Position numbers and translations under genes: made by a program
Shown: in pieces, positions 1-64,000 of the stretch
Position numbering within the stretch: position 1 is the stretch's first letter
Layout of the letters: the number at the start of each line of letters is the position of its first letter
DNA from: Harmothoe impar
Lineage: Eukaryota; Annelida; Polychaeta; Phyllodocida; Polynoidae
Reading direction: 5' to 3'
Assembly: GCA_947462335.1 (NCBI GenBank)
Contig: OX381710.1
Location: 65,591,303-65,655,302 of the forward strand
DNA: 64,000 nucleotides
Notes under the pieces: generated by a model
What the model saw: only the letters and a program-made list of their open reading frames with translations
Told to the model about the DNA's origin: nothing
Database searches by the model: none

Positions 1-447
1 CCGTCCAAATCACCAACTTCCCCGCTGCCGACCAACACCGCTATTGACTGGGGCGAGCCCAAAATCAATATGGCGGTTCCCTCGCTTTTGTTTTTAAAAC
101 AAAGCGCATGCGCAGCGTCTCGCGTGATTGGACGCGATCCCGTTACCCGGTGTGACCCAATTACTGTTCAATCAGGTCACGACCTTTCCCGCCCGCAGCT
201 CGGGCTCGAGGGATCACACTGCTACGTAGGCGGCTCACAAAAGTCAAAATATACTTCGAATAAAGAGCTCATCAGGAGTATTAGTGGATATTTATGGGAA
301 ATCGAAGATTACCCCACCGGATTATCCGTCCACCACCCTCGGGGAACACTCTTACATTCTTTTCCTCTTGACTCTGAGCGCCCCTGTCGGTAACATACAT
401 ATAACATATAGGACAACACAGGACACCACACTCGTTGTGTAAACAAG
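1..447 (-). promoter_or_regulatory. pol-ORF3 spacer of LTR element copy A, with internal promoter-like block
   Basis: This is the non-coding spacer that follows pol on the minus strand. It closely matches 16296-16872 of copy B. It keeps a TATGGCGG stretch (YY1-type, at 69-76), a perfect GCGCATGCGC palindrome (NRF1-type, 104-113) and an inverted CCAAT box (around 126-131). In the sense direction the order is CCAAT, NRF1, YY1, pointing at an ORF3 that would lie left of the window. The motif names come from known vertebrate consensus sites; promoter activity is inferred. The match shows that copy A's own 3' half once continued to the left. Confidence 0.6.
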
Positions 448-3400
448 CTAGGTTACAGCCCCTCTAGCCACCAGCCTTGGGCTTCGCCGAACGGGTTTAC
501 CGTCCGCCTCTCGTAACCTGGCCGAAGGACACTCGTTCTTAACTAAAACTCCAGCCTTGATTTTAGTTTTCCGTGCCCTTCTTGCTTCGCCTGCCGAGAC
601 TTTCTTTTTCACGGTCTTCCGGAGCTTCTTTCTTACCACTCTTTTAGGGGGATCCGCTGACACCCCTTCCAAAGGTACAAATTTAGCCTCCGAATTTCCC
701 TTCTCCACCTCCGTTTCCGGGGTGAGCTCCCTTCCAGCCCAAGCACGCAACCGAGCCACATGGCTCGTCCGGATGCGCCCTGCTTCGGACTGAATCAACA
801 CAGTCGTTTGACTGATACATTTAACCACGGTGTGTGGTCCATCCCAGTTATTCGCCAGCTTGACGTTGCAGAGCGGTTCATGTAGGCGGATCACTCTATC
901 CCCCACTACGAATCGTCGCAACTTCAATCCGGTGTCGTAACCCACCTTCTGCCAATTCGCAGCTTTGAGCAAATGAGCCCTAACTGTTTCGTAGGCAAAT
1001 TTGAACCTCTCCCGTAGAGATTCTACAAACAGCACCGTACATGGTGCTTCCGGACTGATCCCTACCACCCCGAACACTAAATCCGCCGGCATGATCAAGT
1101 CCTCTCCGAACACCAGGAGGTTCGGAGTGCAATTTGTCGAAGTGTGGACCGTATTATTATACGCATGAACCAAAAATTCGCACTGATCATCCCAATCATC
1201 CATATGGGAGTTCACTAATGGCTTTAAAACCTGGATCAAGGTCCAATTGAACCGCTCCACCTGCCCGTCGGACTGTGGTCGGTACGGATTGGTCCGAGTT
1301 TTACATATAGCCAACTGATGGCACATAGCTGCCCATAGTTTGGACTCAAATTCTCTCCCTTGATCGCTATGTAACATCAAGGGAGCCCCCAGATGGAGGA
1401 TCCACCCCTTTACCAATGCTTCCGCACAAGTAGCAGCAGTGTGATCCTTGAGTGGGTACACTCGGGTGTATTTCGTATAGTAGTCCGAGACCACCATCAT
1501 ACACGTATTACCTTTTGGAGTGGGTTTAACTCCACTGATAATGTCCACGGCTATTCGAGCAAATCTCACCCCGAATAGCTCTTGTTGCAGTGGCAATTTC
1601 CCTAGTCCAGGACCAGGTTTGCCTAAACAACAGGCCGGACAGGTCTCGATCCACCTTAAAAGGTCGCCTGACATGCCGGGCCAGTAATATCTCCGACTCA
1701 GCCGTTCCAACGAGCGTTTCTTTCCGAAATGCCCACTAGTGGAATGGCCGTGGCAGTAGTACAGGATGTCTTTCCTCATAGCAGCAGGGATCACCATTTG
1801 TAACACCCTCCGCTTCCCGGGACAAGTCTTCCACCTGCACAACAACGAGTCCCGGACCTCCAGTTCGTGGAACTGAGCCAGGAAACGTCGCATTTCACGG
1901 TTTTCCAGTGATATTTCGGGTCTCACTGGACAGACCCCAGTGGGGACAAGCTCCCTCAGTCGTGCTATGGTAGGATCGGCCATCTGGTACGTCCTTATAG
2001 TGTCGGTGGACCAATCCAACAGGTTTTGCAACAACCCATCATAAGGCAAACGCACACTCGCTACCACAGCATTGTGAGCACCACAATCCCCACACTCCGG
2101 ACGCACACAACGGCGTACCGGACGTCTACTCAGACAGTCAGCATTAATATGCTTCGTGCCCGCTCGGTGCTGGATATGAGAGTTCTCCAGTCCGAACTCG
2201 CTGAGGTGATTCAACCACCGACCAATCATTCCCTCGGCGTCCTTAAAATTAAGGAGCCACCTCAAGGCCGAATGATCAGTACGGAGTGTGAAATTCCCTC
2301 CATATAAGAAGTGCCGAAACTTCTTCGTGTACACCACTACTGCGAGCAGCTCTCGCTTGGTAGTACAATAATTTCTCTGTGCCTTGTTCATACTGTTACT
2401 AGCGAACGCCAGCGGGACCTCTACTCCGTCCTGGATTTGGGACAATGCGGCCCCGATGCTCTCATTGCTCGCATCAGTGTCAAGGATGAAATGCCCCTTC
2501 TCCGTAGGGTATCTCAGCACCGGGGTGGTTCGGAACAACGCCTTAATCTCTTTGAAGGCTTCATTCTGTTCCATCCCTCATGGGAAGGGTTCTTTTTTCC
2601 TCCCCGGAGTCCAATGGCTCAACCGTTGCAATGGCTAAGACACCCTGGAGAATCCGGGGATGAAGTCCCTGTAATAGGAACAGAACCCTAAGAAGGATCT
2701 GACGTCCTTTGGTCCCTTTGGAACTTCCCAAGTCTCCACAGTCTCCAATTTAGCCGGATCAGCCTGCACACCCTCGGTGGAGATGATCCGGCCCAAATAG
2801 ACCATGGACTTCCGAAAAAGTTCACATTTCTTCGGCTTTAATGTCAAGCCATTGGACCGAATTCGCTCCAACACCTCTCCGAGGTTCAACGCACACTCTT
2901 CAAAAGTCTTGCCGAAGACAATGACATCATCCAAGTATACCAAGCACTTGCGCCACAACAGATCACTCAGAAGAGTTTCCATCATAGCCTCAAAAGTGGC
3001 CGGGGCGTTGCACAACCCGAAGGGCATCAGCTCAAACTGATACAGTCCAATGTGACTTGTAAAAGCCGTTTTCTCTTTATCCTCCTCCTTCATCCCGATC
3101 TGCCAATATCCGGACTGCAAATCAAGGGTGCAGAACCATTGGTTCCCACCCAAAGAGTCCAGAGTCTCATCAATCCGGGGGAGAGGATATGCATTTTTCT
3201 TGGTTACCCCATTCAGGCGCCTATAGTCGATACAAAATCGGATAGACCCGTCCTTCTTAGTAACCATCTGGACCGGGCTGGACCAGGGGCTAGTGCTAGG
3301 CACGATCACCTTCTGTTCCAACATGGTCTTCACTTGTTCCTCAACCACTGCTTTCTTACCCAAAGGCAAGCGTCGGTAAGGCATCTTGAACGGCTGTGCA

Positions 3401-4590
3401 TCACCCGTATTGATAGAATGCAACACTTTGTCGGTTCGGCCCAAAGGCTCCCCCTCCACCTGCCATGCATCCTGATACTTCACTACCAGCCTCCTTAGGG
3501 AGTCGAGATCCCTCCGATCCGTCAAATCCGTTTCGGAGATCATTTTCTCGAGTCCCGCACTCAGAGCGGTCGGAGAAGGGTCACCCTTCATGCTCACCTG
3601 TCCAGCAGGCATCACTGCCTCACTGGTGAACACCTTCCCCAGTATTGTATCTTTCCTTAGATACTTCGGTTCCAACCCGGGGATAGAAACCGGCACTACG
3701 GTCCAAGCACCATCACCCACGAGGGTGTCCATGCCTGTCAAACCGATACTACCCAACATGGCCACATCCGGCTCCACAACTGCTTCTTCCTCTCTCCTAA
3801 GCCCCTTGCTTCGGACCAGCACGTCACACGTCTGTCCGGGAGGAATCTTTACAGTTTGGACCACCGTTGCCACTGTCGACACTTGTCGGAGCACACATTG
3901 CTCTACCGCACGGTACGGGTGCTCTATCAGGAGTACCCCTGTACCAGGATTCAGGACCGCGTCATACAACGCCGAAAAATCCAATCCCAGTATACCGTCG
4001 TCTGCAATATCCGCAATGGTGGGAGAAGCCACATACTCCTTCCCCCCAATTCGGAGCGGTATGAACGCGCGCCCATACGTCTGCATACTTGACCCATCGG
4101 CCGAACAGGCGTTTACCCTTGTTTTGAAGTTATCACGACTATCCGGCATAAGAGCATAGAAGTTAGAGGAGATAAAGGAGTGGCTAGCTCCCGTATCTAC
4201 TAAAAATTCGCCCGCTCTACCGGCCACAGTAACAGACACATACCACCGCCTCCCCCCCAGCGGAGACGGGTTTACAGTGAAGCGTTTAAAATCCTTCGGA
4301 GCAGCCAAATCAAGGCCATGTTTCTTCAAATGGTCGAAACATGGATGATCCGGGGAAAGCTGGGTACTCCCTACCCACACGGTGTCTGTGACAGCCGCAA
4401 CTTCCTCGTTCCTATCCGTAATGGGCCTCCCTGCCTCATTGCCGGGCAACTGTTGGACTGGAATGTTAACCAGGCCGGCATCCGAGCCCCTCAAGCTCGA
4501 AGCCACCCCTGATTCCCTTCCCGCCTTCGGAATTTCACTAGGCTCTACCTCTCTGGTATGTTGGCGTACTTCATATACAGGGGTCGTCCG
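448..4590 (-). pseudogene. pol: pol of LTR retrotransposon copy A (protease-RT-RNase H-integrase), broken
   Basis: This is a Ty3/gypsy-type polyprotein nearly identical to the intact pol at 16873-21114. From right to left it shows the aspartic protease DTGAS motif, RT with FCIDYRRLN and YLDD, RNase H (DTDASNES), the integrase HHCC zinc finger, then HSDQGREFES and SDGQVERFN of the DDE core. Two in-frame stops lie about 26 codons apart at the RT/RNase H boundary (near 2637 and 2580): CAG to TAG and TGG to TGA relative to copy B. Both are C-to-T type changes. They split the frame into 448-2574 and 2635-4965. The 5' end is lost at the 4586-4590 rearrangement, so gag and the frameshift region are absent. 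The residues right of 4590 in this frame are antisense of ORF3, not pol. It is a dead copy. Confidence 0.93.
4586..4590. other. Head-to-head rearrangement breakpoint inside copy A
   Basis: Left of this point the minus strand matches pol of copy B (around 21010). Right of it the plus strand matches ORF3 of copy B (around 14478). Both parents contain GTCCG at the join, so the junction carries 5 bases of microhomology. The layout implies an inversion, or a template switch between two copies, rather than a normal insertion. Confidence 0.85.
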
Positions 4591-6181
4591 GACGGCACTC
4601 CGAGCCAATGCCGCAAGTGGGTTTAAGTACTTTAAACCAATGTGTGTGAACGACTGCGTCAAGGATAAGCGGTCCTCACACCATCCGGAGGAGGTGGGTC
4701 CTGACGGTCTCTCCGACGACGAGGAGTGGATTAAGACTGATCCCCTCGATAAGTCGGTACAGCTGTACCACTTTGAGTTACTGGATAAGGTCCGAAATGG
4801 TAGTACTAAATACCATTCGCCTCTCCAGAAAGCTAAATTGGCATGGGCTATGGCTAGATGGCATACATTTAGCAAGTGCCCCTTTGAGCCTTGTCTGAAT
4901 ATCGACGAGACACTGGAGACGCCCCGAACTTGGCCTACCAAGGTCCGGTACGCAAGGCATATCACCCGCTATCATTTGCGTCATTACATGCAGTATGACT
5001 GCTTGAGTGTGGGTGCGAAAGGAAGCAAGGGTTGTCCGAATGGTGGCTGGTTCTACACTAGAGCCGATATCATCAGGCATCTTGCTAAGCAGCACAGCTT
5101 GGCTCTGGAGACCGCGGCGGAACGCATCCAGACCGCCCATACGGAAGTCTACTCCCATTTCGGGGTAGTAGGCAGAAATGATAACCTCGAGGTGGATTTT
5201 GGCACCAACGAGAAGGGAAAGGTCCGGGTCTTTTACAAGGTAAACCCGGACGGCAACTACATCCGGATTCCGGAAGGTGAGCTCTTCGATGAATTCGAGG
5301 AGTACCAGAAACGTACCAGTACAAGAAAGGTGCGGCGCGCTCAGAAGAGACCTAGCGGGTCTTCGGAGCAGGCCGACCCTAAAAAGGCCAAAACGGATGA
5401 AAGGAAATCCGTTATGGAGAAGGCGGATCCGGGCTATAAAGGGCCGGCATTCACTTCTCAGACGACGGACTGGAAGACGGGTCCCCAGGGCAGGCCACAT
5501 CGGTCTGTTCCGGAGGATCCGAACTCCAGCACGATGGGGTCCTTCGCGGACGAGTTCCCCGAAAATGATATGGTTCCGGGTGAGGAGTCGCAGACTCTAA
5601 CCCAGACCGGTAGGACGAAGGCTCCAGCAAAGAAAACGCCGAAGCCGACTCAGACCCCGGATCTCCCACCAGAGACTCCGGATGAGGGGCGTCTAGTCTT
5701 GCGACTAAGGAGCCCTCCTTCGTTCCCTCCCGCCGACTTCACTTCCTATGAAGCCGGACAGGAGGCCTTCGGTCAATGGCAGGACAACTTTCACCGGTTG
5801 CTTGCTGGCCTGAGTCAGGAGGTGGCGATGTTGTCCCTTAATACGGTACACCATCTCCATCAGAGGGAGGTCGCTACCCAGAAGGCAGCGGCTGCGGAGT
5901 CCGTACAGGAAGAGCGTGAGAACGCTCGGACTGAACGAAGTGCTGCTAAAACCGAAAGGAAGAAGCAAAAGTTGGCAGTTAAGAACGCCGAGGAGAAGCT
6001 GGACCACGAACGTCGTCGGTTCCGAGACTGCTTCGCGCATGAAATGCACGAGTGGGATGGAACTCGGGCTCAAATCGAGCTCTGGCTCCAGGAGCTGACA
6101 CTGGCGGAAGCTGCGTCGGACTCTGAGGAGGAGGAGGAGCCGGCTAAACCCGGTTCCAAAGACGAGTCGGACTCCGGATAA
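4586..6181 (+). pseudogene. C-terminal half of retroelement ORF3, fused to antisense pol
   Basis: About 530 residues align with the second half of the 1137-aa ORF3 at 12882-16295, beginning at VRTALRANAA. It retains the cysteine/histidine finger region (KCPFEPC followed by a pair of spaced histidines, then YDC...CPNGG with RHLAKQH), the KKAKTDE basic stretch, and the C-terminal coiled coil ending in an acidic DSEEEEE tail. An ATG in antisense pol sequence (4382) opens this frame by chance, giving a 599-aa chimeric reading frame. The true N-terminal half is missing. The stop differs from copy B because about 540 bases of 3' UTR are deleted right at it. It is probably non-functional, though an open chimeric ORF exists. 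Confidence 0.85.
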
Positions 6182-6516
6182 GTATTATTCATTACGAGTG
6201 TAATTAGCTCGGGGTCCTGGAGGGACGAAATTTTTTTACTGTGATATTGTACTTTTTCAAGTGTTTGTATACTATATGTATAGGTTAACTCCATCTATCC
6301 TAGGGAATGGGGCGTAATTGTTATTACGGTCTATATATATAGAAATGTGTGTAATTAATACCTTTTTGTGTTCAACAGTATACGTCATATTGTTTGTAAG
6401 GTATAACTTTAATAAACCCCTAAGGTGGTATTTATAAGATAATGCCAGTCCGAAGTGTTTTCGGACTTTAACCTTAATTATTTTTTACCTCCCGGTTATT
6501 ATCTGGTAGGGGGTAG
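6182..6516 (+). other. 3' UTR and polypurine tract of the copy A right half
   Basis: This matches the reverse complement of 12008-12345 in copy B and ends in CTGGTAGGGGGTAG, the polypurine tract just before the LTR. The segment equivalent to 12340-12880 of copy B is absent. The join falls at a shared ATA, so a deletion with short homology is likely. Confidence 0.75.
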
Positions 6517-6953
6517 TGTAGGGGCTAGGGTTATACGGGTTTGTTATATGACGAGTGCTGTTGGATGCTGTGTTGCGAGCTCAGTCCGAACCCTTCAGTC
6601 CGACGGTAGGTGGCGACACCTACCCCGGGCTTGGGGTATGGACAGAGGTCGCTATAGGCTTCCGGTCTGCGTGTGCGCGCGCAGGCTGGCTGCCTATATA
6701 TACCCAGCATCTGACGGTACTCGTCGGTTACTCTGAGCCACGCTGGTGAGGAGACCCCGTGATCATTACGGCTGATTAGCCTACTGACCCGTTCCGAACT
6801 CTATAGGGAGTTCGCACACATAGATACTGCTTGTCTAGGTTTTCTGAATAAACCCGATTTGCAACCTGTAACACTTGATCCGAACTGTGTCGACTTTGTT
6901 CTTTAATTGATACTCTACCAATATCATAGAGAAACAAAGTATCGTTTATTACA
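6517..6953 (+). repeat. LTR of the gypsy-like family (copy A, plus orientation)
   Basis: The 437-bp LTR begins TGTAGGGGCTAGGG and ends ATTACA. It is a slightly diverged match to the reverse complement of the 439-bp LTRs of copy B. It carries a TATATATA box, a downstream TATAGGGAGTT region and an AATAAA polyadenylation signal in plus orientation. Just after it, an 18-bp unit (ACACTTGTTTGTATAAAT) is duplicated in tandem at 6951-6995. Confidence 0.88.
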
Positions 6954-7012
6954 CTTGTTTGTATAAATGAATTACACACTTGTTTGTATAAATGAATCGC
7001 ATTTACAACATT

Positions 7013-7778
7013 GGTGAATATATGAACAACTGATGTATGTCTACCGGTTTATTTGTTACAATCAGGCTTATTTCGATTTGAATAATTTTCAACCAGATAC
7101 AAATTTAGTAGCTAAAAGGTGTATTCCACTGACGTGATTGGTTGTTATTCCATCAGTTGGACGAGATGCATCCATGAGTTTACAATCGATTCATGTGAGT
7201 GGAATACATACTTAACACGCACCATATAAACCAATCACAAATATCAATGAAAATGTATGGAACAACAATTATACCAAAAGTTGGTACAAGATCTACACAT
7301 AAAATGATATGTCTACATTAATACAGTATTATGTTAACACCCTTAGGAACACTTTATAATATAGGAACAGTTGTATACATATATGCAACAGCTACACAAC
7401 TACTAAAATATTTACTTTGGTCAGAAAAGTCTATATTTTCAAATACATTTTAGCCCCCAGGAATCTTTTTCGTTTGAGTGGCTTCATGCAGTATTATGTT
7501 AACACCCTTTCTCGGAACAAGAGAATAATGTGGGCAGATACAGATAATTGGGGTGTGCAGTAGATAATATAGTCAAACTTGTATACATGTGCGAAAGGTA
7601 TACAGATATATAAACATACATAGTTATGCAGTGTTATGTTAACATCCTTTTTAGGGACAACATAATACTGTGCACAAGTACAGATCAATGGGGCGTGCAG
7701 CTGTCAATCACTAAGATAAACATATACAAGTATATCGTCCTTAATGACCGAGCAACTTATACAAATTCAAAGGTGTAG
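7013..7778. repeat. Unclassified ~0.8-kb repeat, copy 1
   Basis: This is a direct repeat of 8690-9545, from the shared TTACAATCAG region to CAAAGGTGTAGAG. Inside it, a unit beginning TGCAGTRTTATGTTAACA occurs twice in tandem (near 7487 and 7626), with a shorter third match near 7324. No coding potential is seen. It could be a tandem segmental duplication or two copies of an unknown non-autonomous element. Confidence 0.7.
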
Positions 7779-7860
7779 AGCACCCGTCAACAGGGGCGGA
7801 TCTGGGGTCTCGGTGCCCCTCCCTTTGAAAAAATATTCAGATTTGGTGCAGGGTTGTATA

Positions 7861-8580
7861 GGGCTCACTCTCACCAAATCAGTGCAACTGAAAAAGTGGC
7901 CGTACATGATCGGTGGCCCTACATGATCGGTGGCCGTACATGATCGGAAAACAACAATATCCCCCTAAAGCCTCATTTACTCCACTATTTAACCCATTTA
8001 ACCATACCTACTGGCTGTAATGTAGTTTTGGGGAGTTTATTAGGAAAAGAAAAATCATGTGACGTACATGATCGGTTGTACATTAATACACTCTCCTTTT
8101 GGCCCCTTTCTGACCATGTTTAAAGCATATATCAATCCTAGCAAGGTGTACACATAATGTAAGTCTTAACATGTATAATCTTAGACATGTAAAGCAGTGG
8201 GTAATAAGAAAATTTTACAGGACATTCCAAGCCGATCATGTACGTCATGTGACGTACATGATCGGTTGTACATTGAGCCCCCCCCCCTTTGGCCCCTATA
8301 AATATTTTGGTATCGGTATTGAAATGTCAATTAAAATTATCTTAATAGTCGCATCTAGACATTTCTAACATATTACATGTCAAGACACACATCACATGTA
8401 CACCTTGGTAAGGTTTATTTATGTTTTAACATGGTCAGAAAGGATAAGGCAGTCAATAAATCACTGATCATGTACGCCACAGATCATGTACGTCACCGAT
8501 CATGTACGGCCTCCAATCATGTACGGCCGCCGATCATGTACGGCCAAACAATAGTTGCATCGATCTGGTGAGAGTGAGCC
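7861..8580. mobile_element. Non-autonomous foldback DNA transposon with CCGTACATGATCGG iterons
   Basis: The ends are inverted: GGGCTCACTCTCACCA on the left and TGGTGAGAGTGAGCC on the right, with similarity continuing about 28 bases. Just inside, the motif CCGTACATGATCGG or its complement is repeated. Three head-on copies are at 7903-7947, internal copies near 8061, 8233 and 8252, and five complementary copies at 8464-8545. No ORF is recognisable. It separates the two copies of the 0.8-kb repeat. A target duplication is unclear (TATA-like on both sides). The superfamily is unknown. Confidence 0.72.
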
Positions 8581-8689
8581 ATATATGATATGTATACATA
8601 AGTAAACCTATAAATAAAAACCATATTCTTTCTCTGAGCATACATCCATTTTTGTCGAGAATTCTGGTTGTAAAAGGGAAAATACTTAA

Positions 8690-9545
8690 GGACCTACCAT
8701 AATTCTAACATAGGCCTACCAGTATATTTCTTACAATCAGCCTGATTTAGATTTGATTGATTTAAACCCAGACACACTTTTAATAGGTAATGCGAGTATT
8801 CCATTGACATGATTAGCCATGATTCCATCTGTCGGACAAGATTGGTTTATAAGTTTAACATTGCAAACCCTCATCACAACGGATACACCTAACTTGAATG
8901 CACCCTTAACACACATTATATAAACCAATCACAAGGATCAATGAAAATGTATGGAACACCAATTATACCAACAGCTAGTACAAGATATACACATACAACT
9001 ACTACAGTGTGTATTTTGGTCAGGAAAAGTCTATATTTTCAAATACATTTTAGCCCCCAGGAATCTTTTTCGTTTAGACTGAGCCTCAGTTTGGCCAGCA
9101 GGTGACCAGCTGACCACAGGGTGACCAATGAGACCTAAAGGAGGGAAAATCATGCATAATTAAGTCCAGCTGGATTTTGCCAGCAGGTTTGTTGGGCACT
9201 TTTGTAGCTGTGGTTTAACAACACACATCTAATCCTCGATTTCTACCATCTTTTTAGTTTGAGTGGCCTCATGCAGTATTATGTTAACACCCTTTCTTGG
9301 GCAGATACAGATAATTGGGGTGTGCAGTAGATAATATAGTCACACTTGTATACATGTGTGAAAGGTATACAGATATATAAACATACATAGTTATGCAGTG
9401 TTATGTTAACATCCTTTTTAGGGACAACATAATACTGTGCACAAGTACAGATCAATGGGGCGTGCAGCTGTCAATCACTAAGATAAACATATACAAGTAT
9501 ATCGTCCTTAATGACCGAGCAACTTATACAAATACAAAGGTGTAG
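8690..9545. repeat. Unclassified ~0.8-kb repeat, copy 2
   Basis: Second copy of the repeat at 7013-7778. It carries an extra segment of about 190 bases (9078-9260) that copy 1 lacks. That segment is flanked by near-identical ATCTTTTTCGTTT and ATCTTTTTAGTTT, so it is either an insertion here or a repeat-mediated deletion in copy 1. The tandem sub-repeats are shared with copy 1. Confidence 0.7.
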
Positions 9546-10418
9546 AGTAAGCTCTAGTACATAGTACCTATTTCGACAGTTATTTCTACATACTTTTGTT
9601 AATGTCAATACTCTGTATTAATTTATGTTCAATCCCCTCACCAAATGGACATTTTCTAAAACAAGCACAGCTTGATCCCTACGTAGCCCTCCGCATTTGT
9701 AATATTATATTTCATATCTTTTTTGTGTGTGCAACTTAATATTTCGTTTGCACAACGTATCTCTCCCCTACGGACCACCTACCACCTAAATGATATATTA
9801 TTAAAGCAATGATAAAACTGTATAAATTGTATATAATCTCATCTTCACGTGACATCATCGTAGGAGCGTGTAAATTACATGAGATGTGTCAATAAACTTT
9901 TTTTTTAAAACGATCTCACCCGTGCCTATCTTCCTTCCTATCCCGTTCCTACCGAACCCCATAGCCATCTTTTTCTTTCCTGTTCCCCTGGCTATAAAGT
10001 GGTACCTGATGACTATGGTTGCCGCAGGTAAGGGTATACATCATCATTACTGTCTCACCTGTCACCCCACATCACGTCACAGGCCATCCCCATGCCACCT
10101 ACTCACTCACTCACATAACTGTCACCACATGACATGTACATGTATCTTGTAATATAACCTCCCGCTCACCTTGAACACCCCCGCCCTGTAACGCCGGTAA
10201 CTACAACCAGCCCTGTCACTTAGTATCAGTAAACCTGACAACGCCTGTCACGACCCCTGCCCCTACAAACAAACCTGGATGGTCTTTCAGAGCACGTCAC
10301 GAATTCGTGAGCTTTTTTCTGTAAGGTTTATATTGGATATTTTATGTTCACGACTGAGACTGTTCTGAAAGAGCCTCCTGTCAATCCAACTTTACCCTCT
10401 CACTATGTACACATGTAC
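9546..10418. other. Unannotated AT-rich stretch
   Basis: No convincing coding region or repeat is seen. A weak inverted match (TCTTTCAGA near 10275, TCTGAAAGA near 10363) brackets about 100 bases. There is a CACTCACTCAC-type simple run near 10105. Confidence 0.4.
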
Positions 10419-10650
10419 CACCTCACAGTGCATACTCCATGACCGTAATTCCGAATTACGGTCATACAAGATGGCGGCTGCAGTTGAGTTCAGCTTATTT
10501 CTTCTCCAGTGCATTGTATGAAATATATAACATATTGAAGGCTGCTTTTTGGCCAGGCTGTAGTATATATGACAATGCTACTGACCCAACACTCGGATCT
10601 TGTTCATATGTACTGGTTTATGCATAAATCAGCCATTTAGAGCTGGATGG

Positions 10651-10767
10651 TATGACCGTAATTCAGGCAATGGTATGACCGTAATTCTGTCATGAGAATG
10701 TCAGGTATGACCGTAATTCTATCAAAAAGTATGACCGTAGTTCAGTGTGCAAGTATGACCGTAATTC
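10651..10767 (+). repeat. Left iteron array, TATGACCGTAATTC x5
   Basis: Five copies of the 14-mer start at 10651, 10674, 10706, 10730 (one mismatch) and 10754, separated by 9-18 variable bases. The same motif forms the palindrome at the element tips. Such sub-terminal arrays often bind the transposase; that role is inferred here. Confidence 0.8.
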
Positions 10768-11136
10768 AGTGGAATGCTCTCCTACTACAAAGGAATTATG
10801 ATGGGGTTATGTATGTGGGCCCCCCCCACCACCTATAGTAATGTAGGACTAATTAGGGCTACACCATGTGTCAGGGTACCTATATACATTGTACTACATG
10901 TATGTGCCCCCCCCCTCAACAACACACACAAGTGTACTCCCCCAAGACCAAGGTGGGTATCATAGCAAGGCAGTGTAAATCTACATATAGCATAGTGTCA
11001 CTGCTGTCAGTGCCAATGACACAGTCCATTGCAAGCATGTTTCGACCCTGGTTTCGACCTGTTTAACTACAGAATACTCTAGTGACAGTCCTATATCAAA
11101 GGTCACAGGTGAACACTGTGTACTATATTTGGTACT

Positions 11137-11430
11137 GAATTACGGTCATACTCTATTTGTAAGTGAGAATTACGGTCATACTGTGTGAATTACGGTCATA
11201 CCTGACCACACGGTTGGCATTTTGTTCTCTAGGGATGTTTGGTTAAAACTTATAGGGAGAGGAGATGTCCTATTACTCCTGGGCACATGTCTCATATATG
11301 GGAACACTGAACAAGGCATTATAAAGCCAGAAATATGACTTCAACTGACCATGAACTGACAGAATTACGGTCATACCTGAGGTGAATTACGGTCATACCA
11401 TGTTTTGATGCAAACTGAATTACGGTCATA
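11137..11430 (-). repeat. Right iteron array, complementary copies x6
   Basis: GAATTACGGTCATA occurs at 11137, 11167, 11187, 11362, 11384 and 11417. All are inverted relative to the left array, so the two arrays face each other across a unique centre of about 370 bases. Confidence 0.8.
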
Positions 11431-11568
11431 CCATCCAGCTCTAAATGGCTGATTTATGCATAAACCAGTACATATGAACAAGATCCGAGTGTTGGGTCAG
11501 TAGCATTGTCATATATACTACAGCCTGGTCAAAAAGCAGCCTTCAATATGTTATATATTTCATACAAT

Positions 11569-12007
11569 TGTAATGAACGATACTTTGTATCTTTATGATA
11601 TTGGTAGAGTATCAATTAAAGAACAAAGTCGACACAGTTCGGATCAAGTGTTACAGGTTGCAATATCAGGTTTATTCAGAGAACCTAGACAAGCAGTCAC
11701 TAAGTGTGCGAACTCCCTATAGAGTTCGGAACGGGTCAGTAGGCTAAGCAGCCGATATGATCACAGGGTCTCCTCTGCCAGCGTGGCTCAGAGTAACCGA
11801 CGAGTACCGTCAGATGCCGGGTATATATAGGCAGCCAGCCTGCGCGCGCACACGCAGACCGGAAGCCTATAGCGACCTCTGTCCATACCCCAAGCCCGGG
11901 GTAGGTGTCGCCACCTACCGTCGGACTGAAGGGTTCGGACTGAGCTCGCAACACAGCATCCAACAGCACTCGTCATACAACAACCCCGTATAACCCTAGC
12001 CCCTACA
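11569..12007 (-). repeat. 3' LTR of copy B
   Basis: TGT...ACA ends. In sense orientation it has a TATATATA box (plus strand 11822-11829) and an AATAAA signal (plus strand 11671-11676), about 150 bases apart. This is a usual U3-R-U5 arrangement. It abuts the polypurine tract. Confidence 0.92.
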
Positions 12008-12881
12008 CTACCCCCTACCAGATAATAACCGGGAGGTAAATAATTAAGGTTATAGTCCGAAAACACTTCGGACTGGCATTATCTTATAAATACCACCTTA
12101 GGGGTTTATTAAAGTTATACCTTACAAACAATATGACGTTACTGTTGAACACAAAAAGGTATTAATTACACACATATCTACATATATAGACCGTAATTAA
12201 AATTACGCCCCATTCCCTAGGATAGATGGAGTTAATCTATACATATAGTATACACAACACTTGAAAAAGTACAATATCACAGTAAAAAAATTTCGTCCCT
12301 TCAGGACCCCGAGCTAATTACACTCGTAATGAATAATACTTATAAGTGATAAACACTATCACTTCTTTTAAGGTTTTAGAAACATATTAAAGTATTATTA
12401 CAAAAAGACATCATACGTGATTTTATAGCGAAGATCCGGATCCTCTGTTGATGATGTTGCATTCCGCCCGGCTTTCAGAACCTACTTCATTCAGCTCCTA
12501 CTCACCGGAACGAGAAAGTTCATAGCTCATGCTCGGGAGCTTATAGTAGTATAAAAAAAATTCCAAGTCCTGCCTCCAGGCGATCTTCGGACTTATAATT
12601 AGGAGCACTCGGTCCTGATATATATAGTTTATATAAAAAAAACATCTCGTATTGGATCCATGGTGGTAGCGTACTCCTGTCCCGAGCTTTGATCTCTCTC
12701 CGGATCTCCTCGTCCTCCTCCGTCCGTTCTGCCTGGCAGACTGCCTCCTTGCGTAGCCAGCCTGCCGCTTCTTTTCGTCCGGATACTTGTACACCCTATA
12801 GCAGGGTGTTTTTAGCCTGTAGGGGTGGTATCCTTAAAATACCCCCCCTTCTCCTTGATCGGATCCTAAGATAGGATAATC
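12008..12881 (-). other. 3' UTR of copy B with polypurine tract
   Basis: The polypurine tract GGTAGGGGGTAG ends immediately before the LTR (plus strand 12008-12019). The UTR includes a block shared with the relic at 54411-55349 (TCAGAACCTACTTCATTCAGCTC and flanks), so it is conserved between lineages. A CACCCTATAGCAGGGTG hairpin lies near 12790. A 98-codon frame at 12498-12794 is not conserved in the related copies and is probably not a gene. Confidence 0.7.
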
Positions 12882-15800
12882 CTATCCGGATTCCGAGTCG
12901 TCTTTAGGGCTCGACTTGGCCGCAGCCTCCTCATCCTCAGAGTCTGACTCAGCTTCCGCCAGAGTCAGCTCCTGGAGCCAGAGCTCGATTTGAGCCCGAG
13001 TCCCATCCCATTCGTGCATCTCGTGCGCGAAACAGTCTCTGAACCTCCGACGTTCGTGGTCCAGTTTTTCCTCGGCGTTCTTGACTGCCAGCTTCTGCTT
13101 TTTCCTTTCGGATTTAGCAGCAACTCGCTCAGTCCGAGCATTTTCACGCTCCTCCTGAACCGACTCCAGGGCCGCTGCTTTCTGAGTAGCGACTTCACTC
13201 CGGTGGAGATGATGCACCGTGTCCAGGGACAACATCGCCACCTCCTGACTTAAGCCAGTAAGCAATCGGTGGAAGTTATCCTGCCACCGGTCGAAGGCCT
13301 CCTGTCCGGCTTCGTACGACTTTAAGTCAGCGGGAGGAAACGTGGGAGGGCCCCTTAGTCGCAAGACTAAGTGCCCCTCCTCCGGAGTCTCCTGTGGGGG
13401 ATCCGGAGTCTGTTTTGGCTTCGGCTTTTGCTTCACCGAAGCCTTGTCCTTCCCGGTCTGGGTGAGAGTCTGTGACTCCCCTCCCGGAACCAAATCCAGA
13501 TTGGGGAATTCGTCAGCGAACGATCCCCCCGTACTGGAGTTCGGATCCTCCAGACTAGGCCGAGGTGGCCTGTCCTGGGGACCCGACTTCCAGTCGGTCG
13601 TGCGAGAGGTAAATGCCGGTCCTTTGTACCCCGGATCTGCCTTCTCCATAACGGATTGCCTTTCATCCGTTTTCTGTTTCTTCGGGTCGGTGGGCTCCGA
13701 GGACCCATCGGATCGTTTCGGAGCTCGCCGCTTCCGTGTACTGGTACGCTGCTGGTACTCTTCGAACTCGTCGTAGAGTTCGCCCTCAGGGATATGGAGA
13801 TACGTGCGATCCGGGTTCACCTTGTAGAAGACCCGCACCTTCCCTTTCTCGTTGGAGCCAAAATCCACCTCGAGATTGTCATTCTTGTCTACTAGGGTCC
13901 CAAAATGGGAGTAGACTTCTGCGTGAGCGGTCTGAATGCGTTCCGCTGCAGTCTCCAGAGCCAAGCTATGGAACTTGGCAAGGTGTCGAATGATGTCTGC
14001 TCTGGTGTAGAACAGACCACCATTCGGACAACCCTTGCTCTGCTTCGAACCCACACTCAGGCAGTCATATCGCATGAAATGACGTAAGTGATGGCGGGTA
14101 ACATGCCTTGCATACCGAACCTTGGTAGGCCAAGTTCGGGGTTTCTCCAGGGTCTCATCGATGTCTCGACAAGCTTTGAATGGGCACTTACTAAATGAAT
14201 GCCATCTAGACATTGCCCATGCCAACTTCGTCTTTTGAAGGAGCGAATGGTATTTGGTGCTACCAGTTCGGACCTTCTCCAGCAATTCGTAGTGGTACAG
14301 CTGTACCGACTTGTCTAGAGGATCAGGTTTGATCCATTCTTCGTCGTCCGAGAGACCGTCAGGACCCACTTCCTCCGGAACCTTGGATGACCGCTTATCT
14401 TTAACACAGTCATTTACACACATGGGTTTAAAGAACTGAAACCCACCAGCGGCATTGGCTCGGAGTGCAGTCCGGACCAATTCCTGCAGTTCGTTGTCCG
14501 GGATTGTGTTCTTGTCCAATCCCTTCAGAACTTCATCTACCTCCTCAGGGGACTGACCCGCATTCAGAGATGTCAACCGGATAGTCTCCCGTAGGTATTG
14601 ATGCCTACGACTGGCCTTCTCCATCCGACCAGTGTCAGCAGACCTAGTCGCAGCTGTGCTCTGTTGGACAATCTCTTCCTCCAGAGTATCATTAAGAATA
14701 GACTCGTTAGTCTTTTTCTCCATGTTCCGGGCCAGCCTCATGGCGGGCGTCAGCTGTCGCCTTTTCTCCCTTCTATTATGCACGACCTTGAATTCGTCTG
14801 CGAGTAGCATTTCGTATTCAAGGGCCGCGATAAGTTCGGGGCGTCCTTCTGACTCAGCAACCAAGCGAGCTGTAGCCGCCGATTCACTGAGGCCTTGCAT
14901 TGCAGCCGTCACGTAGGCCGGGAACCAAGTCGGAAACCGGTCGGACAGAATGTCCAGGCCCCGGAAGGTTCTCATCTGGACCAAGTCAAACGACCTGATC
15001 TCCTCCTTGCTCATCTGTGTGATGATGGCTCCTCGTAGCAGGGATGGGACGTCGGCGTCCTCCTTATCCCATACTTCATGTTGGACTGGGGGGATTATCG
15101 GTACCCCCGATCCACCTGAACCACCGCCTGCAGCTTGGTCCAATTTACCGGCCTCATCCGAAGTATCCATATTGGATGGCTCCAGACGGGGCTCGGCAGG
15201 CTGGTGAGGAGTCTCCACTTGGACGGGGGTTGCTCCTGGAGGAGGCCTCTCCACCCGAACGGGTACTTCTCTTCTTGGCTCCACTGGAACCGGTAGCTGG
15301 AAGGTGATGCCGGACAGCACCTCCTGCACAACTTTGACCGTATGAGCTGCGGATGACGTATCCATAGTCTCCTCGGTCCTAGTTTCAGTTGGGTGAGTTG
15401 TCGTTTTCGGACGAGCTCCCCCGTGCCCGGACGTACCAGCCATGGCTGCGGCCGTAGCGGCCACTGCAGAGCTGTTGTCCAACTCTCGCGAGAAGGACAA
15501 CACATCCACGGCTGACGTCGGAGCAGCTGACGTTCCAGCTGCTTTACTGGCATCCTTTTCCTTGCTAGGGATCGGGATGTTTGACTTGGTAGGGCCCGGA
15601 GTCTTGACAGCCTGAGTGCTGCCGGACGTCTGTCCCTTCTTCTTCTGGTCCTTAGCCGCTGGCTTCGGATCAGTTTTCTTTTGATCCTTTGGCACCTTTG
15701 GAGTCGGAGCCTTGGGAGTGACCGTCTTCGGATCCTTGGTTACCGTGGCAGTGGCAACCTTTGGATCCGCTTTCTTAGTACCCTGGGTACTAGGCTTCTT

Positions 15801-16295
15801 CGGATCGGGCTTTTTAGGCTCGTCCTTTCCCTGAGGCTTCTTTCCAACACCTACGTGTTTAAGAGCCTTGGTACTAACCTTACCATCGGCCGACCGGGAC
15901 CGATCTCGGGTAGCACCCTTACCACCGCGCGTCCTCGGACGTGAAGTGTCGGAGTCGCTGTCGCCTCCCATAGACAGTTTCCTTGTAACTGTCTTCTTGA
16001 GGCTGGGCGAAATGCTCAGACTGCACATCCGAGAGAGATGTCCAGTCGACTCGGAGGGGTTCGACTCTACTGCACTGTAGGCGATCCCTCGCAACATTCC
16101 GGAGTCCTCGCTGCCCTCGGGTGACGGAGACTTCCAAATCGGGGACACGATCGGATCCACACGTAGTTCCGACAGAGTCTGGCTAAGCTCATCACCACTG
16201 GGGCTCTGAGCATCCATGTGCTCCTCGGTGGCGGACGCCACCTCGGAGTGACCGGAGAGTTCGGACTGGCGGAGCTGTTGCTCGGCCATCCTCAC
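12882..16295 (-). CDS. ORF3 of LTR element: large zinc-finger-like, coiled-coil protein of unknown function
   Basis: An 1137-aa protein starting at ATG 16295. No signal peptide, furin site or membrane anchor is visible, so it is not a typical Env. Order: an acidic/serine N-terminus; a Lys/Pro/Thr-rich low-complexity stretch (about residues 130-230); a middle region with AATAAAMAGT-type runs; two consecutive Cys/His motifs (CPFKAC followed by HVTRHH, about 700-735; YDC...CPNGG followed by RHLAKFH, about 738-775) resembling C2H2 fingers; a conserved globular part with KGKVRVFYKVNPD; a long charged coiled coil (about 1030-1100); and an acidic tail. Its own promoter-like block lies 200-260 bases upstream, so a subgenomic transcript is plausible. 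Homologous pieces at 4586-6181, 55350-56757 and 56958-57550 show it is a stable part of this lineage. Function is unknown; nucleic-acid binding is inferred from the fingers. Confidence 0.9.
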   Translation of the reverse strand: MRMAEQQLRQSELSGHSEVASATEEHMDAQSPSGDELSQTLSELRVDPIVSPIWKSPSPEGSEDSGMLRGIAYSAVESNPSESTGHLSRMCSLSISPSLKKTVTRKLSMGGDSDSDTSRPRTRGGKGATRDRSRSADGKVSTKALKHVGVGKKPQGKDEPKKPDPKKPSTQGTKKADPKVATATVTKDPKTVTPKAPTPKVPKDQKKTDPKPAAKDQKKKGQTSGSTQAVKTPGPTKSNIPIPSKEKDASKAAGTSAAPTSAVDVLSFSRELDNSSAVAATAAAMAGTSGHGGARPKTTTHPTETRTEETMDTSSAAHTVKVVQEVLSGITFQLPVPVEPRREVPVRVERPPPGATPVQVETPHQPAEPRLEPSNMDTSDEAGKLDQAAGGGSGGSGVPIIPPVQHEVWDKEDADVPSLLRGAIITQMSKEEIRSFDLVQMRTFRGLDILSDRFPTWFPAYVTAAMQGLSESAATARLVAESEGRPELIAALEYEMLLADEFKVVHNRREKRRQLTPAMRLARNMEKKTNESILNDTLEEEIVQQSTAATRSADTGRMEKASRRHQYLRETIRLTSLNAGQSPEEVDEVLKGLDKNTIPDNELQELVRTALRANAAGGFQFFKPMCVNDCVKDKRSSKVPEEVGPDGLSDDEEWIKPDPLDKSVQLYHYELLEKVRTGSTKYHSLLQKTKLAWAMSRWHSFSKCPFKACRDIDETLEKPRTWPTKVRYARHVTRHHLRHFMRYDCLSVGSKQSKGCPNGGLFYTRADIIRHLAKFHSLALETAAERIQTAHAEVYSHFGTLVDKNDNLEVDFGSNEKGKVRVFYKVNPDRTYLHIPEGELYDEFEEYQQRTSTRKRRAPKRSDGSSEPTDPKKQKTDERQSVMEKADPGYKGPAFTSRTTDWKSGPQDRPPRPSLEDPNSSTGGSFADEFPNLDLVPGGESQTLTQTGKDKASVKQKPKPKQTPDPPQETPEEGHLVLRLRGPPTFPPADLKSYEAGQEAFDRWQDNFHRLLTGLSQEVAMLSLDTVHHLHRSEVATQKAAALESVQEERENARTERVAAKSERKKQKLAVKNAEEKLDHERRRFRDCFAHEMHEWDGTRAQIELWLQELTLAEAESDSEDEEAAAKSSPKDDSESG

Positions 16296-16469
16296 TTCTT
16301 CAAGTGTCTTGCGACGGGAGTTTGACGGGGAAACACTTAGTTCCCCGTCTCCCTCTTTGTCTTAGACTGACCAGCAAAGAGTACTCACAGTTCCTACTCT
16401 TTGTATGCCTTTTCTACTCCTCTAGTTGCCCAAAAACACCGACTTCTCCGCTGCCGACACACGCACGAT

Positions 16470-16600
16470 TGATCCGGGAGAGCCCCAAAATCAATATGGC
16501 GGTTCCCTCGCTTTTGTTTTTAAAACAAAGCGCATGCGCAGCGTCTCGCGTGATTGGACGCGATCCCGTTACCCGGTGTGACCCAATTATCGCTTAATCA
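16470..16600 (-). promoter_or_regulatory. Putative internal promoter for ORF3 (CCAAT, NRF1-like, YY1-like)
   Basis: In sense direction there is CCAATCACGCG (plus 16549-16557), GCGCATGCGC (16530-16539) and CCGCCATATTG (16493-16503), then the ORF3 ATG at 16295. There is no TATA box. NRF1 and YY1 sites are common in TATA-less animal promoters, including those of retroelements. The same block is kept at 60-130 and, in a much diverged relative, at 60801-60840. That conservation in non-coding DNA supports function. Confidence 0.6.
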
Positions 16601-16872
16601 GGTCACGACCTTTCCCGCCCGCAGCTCGGGCTCGGGGGATCACACTGCCACGTAGGCGGCTCGCAAAAGTCAAAATATACTTCGAATAAAGAGTTCGTCA
16701 GGAGTATTAGTGGATTAATATGGGAAATCGAAGATTACCCCACCGGATTATCCGTCCACCACCCTCGGGAGCACTCCAACATTCTTTTCTATTTGACTCT
16801 GAGCGCCCCTGTTGGTAGCACACATATAACATATAAAACAACACAGGACACCACACTCGTTGTGTAAACAAG

Positions 16873-19800
16873 CTAGGTTACCGCCCCTCTGGCCACCAGC
16901 CTTGGGCTTCGCCGAACGGGTTTCCCGTTCACCTCTCGTAACCTGGCCGAAGGACTCTCGTTCTTAACTAAAACTCCAGCCTTGATTTTAGTTTTCCGTG
17001 CCCTTCTTCCTTCGCCTGCCGAGACTTTCTTTTTCACGGTCTTCTGGGGCTTCTTTCGTACCACTCTCTTAGGGGTATCCGCTGACACCCCTTCCACAGG
17101 TACAAATTTAGCCTCCGAAGTTCCCTTTTCCACCTCCGTTTCCGGGGTGAGCTCCCTTCCAGCCCAAGCACGCAACCGAGCCACATGGCTCGTCCGGATG
17201 CGCCCTGCTTCGGACTGAATCAACACAGTCGTCTGACTGATACATTTAACCACGGTGTGTGGTCCATCCCAGTTATTTGCCAGCTTGACGTTGCAGAGCG
17301 GTTCGTGCAGGCGGATCACTCGATCCCCTACTACGAAGCGTCGCAACTTCAATCCGGTGTCATAACCTACTTTCTGCCAATTCGCAGCTTTGAGCAAATG
17401 CGCCCTAACTGTTTCGTAGGCAAATTTGAACCTCTCTCGTAGAGATTCTACAAATAGCACCGTACATGGTGCTTCCGGACTGATCCCTACCACCCCGAAT
17501 ACTAAATCCGCTGGCATGATCAAGTCCTCTCCGAACACCAAGAGGTTTGGTGTGCAATTTGTCGAAGTGTGGACCGTATTGTTATACGCATGTACCACAA
17601 ATTCGCACTGATCATCCCAATCATCCATATGGGAGTTCACTAATGGCTTCAAAACCTGGATCAAAGTCCGATTGAACCGTTCCACCTGCCCGTCGGACTG
17701 TGGTCGGTACGGATTGGTCCGAGTTTTGCATATAGCCAACTGATGACACATAGCTGCCCAAAGCTTGGACTCAAATTCTCTCCCTTGATCGCTATGTAAC
17801 ATCAAGGGAGCCCCCAGATGGAGGATCCACCCCTTTACTAGTGCTTCCGCACAAGTAGCAGCAGTATGATCCTCTAGTGGGTACACTCGGGTGTATTTCG
17901 TATAGTAGTCCGAGACAACCATCATACACGTATTACCCTTAGGAGTGGGTTTCACTCCACTGATAATATCCACGGCTATTCGAGCAAATCTCACCCCGAA
18001 GAGTTCCTGCTGCAGTGGCAATTTTCCTAATCCAGGACCAGGTTTGCCTAAACAACATGCCGGACATGTCTCGATCCACCTCAAAAGGTCGCCAGACCTT
18101 CCGGGCCAGTAATACCTCCGACTCAGCCGTTCCAAAGAGCGTTTCTTGCCGAAATGCCCACTAGTGGAATGGCCGTGGCAGTAGTACAGGATGTCTTTCC
18201 TCATAGCAGCAGGGATTACCATTTGTAATACCCTCCGCTTTCCTGGACAAGTCTTCCACCTGCACAACAACGAGTCTCGGACCTCCAGTTCATGGAACTG
18301 TGCCAAGAAACGTCGCATTTCACGGTTTTCCAGCGATATTTCGGGTCTCACTGGACAGACCCCAGTAGGGACAAGCTCCCTCAGTCGTGCTATGGTAGGA
18401 TCGGCCATCTGGTACGTCCTTATAGTGTCGGTGGACCAATCCAACAGGTTTTGCAACAACCCATCATAAGGCAAACGCACACTCGCTACCACAGCATTGT
18501 GAGCACCACAATCCCCACATTCCGGACGCACACAACGGCGTACCGGACGTCTACTCAGGCAGTCAGCATTAATATGCTTTGTGCCTGCTCGGTGCTGGAT
18601 ATGAGAGTTCTCCAGTCCGAACTCGCTGAGGTGATTCAACCATCGACCAATCATTCCCTCCGCGTCCTTAAAGTTAAGGAGCCACCTGAGGGCCGAATGA
18701 TCAGTGCGAAGTGTGAAATTCCCTCCATATAAGAAGTGCCGAAACTTCTTCGTGTATACCACCACTGCGAGCAACTCTCGCTTGGTAGTACAATAATTTC
18801 TCTGTGCCTTGTTCATACTGTTACTAGCGAACGCCAACGGGACCTCTACTCCGTCCTGGATTTGGGACAATGCGGCCCCGATGCTCTCATTGCTCGCATC
18901 AGTGTCAAGGATGAAATGCCCCTTCTCCGTAGGGTATCTCAGCACTGGGGTGGTCCGGAACAACGCCTTAATCTCTTTGAAGGCTTCATTCTGTTCCATT
19001 CCCCATGGGAAGGGTTCCTTTTTCCTCCCCGGAGTCCAATGGCTCAACCGTTGGAGTGGCTGAGACACCCTAGAGAATCCGGGGATGAAGTCCCTGTAAT
19101 AGGAACAGAACCCTAGAAAGGATCTGATATCCTTTGGTCCTTTTGGAACTTCCCAAGTCTCCACAGTCTCCAGTTTAGTCGGATCAGCCTGCACACCCTC
19201 GGTGGAGATGATCCGGCCCAAATAGACCATGGACTTCCGAAAAAGTTCACACTTCTTTGGCTTTAATGTCAAGCCATTGGACCGAATTCGTTCCAACACC
19301 TCTCCGAGGTTCAACGCACACTCTTCAAACGTCTTGCCGAAAACAATGACATCATCCAAGTATACCAAGCACTTGCGCCACAGTAGATCACTCAACAGAG
19401 TTTCCATCATAGCTTCAAATGTGGCCGGGGCGTTGCATAACCCGAAAGGCATCAGTTCAAACTGATACAGTCCAATGTGACTCGTAAAAGCCGTTTTCTC
19501 TTTATCCTCCTCCTTCATCCCGATCTGCCAATACCCGGACTGCAGATCAAGGGTGCAGAACCATTGGTTCCCACCCAACGAGTCCAGAGTCTCATCAATT
19601 CGGGGGAGTGGATATGCATTCTTCTTGGTTACCCCATTCAGGCGCCTATAATCGATACAAAATCGGATAGACCCATCCTTTTTAGTAACCATCTGAACCG
19701 GACTGGACCAGGGACTAGTGCTAGGCACTATCACCTTCTGTTCCAGCATGGTTTTCACTTGTTCTTCAACAACAGCTTTCTTACCCAACGGCAAACGTCG

Positions 19801-21114
19801 GTAAGGCATTTTGAAAGGCTGTGCATCTCCAGTATTGATAGAATGCAACACTTTGTCGGTTCGGCCTAACGGCTCCCCCTCCACTTGCCATGCATCCTGA
19901 TACTTCACTACCAGCCTCCTTAGAGAATCGAGATCCATCCGATCCGTCAGATCCGTTTCGGATATCATTTTCTCGAGTCCCTCACTCAACGGGGTCGGAG
20001 AAGGGTCACCCTTCATGCTCACCTGTCCAGCAGACACTATGGCCTCACTGGTGAACACCTTCCCCAACACTGTATCTTTCTTAAGATACTGTGGTTCCAA
20101 CCCGGGGTTGGAAACCGGCACTACGGTCCAAGCACCGTCCCCCACCAGGGTATCCATGCCTGTCAGACCGATGCTTCCCAACATGGCCACATCCGGTTCC
20201 ACAACTGCTTCTTCCTCTCTCCTAAGCCCCTTGCTTCGGACCAGCACGTCACACGTCTGTCCGGGAGGAATCTTAACAGTTTGGACCACCGTTGCCACTG
20301 TCGATACTTGTCGGAGCACACATTGCTCCACCGCACGGTACGGGTGCTCTATTCGGAGTACCCCTGTACCAGGATTCAGGACCGCGTCATACAACGCCGA
20401 AAAATCCAACCCCAGTATACCGTCGTCTGCAATATCCGCAATTGTGGGAGAAGCCACATACTCCTTCCCTCCAATTCGGACCGGTATGAACGCGCGCCCA
20501 TACGTCTGCATACTTGACCCATCGGCTGAACAGGCGTTTACCCTCGTTTTGAAGTTATCACGACTGTCCGGCATAAGAGCATAGAATTTGGAGGAGATAA
20601 AGGAGTGGCTGGCTCCCGTATCTACTAAAAATTCGCCCGCCCTACCGGCCACAGTAACAGACACATACCACCGCCTCCCCCCCAGCGGAGACGGGTTTAC
20701 AGTGAAGCGTTTGAAATCCTTCGGAGCAGCCAGATCAAGGCCATGTTTCTTCAAATGGTCGAAACATGGATGATCCGGGGAAAGCTGGGTACTCCCTACC
20801 CACACGGTGTCTGTGACAGCCGCAACTTCCTCGTTCCTATCCGTAATGGGCCTCCCTGCCTCATTGCCGGGCAACTGATGGACTGGAATGTTAATCAGGC
20901 CGGCATCCGAGCCCCTCAAGCTCGAAGCCACCCCTGATTCCCTTCCTGTCTTCTGAATTCCACTAGGCTCTACCTCTCTGGTATGTTGGCGTACTTCATC
21001 TCCAGGGGTTGTCCGCTCGCCTTCTCGGACTACCCCCTCTAGTTTCCCTCCTTTCCGGGAACTTTCGGACTCGGAGCTGTACACTCCGCGGCAAAGTGAC
21101 CGATCTCTAAGCAC
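16873..21114 (-). CDS. pol: Pol polyprotein of LTR element copy B, intact
   Basis: A 1413-codon open frame. Domains: retropepsin-like aspartic protease (DTGAS, residues 165-169, with ILGLDF flap partner near 233), reverse transcriptase (about 435-680; FCIDYRRLN, TLDLQSGYWQ, YLDD at 585-588), RNase H (DTDASNES near 737), integrase with an HHCC finger (HSTSGHFGKKRS...CPACC, about 1000-1045) and DDE core (AVDII, HSDQGREFES, SDGQVERFN), then a basic C-terminal tail ending in RGAVT. The domain order RT-RNase H-integrase is that of Ty3/gypsy (Metaviridae). The frame has no ATG in its first part and overlaps gag by 76 bases in the -1 frame, so it is expressed by frameshifting. No chromodomain is seen. 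Confidence 0.96.
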   Translation of the reverse strand: MLRDRSLCRGVYSSESESSRKGGKLEGVVREGERTTPGDEVRQHTREVEPSGIQKTGRESGVASSLRGSDAGLINIPVHQLPGNEAGRPITDRNEEVAAVTDTVWVGSTQLSPDHPCFDHLKKHGLDLAAPKDFKRFTVNPSPLGGRRWYVSVTVAGRAGEFLVDTGASHSFISSKFYALMPDSRDNFKTRVNACSADGSSMQTYGRAFIPVRIGGKEYVASPTIADIADDGILGLDFSALYDAVLNPGTGVLRIEHPYRAVEQCVLRQVSTVATVVQTVKIPPGQTCDVLVRSKGLRREEEAVVEPDVAMLGSIGLTGMDTLVGDGAWTVVPVSNPGLEPQYLKKDTVLGKVFTSEAIVSAGQVSMKGDPSPTPLSEGLEKMISETDLTDRMDLDSLRRLVVKYQDAWQVEGEPLGRTDKVLHSINTGDAQPFKMPYRRLPLGKKAVVEEQVKTMLEQKVIVPSTSPWSSPVQMVTKKDGSIRFCIDYRRLNGVTKKNAYPLPRIDETLDSLGGNQWFCTLDLQSGYWQIGMKEEDKEKTAFTSHIGLYQFELMPFGLCNAPATFEAMMETLLSDLLWRKCLVYLDDVIVFGKTFEECALNLGEVLERIRSNGLTLKPKKCELFRKSMVYLGRIISTEGVQADPTKLETVETWEVPKGPKDIRSFLGFCSYYRDFIPGFSRVSQPLQRLSHWTPGRKKEPFPWGMEQNEAFKEIKALFRTTPVLRYPTEKGHFILDTDASNESIGAALSQIQDGVEVPLAFASNSMNKAQRNYCTTKRELLAVVVYTKKFRHFLYGGNFTLRTDHSALRWLLNFKDAEGMIGRWLNHLSEFGLENSHIQHRAGTKHINADCLSRRPVRRCVRPECGDCGAHNAVVASVRLPYDGLLQNLLDWSTDTIRTYQMADPTIARLRELVPTGVCPVRPEISLENREMRRFLAQFHELEVRDSLLCRWKTCPGKRRVLQMVIPAAMRKDILYYCHGHSTSGHFGKKRSLERLSRRYYWPGRSGDLLRWIETCPACCLGKPGPGLGKLPLQQELFGVRFARIAVDIISGVKPTPKGNTCMMVVSDYYTKYTRVYPLEDHTAATCAEALVKGWILHLGAPLMLHSDQGREFESKLWAAMCHQLAICKTRTNPYRPQSDGQVERFNRTLIQVLKPLVNSHMDDWDDQCEFVVHAYNNTVHTSTNCTPNLLVFGEDLIMPADLVFGVVGISPEAPCTVLFVESLRERFKFAYETVRAHLLKAANWQKVGYDTGLKLRRFVVGDRVIRLHEPLCNVKLANNWDGPHTVVKCISQTTVLIQSEAGRIRTSHVARLRAWAGRELTPETEVEKGTSEAKFVPVEGVSADTPKRVVRKKPQKTVKKKVSAGEGRRARKTKIKAGVLVKNESPSARLREVNGKPVRRSPRLVARGAVT

Positions 21115-23717
21115 CTATAGCACTTAGCGGTCCTCCGATTGATCTTCCTTCTGTTAGGCTGTGTAGCCCCCTGAATGGAAGTCGTCATCTTTTCAAACAG
21201 CGCTGTGAAAAACGCTGCGTCCATCACCGGAGCCTTCGGCTCTGATGACTCCCTTTTCGGAGGGGGGTTTCCACCCCCTTCCGGCTTCTTACTCTTCCAC
21301 GGCGGTTTAGAGGAATTTCCATTCCTCTTGAACTGGGCCGCTGAAGCTATTGCCCCCTCCTCATCACTGCCCGAACCATCAGACTGTTCCGGAGAACATT
21401 CTATAATGGCCGAGGCCCGGGTAGGCATCCGGTCCCCTAACAGTGACTTTTTGAGAGCATGTATGTCGATGGCCTTAAAAAGGTCATCTAGTGACGTATC
21501 TGCTCTCCACGTGTCATACACCGTTTGTTGTATGTCTGGGTCTCTCAGTCCGGCAACGAACTGAGAGAACAATTCCTTAGAAAATAAGGCATCATGGATT
21601 CCTGAAGCAGGGTGTACCTTCTTCAGGAGTCTCATCAATGCAAGTCCGAAAACCCTTGGAGCTTCGTTCTTGCCTTGCACACGCTTCTTAAAAGCGACCA
21701 TCGGATCGATCCGTGCGGAATCTCCGTACAGGATGGTTCCGATTTCAACGAGCTGTTTGAAAGTTCCGCGGGGTCCGCATTCCTCTTTCCACTGCTCAAC
21801 TGCCATGAGACCATCTCCCATGCGTAATCCCTTACAAACGTACGGGATTGCATCCTGTTGGTCCCACCCGCTGAGGTTTATATCCTCAACGGTGGCTCCC
21901 AACCAATCTTCCCAAGAATTCTTCTGCCAGTAGGGAAATGGCTCGCTAGCTATGCGTCTAGCAGCATTGGACGAACCTCTAATTTTAGAGGTTATCGCTA
22001 GACATTTAGAAATGGATGCTGACGCGTCCTTTTCCGCACCTACATTGTGCAATCCGATCCCCGCTATTGCGGGATTCGTATCGTACAATTCTTGCAATTC
22101 TGTACTCAGCATTGTTCTCCTGGGAGCCTTCTTCGGACTCTTCGTACCAGGAGTCGCCCCCGGAGTAGCGCCCGTGGTTGGCACACTATTCTGTCTGTCC
22201 AGAAAAGCCTGGTAGGTCCCATACGACACTATGTCCGTAGTGGGGTCTACGCCCTGTCCGAACCACCAGTTCTTCTCCTGATCAGTCATATACTGACACT
22301 GCTGGGCCAGAGCAAGCAATCGTTGATGTTCTGACTTCTCTTTCTCCAGCTCCTTGGCCTGTTTCTCAGCCTCCTCCTCCTGCTGAGCTTTTTCCAGTTT
22401 AGCTTTAGCAGCCTCTCCGGCAGCTCGGAGCCCTTCCTTTCGAGCCCTCAGAACCGCCGCTTCCTGCTCCGCTAACTCCTCTGCGAGAGCAGCGTTTTCC
22501 TTCATTCGTTTCTGTTGCTGCTCTAAAGCAGCCTGCTGTTTGCGATACACGTCTCGCCTTTCTATTTCCAAGTTTTTCTGCTCCTGGAACAATATGTTTG
22601 CTTGGCATTCTCGCCATTGCAACAAACTTGAAGGAGTCAGGTCGGTTTTCGCCGCCTTATCCTGTTCGGCCGCTTTTTTCAAGCGGACCGCGTCTAGTTC
22701 TTGCTCGTCCACTCTCAACTGCAATCGTGGACTCCGAACCAACTCCGACAATGGTCTTCCCCTGCCTACTGAGGCTAGACTGGTCGGGGCTGCAATTACC
22801 TGCTTTGGTATCGGACGGATACCACTGATCCCTACCCTCGGTGAGGAATCACCCCCCCTGCCTCTGCCCCTGGATCGCCCCACTCGGAGTGGTCGTCCCG
22901 GTGTCGAGGTTGACAAGGCAGGTTCAATGGTTACTCCACGTCCCATGGGCTGATTGGGAGTGTCTGTAAAGCTCATGTAATGGAGGCCTTCCGGACTACC
23001 ATTGTCCGCAGATGCGAATGAGGTACTGCTGTCGTGCATACTTTCTCGCGTCTCTGATAAAAACTGTTGTAAAGCAGCTCTTTTTGCTTTCAGAATGTCG
23101 CACTCCGTCACTAGACTTAGGCGGACCTCCTGTAAGTCCTCTGTGTCCCGAACAATGGCTGATCGGGCCCCTTCTGCTTCATGCATTACAGCGTCTCGAG
23201 CTGCGCAAATGTGGTTCAGCTCCGTGTTTGCCTGGACAAACTCAGACCGGATCCCTCGTAGGTCCGCTTCTTTCTGATCGTATTCCGCTCGGACTCTGCT
23301 GAGGGATTGTACCAGCTTTTCATTCTCCTCCAACAAGGTAGACAGCCTTGCATCCTTTTCCTTGATCTTGGAAGCTCTGTGTGTGACTGCACCTTCCAAT
23401 GCAATCAGACTGCTTTTCCATTCATTGGATTGCTTCTGAATGGTCAACAATTCCATTTGAGCCATCTGTACACGTTCCTGCACTCGGGCTTCTCTCATGT
23501 CGTCAAAGCGACGCTCCTCCAACAGGGCAAACCTCCTCGGAGTCGGCGCGGCTGACCTTGACCCACCAACGTTGAACAAGGACAAGTTCATTTCTTCTAA
23601 TGAGCGGCTCATTATGGTAGGACCCCTGGGTCCTCGTGCTGCGTCTGTTCCGGATGGAACATCCGCCCTACTGTGGGTTTCTGCCTCATAACTGGCATCT
23701 AGCCCCTCCGGTGACAA
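21039..23717 (-). CDS. gag: Gag of LTR element copy B, intact
   Basis: An 892-aa protein. The start (ATG at 23717) lies about 92 bases inside the primer site. The N-terminal half is rich in Glu, Arg and Gln, with long coiled coil (about 30-170 and 330-460). A capsid-like region follows (about 600-770; TILYGDSARIDPMVAFKKR, FSQFVAGLRDPDIQ). A single CCHC knuckle, CYRCLEIGHFAAEC (about 866-879), lies next to the C-terminus. It is long for a gypsy Gag because of the coiled-coil extension. The stop codon directly follows the slippery heptamer. It should bind genomic RNA and form the particle. Confidence 0.94.
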   Translation of the reverse strand: MSPEGLDASYEAETHSRADVPSGTDAARGPRGPTIMSRSLEEMNLSLFNVGGSRSAAPTPRRFALLEERRFDDMREARVQERVQMAQMELLTIQKQSNEWKSSLIALEGAVTHRASKIKEKDARLSTLLEENEKLVQSLSRVRAEYDQKEADLRGIRSEFVQANTELNHICAARDAVMHEAEGARSAIVRDTEDLQEVRLSLVTECDILKAKRAALQQFLSETRESMHDSSTSFASADNGSPEGLHYMSFTDTPNQPMGRGVTIEPALSTSTPGRPLRVGRSRGRGRGGDSSPRVGISGIRPIPKQVIAAPTSLASVGRGRPLSELVRSPRLQLRVDEQELDAVRLKKAAEQDKAAKTDLTPSSLLQWRECQANILFQEQKNLEIERRDVYRKQQAALEQQQKRMKENAALAEELAEQEAAVLRARKEGLRAAGEAAKAKLEKAQQEEEAEKQAKELEKEKSEHQRLLALAQQCQYMTDQEKNWWFGQGVDPTTDIVSYGTYQAFLDRQNSVPTTGATPGATPGTKSPKKAPRRTMLSTELQELYDTNPAIAGIGLHNVGAEKDASASISKCLAITSKIRGSSNAARRIASEPFPYWQKNSWEDWLGATVEDINLSGWDQQDAIPYVCKGLRMGDGLMAVEQWKEECGPRGTFKQLVEIGTILYGDSARIDPMVAFKKRVQGKNEAPRVFGLALMRLLKKVHPASGIHDALFSKELFSQFVAGLRDPDIQQTVYDTWRADTSLDDLFKAIDIHALKKSLLGDRMPTRASAIIECSPEQSDGSGSDEEGAIASAAQFKRNGNSSKPPWKSKKPEGGGNPPPKRESSEPKAPVMDAAFFTALFEKMTTSIQGATQPNRRKINRRTAKCYRCLEIGHFAAECTAPSPKVPGKEGN
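21042..21048 (-). promoter_or_regulatory. Programmed -1 frameshift site GGGAAAC
   Basis: In gag frame the sequence reads G GGA AAC TAG, a perfect X XXY YYZ slippery heptamer right before the gag stop. Pol is in the -1 frame and open across this point (reads GGG AAA CTA GAG). A downstream stimulatory structure was not established by hand. Confidence 0.85.
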
Positions 23718-23808
23718 GGCTGCTGCCTCATCAGGAGACCTCGCTGCTCCGTCCAGAGCCCGAGGTCTGTGCTACTGCACAGGCTAACCTGCGTTTCACT
23801 CAGAACTG

Positions 23809-23820
23809 GTCACGGCACCA
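23809..23820 (-). promoter_or_regulatory. Primer binding site, tRNA-His type
   Basis: One base after the 5' LTR, the sense strand reads TGGTGCCGTGAC. This is complementary to the 3' end of animal tRNA-His (GTCACGGCACCA). The match is 12 bases and then stops. The assignment rests on remembered tRNA-His sequence. Confidence 0.75.
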
Positions 23821-23821
23821 G

Positions 23822-24260
23822 TGTAATGAACGATACTTTGTATCTTTATGATATTGGTAGAGTATCAATTAAAGAACAAAGTCGACACAGTTCGGATCAA
23901 GTGTTACAGGTTGCAATATCAGGTTTATTCAGAGAACCTAGACAAGCAGTCACTAAGTGTGCGAACTCCCTATAGAGTTCGGAACGGGTCAGTAGGCTAA
24001 GCAGCCGATATGATCACAGGGTCTCCTCTGCCAGCGTGGCTCAGAGTAACCGACGAGTACCGTCAGATGCCGGGTATATATAGGCAGCCAGCCTGCGCGC
24101 GCACACGCAGACCGGAAGCCTATAGCGACCTCTGTCCATACCCCAAGCCCGGGGTAGGTGTCGCCACCTACCGTCGGACTGAAGGGTTCGGACTGAGCTC
24201 GCAACACAGCATCCAACAGCACTCGTCATACAACAACCCCGTATAACCCTAGCCCCTACA
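23822..24260 (-). repeat. 5' LTR of copy B
   Basis: 439 bp, reading identically to 11569-12007 where compared. The sense TATATATA box is at plus 24075-24082 and the AATAAA signal at plus 23924-23929. It is flanked by CAAT at 24261-24264. Confidence 0.93.
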
Positions 24261-24439
24261 CAATGCACTGGAGAAGAAATAGACTCAACTGCAGCCGCCA
24301 TCTTGTATGACCGTAATTCGGAATTACGGTCATGGAGTACGCACTGTGCACCTGTCATCCCTACCTCATTATTAGGTGTGTCGCCGTGTAGCAGCATATA
24401 CACCCAATGGAGGTGGTTATATTCAAGAGCTCTTTTTCT

Positions 24440-24545
24440 CTTTAAGAGCCCTGCCCCGGGTATCTAGCGGCATCCGCACCCACAACCTCAGAACATTGAG
24501 CCCAATAGCTAATCAACTGCTCCACCGGGACTCATGCAATGATAC
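24440..24545 (-). repeat. tRNA-derived SINE (partial)
   Basis: On the minus strand, TGGAGCAGTTGATTAG resembles a pol III A box and, about 35 bases on, GGTTGTGGGTGCGGATGCC resembles a B box, in tRNA-like spacing. The cloverleaf is not good enough for a real tRNA gene. A pyrimidine-rich stretch lies beside it. Confidence 0.4.
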
Positions 24546-25368
24546 TAATCACCAAATAGTATATGAACTGAAGTACCCTGTACCTAGTGTTACTAACAGC
24601 AGGACCAGGGCCTATGTTGGTGAGGCATTGTCCCATTGTGAGGCATTGCTGTGGTATAAATCGGCACCACCCACGCACCCCCATTTTCTTTCTTTTTCTT
24701 TTCTTTTTTTCTTGAAATATCAGAATAGCCAACTAGCTATCTAGGCCCTTTGTTGGTGCATTGTCCCATGATACACAAGTCCAGCTACTGCTTGTCCTTA
24801 TCCTTGTATTATCTCCCGTAAGTGAACTAATAAGATTTAGAGGTCTCAATCAATTCGCCAAAAAATAACCATTTTACTGACTGCAACACGAAAAATAATT
24901 TAATAGTAGAGAATGTACTTGAAATTACCCGGTCCAATTTTGGCGACCTTCCCCTATACATTCATTATTCAGAGCAATACAACTCAAGTAGAGAAGAATA
25001 TTTGGATTTGATATTTCATGTTTGAAACATATGCCTCCTAGTTGACATAGCAGATATTATTGGTTCAGTCAGAATGAGACAATGAAAGATCATAAACAGA
25101 GGAGAAGTTAGAGATGGAAGTCAGGACAGTAAATAATGACGATGGGCTTTTGGGAAGCCTGAAATTGTACAGTGGGATCTAACCTACAATGTATACATTT
25201 TGGCAACATACAGACATTTTCTCATGGATTGCTTGGCTCGTTCATTCTTTTAGTTCATTCTTTTAGTAATCATTTTTAATCATTTTAACTCAGTTTCAAG
25301 GGTAGGTTCTTATGAGTCTATGGCACAGGACATCCTTACAGAAGAGTTGTCTCGCATCATCTTGCTTA
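24546..25368. other. Non-coding; 3' flank of the transporter gene
   Basis: AT-rich, with a CTTTTTCTTTTC run near 24690. It probably includes the 3' UTR of the minus-strand SLC18-like gene. No repeat or ORF is supported. Confidence 0.35.
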
Positions 25369-25452
25369 CTATGTTGTCAATGAATAATCGTCTTCAATAT
25401 TGGACAAGTAATCTGGATAACGAGCAGCAGGGAAGTGGTAGCCATCATATGC
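25369..25452 (-). CDS. Last coding exon of SLC18-like vesicular transporter
   Basis: The minus strand gives an acceptor (TTTGCTTTGTAG) followed by 27 codons and TAG. The peptide starts AYDGYHFPAARYPDY and ends EDDYSLTT. Phase 0 fits the preceding exon (27454-27550). An acidic, tyrosine-rich cytoplasmic tail is known for vesicular amine and acetylcholine transporters, where it carries sorting signals. By itself the exon would be uncertain; the consistent phases across four exons raise confidence. Confidence 0.65.
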   Translation of the reverse strand, partial: AYDGYHFPAARYPDYLSNIEDDYSLTT

Positions 25453-25898
25453 CTACAAAGCAAAACGAAACATCTTATACATTTATATAGATTATGAGGA
25501 AATCCTACCTTTAATACCTCGCAGGGAGAAAGTAGGGTGAGGGGATTTCTCCCCTTGGTATTAGGTCGATATACATGTAATTTTAGGTTCAATCAGGAAA
25601 CTCAATTTGCTAATATCATACCATTATTTGCTGAAAATGATTAACCTATATACAGATATTAAAACAATATAGTTGGCTAGGTATACATGAATGGGCATGT
25701 ATAGTAGTCTTGTATTTCTTTAGATATAATGCTTTAAATTGCAAAGTATAGCCAAAATAAGGTATATCTATATGTGGACTCCCTCCCGCCTCCCCCTCCA
25801 CCTCCCCCCTCCCTCACCACCCCACCTGTATTAGATACTGCAGTGGGAGAATACCCCCTTACAGGTGCGGACCAGCGGCGCCCTTATCTCTCCCGGCG

Positions 25899-25924
25899 GC
25901 CCTTATCTCTACAGAGATAAGGGC
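25899..25924. repeat. Perfect 12-bp hairpin
   Basis: GCCCTTATCTCT and its exact complement are separated by AC. A second GCCCTTATCTCT precedes it by about 20 bases, in a C-rich region (25780-25930). Confidence 0.7.
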
Positions 25925-26119
25925 ACGAGGCCGACCTTGGGCCTGACCTAAGTAAAGGAAGATTTCCCCTTGCTGGGAGCAACTCCCCTGTGTAGGCTAA
26001 TATACCTGTAATGGAGAATGTCCCGGAATGCCCAGGCCTGTTACAGGGAAAATGTACCTCCACGAAGTACCAGTTATGATTATTAGGGGTGCAATATGGC
26101 CAAACATGTGCAAAAAGAC

Positions 26120-26475
26120 CAAATAAAGAAAAAAGATTTGTTTCAGGTTACCCGAACGAGCCTATCAAAACAGGGCCGACCCTACGTTTCTTTATGAAAT
26201 TCTAATGGAATTTTCATATTTTTTACAATTCTTTCGGTCACTGTTTTCCAAATTCAGAAAATAGTGTGAAATAGAAAGGTGTCATGGTACATGCAGGTTT
26301 ATGCAATGTTGAAGAAATCTCCACACTTTTTGGGTGAATTTTACAGTATATCAAGAGGCTGGCTAGTACTTTCATGTAAAAAAAAAAAAAAAAAAAAGAT
26401 GAAAAAGAAATCCGACCTACCGACCCTAGACTTTCTTCCCATGTTACCTGATAAAACCCCTTTTTGGCCCAATAA
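26120..26475. repeat. Diverged copy of the TTTGTTTCAGGT / GGCCAAAAA MITE family
   Basis: It shares blocks with 63066-63288: TTTGTTTCAGGTTACCC at the left, GGCTAGTACTTTCATGT, CGACCTACCGACCCTA and CCCATGTTACCTGA near the right. An A20 run lies at about 26379-26398. The ends are degraded. A shorter related stretch is at 39090-39200. Confidence 0.6.
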
Positions 26476-27453
26476 CATTGGAGTCCAGTATACTTTGTAG
26501 ATATGGATTTTATTACATACACTGCTATAACGGGTTGGCTGTATCGGGCAGCTGCAGCCTGCATGGAGGGCGACACACAGACAGACATCCCTCCATGTGC
26601 CGTTCATCAGCCGCACACGGCGGCCGTTCATGACCCAGTCTGCCTTATATGGGCATGGGGCTGGACTATGGTCAGTCACACATGAGGGTGAGACTGAGGA
26701 GTAGAGGAAAGGATAGCGATGGCCACTCGCCAGAGGCCGATGGCCTCTGGTTACTGAGTAAGGCCTTCTGTCAGAGGCCTGGGGGAGGTGCAGGGGACAT
26801 GGTCATGTGACAGGATGCAATTATGTAATAATTACAGTATAATTGTCACAGTAAATCTTGTTAGATAACGTAAGAGGATTTAGTATATATTCATAGGCGA
26901 TGTCCAACTTGCTGACTACCTGCTGCCGCTATCCAGATTGTTGTAAATGTGAGGGTCCTTTACATATCAAACCGTGTGTCTATAGAAATGTGTAAATGCT
27001 GCTCTTACCCGACGATGTCGTGGTGAAGTGTCTCTGGGGTTCGGCTTCGCTGTGATAAGTGGTTGGTTTTCGTCTTCGGGGGCCTCCTACCATGTAATGG
27101 TCACACTTAATTAGTTATGATGCCAGGTATAACACTATTTCAGGCCAGACGGTGTCAGTTGGTATAAATCCAATGATAGAAAATCACGCTACTACTTTAC
27201 ATGATTCTGAGGTGATTTCCGAAAAAAAAAAAAACATACATAATACAATTTAGACCCAATCGGTATATAGTTGCCATATTATGATAATGACCAAATGTAT
27301 GCTACTTTATTAAGACCTATCTCGCCATAGAGCTGCTTGTCAGCATTAGCAGTCTGTGTTTTGTTTTAGGAGTTGACTGATTCAATGAGGGCATGACATT
27401 TTAACTCTTTAACTAGTGCGGTAATTACGATTAATCTATAAAGGATAACTTAC

Positions 27454-27550
27454 CGACATTTGCACTGTCGGATCTGCCTCGGGGATCAAGCGTAGAGAAT
27501 ATGATAACGGAGAGAGGCACACGTTGATGAATCCAATCCCAATCACCAGC
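27454..27550 (-). CDS. Exon of SLC18-like transporter, last transmembrane helix
   Basis: 97 bases between acceptor TTTACACAACAG and donor GTAAGT. It encodes LVIGIGFINVCLSPLSYSLR and then a hydrophilic LIPEADP stretch. This matches in pattern the twelfth helix of vesicular monoamine transporters (a hydrophobic run with APL or SPL, then LR). Phase 1 at its start and phase 0 at its end join cleanly to the neighbours. It lies about 2 kb from the last exon. Confidence 0.72.
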
Positions 27551-27879
27551 CTGTTGTGTAAAGACACCATTCTTTGCTTTTTAAAATAGTTGTGCTGCTA
27601 ACAGATACTCAGGTTAAAGTCATATTCACATCTAATAAGGGAGTGCTCATTTTTTAACAAGGGGGGGTGGTGGATTTGGGGGGGGGGGGGTAAAAAATTT
27701 GGCCCCTCTTGGGGGGGGTCAAAAAAATGTATTCTGTATTCTGTACACTGGGCATTACCAGTGTGACAGCATTGCGTTCAATACGACAATGCTGTTTTGA
27801 AGGTTTTGCAGGTGGTGATGTGGGATGGAGGTGTTCCATGTAACGTGTCCCATGGAAGATTCACACTTTTACGTGTCTA

Positions 27880-30850
27880 CCATGCTGATGTTTTAAACAT
27901 CATGTACAATGATAGTGGGGTACCTTAGCTTCCAATAGGGAGGTGATCGTTCATTTTGTGATAGAAGCATATAATTTGGTCCCAATATACTTTGGAGTGT
28001 ACTTTTTCATTTCAGGATGGGAGGCACCTGGAATTCTGAATATTGAGGTCAATTTTGACCTATATAAATAGGTCAATTTCAACATCTCTAAATTCTAAAC
28101 CAATTTTTAAACCATATTATCCTTTGTTGTATAATAGTCATCTCCTATTTAAAATATATCCCCATCCATACCCTCCGTACCCACATTAGCAAATTTTCAT
28201 ATAGTGACCTATTTCAACCTCATTTACATAATTTACATATTTGTCCTCCAAGTCTAGATTACATGGTAAAAGTTGTGTAAATTAGTCTAAACTTTGTTTA
28301 TAGATAGAAACATACATAACTTAAACAATTGGAAGGGGTTGTCACACCAACTATGACCAGGGGGCCAAGTGGCCCCTTACAAACTCAAATTTCTCATGAA
28401 TAAGGCAGAACCTGTTATGACAAGTGTTATTACTATAGACAGGCAGTATGTGCATCTATAAGTTCACATACATTTTGATAACATGAAGAGGAATGCACTG
28501 ATCCATGCTTATGTACATTACTGAAGGTCAAATTCAATTTTCAAGGTCACACTTTCCGAAAATGTTTGCTATTGCAAAAATGTCTTCAGAATATAACCTT
28601 TTGTGACCAGGAAATCTGATATTAGTCCTCATGAGTACATGGAGAATGTAATCCTCAACCTTTGCTTCTGGACAATATGATAATTGTGGTAAAACATTAA
28701 AAAAATAGAGTAACTGTTGTTAATTTAGTGAACTCCGGTGACATGAAACGCCCAGCCTACTATCTCCAGCAGTGTAGTCCTTTGTAAGATGACTTAGATA
28801 TGGTAATGGCTACTAAGCATAAGTCACAATAGGAAATGTGATATAATGGAAAACATGTACAGATACCCTGTATGTGTTGTGGAGGTTTGGCTCGCCATAA
28901 CTGACCATCCCACATAAGAGAGAGGGAGAAATCACACAGCAGCACCTTCCACACACATCTTGTGATTCCAGTGAAATATGTAAGTATTTCCCTCATAATA
29001 CAAAACCTGCCCTGATAGAATGGTGGACAACACGTTCTGTTTATGTAGAGGGATAACCTTTTTCTCCATGTGGCCTGATTGACCTGTATATTCCACTGAG
29101 GGGACTCATGTGCTGACATGCCACCAAAGCGAAGTTGAGGACAAGCTTGGAATTGATCCATGCCATCATGAAGAGGCTGATGCCCGGCTGATCCTTCATG
29201 CCCATCATGCAAGCAGGCAGGGTCATGACAAAGTATCTATCAGAACTGTCGATACAGATGTAGTAGTCATCGCCATTTCACAGTTTCAAAACCTGGGAGT
29301 CTCAGAATTGTGGATTGCATTTGGGGTTGGGAAGAACTTCTACTGGATTACAGTACACAGTGTTGCATCTCAACTTGGCCCAGCCAAGACAAGTGCACTA
29401 CCATTTATGCATTCAGTACCCGGGTGCGATACTGTGTCTGCATTTGCAGGATGAGGGAAAAAGACTGCGTGGGAGATTTGGACAGTCTTTCCGGAAGTGA
29501 CAAGCACCTTTCAGTACATGTCAAGGTGCCCTGGAAGTGTTCCCTCTGAAGTGTTGCAGCAGATAGAGCGCTACATTGTCTTGTTATACTCAAGGACATC
29601 TGCAGCTGCGACCGTGAATGATGCACGTCAAGAGCTCTTCGGAAAAGGCAACAGATCTCTGGAGAACATACCACCCACCCAGGGGGCATTGATACAACAC
29701 ATCAAGAGAGCAGCTTATCAAGCTGGTTATGTGTGGGGTCAGGCACTAATTGCCAGACCAGAACTGCCATCACCTTAAAGCTGGGGATGGGCACAAAGCA
29801 AAGATGGATGGAGCCCAAACTGGTCAGATCGTCCTCAGGCCAGCAAGGTATGCTATGCTCTAGTACACTGTGGGTGTAAGAAAGCCTGCAGAGGGATATG
29901 CAAGTGCTTCAAGGCAAACTTAAAGTGCATGGGACTATGTGCTACTGTGGGCATTGTGAACATGAAATTTAAATGGACAAGATTTGGACTGCCAGTATGG
30001 TAATCTGGAAAATGAGTGTAAGGGGCACTGAGGTCCCTTCTCTCAGTACATGTCACATATTCTGATACAATCATACCATTTACGGGTACCAATGAGGAAA
30101 TTTTTAAAAAATGCACTATCTATTTGAGTTTTATTTTGCTTGGTGTTTTGATGAAGTTTTATTTTAAATTGCAATATTTTAAATGAAAATATGCTAATTA
30201 GGTATAAATAGGTAAAAAAAGAAAAAAATAGACAGGGGAGGCTTGATAACCATACATGGAACATATTTTAAAGCCTAAGTGAATATCAGGAAAAGGAGAA
30301 TAACCTATTTCAAATATACATGTGAATGTTTTCAGATTTTAAATGATATCTAATTAGTGTCATTAAAACTCACATCAAAAATCTAAATTTCACCAGGTTC
30401 TTATTTTTCCACAAAATGCTACATCTCAAAGTATATGTCAACCAAATTTTGTGACTTTAAATTGAATATTAACATGTGACCTAGATTAGGAGCACAAATA
30501 TGGAAATTATGCTAATGAGTATCATATTGGTCAGAATATGTTAGACTGGTAATTGGATGATGTCAGGCATGATTGGGGCTACATGCTACTGTATACATTG
30601 ATATAATTTGGCAATGATAAGGTTCATTTAAAGAATTTTGCAAAATGTTGGTCTATTTTATTTGACCTTCTTTGCGCCACCAAAAATGACATTTAAATAA
30701 GAAATTTCAGGTGCCTCCCATCTTAATCTGATGAAGTATCCTATAAAGCATGTCTGACCCAATTTATATGCTTCTATCACGAAATGAACGATGGTTTTGC
30801 TAAGGTACCCCACTATGATATAATAACACTTTCCGGCCATGTTTTTTCCT
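27880..30850 (+). mobile_element. Inverted-repeat element of about 3 kb carrying a broken gene
   Basis: Sequences at about 27910-28050 and 30690-30830 are inverted copies: GTGGGGTACCTTAGC, TCGTTCATTT.GTGATAGAAGCATATAA and GATGGGAGGCACCTG.AATT occur in the same order on opposite strands. The arms are diverged and their tips are not clear. The interior holds the pseudogene at 29110-29985 and long AT-rich spacers. This suggests an old DNA transposon inserted in an intron of the transporter gene. The superfamily is not recognised. Confidence 0.6.
29110..29985 (+). pseudogene. Transposon-associated protein of unknown function (HEEADAR family), two stops
   Basis: The frame encodes HHEEADARLILHA, then IRTVDTDVVVIAI, ELWIAFGVGKNF, PGCDTVSAFAG, GKKTAWEIW, and at the end a cysteine-rich stretch (CGCKKACRGICKC). 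This set of motifs recurs in many uncharacterised, repeat-like animal proteins. The acidic residues and TVDTDVVV strand hint at a PIN-like nuclease fold, which is inference. A TGA at 29452-29454 sits where a glycine-lysine loop continues, and a TAA at 29776-29778 interrupts it again; the same frame continues past both. The N-terminus is not found. Confidence 0.7.
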
Positions 30851-31051
30851 TTATCACAGCGTGCTCTAGCACAATTTGGAAAGTCTACTATTTTCGTAAT
30901 AATTCTCAGATTTAGTGATAATTGTCACCAAAGGACAATGCAGGTGTGTGTAGTGCTGATTTGTGAATGCTTATTTCAGTTAATCAGGTCCCTATAATTT
31001 TAATGTAAGCCTGATGAATATGATATAATACTTATTGACTTATTATATAAC

Positions 31052-31133
31052 GCATTGATGGAAAGAAATCCATAGTCTTTCACTTGCACCTCGAATCCAA
31101 AGTTGTAGACGATGGGGCCTCCAATGAGTGGAC
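31052..31133 (-). CDS. Exon of SLC18-like transporter (GPLIGG loop)
   Basis: 82 bases with acceptor TTGATGCAATCCAG and donor GTTATA. It encodes PLIGGPIVYNFGFEVQ and ends near FLSIN. The preceding exon supplies the first base of a glycine, giving GPLIGG, which corresponds to the GP..GG turn before the last helix in vesicular transporters. Phases agree on both sides (2 bases carried in from codon G|GT, GC|G out). Confidence 0.68.
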
Positions 31134-31693
31134 CTGGATTGCATCAATGTACAGAAAAAATAATGATTAGTTATCAAATTAAGTACTATTAGCGATGATA
31201 TATCAACGTGATTGTAATCATTACATGCTGTTATTTCTATTTGAGTTATGGATAGGATTGGTACATGTTTTTCCATGTCATAGTTGGATCGTACATCACA
31301 CTATAGCCAAACGATACGGCTCCAGCAGCCATAACGCATCAGACCCAAGTAATTGTTTTAACAGAGAGAAATGATCAATGTAGCATTAAAGGTCAAATCC
31401 CACAACGTGAGAATTCGGCCGGAAAGTGTTGTGCATTAGCATTATGGCAGGATGGAGCTGCTGCCGATTTTGAAAGTCACAACACTCCTCTCGCGTACTG
31501 GTACCCCTCCAAATCCCACAGTGGTCACTATATGCAAGAAAGGTGTTGCGATTTGGGCTGTAATGTAAGTGGTAAAAGGTAATATTTGGGGGGAGTTGCT
31601 TTATTTTATTTGTCTCTGTCTGTCATGCTGTGGGTCTGCCTCTATCTGTCCATCTGTTGAATCTTATAAATCAATGAATTTCTATCAGTCTCT
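31134..31693. other. Intronic, no supported feature
   Basis: A short stretch on the minus strand near 31296-31335 reads MAAGAVSFGY, transporter-like, but it lacks an acceptor and its phase does not fit, so it is not called. Confidence 0.35.
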
Positions 31694-31801
31694 CCCAGTG
31701 GGCACACAAATCAGTTCAACGTTAAATCAACAATGAATCAATATTGAATCAACAATGACAACCATCTATCAACGTTAATTCAATGTCCTGTGCCCACTGG
31801 G
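31694..31801. mobile_element. Short MITE with CCCAGTGGGCAC ends
   Basis: 108 bp. The inverted ends CCCAGTGGGCACA and TGTGCCCACTGGG surround repeated ATCAACGTTAA/ATCAACAATGA units. This type of short element, with TCAACGTT repeats, is common in animal genomes. Confidence 0.65.
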
Positions 31802-32217
31802 ATGGTCGTGTTTAATGATACCCCTCCCCTTTAAACACTCATTGGGAGGGCTGGTTGTATAATAGTCTCATGATCTATACCAAGGGGTCTATACCAGTGT
31901 TGTACATGTATACATATTTGCCAATCATAGCTAGTGCTATGTGGATACATGAGTATTACACCTATAGACCACTCGAGCAACCCAGTCATAGCATTTATGC
32001 CTGTATTATGTCAATATGTATCAAAAAGATATGAGGAGTACTTTGTAGATATTTTATCTATGTCAAAATAGGCAGCATTTTCAAAGGAAATCAAGAGAAA
32101 ATATCTAAATGCAAAATCACAACACTTCCTTGTCGATATTTACCTTGTCTTAGCTGATATTGGCCCCGTCTAATCTCTTTTACCCTAACTGCATATCGAG
32201 ATGAATACACATCATTT

Positions 32218-34685
32218 CTACACATAACTAATTTTGGTTGGATTTTCAAGGCTTTCATTGACACTATTTTTATAAACAAGGCAAGTCTCTCTTAAGAGGC
32301 CAATATTGAATAAAACATATTCATATATCTCGTTGCTCTCCCCTTTGGTTTTGATTTGGACAAATTCTTCTAAATGCACATCACAGATGGGTGTGGGGAG
32401 CCATTGTCTTTTTTCTCGGAAGTAAGTCTCTCTCATGTGCAGCTTCACCAGCTCATCGAGTGTACACCCACTCAGAGCCATATAGAGGCTGTCGGTATCC
32501 ATCTGACAGAGGGTGTAATCGCGACGATCTATAAACCTGTCTAAGAAGTTGAATGTAAACTCCAACATTTTCAGTTTTGCATACTGATACACCATGAACC
32601 CCATTTGGATAGGGAGGTTGTTGTTGACTGGCTTGGGTTGAAGTTCGACCTCGTAAAGGTTGCCGGTTATTTCGATACCTTTCTTGAAGCGCCATGAATT
32701 TGCCAACAGTTCAAAAGCCCGTACTCTCACATACGTGACCCGGCTGTGTCTCTGTTTGTTGCAGATTGTCTTGCCATATGAACTATTCAACTTATCAACT
32801 TATCAACTTATAGCAGTCGGAAAGGACTTTTTCGTCTGGGTTAGAATCACCCCCACGGCGAGCTCATGTCACCTCATCAGCAAAATCAGCAAAGATGGCT
32901 TTCGGGAAATATTGGACGACTAGATGTACTTTGGTTACTGTTAAACCGTGCGCCACATACCATTTCAAAAGCGGTGTGCCTAACAGAAGTTTCTCGCCAC
33001 AATAGCTGCCAATCAAGGATCGCTGAGGTGTGTTTAACAAATTTTCTCTGTTCACAAAATCTCTCATGTGCAGACCGATATCATCTTTGGAGATTGTAAA
33101 TTTTTTAAGATTGGTGTCATCTCCTCTGAAAAGTGTTCCAGTAAGTGTTGGGGAGTCTCAATGTCCACCAGAAGCAAACCGAACAGGTGATCGGTTGTGA
33201 CAGCAGATATAAGTTCACGTACAGTCATCGGGCGACTATCCACCTTGAGCTCGTTGACTTTCCAGTGAGACTTAGAGTTGAAAACTTTTGGGTCTCTTTC
33301 TCGCATGCTTCGCCACTCACACTCCCATACCTTAATCAGGATGTAACCTAGATTTTTCAGATACAAACTCGCTCTCTTAGTTCTCGAGCGTCTGCGCTCT
33401 CTCTGCGAGGAGCAGGGGTATCGGTGCGGCGGTATGCAAGTGTGAGCATGAAACCAACACCCATGGAACTGAAAGACGGTTTGGGAACCCGGGTGGAAGC
33501 CGTTGACACGCTGGCGTCGGGAGCCTAATGCAACCTCACCACCGTTGAATGCATGAAGCAATGTTACTGAGTGGGCGTGTTCCATGTAGCGTAGCTACTC
33601 CAAAGCCACTCTCGAATGTCTGGTTTTGATGTCTCTCTCTGGACTCCGGACGATGTAATAACCGTGCAATGTTTCTCACTCATACACTTCAAATAGAGAC
33701 TGTTTGCATCTAAGCCCACGGTGTGTTGATAAACCTTCGCTTGCTCTCCGTATTTAACCTCTCTGATACGGGTTACACCATTTTCATGGTACCTGTGGAA
33801 GATGATGGAGGGTCCGCCCATTAGATTGGTCTGAAGCAGAGAGTGAAGATGAGCATGGGCTCGGTTGAACAGGATGTAGGGGGTGTCATTGTTCTGGAAC
33901 AGGAACCGTAGCGTTAGACCCGCAAGGGAGATCCCGTCTTTGAACATGTCGATCCCTCGCTCTCTGAAGAAGTGAGCGTGGTTATTGAGAGCTTCAACAA
34001 ATGGTTCCACATCTTTGTTGTTGTAATAAACTAGGTAATCCCTGAAGTTTTTCATTTTTTGCTCATGCCAAACCTTTTTACAACTCTCATAGTCAATCTA
34101 GGAGATGTGTCGACCCGTCAGCTTATTGTAGAACGCAGACTTGGGCGGTAGGGTGGTGTTCTCCAGTTTTCTGACAGATGTCAACCAGTCCTAGGGTAAG
34201 TGACCCTTACACTCAATCTTGGTGAAAGCCAGCAGGTAGTTCTGGTAGTTGTAACCCGCTGCCAAATAGTTCACAACAGTGCGTTTGGTGTAGACAGCCA
34301 TATACTGGTTGTGTCTCTTGATGACACTGAAATACTCTGATTTCTGTTCTGAAGAGAAAAATTTGGGAAGGTGGACATTAATCAAGTTCAAGTCATAGCG
34401 ACCCGAGTTGAAACCCACTACGGGGACTTGTTGTATATAGTGCAAGAAGCGCCGCTTCAATACAACTAACGGATGTCTACACATGAGCCGGTCACTGTCA
34501 GTGTCACATTTCTGAAGCTCCTCAAAGACGGTAGCCCGAGCTATTTTAGCGTCTAGTGCGCTCAACATCGGTCGGTAGCGCTCCAGTACTGCTAGACCTA
34601 TCGTTTTAGCCTTGTCGTTAATGTAGTTCAACACACGGTCAAGTAAGGGGTCCGACTCGCCATCAGACTGTCGGACAAAGCACAC
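32218..34685 (-). pseudogene. Protein-primed family B DNA polymerase, fragmented
   Basis: Pieces in several minus frames follow the family order. At 34685-34191 an exonuclease-type motif NSGRYDLNLI is present. At 34055-33564 come LMGGPSIIF and GLDANSLYL (polymerase motif A). At 33585-33064 there is FHGCWFHAHTC. At 33067-32864 a conserved QRSLIGSYCGEKLLL block appears. At 32790-32218 come NSSYGKT (motif B) and MDTDSLYM (motif C, catalytic Asp pair). Frame changes occur near 34100, 33570, 33065 and 32800. Nearly the full length is represented, so it decayed by small indels and stops rather than by large loss. It would have replicated the element's linear DNA. Confidence 0.87.
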
Positions 34686-34872
34686 AGGCCCCTCACACCC
34701 CGGATAATCGGACGCCTTGTGGGAGTCTGGTTAAAAGTTTTTGACTGAACAAGACAATGAGCGAAAATAAGATTTAAGAGTTTTAATGTGGTTACACTCT
34801 CTGTCACACTGCACGGCTTGTGAATGGTAAATTACATCCATGTGTTGTACTGGGTTTCAGTGAGAGTACACA

Positions 34873-35578
34873 GTGAGAGTACACAGGGCCATTCAACACC
34901 AAGATGCCAGCTGCGACACATCAGCAGCATCATCGCAACAGTTGAACACGATAGATTTCGACCCTAGGTTGATAGGGCCCTTTTCGTGTATCATTGCTGG
35001 TCCTTCGGGTTGTGGTAAATCACGGTTGATCGAGACCATCCTGGGTGACCTCCACAATCTCGTAACCCCCCGAGTGGAGAGGGTGTGCTATCACTAGGGT
35101 GAATGGCTAAAATGCAGGCCGACTACAGGGTCGAGTTCTGACAGGGCATCCCCAGCAAGGAGGACGTAGTCAGAGAGGGGAAAGAGGGTCAACAGTGGCG
35201 TCTCCACCACCACCCCGACCCCACACCCTGCTCATCTTGGACGACCTCATGAGCAGCTCAAACCAGCAAGTGGTGGCCGACTTGTTCACTAAGGGGTCTC
35301 ATCATTGGAATGTCAGTGTGGTGTACATCACACAGAACCTGTTTCAGAAATCACCGAAATTTCGAACAATAAGTTTGAACTCACACTACAAGAGCCCTCG
35401 AGACATGGCACAGATAAGCGCGCTCTCACGCCATGTATTCCATCATAAGGCGGCTGCCTTGTCTGCCGTATTTAACAACAAGCTGAAGCGTCCGCATTCA
35501 TACATCCTTCTGGACTTTAAGCAGGCAACACTCGACCACCTGAGGCTCAGGTCCTCGGTCACTACACCACACAACTAG
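34873..35578 (+). pseudogene. Packaging ATPase (FtsK/HerA type), broken
   Basis: The first part has a Walker A motif, AGPSGCGKSRLIE (about residue 45). The second, at 35195-35578, has the Walker B-type LLILDDLM, then FTKGSHHWNVSVVY and QNLF, typical of the A32-like ATPase of Polintons. A TAG at 35095-35097 and a frame change around 35100-35190 separate them. In the C-terminal part a few residues usually between NSHY and the PRD motif are missing. It would pump DNA into capsids if the element were intact. Confidence 0.83.
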
Positions 35579-35595
35579 ATTGTCTTCGTTCCAAA

Positions 35596-35910
35596 ATGAA
35601 AGGAGGAAAGAAGGGGACTCCCGCAACCCGACGGCTCAAGAGACACTACCACACTCTGAAACACTTGGCTAAATGCACCTCCCAGACGTGTAAACACTTG
35701 ATCGAGTCTGGGAGCGATGACCTCATCCTAACACTGAGCAAACTCTGTCAGAACCTCTTGGTGGGCAACATCCCCTTCTCACAGAAACTCAAGAAAGCCG
35801 CAGCCACTCTCCGGCTCGTCGCCAAAAGGGGGACCTCGAACATGTGGAAGAGATCTGCACTGGTTCAAACAGCGTTTTTTTCATTCCGGCTCTCATCAGG
35901 AGGGCGCTAA
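35596..35910 (+). CDS. Small basic Polinton/adintovirus-associated protein
   Basis: 104 aa, Lys/Arg-rich N-terminus (MKGGKKGTPATRRLKRH), then CKHLIESGSDDLI and CQNLLVGNIPF. The same pattern (a basic start, LI..G..DLI, L.GN.P) is found in a small gene that lies beside the ATPase in many animal Polintons. The usual glycine-rich hydrophobic C-terminus is replaced by FFSFRLSSGGR, probably by a frame change after a T7 run near 35875. Function is unknown; a virion role is suspected. Confidence 0.55.
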   Translation: MKGGKKGTPATRRLKRHYHTLKHLAKCTSQTCKHLIESGSDDLILTLSKLCQNLLVGNIPFSQKLKKAAATLRLVAKRGTSNMWKRSALVQTAFFSFRLSSGGR

Positions 35911-35960
35911 CTCTTATAAAAAGCATTCTACGAATATAGCAACACTCATTCAGTGGCACC

Positions 35961-36717
35961 ATGTCCTACAAGCGACTGGCACTGGTCGATCCTGAGCTAG
36001 TGGGACAGAGGTGACACAACCAAGATGTTGTCGGTCCTGTTGCTACTACTCTCGACTCTGCTGGCAGTCCAGCTGGGCTTGCTATCGCTCCTCTGTCTTC
36101 TACATCTGGTGTCACACCGGCACCGGCACCCGCAGCCGCAGCGGCGTCGGAGGTCGGAGGCGGCGGCCCGGGACACTACTACCAGAAAGCTCAGCGCTCA
36201 CTTCACCCCGATTCTATGCTCCTTGAGGTCCTTCAGTTCGCCCACAGAGACTTGGATCGCATCTTGAGCGACCTCAACCTCAAGTCACTAGAAAAGATGG
36301 TTCGCTACAGGAAGGTGCTGAACAAACTCCAGTTCCTCATCAAGCCCCTCATGGCCAACCCCTCGGCCGTGACACGGGGGGCGGTATCCAAGGGGAGCCG
36401 CGACACACCGACACCCGATACAACACTGCTCAACTCCCTGCTGGCGCAAGTTCCAATGAAGACGCAGACTAAAACAACCAAGTTATTCCACAGACTGCGA
36501 GAACCAAAGCTGGCGGAGTGGGATGAACGCGGGGACCTGTTGACCATGGGTGGTTTAACCAATGTCCTCCACCGGTATCAACATCATCGATCTGCTGAAT
36601 GACGTCAGTCGATTTCGCAAGTCGGTGGACAGACCTCCGGGTCACATGGCGCTCAGAAGTGTTCTCAGTGTAGTGGACCCGACTGGAAACACCATCGGCA
36701 ATGCCTTGTATACGAGC
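35961..36717 (+). pseudogene. Polinton-type structural/accessory gene (ALVDPE start), broken
   Basis: ATG at 35961 begins MSYKRLALVDPELV and meets a TGA at codon 18 (36012-36014); the same frame then stays open to 36602. It passes a Pro/Ala-rich linker and a helical HRDLDRILSDLN region. Near 36580 the coherent reading moves to another frame (IIDLLNDVSRFRKSV) and ends near 36717. The layout resembles a gene found downstream of the ATPase in cnidarian and other Polintons. The leucine-rich frame at 36025-36267 in the same DNA is a shadow. Confidence 0.55.
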
Positions 36718-36949
36718 TAGAACTCTGGGAGTCCGCCCAGTGCGCAGGCCACTACGTACCAGAAGCAGAAGCAGAGATCCGCGCCCACCACTGCTGCTCA
36801 TTGACTCTGACAATGACGGTGGTGGTGGCGAGGGTGGTGACTTGTTCATCACTCCCCCACATATAGTGCCACACCGCGGTCCGCAGGCCTATGCACCAAC
36901 AAGAAGAGAAAATCCAGGAGTCATACACACACCTCGGACACCCCCGTAA
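36701..36949 (+). CDS. Possible small Arg/Pro-rich protein at the element end
   Basis: 82 aa, with an Arg-rich start (RTLGVRPVRRPLRTRSRSR) and an acidic/glycine run (DSDNDGGGGEGGD). It is collinear with the other virus-type genes. No family is recognised and it could be a chance frame. A further basic frame starts at ATG near 36951 (MGKSRWLSKKEKLRRR). Confidence 0.25.
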   Translation: MPCIRARTLGVRPVRRPLRTRSRSRDPRPPLLLIDSDNDGGGGEGGDLFITPPHIVPHRGPQAYAPTRRENPGVIHTPRTPP

Positions 36950-37194
36950 AATGGGCAAGTCTAGGTGGCTCAGCAAAAAGGAAAAGTTGAGAAGACGCAT
37001 AGTATTGAAATACTGTGATTGGCTGTATGTCGATGGAACCGTTTCTTCTTTGTACTATAGAACGTTTGCACTACATATAATACTACTCATATAAGTAAGT
37101 AACAGCTATTTCTCAACATGCTGCTTTACTATATAATTATATATATTATAGATACACGTCGGGAAAATTTGGCTAATTAAGTTCACTTCCTTAC

Positions 37195-37291
37195 CTACAA
37201 ACATAGCCAGGCACACTGACATGTCGGAGAAGGCATAGGCATCACAGTATACACCCGAGTGTCTTCTATCCATAATCAGTGCGAATAGGGG
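37195..37291 (-). CDS. Exon of SLC18-like transporter (D..RH.SVY region)
   Basis: 97 bases; acceptor ATTTCAATGCAG, donor GTAAGG. It encodes PLFALIMDRRHSGVYCDAYA then FSDMSVCLAMFV. This closely matches the vesicular amine/acetylcholine transporter segment P...LVD.RH.SVYG..YAI.D. It ends one base into a glycine codon that the 31052-31133 exon completes. This is the strongest exon for the family call. The neighbouring upstream exon should lie to the right but was not found. Confidence 0.8.
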
Positions 37292-37299
37292 CTGCATTG

Positions 37300-37790
37300 A
37301 AATACTGATCATACCTTAAACACACAAAGAAAGCATCAAACATTAATACACGAAGTCACTTCCATAGGCTTTTTAAGTCATACATCATCAGACATTTCCC
37401 AATTTAGGCCCCCACTCCGAATGTCAATTTTCATCCTCATGGTAAACTGCCCAAATCGTAAATCAGCCAAATGCAATGGTGATAAAGTAGAAATTTGATT
37501 TCCTATTTTAATGTACAATTTAAGAGGGAATGGACTGGGGTGAGAAGAGTACAGAGTAGATATAGATCTTGTGTCTGCCAAGATACTGCAACGATTCCAG
37601 ACACCGACTGCAAATAGTGATAGACAAACACGCTCTTTATTATTTATAACAAATGCAGATTCGACCCCATCTTTTAATATTTTTTCCACAGAAGACTCTG
37701 CTTCAATTCTTTTTTAGATTTTCACTGACTCTGCTTGAACGCATGACTGCCCTTGCTGTAAAACGCAGATCTGCGTGTTTTTGTTGTTGA
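37300..37790. other. Intronic, no supported feature
   Basis: A 103-codon minus frame (37378-37689) is open but shows no family signature and no transporter similarity. It is left uncalled. Confidence 0.3.
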
Positions 37791-37849
37791 AAAAGAAAAG
37801 ACCCCTCTTTGGGAGGGGGGGGGGGGTAGATGGGGGGGGGGGGGTCCCC

Positions 37850-38215
37850 ATGTCACGTCTCGATTTTAAGAAATGACTATGTCACATGTCACTAAGGAAA
37901 GAGTCATGTCACTAGTGTCACTAAGGGACTCATACATAGGGGTCTTGGGGCCGCAGGCCCCAGGAAAATTTAGAAAAATTGACAACCTACAGGGACAAAA
38001 TTTGAAGAAAAAGTTGGGCAACCTACTGTACTCCAAATGAGGGATTTTTCTTTATGTCACTAAGCCCAATGTCACATGTCGATTTTAAGAAATGGCCATG
38101 TCACATGTCACTTAAATGGCCATGTCACATGTCGATTTTAAGAAATTGCCATGTAGCCATGTCGATTGTAGGAAAATGACCATGTCGCCATGTCGATTTT
38201 ATCCACTTTTAACAA
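37850..38215. repeat. Degenerate tandem repeat, ATGTCACATGTCGATTTTAAGAAA units
   Basis: Units containing ATGTCACATGTC and CGATTTTAAGAAATG recur from about 37851 to 38205, with spacing from about 40 to 200 bases. A homopolymer G run precedes it (37816-37846). Confidence 0.6.
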
Positions 38216-38479
38216 CGCTGATAGTGTAGGAAGGGACTAGGGAGTGCGGGGGCTCTGCATGGTTACCTCCCGAACACCGTCAGAGTTCACCCATTAGCTG
38301 ACACGCTACCGGGCCACCCCCATACCTCAACCTATAGGCTATAGTACAGGGATAGTCCTACATCCAGAGATCGGCCAATGAAAGGGAAGGGTGCTCTGGT
38401 AAGGTAAGAGGGGAAGAAGGTTACCGCTTATTGCTGATCGGGGATGCTGATAAGATATCGAATAATAACGGCAAGGGAG

Positions 38480-38910
38480 AAGCCCCGGGGGGGGGGCACT
38501 TAGTATATTTTGTATACACAGGTGTGCGGCTGGCGAGGGTAGTTTTTCAACTAAATCTCCCTAGCAAGGGTCCTATTTCAGAGAGAAATGTCCCTAACAA
38601 GGGTCTACTTTTGACAAAATCGCCCTAGCAAGGGTCACTTTTTCACCACAATGACCTGTTTTTCACCAAAATGTCCCATTTTTGCCCATTTTTTTGCCAA
38701 TATTTTGAGGACACGGGTAAAATTTCTCAGTAAAATTACTCATCCATTGTACATTTTGTGTTTTTCCTAATCAAAACTAGGACTTTTCGGCCGAAAGTGC
38801 CCTAGCAAGGGTAGGTTTTGAAGCAAAAGCTCCCTAGCAAGGGTAAGGGTTGTCATTGGTCCAGCTGCACACCCATATCAGAAAAAAATTCAAGTACCCC
38901 CCCGGGGGAG
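38480..38910. mobile_element. MITE with CCCCGGGGGGG ends and CCCTAGCAAGGGT iterons
   Basis: The left end has CCCCGGGGGGGGGGCACTT and then GGTGTGCGGCTGG. The right end is its diverged complement (CCAGCTGCACACCCATAT...AAGTACCCCCCCGGGG). The interior has five copies of (T)CCCTAGCAAGGGT (near 38567, 38597, 38625, 38800, 38831). No ORF. The CCCGGGGGGGTACTT end type is seen in several marine animal genomes. Confidence 0.65.
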
Positions 38911-39395
38911 AGGCAGGACCATTACATCCTCTTTCGGCGCAACATCCTGCTTAGCAGGATAGCTGCACCCCCTCCCAGCGGCCGGTGGATAACGTTGGCG
39001 TGGGGGGGGGCGGCTCACAAACTTGCTATTTTGGAGTCAGTCCTTGAGAAGGGGCCGCAGTTTATGAGACAATATCTGGTCACTTTTGAGGCTTACCTAA
39101 AAACAAACGAATATAAATCCAACCTACCTACCCTAGATTTTCAGACTATTATCCTAAAACACCCTTTCGGTCTTATTGTAAGAAATCCCATTATATACAT
39201 TTTGTAGATATATTTACAGCCCAATCATGGCCGCCATCGAGAGCTAGACGCACCAGGAGCGCCCTCCGTGTATATTATGGATTAATTTAGGTTAGACAGT
39301 TAGGGACTGGATTATTTTTGTCAGACACCACTGTGAAGTGGTTGTGAACATTTGTGGATACGTTTTGGAGTTATACTCCACCTCATCTCGGAATT

Positions 39396-40082
39396 ATGCC
39401 CTCTAGAGGGTCTAAAGGGTCAAGACAACGCCGGAAAACCAAAAGGCGCGGGTTGGATGTATACTTCACCCCAGAACCCTGGCCGCTCAGGCCAGCTGAC
39501 CCGCACCTAGTACCCAACCAACCTGATACAGGCACTCCCAAGAGACAACGGTCCTTTGAAGGTGTGTCAAAACTGATTGATGCAAGCCCCACCGAATTAT
39601 CGCCTATCTACAAAAAAAATAGGTACGAAATTCTCCAAACTGAGGGCGTTGCTAAGGACGCCATTTCACCTGTTGTCAGTACACACACCCCTCTCAACCC
39701 GCCCCAAGGTCCCTCAGTCCAGGCCCAGAAGGCTCTGATTGACCTACCTCCTGGATCGTTACGCATGAACACTTTAACTAGTGGGGATTTAGACCCAAAC
39801 ATGCAGTTACCTCCACCTGACCTGACTGAGGCCCTATCACACGACAACACAGTCAAGGAAGGTGATTACGTTGTGAGACTCCCCAACAAACAAGGGGAAA
39901 AGGACACCCCCCTCACAGACTTTATAAATGAGTTAAACATGACTATTAACTCAAGCAGTGCAAACTATCATCTAGTATACCCCGATGTCAGAAATGCGGC
40001 CGACTCGCCCCCCCCCCAGTCCTCCCGATGGTCCGGAGACCGGGGGTGGGCGGGTGGGAGTACGGATGGGTGCACAGGGTGA
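39396..40082 (+). CDS. LINE ORF1, N-terminal part
   Basis: A basic start (MPSRGSKGSRQRRKTKRRG), then Pro/Ser-rich sequence with KKNRYEILQTE, PPGSLRMNTL and a possible short helix (DTPLTDFINELNMT). An upstream in-frame ATG exists at 39354. The frame runs to 40082, but from a run of ten C at about 40008-40017 the coherent sequence moves to the frame of 39985-41520. The two parts are probably one ORF1 protein split by a homopolymer length change. Confidence 0.6.
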   Translation: MPSRGSKGSRQRRKTKRRGLDVYFTPEPWPLRPADPHLVPNQPDTGTPKRQRSFEGVSKLIDASPTELSPIYKKNRYEILQTEGVAKDAISPVVSTHTPLNPPQGPSVQAQKALIDLPPGSLRMNTLTSGDLDPNMQLPPPDLTEALSHDNTVKEGDYVVRLPNKQGEKDTPLTDFINELNMTINSSSANYHLVYPDVRNAADSPPPQSSRWSGDRGWAGGSTDGCTG

Positions 40083-41520
40083 GTCACATCACCCCTTCCC
40101 CTACCCACCACCCGCGCACCACCACCACACCACTGGTCCGCCTCCTGTCACCTCCTACTACTACCCACCCCTGTCCTGTCCCTCGGAAGGTACTCACGAC
40201 CGGGGTTACCCACCTATAACCACAACAGCCACCCTCTACCAGCCACCACCCTGGGCCCCGCCCCCCTGGTTCTCAGCTCAACCCGACAGAGATCCAAATG
40301 GAGTGATTGCACTCAAGAAGATGGTGAGTGCAGTTGAATACATACAGGATCATATGGCTGACAAAGATGTTTTGAATACAAAACTCAACACAATCACCTC
40401 GACCATCGACAAACGAATATCTGGTTTAGATGATCGTCTGAGAGCCTGCACTGATGAGCAGAAATTGGACAGAGCGGCATTATCAAAGGAGATAATTTCT
40501 GCCCGTGCTGACATGGACCAAAAGATCACATCTGCTCATAGTGTCCTCACCAAAGAGATAAAATCGGTTAGTTCTGAAGCTGACAACAAACTGCAGGGAG
40601 CCACTGCGCCCATTGTTGCCCGCCAAACTACAATGGAAAATAAATTAACAGCCCACATTGCCGAGGTGAATCAGCTTAAGTCAAAACTGATCGCCATGGA
40701 GCTGAAGCAGTCCAAAGATACCATAGACACGGCATCCCGTGGTAACCACGGTTATGCTGCCTCCTTGATACATGGGGTACCAAAGGGAGTGCCCACACCC
40801 ACCCTGAGTGCCCCGCCCCAACCTGTGTCACAGCTTGGAGCCACCCACAACATAGTTATTGTTGGCCTACCGGAGGAAAAAGATGAGAACATTTTTAACA
40901 CCTACCAGCGCATCATAAACGCCATTGGTGTCCCAGTTGACAGCCGTGATCTCTCATCTGTATCAAGATTCGGCAAAGAGGGCAACAGGCCGAGACCAAT
41001 CATGATATCATTTAAATGCCCCAACATCCACCAGGAATTCCTCCTCCTACGCAGACGCATTAGAAAACTGGGGGAGGAAGTGTATCTAAATCCTGATGAA
41101 TCACGTGACACCAGAATCTTCCGTTACAAACTGCGTACAATTTTCAACCACATACGGGACTGGGATGTGGGAGGAGAGCTGTTAATTGATGGTCTGAAAA
41201 TAAATGGCCACATCTACCCTCCCACCCAAGCAGGTATCAATACCATCCCAGATGTTTTCAAACCATCTGACATGGATTGCACCAAGCCGGGTCACCCTTA
41301 TGATCCCAAGACCCTCAAAGCTCAGGAGCTTAAAAAACCCAACCCAGTCACCTGTGGTCAACCAGCTGTTGTAACAGCTAACCTCAACCAACCCCCACCC
41401 CCACCCCCACGCCACCGCCCACCCCCCCCATGTCATAATTTCCCGCCCCCCCCCCATACAACAACAATCACCTACCAGCCACAAGACCGCCCAGACTTGA
41501 TGCAGCCCCCGTACAGCTAA
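39985..41520 (+). CDS. LINE ORF1, coiled-coil and RRM-like part
   Basis: Up to 511 codons in this frame. A Pro-rich linker, a coiled coil (about residues 105-250), then an RRM-like region (NIVIVGLPEEKDENIF, RPRPIMISF, about 287-365) and a C-terminal-domain-like stretch (EEVYLNPDESRDTR). The tail is again Pro/His-rich. This coil-RRM-CTD order is that of ORF1p chaperones in L1-, I- and CR1-type elements, which bind element RNA. The last codon overlaps the next ATG (TAATG at 41518-41522). Confidence 0.78.
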   Translation: MSEMRPTRPPPSPPDGPETGGGRVGVRMGAQGESHHPFPYPPPAHHHHTTGPPPVTSYYYPPLSCPSEGTHDRGYPPITTTATLYQPPPWAPPPWFSAQPDRDPNGVIALKKMVSAVEYIQDHMADKDVLNTKLNTITSTIDKRISGLDDRLRACTDEQKLDRAALSKEIISARADMDQKITSAHSVLTKEIKSVSSEADNKLQGATAPIVARQTTMENKLTAHIAEVNQLKSKLIAMELKQSKDTIDTASRGNHGYAASLIHGVPKGVPTPTLSAPPQPVSQLGATHNIVIVGLPEEKDENIFNTYQRIINAIGVPVDSRDLSSVSRFGKEGNRPRPIMISFKCPNIHQEFLLLRRRIRKLGEEVYLNPDESRDTRIFRYKLRTIFNHIRDWDVGGELLIDGLKINGHIYPPTQAGINTIPDVFKPSDMDCTKPGHPYDPKTLKAQELKKPNPVTCGQPAVVTANLNQPPPPPPRHRPPPPCHNFPPPPHTTTITYQPQDRPDLMQPPYS

Positions 41521-42545
41521 TGTCACTACACGTGAAGAAACCCATGGAGGCCCGGCCCCCTACCAAGGAGCCCCATCCCCCACCCCCTCCCACCTCACAC
41601 AAGGCACCGCGCCAAAAATCTAACAGTGCACATGTACCCCACCCCCCAAAAGCACATGTCAACACGCCAGACCCGTCAATCATTCTGGTCGCCTCTCCCC
41701 CTCCCATGATGCAAGCCACCCCTCTCCTGAGTTCCACTCCCAATACCAATCCCACAAGAGGTACGAGGGATGCTGGAGGAGTCCCCACCGACTTCTTACT
41801 GCCACCAACCTCATACATAGGTAGCTACAAACAGAATAAAGAACACATCATGCAGACCCCTATAGGCCTAGCCTTCAGTGGGGAAAGTGCCTACCTTAGC
41901 AACTTCTTTCCGGCACTCATAACTGTCTCTCTGGATGGTTATGAAAAGGTCTTCCAATCAGTGGAGCAGGCCTATCAGTACTGCAAAGCCATACATGTCA
42001 ATGACTTCCCTGCTGCCGCAGCCATCCTGACTGAGCCCCGAGCCACTCTCAATAAATCCAGGGGCAGTTCTATAGTTACTGCTGGATCCGACTGGGCCCA
42101 CCGTGCAGTACCACTCATACGCAAATATGCCAATGCAAAATTCGTGCAGCATCCCAGAATGAGACTCAGACTATTCAATACCGGAAATCAACAGCTGCTA
42201 GAATCAAGCCACTGTGAATTCTGGGGAATAGGAATCAGCTACCTTGATCCACACCTGCCCGCCCTCACCTCCTATAAGGGGGTAAACATGATGGGCAACA
42301 TCCTCATGGACATCCGTTATGAGCTATCAGTACTATACAAGTACAAGGCCCCCAATCCGAGGGACCAACCACAGCCCAATCACAACATGCGCCGGTTACG
42401 TCATGCGGCACCACCTGTGCGGTATGCAGGTCACCCCCCACTCTACCGAGAGGACCTACACCTGAGCAACCATGCCGACTCAGCCACTGCCAAACCATCC
42501 AGGGACCAGGACAGTCGCTTCTACTACCAACCACCACCACACTAG
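41520..42545 (+). CDS. NADAR-domain protein within the LINE
   Basis: 341 aa. Residues 1-110 are Pro-rich linker. Residues about 114-273 are a NADAR (YbiA/DUF1768) domain: LAFSGESAYLSNFFP, then FQSVEQAYQYCKA with Glu149 in the catalytic position, KFVQHP..R..LFNTG, LLESS..FWGIG, and GVNMMGNILMDIR. All main NADAR motifs are kept, so enzyme activity is likely. Known NADAR proteins are N-glycosidases that remove ADP-ribose, including from guanine in DNA, or process riboflavin precursors. The ATG overlaps the ORF1 stop (TAATG) in the -1 frame, as in LINEs that use termination-reinitiation. The C-terminus after 280 is rich in Pro and His. The domain call is strong; its job in the element is unknown. 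Confidence 0.87.
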   Translation: MSLHVKKPMEARPPTKEPHPPPPPTSHKAPRQKSNSAHVPHPPKAHVNTPDPSIILVASPPPMMQATPLLSSTPNTNPTRGTRDAGGVPTDFLLPPTSYIGSYKQNKEHIMQTPIGLAFSGESAYLSNFFPALITVSLDGYEKVFQSVEQAYQYCKAIHVNDFPAAAAILTEPRATLNKSRGSSIVTAGSDWAHRAVPLIRKYANAKFVQHPRMRLRLFNTGNQQLLESSHCEFWGIGISYLDPHLPALTSYKGVNMMGNILMDIRYELSVLYKYKAPNPRDQPQPNHNMRRLRHAAPPVRYAGHPPLYREDLHLSNHADSATAKPSRDQDSRFYYQPPPH

Positions 42546-42714
42546 ACTTAGGTGTATGTATAAATGCATATGTAGCCAGCTGTCCCACAATCGTGGCTAG
42601 TTAGGCTTATAGTCAATACTGTGTCCAGGACCACTGGTGCTGCTATATATCTACTACACTTATACAGTGACGAGATCGGACATTAGGCCTGTAAACCTGT
42701 AACACCTTATAACC

Positions 42715-43332
42715 ATGACGGTTCTGCTTATTGGTGACTCCAGGGTCAGATACCTGGGTACCTACCTACAGCCACAGGCTTATTATAATGTAGTGTGCCG
42801 AGGAGGCGCAACACTAAACAGGATCAGGTCAATAGTATGCTCTTTATTGAGGCAGCCTCACACCTACACCTCGGTGCTCATTAGTGCAGGTATATGCGAC
42901 CTGTTATCTTATGATGACTGGGGCCAATCTTGTCTTGCGCCCCTCCCACCTCCCACTGAAATCAAACGCTGGTTTGGTAATGAGCTGAAGCAGATCACAA
43001 ATGATATCCTCTCTATCAACCCAGACTTGAAGGTCACCTACGTGCCACTTTATGGTGTGGACTTCACCACCCTGAATAATAACTGGCCGTATTGTCACCC
43101 CGACCAGGACTTAGTGGAAAAGGTATTACCCTTTGTCAACTCAGCAATCTACAATGAAAACATGCACAGACATATGACCACCCCTAAGGTGGATCCACTA
43201 GTGCATGAAAGACAATCCAGACGGCACTCTTACAAACATCACTACGACCTCCTGGATGATGGTCTCCATCCTACCCCAGATCTGTGTGCTTTAGTGGCTG
43301 GAGCCATAATGACCATCCCTCACACTAGTTAA
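42715..43332 (+). CDS. SGNH/GDSL esterase-like protein of the LINE
   Basis: 205 aa. Block I is LLIGDSRVRYL (Ser9 as nucleophile), block II the glycine of CRGGATLN, block III ISAGICDL where the usual Asn is Cys, block V DDGLHPTPDL with the Asp and His of the triad. CR1-clade ORF1 proteins carry a comparable esterase domain, thought to act on lipids or membranes. Here it is a separate ORF, 169 bases after the NADAR stop. The Asn to Cys change in the oxyanion position may reduce activity. Confidence 0.75.
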   Translation: MTVLLIGDSRVRYLGTYLQPQAYYNVVCRGGATLNRIRSIVCSLLRQPHTYTSVLISAGICDLLSYDDWGQSCLAPLPPPTEIKRWFGNELKQITNDILSINPDLKVTYVPLYGVDFTTLNNNWPYCHPDQDLVEKVLPFVNSAIYNENMHRHMTTPKVDPLVHERQSRRHSYKHHYDLLDDGLHPTPDLCALVAGAIMTIPHTS

Positions 43333-43389
43333 TAACTGTATTGACTCATCCACAGCTTGAATCATATCTGTTCATACATGTCGATAATG

Positions 43390-44095
43390 CTCTGATAATG
43401 TCTGATACCTTCTCTGTCGATCATGCACCTAATGAGATGCTGGCGATAATTATGATATTTGTGCACTTATACTTATGTAAACTGAAAATTTACCATTATT
43501 GATTATTAGTTGACTCACTCCCAACAAGAATCACATTTATTCATACATGGGTTCATTGCTCTGATAATGTCTGATAACCTTCTCTGTCGACCATGCACCT
43601 AGTGAGATGCTGGCGATAATTAGGTTAATTATGCACCTTTTATTTATGTGAACGAAAAATTGCTGTAAACGTGCGTATTTTCGCTGGTACAAATTTTCGC
43701 GGATTTGCTTTAGAATACAATTTCGCTGGGATTTAAATTCGCTGATATTGAAATATTAGTTATATAGCTATATTGGATAAATTTTCGCTCTGTACATATT
43801 TTCGCGGATTTTCAAATCCGCGGGGTCCGCGAAAATGTGTACAGCGCGAAATAAAATACGTTTACAGTAACCACTATTGACTAACCCTGATAACACTCTC
43901 TGTCGACCATGCACCTAATGAGATGCTGGCGATAATTAGGTTAATTATGCACCTATTACTTATGTGAACCAAAAATTAACCACTATTGACTAACCCTGAT
44001 AACCTTCTCTATTGACCAAGCACCTAACGAGATGCTGGTGATAATTAGGTTAATTGTGCACATATTATTATTATGTAAACCAAAAATTGACCATT
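43390..44095 (+). repeat. Tandem repeat in the LINE spacer, about 110-bp unit, four copies
   Basis: The unit contains TGATAACCTTCTCTGTCGACC, ATGCACCTAATGAGATGCTGG and CGATAATTAGGTTAATTATG. Copies start near 43400, 43568, 43886 and 43996. The second copy is interrupted by the MITE at 43662-43868. A longer version of the unit (from GACTCA.CC to TTACCATTATTGA) is shared by the first two. It could be a promoter or RNA element of the LINE; none is proven. Confidence 0.75.
43662..43868. mobile_element. MITE rich in TTTTCGC motifs
   Basis: The inverted ends GCTGTAAACGTGCGTATTTTCGC and its diverged complement at 43826-43868 flank about 200 bases with repeated ATTTTCGCGGA. It cuts one tandem-repeat unit between AAAAATT and AACCACTATTGA, which are adjacent in the uninterrupted unit, so it inserted after the repeat arose. 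No clear target duplication. Confidence 0.65.
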
Positions 44096-44686
44096 ATATT
44101 CGCTATATTCTACTACATTAAATACCTTGGCACCTAGTGAGGTGTCTAGGTTTGTATTGCTTTGCTGTGTACGCTTACCCTGACTATCACATAATGTGCA
44201 CACCACATAACATGCTAAAATGCTAATTGCTATGTACAAATGCACCATCCTGACGTCAGATATTGTATACTTGATACCAGATTGACCAGTACACCTGCAT
44301 GTGTATCCCCGTTCTCCTTGTATGTCGATAAAAGTTGAATGTCACCTAATGAGATGATCATTCACAGGCATCTTGGCATCATATGATGCCCTATTGTGAC
44401 TTTGTTTACAGATATTTAGTGAATTATCTCGGCAACAAAGTCACCCTATGCTAAAATAAATTGTTAATCATACTATTAATGCTAACACTGTACAGCAACC
44501 ACTGGTGTTTCGCCAGTACATCAACTTCAGATGTGTTGCTTAAAATTAACATAGATTAGCTTAGCTTACCTTAACTATCAAATTAAATTACTGCCCATGG
44601 CAATGTATGTATATATATATATATATAGCCGACTTATATTAATCCATAATAAATAAACATGGTTGTGCCTCTACACTCTGAGCTAA

Positions 44687-44878
44687 ATGATGCCAACAAA
44701 CCTTGCTGACCGCAATTCGACACCTGACACTCTTTGTCACACCGCCTTCCTACAAGGCGACTTCCTCCCCCTCATACTAACTCTCCTGTACATATACTTT
44801 ATTAACACCATCTTCCATATGGCATATGATACCAGTAATATTCTACCAACCAATCTGACCAGGGCATTGCGAAAATGA
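44687..44878 (+). CDS. Small hydrophobic ORF overlapping the EN-RT start
   Basis: 63 aa with one likely membrane segment (LPLILTLLYIYFINTIF, about residues 28-44). Its TGA overlaps the ATG of the EN-RT ORF (ATGA, 44875-44878). It could be a real peptide, or a leader that delivers ribosomes to the RT start. A TATATATATATA run lies about 75 bases upstream. No family is known. Confidence 0.4.
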   Translation: MMPTNLADRNSTPDTLCHTAFLQGDFLPLILTLLYIYFINTIFHMAYDTSNILPTNLTRALRK

Positions 44879-47784
44879 CCACGGCCCCCAAGGACTTTGT
44901 CGGCTTCAAAGGTCTAAAGCTAGGTCATTACAATATCAGGAGCATAGATCTAAAGTTTGACCAGCTGGAGAAGATCGTGGTCATGTTTGATGTGTTTATG
45001 GTCAGTGAAAGCTGGCTATTAGAAGGCTACGCAGATAGCAAACTCCATATCAATGGCTACAAATTCCTCAGATATGACCGCATTGTTGACAAAGTGGGGG
45101 GTGGGCTGCTAATGTATATATGTAACAGAATGGCCCCATATTGTAATATAGTCCCCTGCCTAATGAAGTCAAACACAGACATTGAGATTATGGTAGTAAA
45201 CTTTACTCAAGACAAGCATCGCCTAACCTCATTTGTACATGTCTACAGGCCACCTAGTGGCAGCTATGTTAACTGTATTGACACACTTGAGGAAATATGT
45301 AAATCACCACTCCTGGATGGCAGGGAAATGTGGGTAATTGGTGATATTAATGTGAATCTTTTTGAACCTGATGATTGCAAGACAAAGTATTATAAAAAGG
45401 CATTAGGAGAACTAAATTTGCAGGATTATATCTATAATATAACTAGACCTAATCCAAAAGGGCCTGGGGGCACCTGCATCGACTTAATAGCAACTGACTG
45501 TGATATTGTCATGCATGCTGGTACCTTGCCTCACTTAATTAGTGATCACTTGCCCATTTATGTCGTAAAAAAGAAGGCCAAAGAAAAGTATGACATAATC
45601 AAGGTCCGTGGTAGGTCCTATAAAAATTATGATTACTCCGACTTTAGTGACTATCTATTACACATTGACTGGTCACCTTTCTACGGTGCCGACGGTGTCG
45701 ACGCTAAATGGGATTTCATGCTTTCTTCTATAACAGATTATCTAGACCTGCACTGTCCCATAAAAGACATGCAATTTAAGGACATGCACAAGCCCTGGAT
45801 AACTAAACATATCTTGGAATCCATTTATGAACGTAATGAATATATGTTAGAGTACTGCTCCGGTGGCAAGGCAAACCCTGATCTACTGGAAAAGGCCAAG
45901 CAAGTTCGCCGTGATATTAATGCTATGTCAAAATTATCTGAGGAAAACTTTTATAAGAATAAACTAGAAGAATTGTCCCACAACCCGTATAAATTCTGGA
46001 AGGAGCTAAATAAACTCTTAGGTAGAACAGGCAGTGGTAAATCTGAAATCATCCTAACCAGTCACACGGATGGCAGTGAAATAAGGGACACAGCTGTCCC
46101 AGACTATGTCAATGGCTTTTTCACTAATATAGGAAGCGACTTGTTTGACAAACTAGGCGATGTGCCTACTGTCCGAGCAAAATGTAAACCCATGTCCTCC
46201 TCTCACCCTATAATAGACGAGAGCTCGATATCTTATGAAGAAGTCATTAAGCTCCTAAAGGACATTGAGGTACACAAATCCAGTGGTATAGCGGATCTGA
46301 ACACTGCAGTGCTCAAGGATGCCCTCCTAATAATGGCTCCCCAGTTAACCTATCTAATCCAATATTGTCTCCATAAAATAAAATTCCCTGCTGAATGGGC
46401 CTCTGCCCGGGTCGTCCCCCTCCCTAAGTCTGGAGATCTGAAACAGATTGGCAACTGGAGACCCATATCCCTACTGCCAGTCCCCAGTAAAATTATGGAG
46501 CGCATTATTTATAGACGCATCTACTCTCATTTAGAAGAAAATGCACTACTGGCTGGTTCTCAATATGGATTCCGCACGTCCAGGGGAACTAATGACGCTG
46601 TGTTCAAACTGGTAAATGACATCTATTCAGCTAAAGACAAAAACGAATACATGGTCACGTGTTTCCTGGACGTGCGGAAGGCTTTTGATAGCATCCATCA
46701 TGGTGAATTACTAGGACGGATGAAAGATTTTGGTCTACCCGAAATATACAGTGATTGGCTGTATGCATACTTGGATCAAAGAAGCCAGGTAGTTACCTGC
46801 AATAACCATGTATCTACTAAACTACCCATCTCATTTGGAGTACCCCAGGGCTCCATTCTGGGTCCTTTATTGTTCATTTGTTTTGTAAATAATATGCCTG
46901 AAATTGTGAAAAATTGTAAGGTAATTATGTATGCAGACGATGTTGTCTTCTATAAATCTCATCATTCATTATCAGCTGCCGTAGATCTTGTCCAGCAAGA
47001 CGCTACCCTAATTCATAACTGGTTTGCCACAAGTGGACTTTGCATAAATACTGAAAAAACTAAAATTGTTACCTTTGGCAAGCAGCATATCGACATTGAA
47101 AATATAAAAATTACAATGGGAGTCACAACCCTACAGGTCTGCCCTCAGTATGAATACCTAGGTATAATTCTGGATAGCAACTTTACTTTAGAGAAATCTG
47201 TGAACAAATCTGTGTCCACTGCTAATCTAAGAAATGTCATGCTGCGCAAAATGAAACGGAAAATGTCAACACACACGGCTCTGTTAGTGTACAAACAGAC
47301 CATACTGCCTGTTCTAGAGTATTGTGGTTATTTGTTTAATGGCATAGTTAAAACTCAACACAAGCGCCTACAGTTGTTGCAAAATAGGTGCCTGCGCACA
47401 TGCCTGAATATCAGACTGAAATATCATGTGGTTGATTTACACCAAGATGCAAATATAAACTACCTGTGTGTACGATACGACCTGCAACTCTTGTTACTCA
47501 TATACAAATATGTCTATAGTGCTAATTACGATAATGAATCACTAGGCCTAGTGTTCCAAACCACCCCAGCTGAGGGGATCAGGACGAGATCCTCGAACAC
47601 TGGCTTATTACAATACCCCTCTTCTGTTAAAACTGGGTACAGAAAGAGCCCGTTATACAGAGGTATAGACATATGGAACAAACTGAATACCTCATGTAGG
47701 ATGGCCACCAATAAAGAGGTCTTTAGAAGCAAAGCTCTTGCAAGTCTAGTGTCTATATTTAGAGCCTTACATAACTTGAACTGA
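44875..47784 (+). CDS. LINE ORF2: AP endonuclease and reverse transcriptase
   Basis: 969 aa, intact. The endonuclease is at about 15-240 (LGHYNIRSID, SESWL, HVYRPPSG, WVIGDINVNL, SDHLPIYV). RT is at about 500-760 (RVVPLPKSGD, NWRPISLLPV, GFRTSRGT, FLDVRKAFDSI, GVPQGSILGPLLF, YADDVVFY with the Asp pair near 686). The C-terminal part (QLLQNRCLRT) is typical of jockey/CR1-group elements. No RNase H. It nicks target DNA and primes reverse transcription there. Being open over 2.9 kb, it is young. Confidence 0.92.
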   Translation: MTTAPKDFVGFKGLKLGHYNIRSIDLKFDQLEKIVVMFDVFMVSESWLLEGYADSKLHINGYKFLRYDRIVDKVGGGLLMYICNRMAPYCNIVPCLMKSNTDIEIMVVNFTQDKHRLTSFVHVYRPPSGSYVNCIDTLEEICKSPLLDGREMWVIGDINVNLFEPDDCKTKYYKKALGELNLQDYIYNITRPNPKGPGGTCIDLIATDCDIVMHAGTLPHLISDHLPIYVVKKKAKEKYDIIKVRGRSYKNYDYSDFSDYLLHIDWSPFYGADGVDAKWDFMLSSITDYLDLHCPIKDMQFKDMHKPWITKHILESIYERNEYMLEYCSGGKANPDLLEKAKQVRRDINAMSKLSEENFYKNKLEELSHNPYKFWKELNKLLGRTGSGKSEIILTSHTDGSEIRDTAVPDYVNGFFTNIGSDLFDKLGDVPTVRAKCKPMSSSHPIIDESSISYEEVIKLLKDIEVHKSSGIADLNTAVLKDALLIMAPQLTYLIQYCLHKIKFPAEWASARVVPLPKSGDLKQIGNWRPISLLPVPSKIMERIIYRRIYSHLEENALLAGSQYGFRTSRGTNDAVFKLVNDIYSAKDKNEYMVTCFLDVRKAFDSIHHGELLGRMKDFGLPEIYSDWLYAYLDQRSQVVTCNNHVSTKLPISFGVPQGSILGPLLFICFVNNMPEIVKNCKVIMYADDVVFYKSHHSLSAAVDLVQQDATLIHNWFATSGLCINTEKTKIVTFGKQHIDIENIKITMGVTTLQVCPQYEYLGIILDSNFTLEKSVNKSVSTANLRNVMLRKMKRKMSTHTALLVYKQTILPVLEYCGYLFNGIVKTQHKRLQLLQNRCLRTCLNIRLKYHVVDLHQDANINYLCVRYDLQLLLLIYKYVYSANYDNESLGLVFQTTPAEGIRTRSSNTGLLQYPSSVKTGYRKSPLYRGIDIWNKLNTSCRMATNKEVFRSKALASLVSIFRALHNLN

Positions 47785-48780
47785 GCATATCACTGTTATA
47801 CAATTATATGCATCTTATATATCTGTCCTTAAGAAGTAATATACTATGTCCTTCAATATACTTATCTATTATGTTACAACTACACACCTGATACTAACGG
47901 CTGAAAAAGTGCCGTCGTTCGTTTGTCTACCTGTTGCCACTATTGTAACTCTCATTGCTATCGTGTCTATATGTAATAACTGAGAAATTGCTCTGTTGTC
48001 TGTATTATCATACATCGTAAACTATCTCAACATAGCGATATGTTCTCATGTGTGACTGAAAAGTCACCCCTTATAGTTGTATCCGACTCATGCATATATA
48101 AACATCATAATCTATACCAGTTACTACAGTTCAGTCAATGTTGAGAACTATGTTATAAGTCATGGAATTCCATTGTCTGTATCTGTAATTGCTTTGGAGA
48201 TGTCAAATACCATCATGACTTTATGTGATATCAACATCAATCATGTATATATCTCCTTGAATTGTACTGTGTTTAGAAAATCATCTTATGAAAATAAACA
48301 CTTTATAAACTCAAAATACAGATACCAAATTTTAAAATGTCTGCAGCCAGTCTACACCTACAACTGAGTAACGCCAAACAACACCAATCTCTAAGATATT
48401 TCTATCATACGTCCACATTAAAGCAAATTACCCCAAATATCTGCCTGGTCCGACACATCCAATTAACTCAAAACCATTGATTTAGAGGAGATCCCTATCA
48501 TGGCCCAGAAACACAGACCATATTATCAGTGGGATCCCGGTTCTAGACGCCCTGGAAAAAACTGCCTGAGGGCCCGCTTTAGAATTAGCATTGTGTACAC
48601 CAGTGTGATTCATAATTGCATCTAAATCCTGCAGTAGTGACACAAATTAAGTACCGACAGCCACATCATACATTAAAAATCATAATTGCATTAGTACTTA
48701 GCTAGCTATTCTACACTATACACATTATGGTATCCAGTGTAAGGAAAACTTCTGAGTTAAACAGAGCTATACAACAGGGT
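47785..48780 (+). other. LINE 3' UTR and flank
   Basis: AT-rich and non-coding. The 3' end of the LINE was not located; no poly(A) or short tandem repeat tail is evident, so the element limit of about 48400 is a guess. Confidence 0.35.
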
Positions 48781-48786
48781 GTTTAC

Positions 48787-48828
48787 CTGTACCGCGGAGA
48801 GCCAGGAAAACGGCCGTTTCTCTGCCAT
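48787..48828 (-). CDS. Possible first coding exon (MAEKRPFSW)
   Basis: On the minus strand an ATG opens MAEKRPFSWLSAVQ, directly followed by a good donor GTAAAC (plus 48781-48786). It could be the N-terminus of the SLC18-like gene or of an unrelated gene, or chance. No middle exons were found to link it. Confidence 0.25.
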
Positions 48829-48941
48829 TCTTCAATATTCTTGCTGGAGATACTCCTTGTAAATATCCTTCAAAATGGCCAAATTAGGACGAAATTAAGG
48901 TGAATTTTTACATTTGAATCGAGGAATCGTATAATAAACCT

Positions 48942-49054
48942 AATAATGTATGGATATCAGGCACTCGGAATTGTATATCGTATGATCGTATATACGCACT
49001 CATGCCTATATCATACGATATACAATTCCGAGTGCCGGATATCCATACATTATT
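48942..49054. mobile_element. Near-perfect palindrome of about 113 bp
   Basis: Arms of about 45 bp (AATGTATGGATATC, GGCACTCGGAATTGTATATCG and complements at 49007-49054) surround a short centre rich in CGTATATACG. One or two mismatches. Probably a small foldback MITE; it would form a strong hairpin. Confidence 0.75.
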
Positions 49055-50190
49055 GGTTAAATATACATTGGGGAGAGGGCATGATAGTGCAAAGCTAACT
49101 GCAAAGCCTACATTCCCTTACAGTAGGTATCCCAGGACGTTTGAAGATATTATTTTTGCACATGTAGAAACTAATTAGATTGATAGACCTTGTTAAAAGA
49201 GGAAAAACTGTTTTTATATGATACAGATCGGTCAAGCGGTTTAGATTTGGGAGCCATTTGAAAGTGTGATAATAAGGTCTGGACTTAGCCAAATTTGGCC
49301 CCTCTCCTCAAGCTCATTACGCATGCATTTGATAGGCATTCTGTAGCATCTGGGAAAGGGAATAAATTGTGTATACTGATTTGATCCTGATTACAGCATA
49401 TATCTCCTTATCTCAATGAAGAGTCAATGAGTTCAGACATTAGGTTTTATTTTTACAGGCCCTCAAAATTATGATATATTACATGTAAGTCATAGATTTT
49501 GCCCAGAACTATGCAAAATGTTGCAAGTTTGGTAGTGTATGATTTCACCAATATGTCAGATATCGTTTTGGTTCTCTGGGAATCCTTTCTAAAGGTATTG
49601 GAGATTGTGCCTATTTTTTACCTGTTCTAGATAACCAAGTTTGACTTCACTATTCTCATTCAAAAATGAAGAAAAAGCTAATTTCCCCAATGTCCCTGAA
49701 GAGTGAAAATGACTTAACTCCAAACCAACACTAGACAACTGTTGTTTCATATATCAAGTTGAATTATGTTATAGGTATAGATCAATATGGTATACTTCAG
49801 TTCCAAGCAATTTTTACCCATCAAAAGTATAACATAATACTGAGTGATCTGATGAAGATCATGAAATTCTCTGAAATTGCTCAAATATTGCTGATATCTG
49901 GCTATTTTATGGTACCTTAGGACAAATTTCTTCTTGACCTCTGAATCCAACTTTTAATATTGACCCATTTATAATATTCCTATAACGTAACAACATAATT
50001 ATGTAACTTTTAGGCCCATCACATGATGATTTGCAAATGCTGATATTGGAGTTTTCTATGCTGGATACAAATGGGTTTACAATTGATACAGTGTATTACA
50101 TTCGAATGGAATCACATGTATGAGGATCCTGAGGGGTGTATATATAATATATGTATTGGTATAGCTTGTTTTTTCACCTTTATAGTCAAT
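49055..50190. other. No supported feature
   Basis: AT-rich sequence. No coherent ORF, repeat or splice pair was recognised. Confidence 0.35.
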
Positions 50191-50194
50191 ATGT

Positions 50195-50880
50195 GAGGAC
50201 TGGTGGCTTCAGACCTGGGCTATATGGTTCAGTGGGTTCGGTGCTTTATCCTACTTTCCCTCTTACACCGCTAATGGTAACAACTAAGTTGTTAGTGCAT
50301 TTCATAGAGCAAGGAAATACCTCTCAAATGACCCAAAAGATTTGTATCAAACATTTTGGAAAAGTGCCAAAAATTGCGGAAAATTACTTGAAAATTCATA
50401 TTTTTTAGATTTGAAAATACTTTTTATATGTCTATCCCCTCTTGCAATATCTCAAAATAAAGTCCTGACTGTCCTGCTTTAAGTGATTAAACTCCCGAGA
50501 CTGTATCTTCAATGGCGTCGGAGCAAAAGCAGTGTCTATTGTAGGGCTGCAGGGGGTTGGGAGCTTTATTCTAATTTCGTTCTTACGCCATTAGTTATAT
50601 CAATTAAATAGTTGGCACATCTGATAGAACAAAAAAATACCTTTCAAATGACACCAAATATGTGTATGTAATGATTCGAAAAAGTGCCGAAAATTGCCCA
50701 AAAATCCCTATTTTCTAATTTAAAAATACTTTCAATAGCCCTACCCCCATGTATAATACCTCAAAATGTAGCTCAGAGGGTCCTGCTCACAGTGGTAAAG
50801 CTCCTGAGACTGTATCTCTAATGGCGTGAGAGCGAAATAGTTTTTTAGATAGTGTGTTCTTCAGGGCTGCAGTACTACTC
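50195..50880. repeat. Two tandem copies of a ~340-bp repeat
   Basis: Both copies run in the same order through TTATYCTA.TTTC.TTCTTAC, AGTTGTTAGTGCAT or AGTTGGCACAT, AAATACCT.TCAAATGAC, AAAAGTGCC.AAAATTGC, GAGACTGTATCT..AATGGCGT. The junction is near 50545. Roughly 75-80 percent alike by eye. Confidence 0.7.
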
Positions 50881-50899
50881 ACTGACAGAAGGTTCTGTT

Positions 50900-51780
50900 T
50901 TCCGATTTTTAGCAAAATTAACAGCATCAGGAGGGGTACACAGCATCATGATACAGATCTCTTGATACATCAGGGTGATGCGCATATATCAGAGCTTTCA
51001 GTAGCATATTTTAGATATATGATACTCAGAATAGTATGGAAGAAAATTTGATTCTAAAAGTATGAGTTTTGGTGGGATTACACGCGAGGACACAGCCAGA
51101 GGCGGCCTACTGGGATACCTACTTACAGATTGCTAACACATCATTAATGTGTATGCTTTTGCCGTGCATACTAAGGACATGTATTTATGACTTAAGAAAT
51201 GCCTATATAGTCATCTAAAAAATTTACAAATTGGGGTAGCATCAACAATTTGAAGATGATGTATTGACACTCAGAATAGCCCACCGTTTTGTCAGTCTTC
51301 AAAAAAGTGCCGGCCTCATGTAAGCACTGAGGGTAAGGGAGCTTCCAATTTATAAGCACTTGGGCCCTTAAACTCAACGGTATGTAAGTCAAGTGTCTGA
51401 GGTTTGACTATTATCACTCACCAGCGAGTATCATGAGACGTTTACACTAAAACACCTTACAAATGGATGTATTTGTTGCAAGGTAGTAAATTGTAGGTAA
51501 AAAAGTGTTCTAACACGCACAGCAGTGACTCTCGTACTGGCGCCTATAGACCAAGCGGCATGACTTGGTCACTGGCGCTACATTTCTTGATGCACATCTA
51601 GGCGATGGTATCATCTCCTTGACAACAGCCAATGAGCATGCGTCACTGGGATGCCAGCCTGCGGCTGGCATTCAAGATGATGCGGCAATGTTTACAGTGT
51701 ATTTACAGCTGTATTTCAAATAGTTACAGTGGATATACAGTTTAGAAGGTATTTTGTTTGTTTGTTGCTAGAAGGTATTT
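50900..51780. other. No gene; short related hairpin near 51545
   Basis: Non-coding. CGCCTATAGACCAAGCGGCATGACTTGGTCACTGGCG near 51540-51577 is a small imperfect inverted repeat whose ACCAAG/CTTGGTC part echoes the larger hairpin at 51795. Confidence 0.4.
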
Positions 51781-51794
51781 TGTTTGCTGCGAGG

Positions 51795-51891
51795 GCCTCT
51801 AGACCAAGTCACTCCGTCTCGGGAGCCTGTCCCATGGCACCTGCGGTGCCCCTGGACAGGCTCCCTCGACGTCGTGACTTGGTCTAGAGGC
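51795..51891. repeat. Long stem-loop, about 97 bp
   Basis: GCCTCTAGACCAAGTCAC (51795 on) pairs with GTGACTTGGTCTAGAGGC (51874-51891). Further in, GGGAGCCTGTCC pairs with GGACAGGCTCCC, and the tip holds GGCACC..GGTGCC. A TTTTGTTTG repeat precedes it. Confidence 0.8.
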
Positions 51892-51949
51892 TCCTCTAGC
51901 CGCCCAGGATTGAATGCATACAATTAGTAGACACCAACATCGTTTTTGT

Positions 51950-52117
51950 AATAAAGTTGAAAACGATCCAGGGTGAGGGGGGGGGGGCGCTTTTTTTTCA
52001 ACCTATTCCGAGGGGGGGGGGCTTTTTTTTCAACCTATTCCGAGGGGGGGGGGCCAATTATTTTTGACGTATTCGATTTGCCAAACGCTCACCCCCCCTG
52101 CCATAAATAATGAACAC
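51950..52117. repeat. Partial Tourist-like MITE, one end only
   Basis: The right end, TAAATAATGAACACTCCCC, is the complement of the end type GGGAGTGTTCATTTATTA at 62336. The interior has G-runs and a duplicated CTTTTTTTTCAACCTATTCCGAGG. Another one-ended relative starts at about 27640 (GGGAGTGCTCATTTTTTA). Confidence 0.55.
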
Positions 52118-53981
52118 TCCCCAAACCCACCCAGAACATATGCTAATTATATAAATTATTGGTACTGACATGTGCACGAGATATGTACCTACCCATTCCT
52201 CTAACTGAATAGAACATTTTCACATCAGAAAAAGAGGAAAACTGAATTATAGTAAACGTTTTAAATCTGAGGAGGGGTCAACAACAGTGACCGCATTTTG
52301 GTCGTAACAACACTTAACAATTATATTTAACGACAAAATATCATTGTTAGTACCTTTATGCAACACTTTTCATCGTTACTAACAACAAAAGCTAAAGATG
52401 AAATTTAACAACTATAATTTAATTAACAATAGTTCATATATATATGTCCTTTATGCAACGCTTTTGGTTGTAAACTAGTTGTATTATCATAATCGTTCAT
52501 TATGCAAAGCCCTCTTGACTTGCTTACATCCCAGTAAATCGCAATGCTATATCAATTTTACTGAGTTGCTTACATCTCAGTAAATCCCAATGCCATACTG
52601 ACTTAATTGCATCCCAGTAAATCTCAATGCCAAAGCGGCCTCCCAGGGGCGGGTGTCGGCCTCCCAGCCCCACCAGGGCAATCTCCCCCGGCACAGACTT
52701 ACGCTCCCCCGGTCACCTCTATCTCTGCCAAAACCTAAGAACTCTTCTGTATCAGGAGAGGCAAAAGCAGCGCTCTCCTGTGGAAAAAGTCTAGAAAAGA
52801 GTATTACATTGCTGCTCTCCTATCCTCTTCACACACAGACAGTATCCTTACCCAGAAATAGTTCCTCAGAAAATCAACAAATTCTACCAGAAAAACATCA
52901 CCAATATGTCTGTAATTTTCAGAATCTCATGTTCAAGTCTTATTTGGATATTTGAATCGAATAATAGATGAGAAATGTCAAGAAATGTGCGCAATGGACA
53001 GGATATATTTCCCGAGCGAAATATCTGCCCCCTTGGGATTGCCTCCAGGGCAGCCTCTCATCCACCATGGGCGGGGCCCGGCCTCCCGTCCACTTTTTAT
53101 CTGAGATTTTTACTTCTTTTTTTTTAAGGTAGAGGAGGAGGAGAATTCCGACTCATGATTTTCATAATTTCCATGATTTTCCTTGGCCCCTCAGGGCTCT
53201 CCAGGCCGCCAATATTACCGGTAAGTAACTATTTTAGCAGGGTAACACCCCCTCCTCCCCTCCCCAACACCAGTCTACACATAGAGCTGCCCCTATGCCC
53301 ACATATATGACAAATGCTGACACGGCAGTGCAACAGGTAACAATCCAGGGTAACAATAGAGATGCAATTATAACAATGGGTAGTGTGTGACCTATATATA
53401 CATACACCAGCCAATGGGAAGCCTTCAGCAGTAGTCAGTCAGCATTCTTCTCCATTCAGAAGTTGCAAACGGACAAGGTCAAAGGGTAATGTAATACATC
53501 AATTTGAATACCGGCAGCTCTATCTAATAGCTATTCTTAACTATGCATACTAATAGTAACACTGATATATTGAATACAATTATGAGCAAGACGTCAATTA
53601 AAATATCATATAATTGCTATTGTTAGCATTATGTCCATTCCATTCTACTCCCCTCCTCACTCATCATTCTGACCTCTTCCTCAGTCCTAGCTCCCTGACT
53701 CCATGTCCTCACCCCCTCAGTTTGTCCTCCCTCACTCCCTAATGTCCCCTTGACCACTGTTTTGTATATCAGGCAGGTAGCCACCTGTGGCAGGACTAGA
53801 AACTATGCATCAGATTTTGGCCAGGCCTGGCCCACACTGAGCTGCAGGAATTGCTAATTGATAGGAATTTGCTAATTGCTGGTCACCTGCAGGTAAATAC
53901 GATCACCCGCAGGCAGCCAGCATACTTCCTCACTTCCTCCCACACCTCACGTCCCCATATGCTTACCCATACCCTTACATT
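52118..53981. other. No supported gene
   Basis: Mostly AT-rich. There are repeated CATCCCAGTAAATCNCAATGCCAT phrases at 52525-52635 (three direct copies of about 48 bases), a C-rich patch near 53250 and CT-rich simple sequence near 53650. A 100-codon plus frame at 52653-52955 has no recognisable features. Confidence 0.4.
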
Positions 53982-54410
53982 TGTGACAGAGGCGACTTTG
54001 TTCTCTTAATATTGGTGATAAGTTATTTACAAAAAAACAAGGTCCACACAGTTCGGGAAAAGTGTACAGGTTGCAAATAAGGTTTGTTTATTACAGAGAA
54101 CCTCAACAGGCAAAGCTAAATAGACTTACTCCCTATAGAGTTCGGAGCAGGTCAGTAGGCCTTAAGCCGATGTATTAAGTGGGCAAGCTGGATTCATATA
54201 TCCAGAATAACCGAAGAGTTCCATCGGGCGCTGGCTACCAGCCTGCGTGCGCACACGCAGGCCGGAAGTTTATAGCGACCTCTATCCGTACCCCAAGTCC
54301 AGGGCAGGTGCTGCCACCTACCGTCGGACTGAAGGGCTTGGACCGAGCTCGCAACACAGCGCCCAACAGAACCCGTCATGATGTTATAACCCCAATCCTA
54401 GCCCCATACA
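53982..54410 (-). repeat. LTR of a diverged relative (lineage C)
   Basis: About 429 bp, TGTGACAG...CCCATACA. It shares with the copy B LTR the CACAGTTCGG, TATAGAGTTCGGA, GCGTGCGCACACGCAG and GTCGGACTGAAGGG stretches, in order. It is followed by the same CTACCCCCTACCAG polypurine tract (complement). It is the 3' LTR of a minus-oriented relic. Confidence 0.82.
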
Positions 54411-55349
54411 CTACCCCCTACCAGAAAACAACAGGGTGGTAATTACTAAGGTTATGTCCGAAAACACTTCGGAACAGTATTATGTTTATACAATACTACC
54501 TTAGGGGCTTAGGTATAATAATAGGACAAAAAACTCTGTTGAACGTATGAGTATTAATATCACAAAGTATATACAATGACAGTAATGAATTACACTCTAC
54601 TCCCTAGGATTGATAGAGTTAACTTGTACATACTATATATAGTTTAAGCATACCTGAGTATCTTTTAACCTGAACACAGTAAGATTTAAACAAATTTGCC
54701 CCTACAGGACCCCGGGTTTCCAATACAACCCGCAAAAGTATCATCACATAATACTAATAGTAGACATAAATTACAAAGTAAGTGATAATCTCGACAAACA
54801 TATTAAGTATTTAAGAAATGTAACAAAATCGCAAGATATCTTCTCTGAGTAGTCCGGGATCCTTGAGATGGTCATTCACCCAGGTTTCAGAACCTACTTC
54901 ATTCAGCTCTTACTAACCGGACCAGAAAGTTCATGAATCCTCCTCGGGGGGAATATAAAAATGATTAGTAACTGCTGGTCCTCAGACCACCTATCCACAG
55001 TACTAAGGGACACTCGGCCCGGATAAATAAATAGTTAATACTGTGGGTCTCCTGACCATGTCCGACACAGTGAAAGCTTGAGGGACACTCGGCCCTATAT
55101 AACTGGCATAGAAAATGAACTCCCGAGGTAAATAATAGTCCAAGACTGCTCCATAGTCCTTCAGTCGTCGAGTGGTATCCAGCCAACGTCCTCACGAACG
55201 ACGACTGCTCAGCTTCTCCACTGTCCGGATCCGTTTTTCCTTGACCGAACAGGGGTAATCCTGTCCGGTCCATCCCGTAATCAATGGGGTGGCATACCAC
55301 AATGGTACCCCACCCTCAAAATTTCAATAATCCCGTTGTTAAGGGTGAT
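54411..55349 (-). other. 3' UTR of lineage C element
   Basis: Non-coding. It keeps the polypurine tract and a block TCAGAACCTACTTCATTCAGCTC also present in copy B near 12478. A GGGACACTCGGCCC repeat occurs at 55009 and 55082. Confidence 0.6.
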
Positions 55350-56757
55350 CTAAGAGGAGTAAGAGTCGGAGTCCGAACCCTTAGGTTTGGTCTCCTCTCC
55401 TGAGTTGGAATCCTCCTCCTCTACCTTATGGTCAATCTCTAGAAGCCAGGTGTCCATCACAGCCAGGCGCCCGTCCCATTCTTTCATGTTGTGCCCAAAA
55501 CAAGACTTGAAAAGCCTTGATTGGGCATCCAGTTTTTCACTGAGTTTTGCAAGCTCCTTTTTGTGCCACTTTCTATCTTTTCAGGCCATTTCCTTCACCT
55601 CCTGGATGGAGGCCACTTCAGCGGCTACTTTGGCCCTGGCAGCGTCCGTCTGGACCTTCATCTCAGCTGTATGTACTTCATTAATACAGCTCAGGGACAG
55701 ATTTGTGACATTGACACAAAGGTCAGACACCAACTTGTGGAAGGCATCCTGCCACAAATGCACTATTCCCTGCTGAGCAGCAAAGGAACTCGTATCTGCC
55801 GGAGTGAAGTACGCTACAGGCCTTCACTGCACAATTAGAGAACCATCTGGTATCTCCTCTGGTTCCGGAGGATTATCCTTCGGTTGCTCCACAGACTGAG
55901 GGTCCCTCCGTGGTATAGACTTGTCAGGAGTCTTCCCCTTCTGATCCTTCTTCTTGGGTTTCAAATCCCGGCCCAAGACCTGAGTCTCTTCGCCGGATAC
56001 CAGGTTTGCCAGGGGGAAGGCCTCTTCAAATGTTTCCAATTCTTTCTTTTTTTTCATGAAACGTCATCAGCTTTTATTACTCATGATTTTCCTTTAAATG
56101 GACTCTGGTCTTCCGCATTAGTCACCGAATCCTCCGCCCGGACGGGTTTTGAGTTCTGGAGTCCTTAGGACCGGCACTCCAGTTGGTTTTTGTCAAAGTA
56201 AAGGTAGGCCCGGGAGGGGGCTTTAGCTTCTCCAGAACCGACTTACGGTCATCACTCTGAGTCCACTGTCTCTTAGCGGAGTCAGAGTTGGTCGGACCCG
56301 TACCAACCCGTTTCCCAGGTTGGGAGGATCGACCCCCAGTTCGATATTTCACAAATTGGTCATACAGCTCTCCCGCTGCTAGATGCAATTTGTTAGGGTT
56401 ATTGTTCACTTTATAGAACACCTTAACCTTCCCACAGACACTGGTACCGAAATCTGTTTCCAGATGGTCGTATACCCAAGCACAAAAGTTGACAATGCGT
56501 GGAGCTGCAGTTCCGAGAGCGATGTTATGCTTCTGGACCATATGTCGGACTAGATCCACACATCGAGTCATCTGAGCACCATTCAAACACTCCCTGCTTC
56601 CGCGTGCAACCACACTTGTGCAATCATAGCATGGGTAGTGGTGCAAATGTTTCTCGGTCACATGCCGAGTGAACCGAGCCTTTGTGCGCCACATTCGGGG
56701 CTCCCTCCTGGCCTCATCCTCTTTCTGACACATCTCGAAAGGGCATGGGGTCTAACA
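55350..56757 (-). pseudogene. ORF3 homologue of lineage C, frameshifted
   Basis: The C-terminus (frame ending TAG at 55350-55352) has CFGHNMKEWDGRLAVMD, an acidic EEEDSNSGEE stretch and SDSDSYSS, matching the end of ORF3. Further up, 56733-56122 holds KARFTRHVTEKH, YDCTSVV...CLNGAQ, VDLVRHMVQKH and GKVKVFYKVN, matching the finger and FYKVN parts. Identity is low but the Cys/His spacing is kept. At least two frame changes lie between (around 56060-56120 and 55770-55820). The N-terminal half is gone. Confidence 0.82.
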
Positions 56758-56799
56758 ACTCATGACCCAACAGATCTTTGCCTTTGCAGTAGGATGGTA

Positions 56800-57550
56800 G
56801 TATTGTAGAGTTCGTCTGTTTAGTAATTAGGATTCGAAATAAAAGACACGAACCGCTGACTTCTTGGTGAGATGCAAAGAATAGGATATGTTTATTATTG
56901 CTTTAACCTGTACAAAGAGGCTAAACGTTCGGGCCTAGCATTCGCTAGTGTAGTCTTTCAATATAGTTCTGTATCGTTCAGTGAGTAATCATTTGGGGCA
57001 TGAGACCTGAAGAGGTCTGCCTGAAAATACACGCCAAATACCTGCTGGAACTTGACGTTCTTGACGAGGCAGGCCGCGTTCTTACTCTCAATTTGATCTT
57101 TCTGAGATTGTTCAATTTCTACAATGGAACTGGCAAACAGGTTCACAACCCCTTGGTTGTAGCGAACCGCCAGCTCCCGTTGTGCCTCCTGGAAGGTATC
57201 AACTGCCTCTTGGACAGCATCAAACGCTTCGTGGTCCATCGATTCGAAATAGAATTCGACGGGTTTTGGAGTCATTCATAAACGATTATCCGGAACCTGT
57301 GTCATTTTAGGTTCCGGTCGTTTCTGCGGAGTCAACTCCTCATTCTTGCTCAATGTCGGGTAATCGTCAGAAAACGAATCATGTTGAACAGATTCGTCAT
57401 CCTTCGAATCCCATCATACCTTCGCTGTTGGTCCAGGGCTCGATCCAGACGCTGACGAGGACAGTCTCGAACTTCCACCAGTCCCCAATAGTCCAGTCAA
57501 TCCAATGCAATATAGGGCTCAACCCACCACTAATTAGTACAGTTTGCTAC
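56800..57550 (-). pseudogene. Second diverged ORF3 C-terminal fragment (lineage D)
   Basis: An open piece at 57275-56958 (EAFDAVQEAVDTFQEAQREL, ending NDYSLNDTELY) is preceded in the same frame, after a TGA, by DSFSDDYPTLSKNEELTPQK. This mirrors ORF3 order: SFADEFPNLDL, then the Pro/Lys stretch, then EAFDRWQDNF and coiled coil. It directly adjoins lineage C but repeats the same ORF3 region, so it is a separate copy. Sequence at 56830-56950 with GTTTATTATTGC and AACCTGTACA could be part of an LTR. The homology is weak and rests on order as much as identity. Confidence 0.5.
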
Positions 57551-57639
57551 CATGGTTTTTTTTAAGTCCTTAGGTACATCCTTACAACATATCAAACATA
57601 TAGGAAAATCTAAAGAGGGACAGACCTTTTTTGGGGGGG

Positions 57640-58420
57640 GGGTATTCAAAATGGCCGCCAGAATTTCAGTATTTCAAGAAAATTATCTTTCTCTGGCTAT
57701 AATTAACATAGCAGCATGGTTTAAAGTTCAAAATATATGTTTCAGAGGATGAAAAATTAATATGTCTTTTTGATATAAGGTAGCTGGCAGCCATTTTGAA
57801 TATTTAATTAGATATCTGCTAAGCTGAGCCAAATTTATGTAATCTACTGGCACCTTAGAATGCCTATGCTATGGTTTTCAATGAATATGATACTGACTCC
57901 TCAAGCATGCTTTTTATAAGTTACCTATGTCTCTGAAGGCATCCATTATATAATATCAAATATCTACAAACATTTAATGAGGGGAAGAATGTTTTAGGGG
58001 GGTATTCAAGATGGCTGCCATAATTACAGTATTTCTTTAAAATCACCTCTCTCAGGTTATGATTAACAGAGAAAATTGGTTTAAAGTACCAAATATATAT
58101 ATATATATTTCTGAAGTCAAGGGATTCAGATTCATCATTTCTGAGAAGGTATTGTTACATGGTGGCCATTTTGAATGTCTAATGAGGCCACCATTGATAT
58201 TGAATTCTTTGCCTATATTATGCATGGCTTTATTCCATAATACCGTTAAGCAACTACACCTTTTACCTGTGAGACCTAATATTGTAAGGACAAAATCATA
58301 ATTTCCTGACGATCATAGATTTTGATTTTAGGGTCTATAATATCCATTGATCTCAGAGGTTCAACAATTGATATTTCTCTTTACTATAAATAGTTGGTAG
58401 CCATTTTGAATATTTAATTC
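57640..58420. repeat. Two-plus tandem copies of a ~400-bp repeat
   Basis: GGGGGGTATTCAA.ATGGC.GCCA, then ATTTCAGTATTTC, GGTTTAAAGT.C.AAATATAT and AGCCATTTTGAATATTTAATT recur at about 57635 and 57997, with part of a third copy from 58385 (TTGGTAGCCATTTTGAAT, then GGTACCTTA.AA.G and CTCAATGAATAT). No ORF. Confidence 0.65.
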
Positions 58421-58839
58421 CTATCTAAGCCTGCAAGAAGGTGCTGGTACCTTAAAACGTCTTATTCTCAATGAATATAATATTGACTCATCAGTCATGC
58501 TTTTCATGAGTTTTGACTCATAAAAGTCATCTTTAAAAAGTCTCAAGTCCTCTAATGTTATCTTGCAATAGAGCTTACAAGGCTCATCCATATTTTGGCA
58601 TAATCATACTGATACAGGCTTAATTAGATGCCTCTGTAGGCTAGCTGTGTACACACCTTTTATGGTTATATGTTGTGCCATGATATGTCCAGAAGTTATT
58701 AATGTGCTGCTCTTCATTACCTGAAACTTACAAAAGATTCTCAACACGGGTTGACCTACTGCAGGATTGCATATAAGTGTAATGGACCCTAACTTCATTA
58801 CTATAAGTTATACACCCATAAAGCTGGAACATGTGTCTC

Positions 58840-58912
58840 CACCTGTTATTGACCTGAAGAGTTCGGACATGGTTCGCAATCAACGTCCAGCAGAACCCGC
58901 TTAACCGGTCCT
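58840..58912 (-). repeat. Fragment of a related LTR
   Basis: GACCTGAAGAGTTCGGACATGG, then TTCGCAATCAACGTCCAGCAGAACCCG, align with GACTGAAGGGTTCGGACTGAG, GCTCGCAACACAGCATCCAACAGCACTCG of the copy B LTR. Only about 70 bases are left. Confidence 0.5.
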
Positions 58913-59352
58913 AGATAAGTATATGCTGAGTTCTACTGGCCTGGTTCACCATGAGTTGACTCTCGACTGCAAATATGGACATGTTTCAACATATACCATA
59001 TATATATTTCCCCACGCGTTCATGGAAAATTAACACCTGTGTATATACCGGTACATTTTATTGCACTGGGAAAACACCTGAAGGGAGTTTTTTAATCCTG
59101 CAGTGTATACAACCGGTCAGGGATAAAAATCAATCATAAGCATTGACCCAAGTTTACCCAAAAGCTTCATTTTTTCTGACACACCAAGCCTATCACAAAA
59201 AGTGAAACTGAGCACAGGACATGTGCAGCCACCTTGTGTCACCTACCTAAAACCCCAACTAGCCTCAAAACAGGCCATACACACACTGCTCTAAGTATAT
59301 TCTAACAAACAGAATTTCAGGCTATATTATTAATAAATAATATAAAATGAAC

Positions 59353-59413
59353 AGTGTAAAATAAACTACTCCTGAATGTCCACCTGATGAGGTCTTGAAT
59401 AGACCGAAACACT
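59353..59413 (+). ncRNA. Hammerhead-ribozyme-like core
   Basis: CTGATGA (59384-59390), stem II GGTC-TTGAATA-GACC (59391-59405) and GAAAC (59406-59410) form the conserved core without mismatch. A 5-bp stem III is possible between AGTGT (59353-59357) and ACACT (59409-59413), placing cleavage after GTA at 59358. Stem I is not convincing. Such motifs occur in Penelope-like elements and retrozymes. It may be a decayed ribozyme. Confidence 0.5.
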
Positions 59414-60590
59414 CTGATCTAATCTCCAAACCTAAACTGACCAATCTCATTACACACACAGTGGCCTTGACCCTGTGACCTGTGCCAATTTTTTATAAAT
59501 GACACAGAGTCCAGTACTAGTCTTAGGACTAAAGACTTCTTAGGAAGTATAAACTAGAATTTATTTGTTTACAAATTAATTTTGGTTTATCAGAAAGAAA
59601 TTTCTGACTGAAACTGGAATGAGGTCACATTTGTGTAGGACCTGTAACAAATGTAACCAATGAGAGGGCAGGAAACTAGGTCAGGAGAACCGTGACTCAA
59701 GAGAACATGGGATAAAAGGCACCGACAGTGGCTTACCGTGTCAGATCCGAGTGAAGTGGCGGAGAGTTCCCCCTCGTCTACAAACCACATTATTACCTGA
59801 ATGTCATCTGGTAACAGCTATGTTTCAGAATGTCATTTTTTTCTGGTGTTGACTGTAATTACAAATTGTTTGCCACCGCACTGGTGTTGGCATGGTGAGT
59901 TAGGATTCAGTTTTGTTGGCTATGTAGCTGTTTGTCTGCTCTTTCAAGCTGCCATAGTTATCTTTATGATTAAGAACCCTTACATGATGCACCTCACAAC
60001 CATAATCCTGCAGATTGATGAAGCAGTATTTGTTTCCCATCTAAATTGAAAGAACCTCTATTTTGCTGTTTATAAGTTCAGTGAAGTATCAAAATGCCCA
60101 ATGACACCACTACTACATGCACTGCTGTAGCCATTAAAGACAACCATGTTGCTTGTGCATACCTATACTTCAATGATATTACATATACATCTCAAGGATG
60201 GTATTGAAAAGGTTCTTTGTATCCAGCGTATTTGATGCAGTTGTGCTCTACCATCAAGAACATATGATGGAAATCCCTTGGATTGCTGCTGTTTTCAATT
60301 TCTGCCAAGCAAATACCATCAGCTAGAGTGGCTTTGTCTATTGGTGACATTGTCATCCTAAATGGGTGCAGAATTCATATTTGAAACTCTGGATGTTAGC
60401 AATATAAATAGTTTCTGAAACAAAAGCCATGACACATTGAATGTCTTCATTTCTGATTTTTACAGATGCTCTCCACATTGGCAGTCTGCTCCTTTCCAAA
60501 ATGAAAAGTCTTGTCAGACTAATTTTCTTGGTCAGCAGTTACATATGCGGGTACTTACATTAGTTGCTATATGGATTAGGGGGTATCTGG
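59414..60590. other. No supported gene
   Basis: AT-rich. A plus frame at 59801-60049 has a hydrophobic stretch (FSFVGYVAVCLLFQAAIVIFMI), but there is no family match or splice context. It is not called. Confidence 0.35.
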
Positions 60591-60735
60591 AATACAGGCC
60601 CTCCTGACTGTAGGCCCCCACCCCACAGGCCCACGGAACACAGGCCCCCAGCCCACAGGCCCTCCGGATCTGAGGCCCCCTGCCTTTAGGCCACCCTGAC
60701 TACAGGCCCCCGGTCTGTAGGCACAAATCTCACGT
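60590..60735. repeat. GC-rich minisatellite, ACAGGCCCCC units
   Basis: About nine imperfect units of 14-18 bases, each with (A/T)CAGGCCC or (G/T)TAGGCCCCC and a variable spacer. Confidence 0.7.
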
Positions 60736-60744
60736 CCATTTAAT

Positions 60745-61065
60745 ACGTCCACACCCCATTATCTCATTCAAATTCATCACGTCCAACAAGCGAAAACAAA
60801 TATGGCGGCTTGCTGACCCGCATCGACCTATGCGCATGCGTGCGTTTCCCACAAGATCCCGCGCCCTTCGGGTGATTCCACTTTTCCCGCGCTCGATAAA
60901 AATAGACCTTCCCGCGCGTCTGACATTACGATCAGTTGATTATAGTAGTGGTACAGACTTATTCCTATCAAACTCCTCACGAGTATCACTATATATATTG
61001 GACTGATTATCCGGTACGCCGGATAATTGGACAACAATTAACTGATTACATCGTTGTGTTTCAGG
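60745..61065 (-). promoter_or_regulatory. pol-ORF3 spacer of lineage E with conserved internal promoter-like block
   Basis: Directly downstream of a pol end. It holds TATGGCGGC (60801-60809) and TGCGCATGCG (60831-60840), in the same order and orientation as in copies A and B, while the surrounding bases have changed almost completely. Confidence 0.55.
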
Positions 61066-61863
61066 TTAGGTAACTGCACCCCTCAACCTCAATTGTGGGC
61101 TACGACAAACCCCTATAGGATCCTTTTTACACCCGACACCCAGAGCTGGTTTGACCTGTCCTTTCCGGGCCACAGTCGGAACAGTCCTACCCTTAGTGTC
61201 TACATCTGCCGAGACTTTCTTATTTTGTTCCGGTCTTTTCGAACTTTTAACTTTACGCACCTTTACCTTCTTCCCCGTTCTTGGCCTACCAGGCCCCCTC
61301 TTCTCCACAATCTTATCCAATTCCCTTTTCAACTCCTGTTTCTCCTCGTCCCCCATTTTAAACATTTCCGTGGAGTACTCCCTTCCTTTCCAAGGTTTCA
61401 GCCGGGCCACATTAAACTTCAGATTCCTTCCAAACGTGTCCCTCATCAGTACTGTCTTGTCACTTATTCGTTGGGTACCTCCCCGAACACTAAATCCGCG
61501 GGCATTATCAGGTCTTCTCCGAACACTAACAAGTTAGGCGAACAATTTGTACTCGCATGCACCGTACTATTATACGCATGACACGCATTGTTCATCCCAA
61601 TCATCCATCTCTTGATTCACTAAACCTTTCAGTACCTGGATCAGAGTTCGATTGAATCTTTCAACCTGACCATCGCTCTGTGGTCTATAAGGGTTGGTTC
61701 TGGTCTTACAAATGGCCAATTGGTGGCACATTTCCTGCCAAAGATTCGATTCAAATTCTCTACCCTGATCACTATGCAGCATCAAGGGTACTCCCAAATA
61801 CAGTATCCACCCCTTCACCAACGCTCTTGCGCATGTAACAGCCTTATGATCTTTTATTAGCAT
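61066..61863 (-). pseudogene. pol: Integrase and pol C-terminus of lineage E, truncated
   Basis: 61863-61570 matches the integrase core (DQGREFESNLW, CKTRTNPYRPQSDGQVERFN). A frame change and a deletion follow, with traces of NLLVFGEDLIMPADLVFG in 61480-61540, and then 61446-61066 gives the tail ending RLRGAVT. The tail has GPGRPRTGKK, a likely AT-hook, which copy B lacks. Everything upstream of the integrase core is missing (abrupt end at 61863). Diverged from copy B but clearly the same lineage. Confidence 0.85.
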
Positions 61864-62332
61864 ATGGCCAAATAATTGTCAGGACACCTACACCCCCCCC
61901 CCACCTCCCAGAGGTGTACTCAGATCTTGACCTCAAAGGGGAGGCTGAGGGTGGGACATCACTTTGATATAGTAACCAGTGCCACACTTACCTCAGAGGT
62001 GTGAAGGGCTGGTGGGGGTAACTCTGACAGTAGCATCTCACAGGTACATCACACGTGGAGGTGTGGAGGCTGACTGCCACACCTGGAGGCTTGGGGAGGG
62101 GGGGAGGCTGCAAAGCCAGAATTTATATTCATGTGCAGGGTAGGTCAGTTGGTCCTGTAAGCTGGGTGGAGACAGTCTCAGTGACAATGCCTGACAGATG
62201 TTATTTACATGGATTATTGACATGGGTTATTCAACATAGGATGTTACACATGGAGTACTGGAGCCTGTGGAGGCTGTATAACCATGGATATTACATTCAC
62301 ATGTGTAGTGCCTATGCCAATATCACTGGAGG
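61864..62332. other. No supported feature
   Basis: G-rich, with scattered GGTGTGGAGGC-like phrases and an AGGTGTGG/CCACACCT inverted pair near 62058-62083. No coding signal. Confidence 0.35.
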
Positions 62333-62335
62333 TAA

Positions 62336-62634
62336 GGGAGTGTTCATTTATTATATACAGGGGGGGTGGTGAGATTTCGCGCGGAGGGGCGAAATCTTTT
62401 TACGCCCCCCCCCCCCTCGAGAGCGCATGGAACGTTTCGCGCCCCCCTCGCCGAAGGGGGCGAACATTCCCCCCCCCCCTTTGAACTATAGTAACGCACG
62501 GCCTTTTTTGCTAAAAAGGGTCTTAAATTTTTAAGCCCCCGCCCCCTCAAGAGGGGTCAGAAATGTTTACGCCCCCCCTCTGAAGGGGTCGGAAATTTTT
62601 ACCCCCCCCCTGTAACTAATAAATTAACACTCCC
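62336..62634. mobile_element. Tourist-like (PIF/Harbinger) MITE with TAA duplication
   Basis: 299 bp. The inverted ends GGGAGTGTTCATTTATTA and TAATAAATTAACACTCCC extend to about 35 bp. TAA flanks both sides (62333-62335, 62635-62637). The interior has repeated TTTTTACGCCCCCC and poly-C runs. A 3-bp TWA duplication with GG-starting ends fits PIF/Harbinger. Confidence 0.8.
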
Positions 62635-63065
62635 TAAGGTTTAATTTTGTCTAATTCATATAGCCCTATCAGGCCTATGTGTGTATATTTATAGGTCCAG
62701 CATATAAACTGGAATTCCGCCAACATGTCAGTGTTGACTTTACTTTGACACATTGATCCTAGTTGTGTCACATAAAAACACTGTGTTGGGTCCGGAGAAA
62801 AGAAAATGTTCTTTCTAATAATATCTGCAGGTCTATATTTAAGTCGTTTCAATCCCAAATTATATCTATTATAAGTTAGGACAGCTGCCTAGACTTGGCC
62901 AGCGCTAGCATACACCCCCCTACAACACCACAACCGGAAACTACCTAAAGAGGGGGCGATAATGCGGGAGTTGCTAACCTGAATAGGGCCTATAGGAAGG
63001 ACCAACGCGTGGGGATCGTCACAAAAAACACTGACAACACGTGGGAGACGTCGTCGCCGTGATAA

Positions 63066-63288
63066 GGCCAAAAAAATGTTTGTTTCAGGTCACCCGACCG
63101 ACCCTACGTTTTTTGTGCAATTTTGAAGAAATTTCCACATTTTTAGCCTTTTTTGGTCAATTTTAGGGTCTTCCGACCGGCCGGCTAGTACTTTCATGTT
63201 AATAAAAACAAGTAAAAAAGAAAAATTCGACCTACCGACCCTACATTTTCTGCCCATGTTACCTGAAACAAACCTTCTTTTTTTGGCC
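63066..63288. mobile_element. GGCCAAAAAAA MITE with TAA duplication
   Basis: 223 bp. The left end is GGCCAAAAAAATGTTTGTTTCAGG, the right its complement with a small indel (TACCTGAAACAAACC...TTTTTTTGGCC). TAA flanks it (63063-63065 and 63289-63291). Internal GACCGACCCTACGTTTT and CCGACCCTACATTTTC stretches are near-direct repeats. Same family as 26120-26475. Confidence 0.72.
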
Positions 63289-63469
63289 TAACCAGGGAAG
63301 TGTGCACTGCTTCTTTACTACTAATGTCATCACGTTGTAGAGACAGCTTTTCCACATTGTTAGATCGGCACTGATGCAGGGGTGTAGAAAGCTTCTAGAA
63401 ACGCTGAGTTAACGTGGGAAGAACGTCTTTGACCGGGTGCCAGCTTTGACTGCGCGCCAGCTTTGACCT

Positions 63470-63605
63470 GGGGGCCGTCCATAAATGATGTCACGCTTTT
63501 TTGGGCCCTTTTTGACCCCCCCTCCCCCCCATGTCACGCTTTGTCACGTTTTGCTTGACCCCCCCTCTAGGCGTGACGTCACACAAGCAGGACCCCCCCC
63601 CCTTT
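63470..63605. repeat. GGGCCGTCCATAAATGATGTCACGC-type repeat
   Basis: GGGGGCCGTCCATAAATGATG, then TCACGCTTT repeated, TTTGACCCCCCCTCCCCCC and a second TTGACCCCCCCTCT-GCGTGACGTCAC. This end type occurs in a widespread animal repeat. The second end was not identified. Confidence 0.55.
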
Positions 63606-64000
63606 GATATTTAATGAAAACAATACCCGGGTACCATAGGGAAATTACAAAATAGGCCTATACTTGATACCAGCAAACACTTCTAAAAAGAGAAGAAAGA
63701 ATACAATTGATAATTCATAACAAAGAAAGTTCGAAAGAAACAGACCCAGCTTCATGTGTATAAAATCAAAGAATTTGGAGGTTTCTCCCTCCCCCCCCCC
63801 CCCAAAAAAAGGAATTTTCTTCCTTTTTTAAATTTTTTGTTTGATTTATCATAAAACCTTGTGAAGCCATTAGAGGGAAGATTTGCTTATGAGGGGTTTT
63901 AGCAGGATATTACAGTATAGCAATTTCCAGACCTGGTGTGTGATATAGGCCTATGGTTCTACCAAAGTCGAGGGTGCCGGTTGTACACAAGATACGGTTT
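63606..64000. other. No supported feature
   Basis: AT-rich, with a poly-C/poly-A run near 63790. No ORF or repeat was recognised. Confidence 0.35.

Follow-up and report, generated by a model that had tools for sequence, protein, structure and literature searches.

The element and its surroundings

The window (the whole 64,000-nucleotide stretch of Harmothoe impar DNA that was analyzed) contains a retroelement whose open reading frames (ORFs) all lie on the + strand, at the coordinates of an earlier first-pass annotation (Table 1). Its sequence identifies it as a LINE by the following features: endonuclease (EN) and reverse transcriptase (RT) are encoded in one ORF, no LTRs are seen, and there are dispersed copies with a common 3' end, many of them 5'-truncated. 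The EN-RT ORF matches RVT_1 at 4.2e-41 and the endonuclease family PF14529 at 1.3e-5 (25.4 bits, slightly under the 27.4 cut-off), and its relatives in the same genome (1.51 Gb, used for all own-genome searches) are 60-71% identical to it, with one partial copy at 97%. The 3' UTR is common to four other places, which are 96-100% identical and all stop at the element 3' end given in Table 1; three of these four matches start only inside the 3' UTR. Of the 38 repeat families listed, the 20 largest include no pair of direct repeats on the two sides of the element. The 91-nt repeat copies in the spacer upstream of the EN-RT ORF have 73-93% identity to the reference copy.

Table 1. Coordinates in the window of the parts of the LINE.
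Feature	Position	Strand	Remarks
ORF1 N-terminal part, basic then proline-rich	39354..40082	+	242 aa; aligns with L041 ORF1 from residue 7
ORF1 core, predicted coiled coil and RRM-like region	39985..41520	+	511 aa; frame differs from N-terminal part
ORF1 C-terminal part with NADAR	41520..42545	+	341 aa; frame differs from core in window copy
NADAR domain proper, residues 123-269 of its ORF	41886..42326	+	Pfam and alignment to 8bau
Predicted SGNH/GDSL hydrolase ORF	42715..43332	+	205 aa; PF13472 match below cut-off
Non-coding spacer: four copies of 91-nt repeat and palindromic insert at ~43660-43870	43401..44086	+	
EN-RT ORF	44875..47784	+	969 aa; RVT_1 match
3' UTR and element 3' end	47785..48317	+	matches to other places stop at 48313-48318

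Several other features lie in the window. A ~310-bp dispersed repeat is present just 5' of the LINE (38600-38908; 39 other copies at 89-95% among the best 40 places), and past its 3' end are a hairpin (48942-49054; 45-nt arms that are 98% complementary and a 23-nt loop) and a ~480-bp dispersed repeat (49120-49600; 35 other places at 87-90% among the best 40). Two closely similar LTR-type elements on the - strand at 448-4965 and 16873-23717, which we take to be Ty3/Gypsy-like, have RT, RNase H, integrase and aspartyl protease domains; the large ORFs beside them (12882-16295 on the - strand and 4382-6181 on the + strand) have no Pfam match and look alike by eye. The fragmented ORFs at 32218-34685 on the - strand, three of which were tried in Pfam without a match, are reminiscent of the Maverick/Polinton type of DNA polymerase B.

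The first-pass annotation also named an SGNH esterase in the element. The 205-aa ORF is present, with the motifs GDS close to the N-terminus and DGLHP close to the C-terminus, but its PF13472 match (0.0021) scores only 19 bits against a cut-off of 32.9, and its SGNH name is weak and the least certain in the element. Of the nine other EN-RT loci L032-L040, six (L032-L035, L038 and L039) have a homologue of this ORF 5' of the EN-RT; Pfam gives no SGNH match for the L043 homologue. An AlphaFold2 model of the 205-aa ORF alone was too poor for use (mean pLDDT 41.1). If correctly named, its product may be a membrane-related hydrolase like the ORF1 esterase of ZfL2-1 (PMC3905857), which is likewise an SGNH-type hydrolase in a LINE. 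The esterase ORF1s described in PMC4120745 are a type of their own, reported there from vertebrate groups only, whereas in the window the predicted SGNH has an ORF to itself, next to an RRM-type ORF1.

The NADAR domain and its place in ORF1

A NADAR domain had been proposed to lie between the ORF1 sequence and the EN-RT ORF, and profile searches bear this out. The ORF in question matches PF08719 with an E-value of 5.8e-23 (82.4 bits, curated cut-off 35.1), TIGR02464 with 77.8 bits (cut-off 73.7) and phrog_1017 at 8.5e-26, and the solved Phytophthora NADAR structure 8bau is matched at 6.1e-5; a profile of nine relatives' ORF1s matches the same structure at 1.6e-28. For the active site we aligned 21 NADARs (the window's and those of 20 fetched loci, described below), using the numbering of the Phytophthora enzyme and taking the roles of active-site and ligand residues from PMC11543638. 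Window residues E149, K156 and E228 align with E43, K50 and E125 of 8bau. Positions E43, W89 and E125 are invariant in all 21, and K50 and K75 are each lysine in 19 of the 21, with arginine at K50 in both L1-type copies. R79 (pyrophosphate), Y84 (adenine) and D86 (proximal ribose) are replaced in most of the aligned domains, and R93 and D130 are variable positions at which the window has A and C; because these five residues are not conserved, ligand binding may differ from that of the Phytophthora enzyme. A glutamate at the E125 position marks the YbiA subfamily as opposed to the Asp and His subfamilies (PMC11543638), and it is found in the window (E228) as in every other aligned copy. The alignments thus place the window domain in the NADAR superfamily, YbiA subfamily, and guanine de-ADP-ribosylation is its predicted activity. 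AlphaFold2 prediction of the NADAR domain and one relative gave a mean pLDDT of 41.5, which is too poor for use.

In the first-pass annotation the NADAR ORF stood as a separate one, but is this true of the element or only of the copy in the window? It is particular to the window copy, since the relative L041 fuses all three ORFs in one frame: a single uninterrupted ORF1 of 1041 aa, with 64% identity to the window sequence in the NADAR region, that aligns lengthwise with the N-terminal, middle and C-terminal ORFs of Table 1. The window ORF1 is split by two frame changes and so runs over three frames. These changes fall, by eye, within C-rich, proline-coding stretches and could be due to mutation or assembly error; unless they are assembly errors, the window copy is probably not a working element. 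A TAATG stop/start overlap at 41520 was considered as a case of translational coupling and dropped; as ORF1 of the relatives reads through in one uninterrupted frame, the overlap is probably incidental.

The sequences indicate that in the relatives NADAR is the C-terminal part of one long ORF1. Among the best 118 NADAR matches of 6358 candidates, 105 have no in-frame stop, and 32 of these 105 lie in frames of at least 1000 aa. When the genome was searched with L041 ORF1 (best 44 of 19344 candidates scored), all 42 ORF1 loci found carried NADAR sequence, and 40 of the 42 the whole domain; this search favours full-length copies, because only the best candidates were scored. The window ORF1 core is homologous to ORF1 of L014 (7.4e-8), L016, L025 and L027, and the nine-ORF1 profile mentioned above, which includes these four relatives, matches in order coiled-coil proteins, LINE-1 ORF1p (2ykp/2yko, 1.2e-6) and NADAR (8bau). 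Pfam found no RRM in window ORF1 or L041 ORF1, and comparison of L041 ORF1 with solved structures gave NADAR as its sole match, so that the L1-type RRM appears by the relatives' profile alone. Among the Jockey-superfamily ORF1 types I-V of PMC4120745, the core of the nine relatives' ORF1s matches type II (coiled coil, RRM, CTD) by profile; the terms NADAR, YbiA and DUF1768 are absent from the main text of that survey of 448 elements. A different arrangement is seen at positions 2901-5465 of L020, where a NADAR frame and one stop codon are followed in the same frame by an endonuclease domain and then by RT; L020 is perhaps a third kind of element, with NADAR fused to EN-RT.

Among 5.8 billion proteins the 341-aa NADAR ORF had no match, which says little, because the length limits of that search bar short stand-alone NADARs and ~1000-aa ORF1s; the NADAR domain alone had one match among the 5.8 billion (P0001, 26% identical). 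Scans of viral contigs with the EN-RT, the NADAR and an alignment gave no match, and a scan of genome contigs gave two matches only (23-24% identical), both of them contigs from a Bathymodiolus symbiont record and probably host contamination.

Genomic copies, reverse transcriptase types and selection

In a PF08719 search of the genome, 150 of 3484 first-look candidates were scored; every one of the 150 exceeded the cut-off, and together they are distributed over the chromosomes. The highest Pfam scores (150-178 bits) belong to stand-alone NADAR frames of 183-268 aa, L003 and the cluster of three L004-L006 (C21 30.06-30.08 Mb), which are likely host genes. From the 150 we fetched 20 loci, hand-picked to cover different frame lengths and thus a non-random sample. 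Within the DNA read at each locus (6.5 kb on the 3' side and 3.5 kb on the 5' side), 19 of the 20 have a related EN-RT downstream on the same strand at a distance of 0.3-4.6 kb, and none of the 20 has one on its 5' side or in the opposite orientation; in the remaining locus, L019, the RT that follows is a different one (RVT_1, 4e-15). The converse search with the window EN-RT gave the best 47 of 22301 candidates, 39 of them without an in-frame stop, and 20 of these 47 copies, the window's included, have a listed NADAR (among the best 118) 1.0-4.9 kb upstream on the same strand; one further copy (C2:106.7 Mb) is preceded by an ORF1 that contains part of NADAR. The order ORF1-NADAR/EN-RT recurs in many copies. 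EN-RT copies lacking NADAR had been named as evidence against such an element, and 27 of the 47 indeed have no upstream NADAR among the 118 matches listed, but both of the two that were inspected upstream are 5'-cut: L036/L042 is without SGNH and NADAR, and L039/L043, which keeps SGNH and the ORF1 tail, is cut off behind the NADAR domain. Because LINE copies are often 5'-truncated, the lack of NADAR in these two is as expected. A further genome list, made with L026 as query, gave more NADAR frames (best 78 of 14240 candidates) and stands outside the 20/47 count.

Some copies are nearly identical. L011 and L012 lie on different chromosomes and share 99.05% identity across 5156 bp that include NADAR (L012 seems to be truncated inside ORF1); for L032 and L034 the identity is 99.69% across 5102 bp of SGNH sequence and EN-RT, a stretch beyond which their NADARs lie. 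The NADAR LINEs are thus many dispersed and recently copied elements in this genome. No target-site duplication of at least 6 nt was found in L012, the sole copy with both ends fixed (via its near-identical copy); L011, L013, L015 and the window element have 5' ends that are not fixed. L011-type copies terminate in a short (ATTGAA)-like repeat.

Do all these elements have the same type of RT? The RT motif obtained from the 20 fetched loci is GVPQGS in 15, GTRQGCCLSP in two (L023 and L030) and GVLQGG in one (L020), and none was obtained for L014 and L019. LINE-1 ORF2 protein is matched over both EN and RT by L030 (343 bits) and L023 (326 bits), whereas the window EN-RT matches it with 64 bits and in the RT only. 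By these comparisons the window RT is not L1/Tx1-like, and L023 and L030 of the same genome are L1-like; the motif GVPQGS-LGPLLF is a possible sign of the Jockey superfamily (CR1/L2/Jockey). The ORF1 core of the L1-type L030 is homologous to those of L011, L012 and L016 (6e-11 to 7e-10), and because ORF1 cores are homologous across RT types, one ORF1 module (coiled coil, L1-type RRM/CTD and NADAR) appears to serve different EN-RTs. ORF1 exchange among LINEs is already known (PMC4120745, PMC3905857), and this module may either have moved between the two RT types or have been inherited by both.

Trees of the NADAR and RT sequences contain the same family groups, {L011, L012, L013, L015, L025, L027}, {L021, L022}, {L024, L029} and {L023, L030}, and in both trees the window element joins L017 and L026, a grouping less well supported (92/93) by the RT sequences. 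The RT tree was made without L014 and L019, and both trees have unresolved deep forks and some long branches. The common groups are in keeping with long co-inheritance of NADAR and RT. In the NADAR tree the L1-type NADARs group weakly (84/83) with host-like and oomycete NADARs.

Calculation of dN/dS for the NADAR domain was attempted for ten pairs and gave a ratio in three: 0.10 for L013/L015 (dS 0.26), 0.09 for L018/L019 (dS 1.87, near saturation) and 0.07 for L024/L029 (dS 1.63, near saturation). Six other pairs are saturated at synonymous sites, and L011/L012 have no synonymous change in the domain, their ORF1-NADAR frame giving 0.70 from very few changes. The EN-RTs of L013/L015 gave 0.11. 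In the three pairs with a ratio the NADAR domain is under purifying selection; it is a real, conserved feature of a large LINE population.

Known NADAR elements and possible roles of the domain

The first-pass annotation knew of no NADAR in LINEs. PMC12477816 (2025) reports, via a Repbase query, NADAR in ORF1 of several Tx1 LINE families of Crassostrea gigas, so that the NADAR of the window LINE is not a first. The oyster elements resemble the window element in having NADAR in the LINE ORF1 protein, and the window element differs in its RT, which is not L1/Tx1-like, and in its extra predicted SGNH ORF; as far as that account goes, NADAR is reported in LINEs for Tx1 only. The same paper describes a lineage of Ectocarpus Gypsy elements, likewise retroelements with a conserved YbiA-family NADAR, but these are LTR elements in which the domain is at the N-terminus of Pol instead of in ORF1. 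No other report of NADAR in retroelements was found in the open-access literature among the top-ranked matches. The antitoxin of the DarT1-NADAR toxin-antitoxin system (PMC11543638) has the same NADAR residues (E43, K50 and E125 correspond to its E88, K95 and D171), but it is a free-standing protein of a bacterial operon and has Asp instead of Glu at the last site. As far as the literature search shows, what appears to be new here is the RT of non-L1 type, the scale, the use of one module with different RT types, the conservation of residues, the selection and the dispersed near-identical copies, and, within the same limits, the predicted SGNH ORF beside an RRM-type ORF1.

What might a LINE gain from such a domain? 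NADARs reverse guanine ADP-ribosylation on DNA (PMC11543638), and according to PMC11833690 they also remove ADP-ribose from guanosine bases of RNA, which no other hydrolase has been found to do. On balance we favour the view that the ORF1p of these LINEs, a predicted RNA-binding protein, carries a likely active guanosine-ADP-ribose hydrolase and so gives the element its own eraser on the RNP. ORF1p would coat the element RNA and bring NADAR onto the RNP; NADAR would there remove ADP-ribose from guanines of the element RNA or nascent cDNA; the modification would be a defence set by an ADP-ribosyltransferase of the host (or of a symbiont); and its removal would shield the element from that defence. 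A counter-host role of the LINE NADAR is thus plausible. The wider idea, that LINEs with two distantly related types of RT have in common a mobile ORF1 module tying a catalytic guanosine-ADP-ribose eraser to the RNP as a counter-defence, and that this would reveal an undescribed defence in animals, guanine ADP-ribosylation of transposon RNA or cDNA, is offered tentatively, and we doubt that all of it will hold.

The host side of this proposal was searched for in the genome. There are 52 PARP-domain matches, some of them clustered; the genes are fewer than 52, because the matches are exon pieces. Clusters of PARP catalytic domains lie at C12:66.18-66.32 Mb, C3:77.48-77.61 Mb, C1:20.13-20.26 Mb and C8:81.44-81.52 Mb, and several of the genome matches sit in open frames of 1699-3279 aa. 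PARPs are not known to modify guanine. The guanine-specific ADP-ribosyltransferase family PF22596 (of the pierisin/CARP-1/Scabin kind) had 0 matches in the genome, in a search that ignores introns and was made without a positive control. Guanine-N2 DNA ADP-ribosylating activity has been reported from six clams (PMC11209040).

The best of the other explanations, though in our estimate a rather unlikely one, is that NADAR is an RNA-processing or RNA-binding module of ORF1p, performing ADP-ribose/N-glycosidase chemistry on the element's own transcript without any conflict with the host. Processing of the RNA intermediate is what PMC12477816 proposes, and the nematode NADAR protein SNA-3, which acts in trans-splicing, is essential and needs its conserved NADAR residues (PMC9303266); taken alone, however, this explanation does not account for the NADARs of RNA viruses, phages and several retroelement classes (PMC9503650, PMC12477816). 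The first-pass annotation had proposed instead an action of the domain against PARP signalling at the nick of target-primed reverse transcription, for which the PARP-rich genome (the 52 matches, several in clusters) could be cited. We regard this as improbable, since NADAR is on ORF1p and not on the EN-RT (L020 being a possible exception) and since the tested NADARs leave phosphate-end ADP-ribosylation of RNA, including PARP14-made 3' ends, unprocessed (PMC11833690); this finding weakens the idea of an eraser of PARP marks at the nick, and a counter-host role is still plausible. It seems no more probable that the domain has no catalytic activity and steers the RNP as a reader of ADP-ribose: several ligand-contact positions do vary among the copies, but both active-site glutamates are kept in 21 of 21 across highly diverged families. 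Finally, that a host NADAR gene stands beside the LINE by chance, or was picked up once by the window copy only, can be dismissed even though host-like stand-alone NADAR frames exist (C19 and the C21 cluster), because the order recurs in many copies (same-strand pairing at 19 of 20 sampled loci and in 20 of 47 EN-RT copies), ORF1 and NADAR are fused in a single frame in relatives, and the RT and NADAR trees hold the same family groups.

The preferred reading remains that of an eraser carried on the RNP by ORF1p. The roles of NADAR in animals are open (PMC11125620), and the presence of NADAR on ORF1p in sampled LINEs of different RT types, its glutamates intact, makes nucleic-acid ADP-ribosylation against transposons in animals an experimental question. 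The catalogue of ORF1 architectures also gains an enzyme-bearing one, with coiled coil, L1-type RRM and NADAR.
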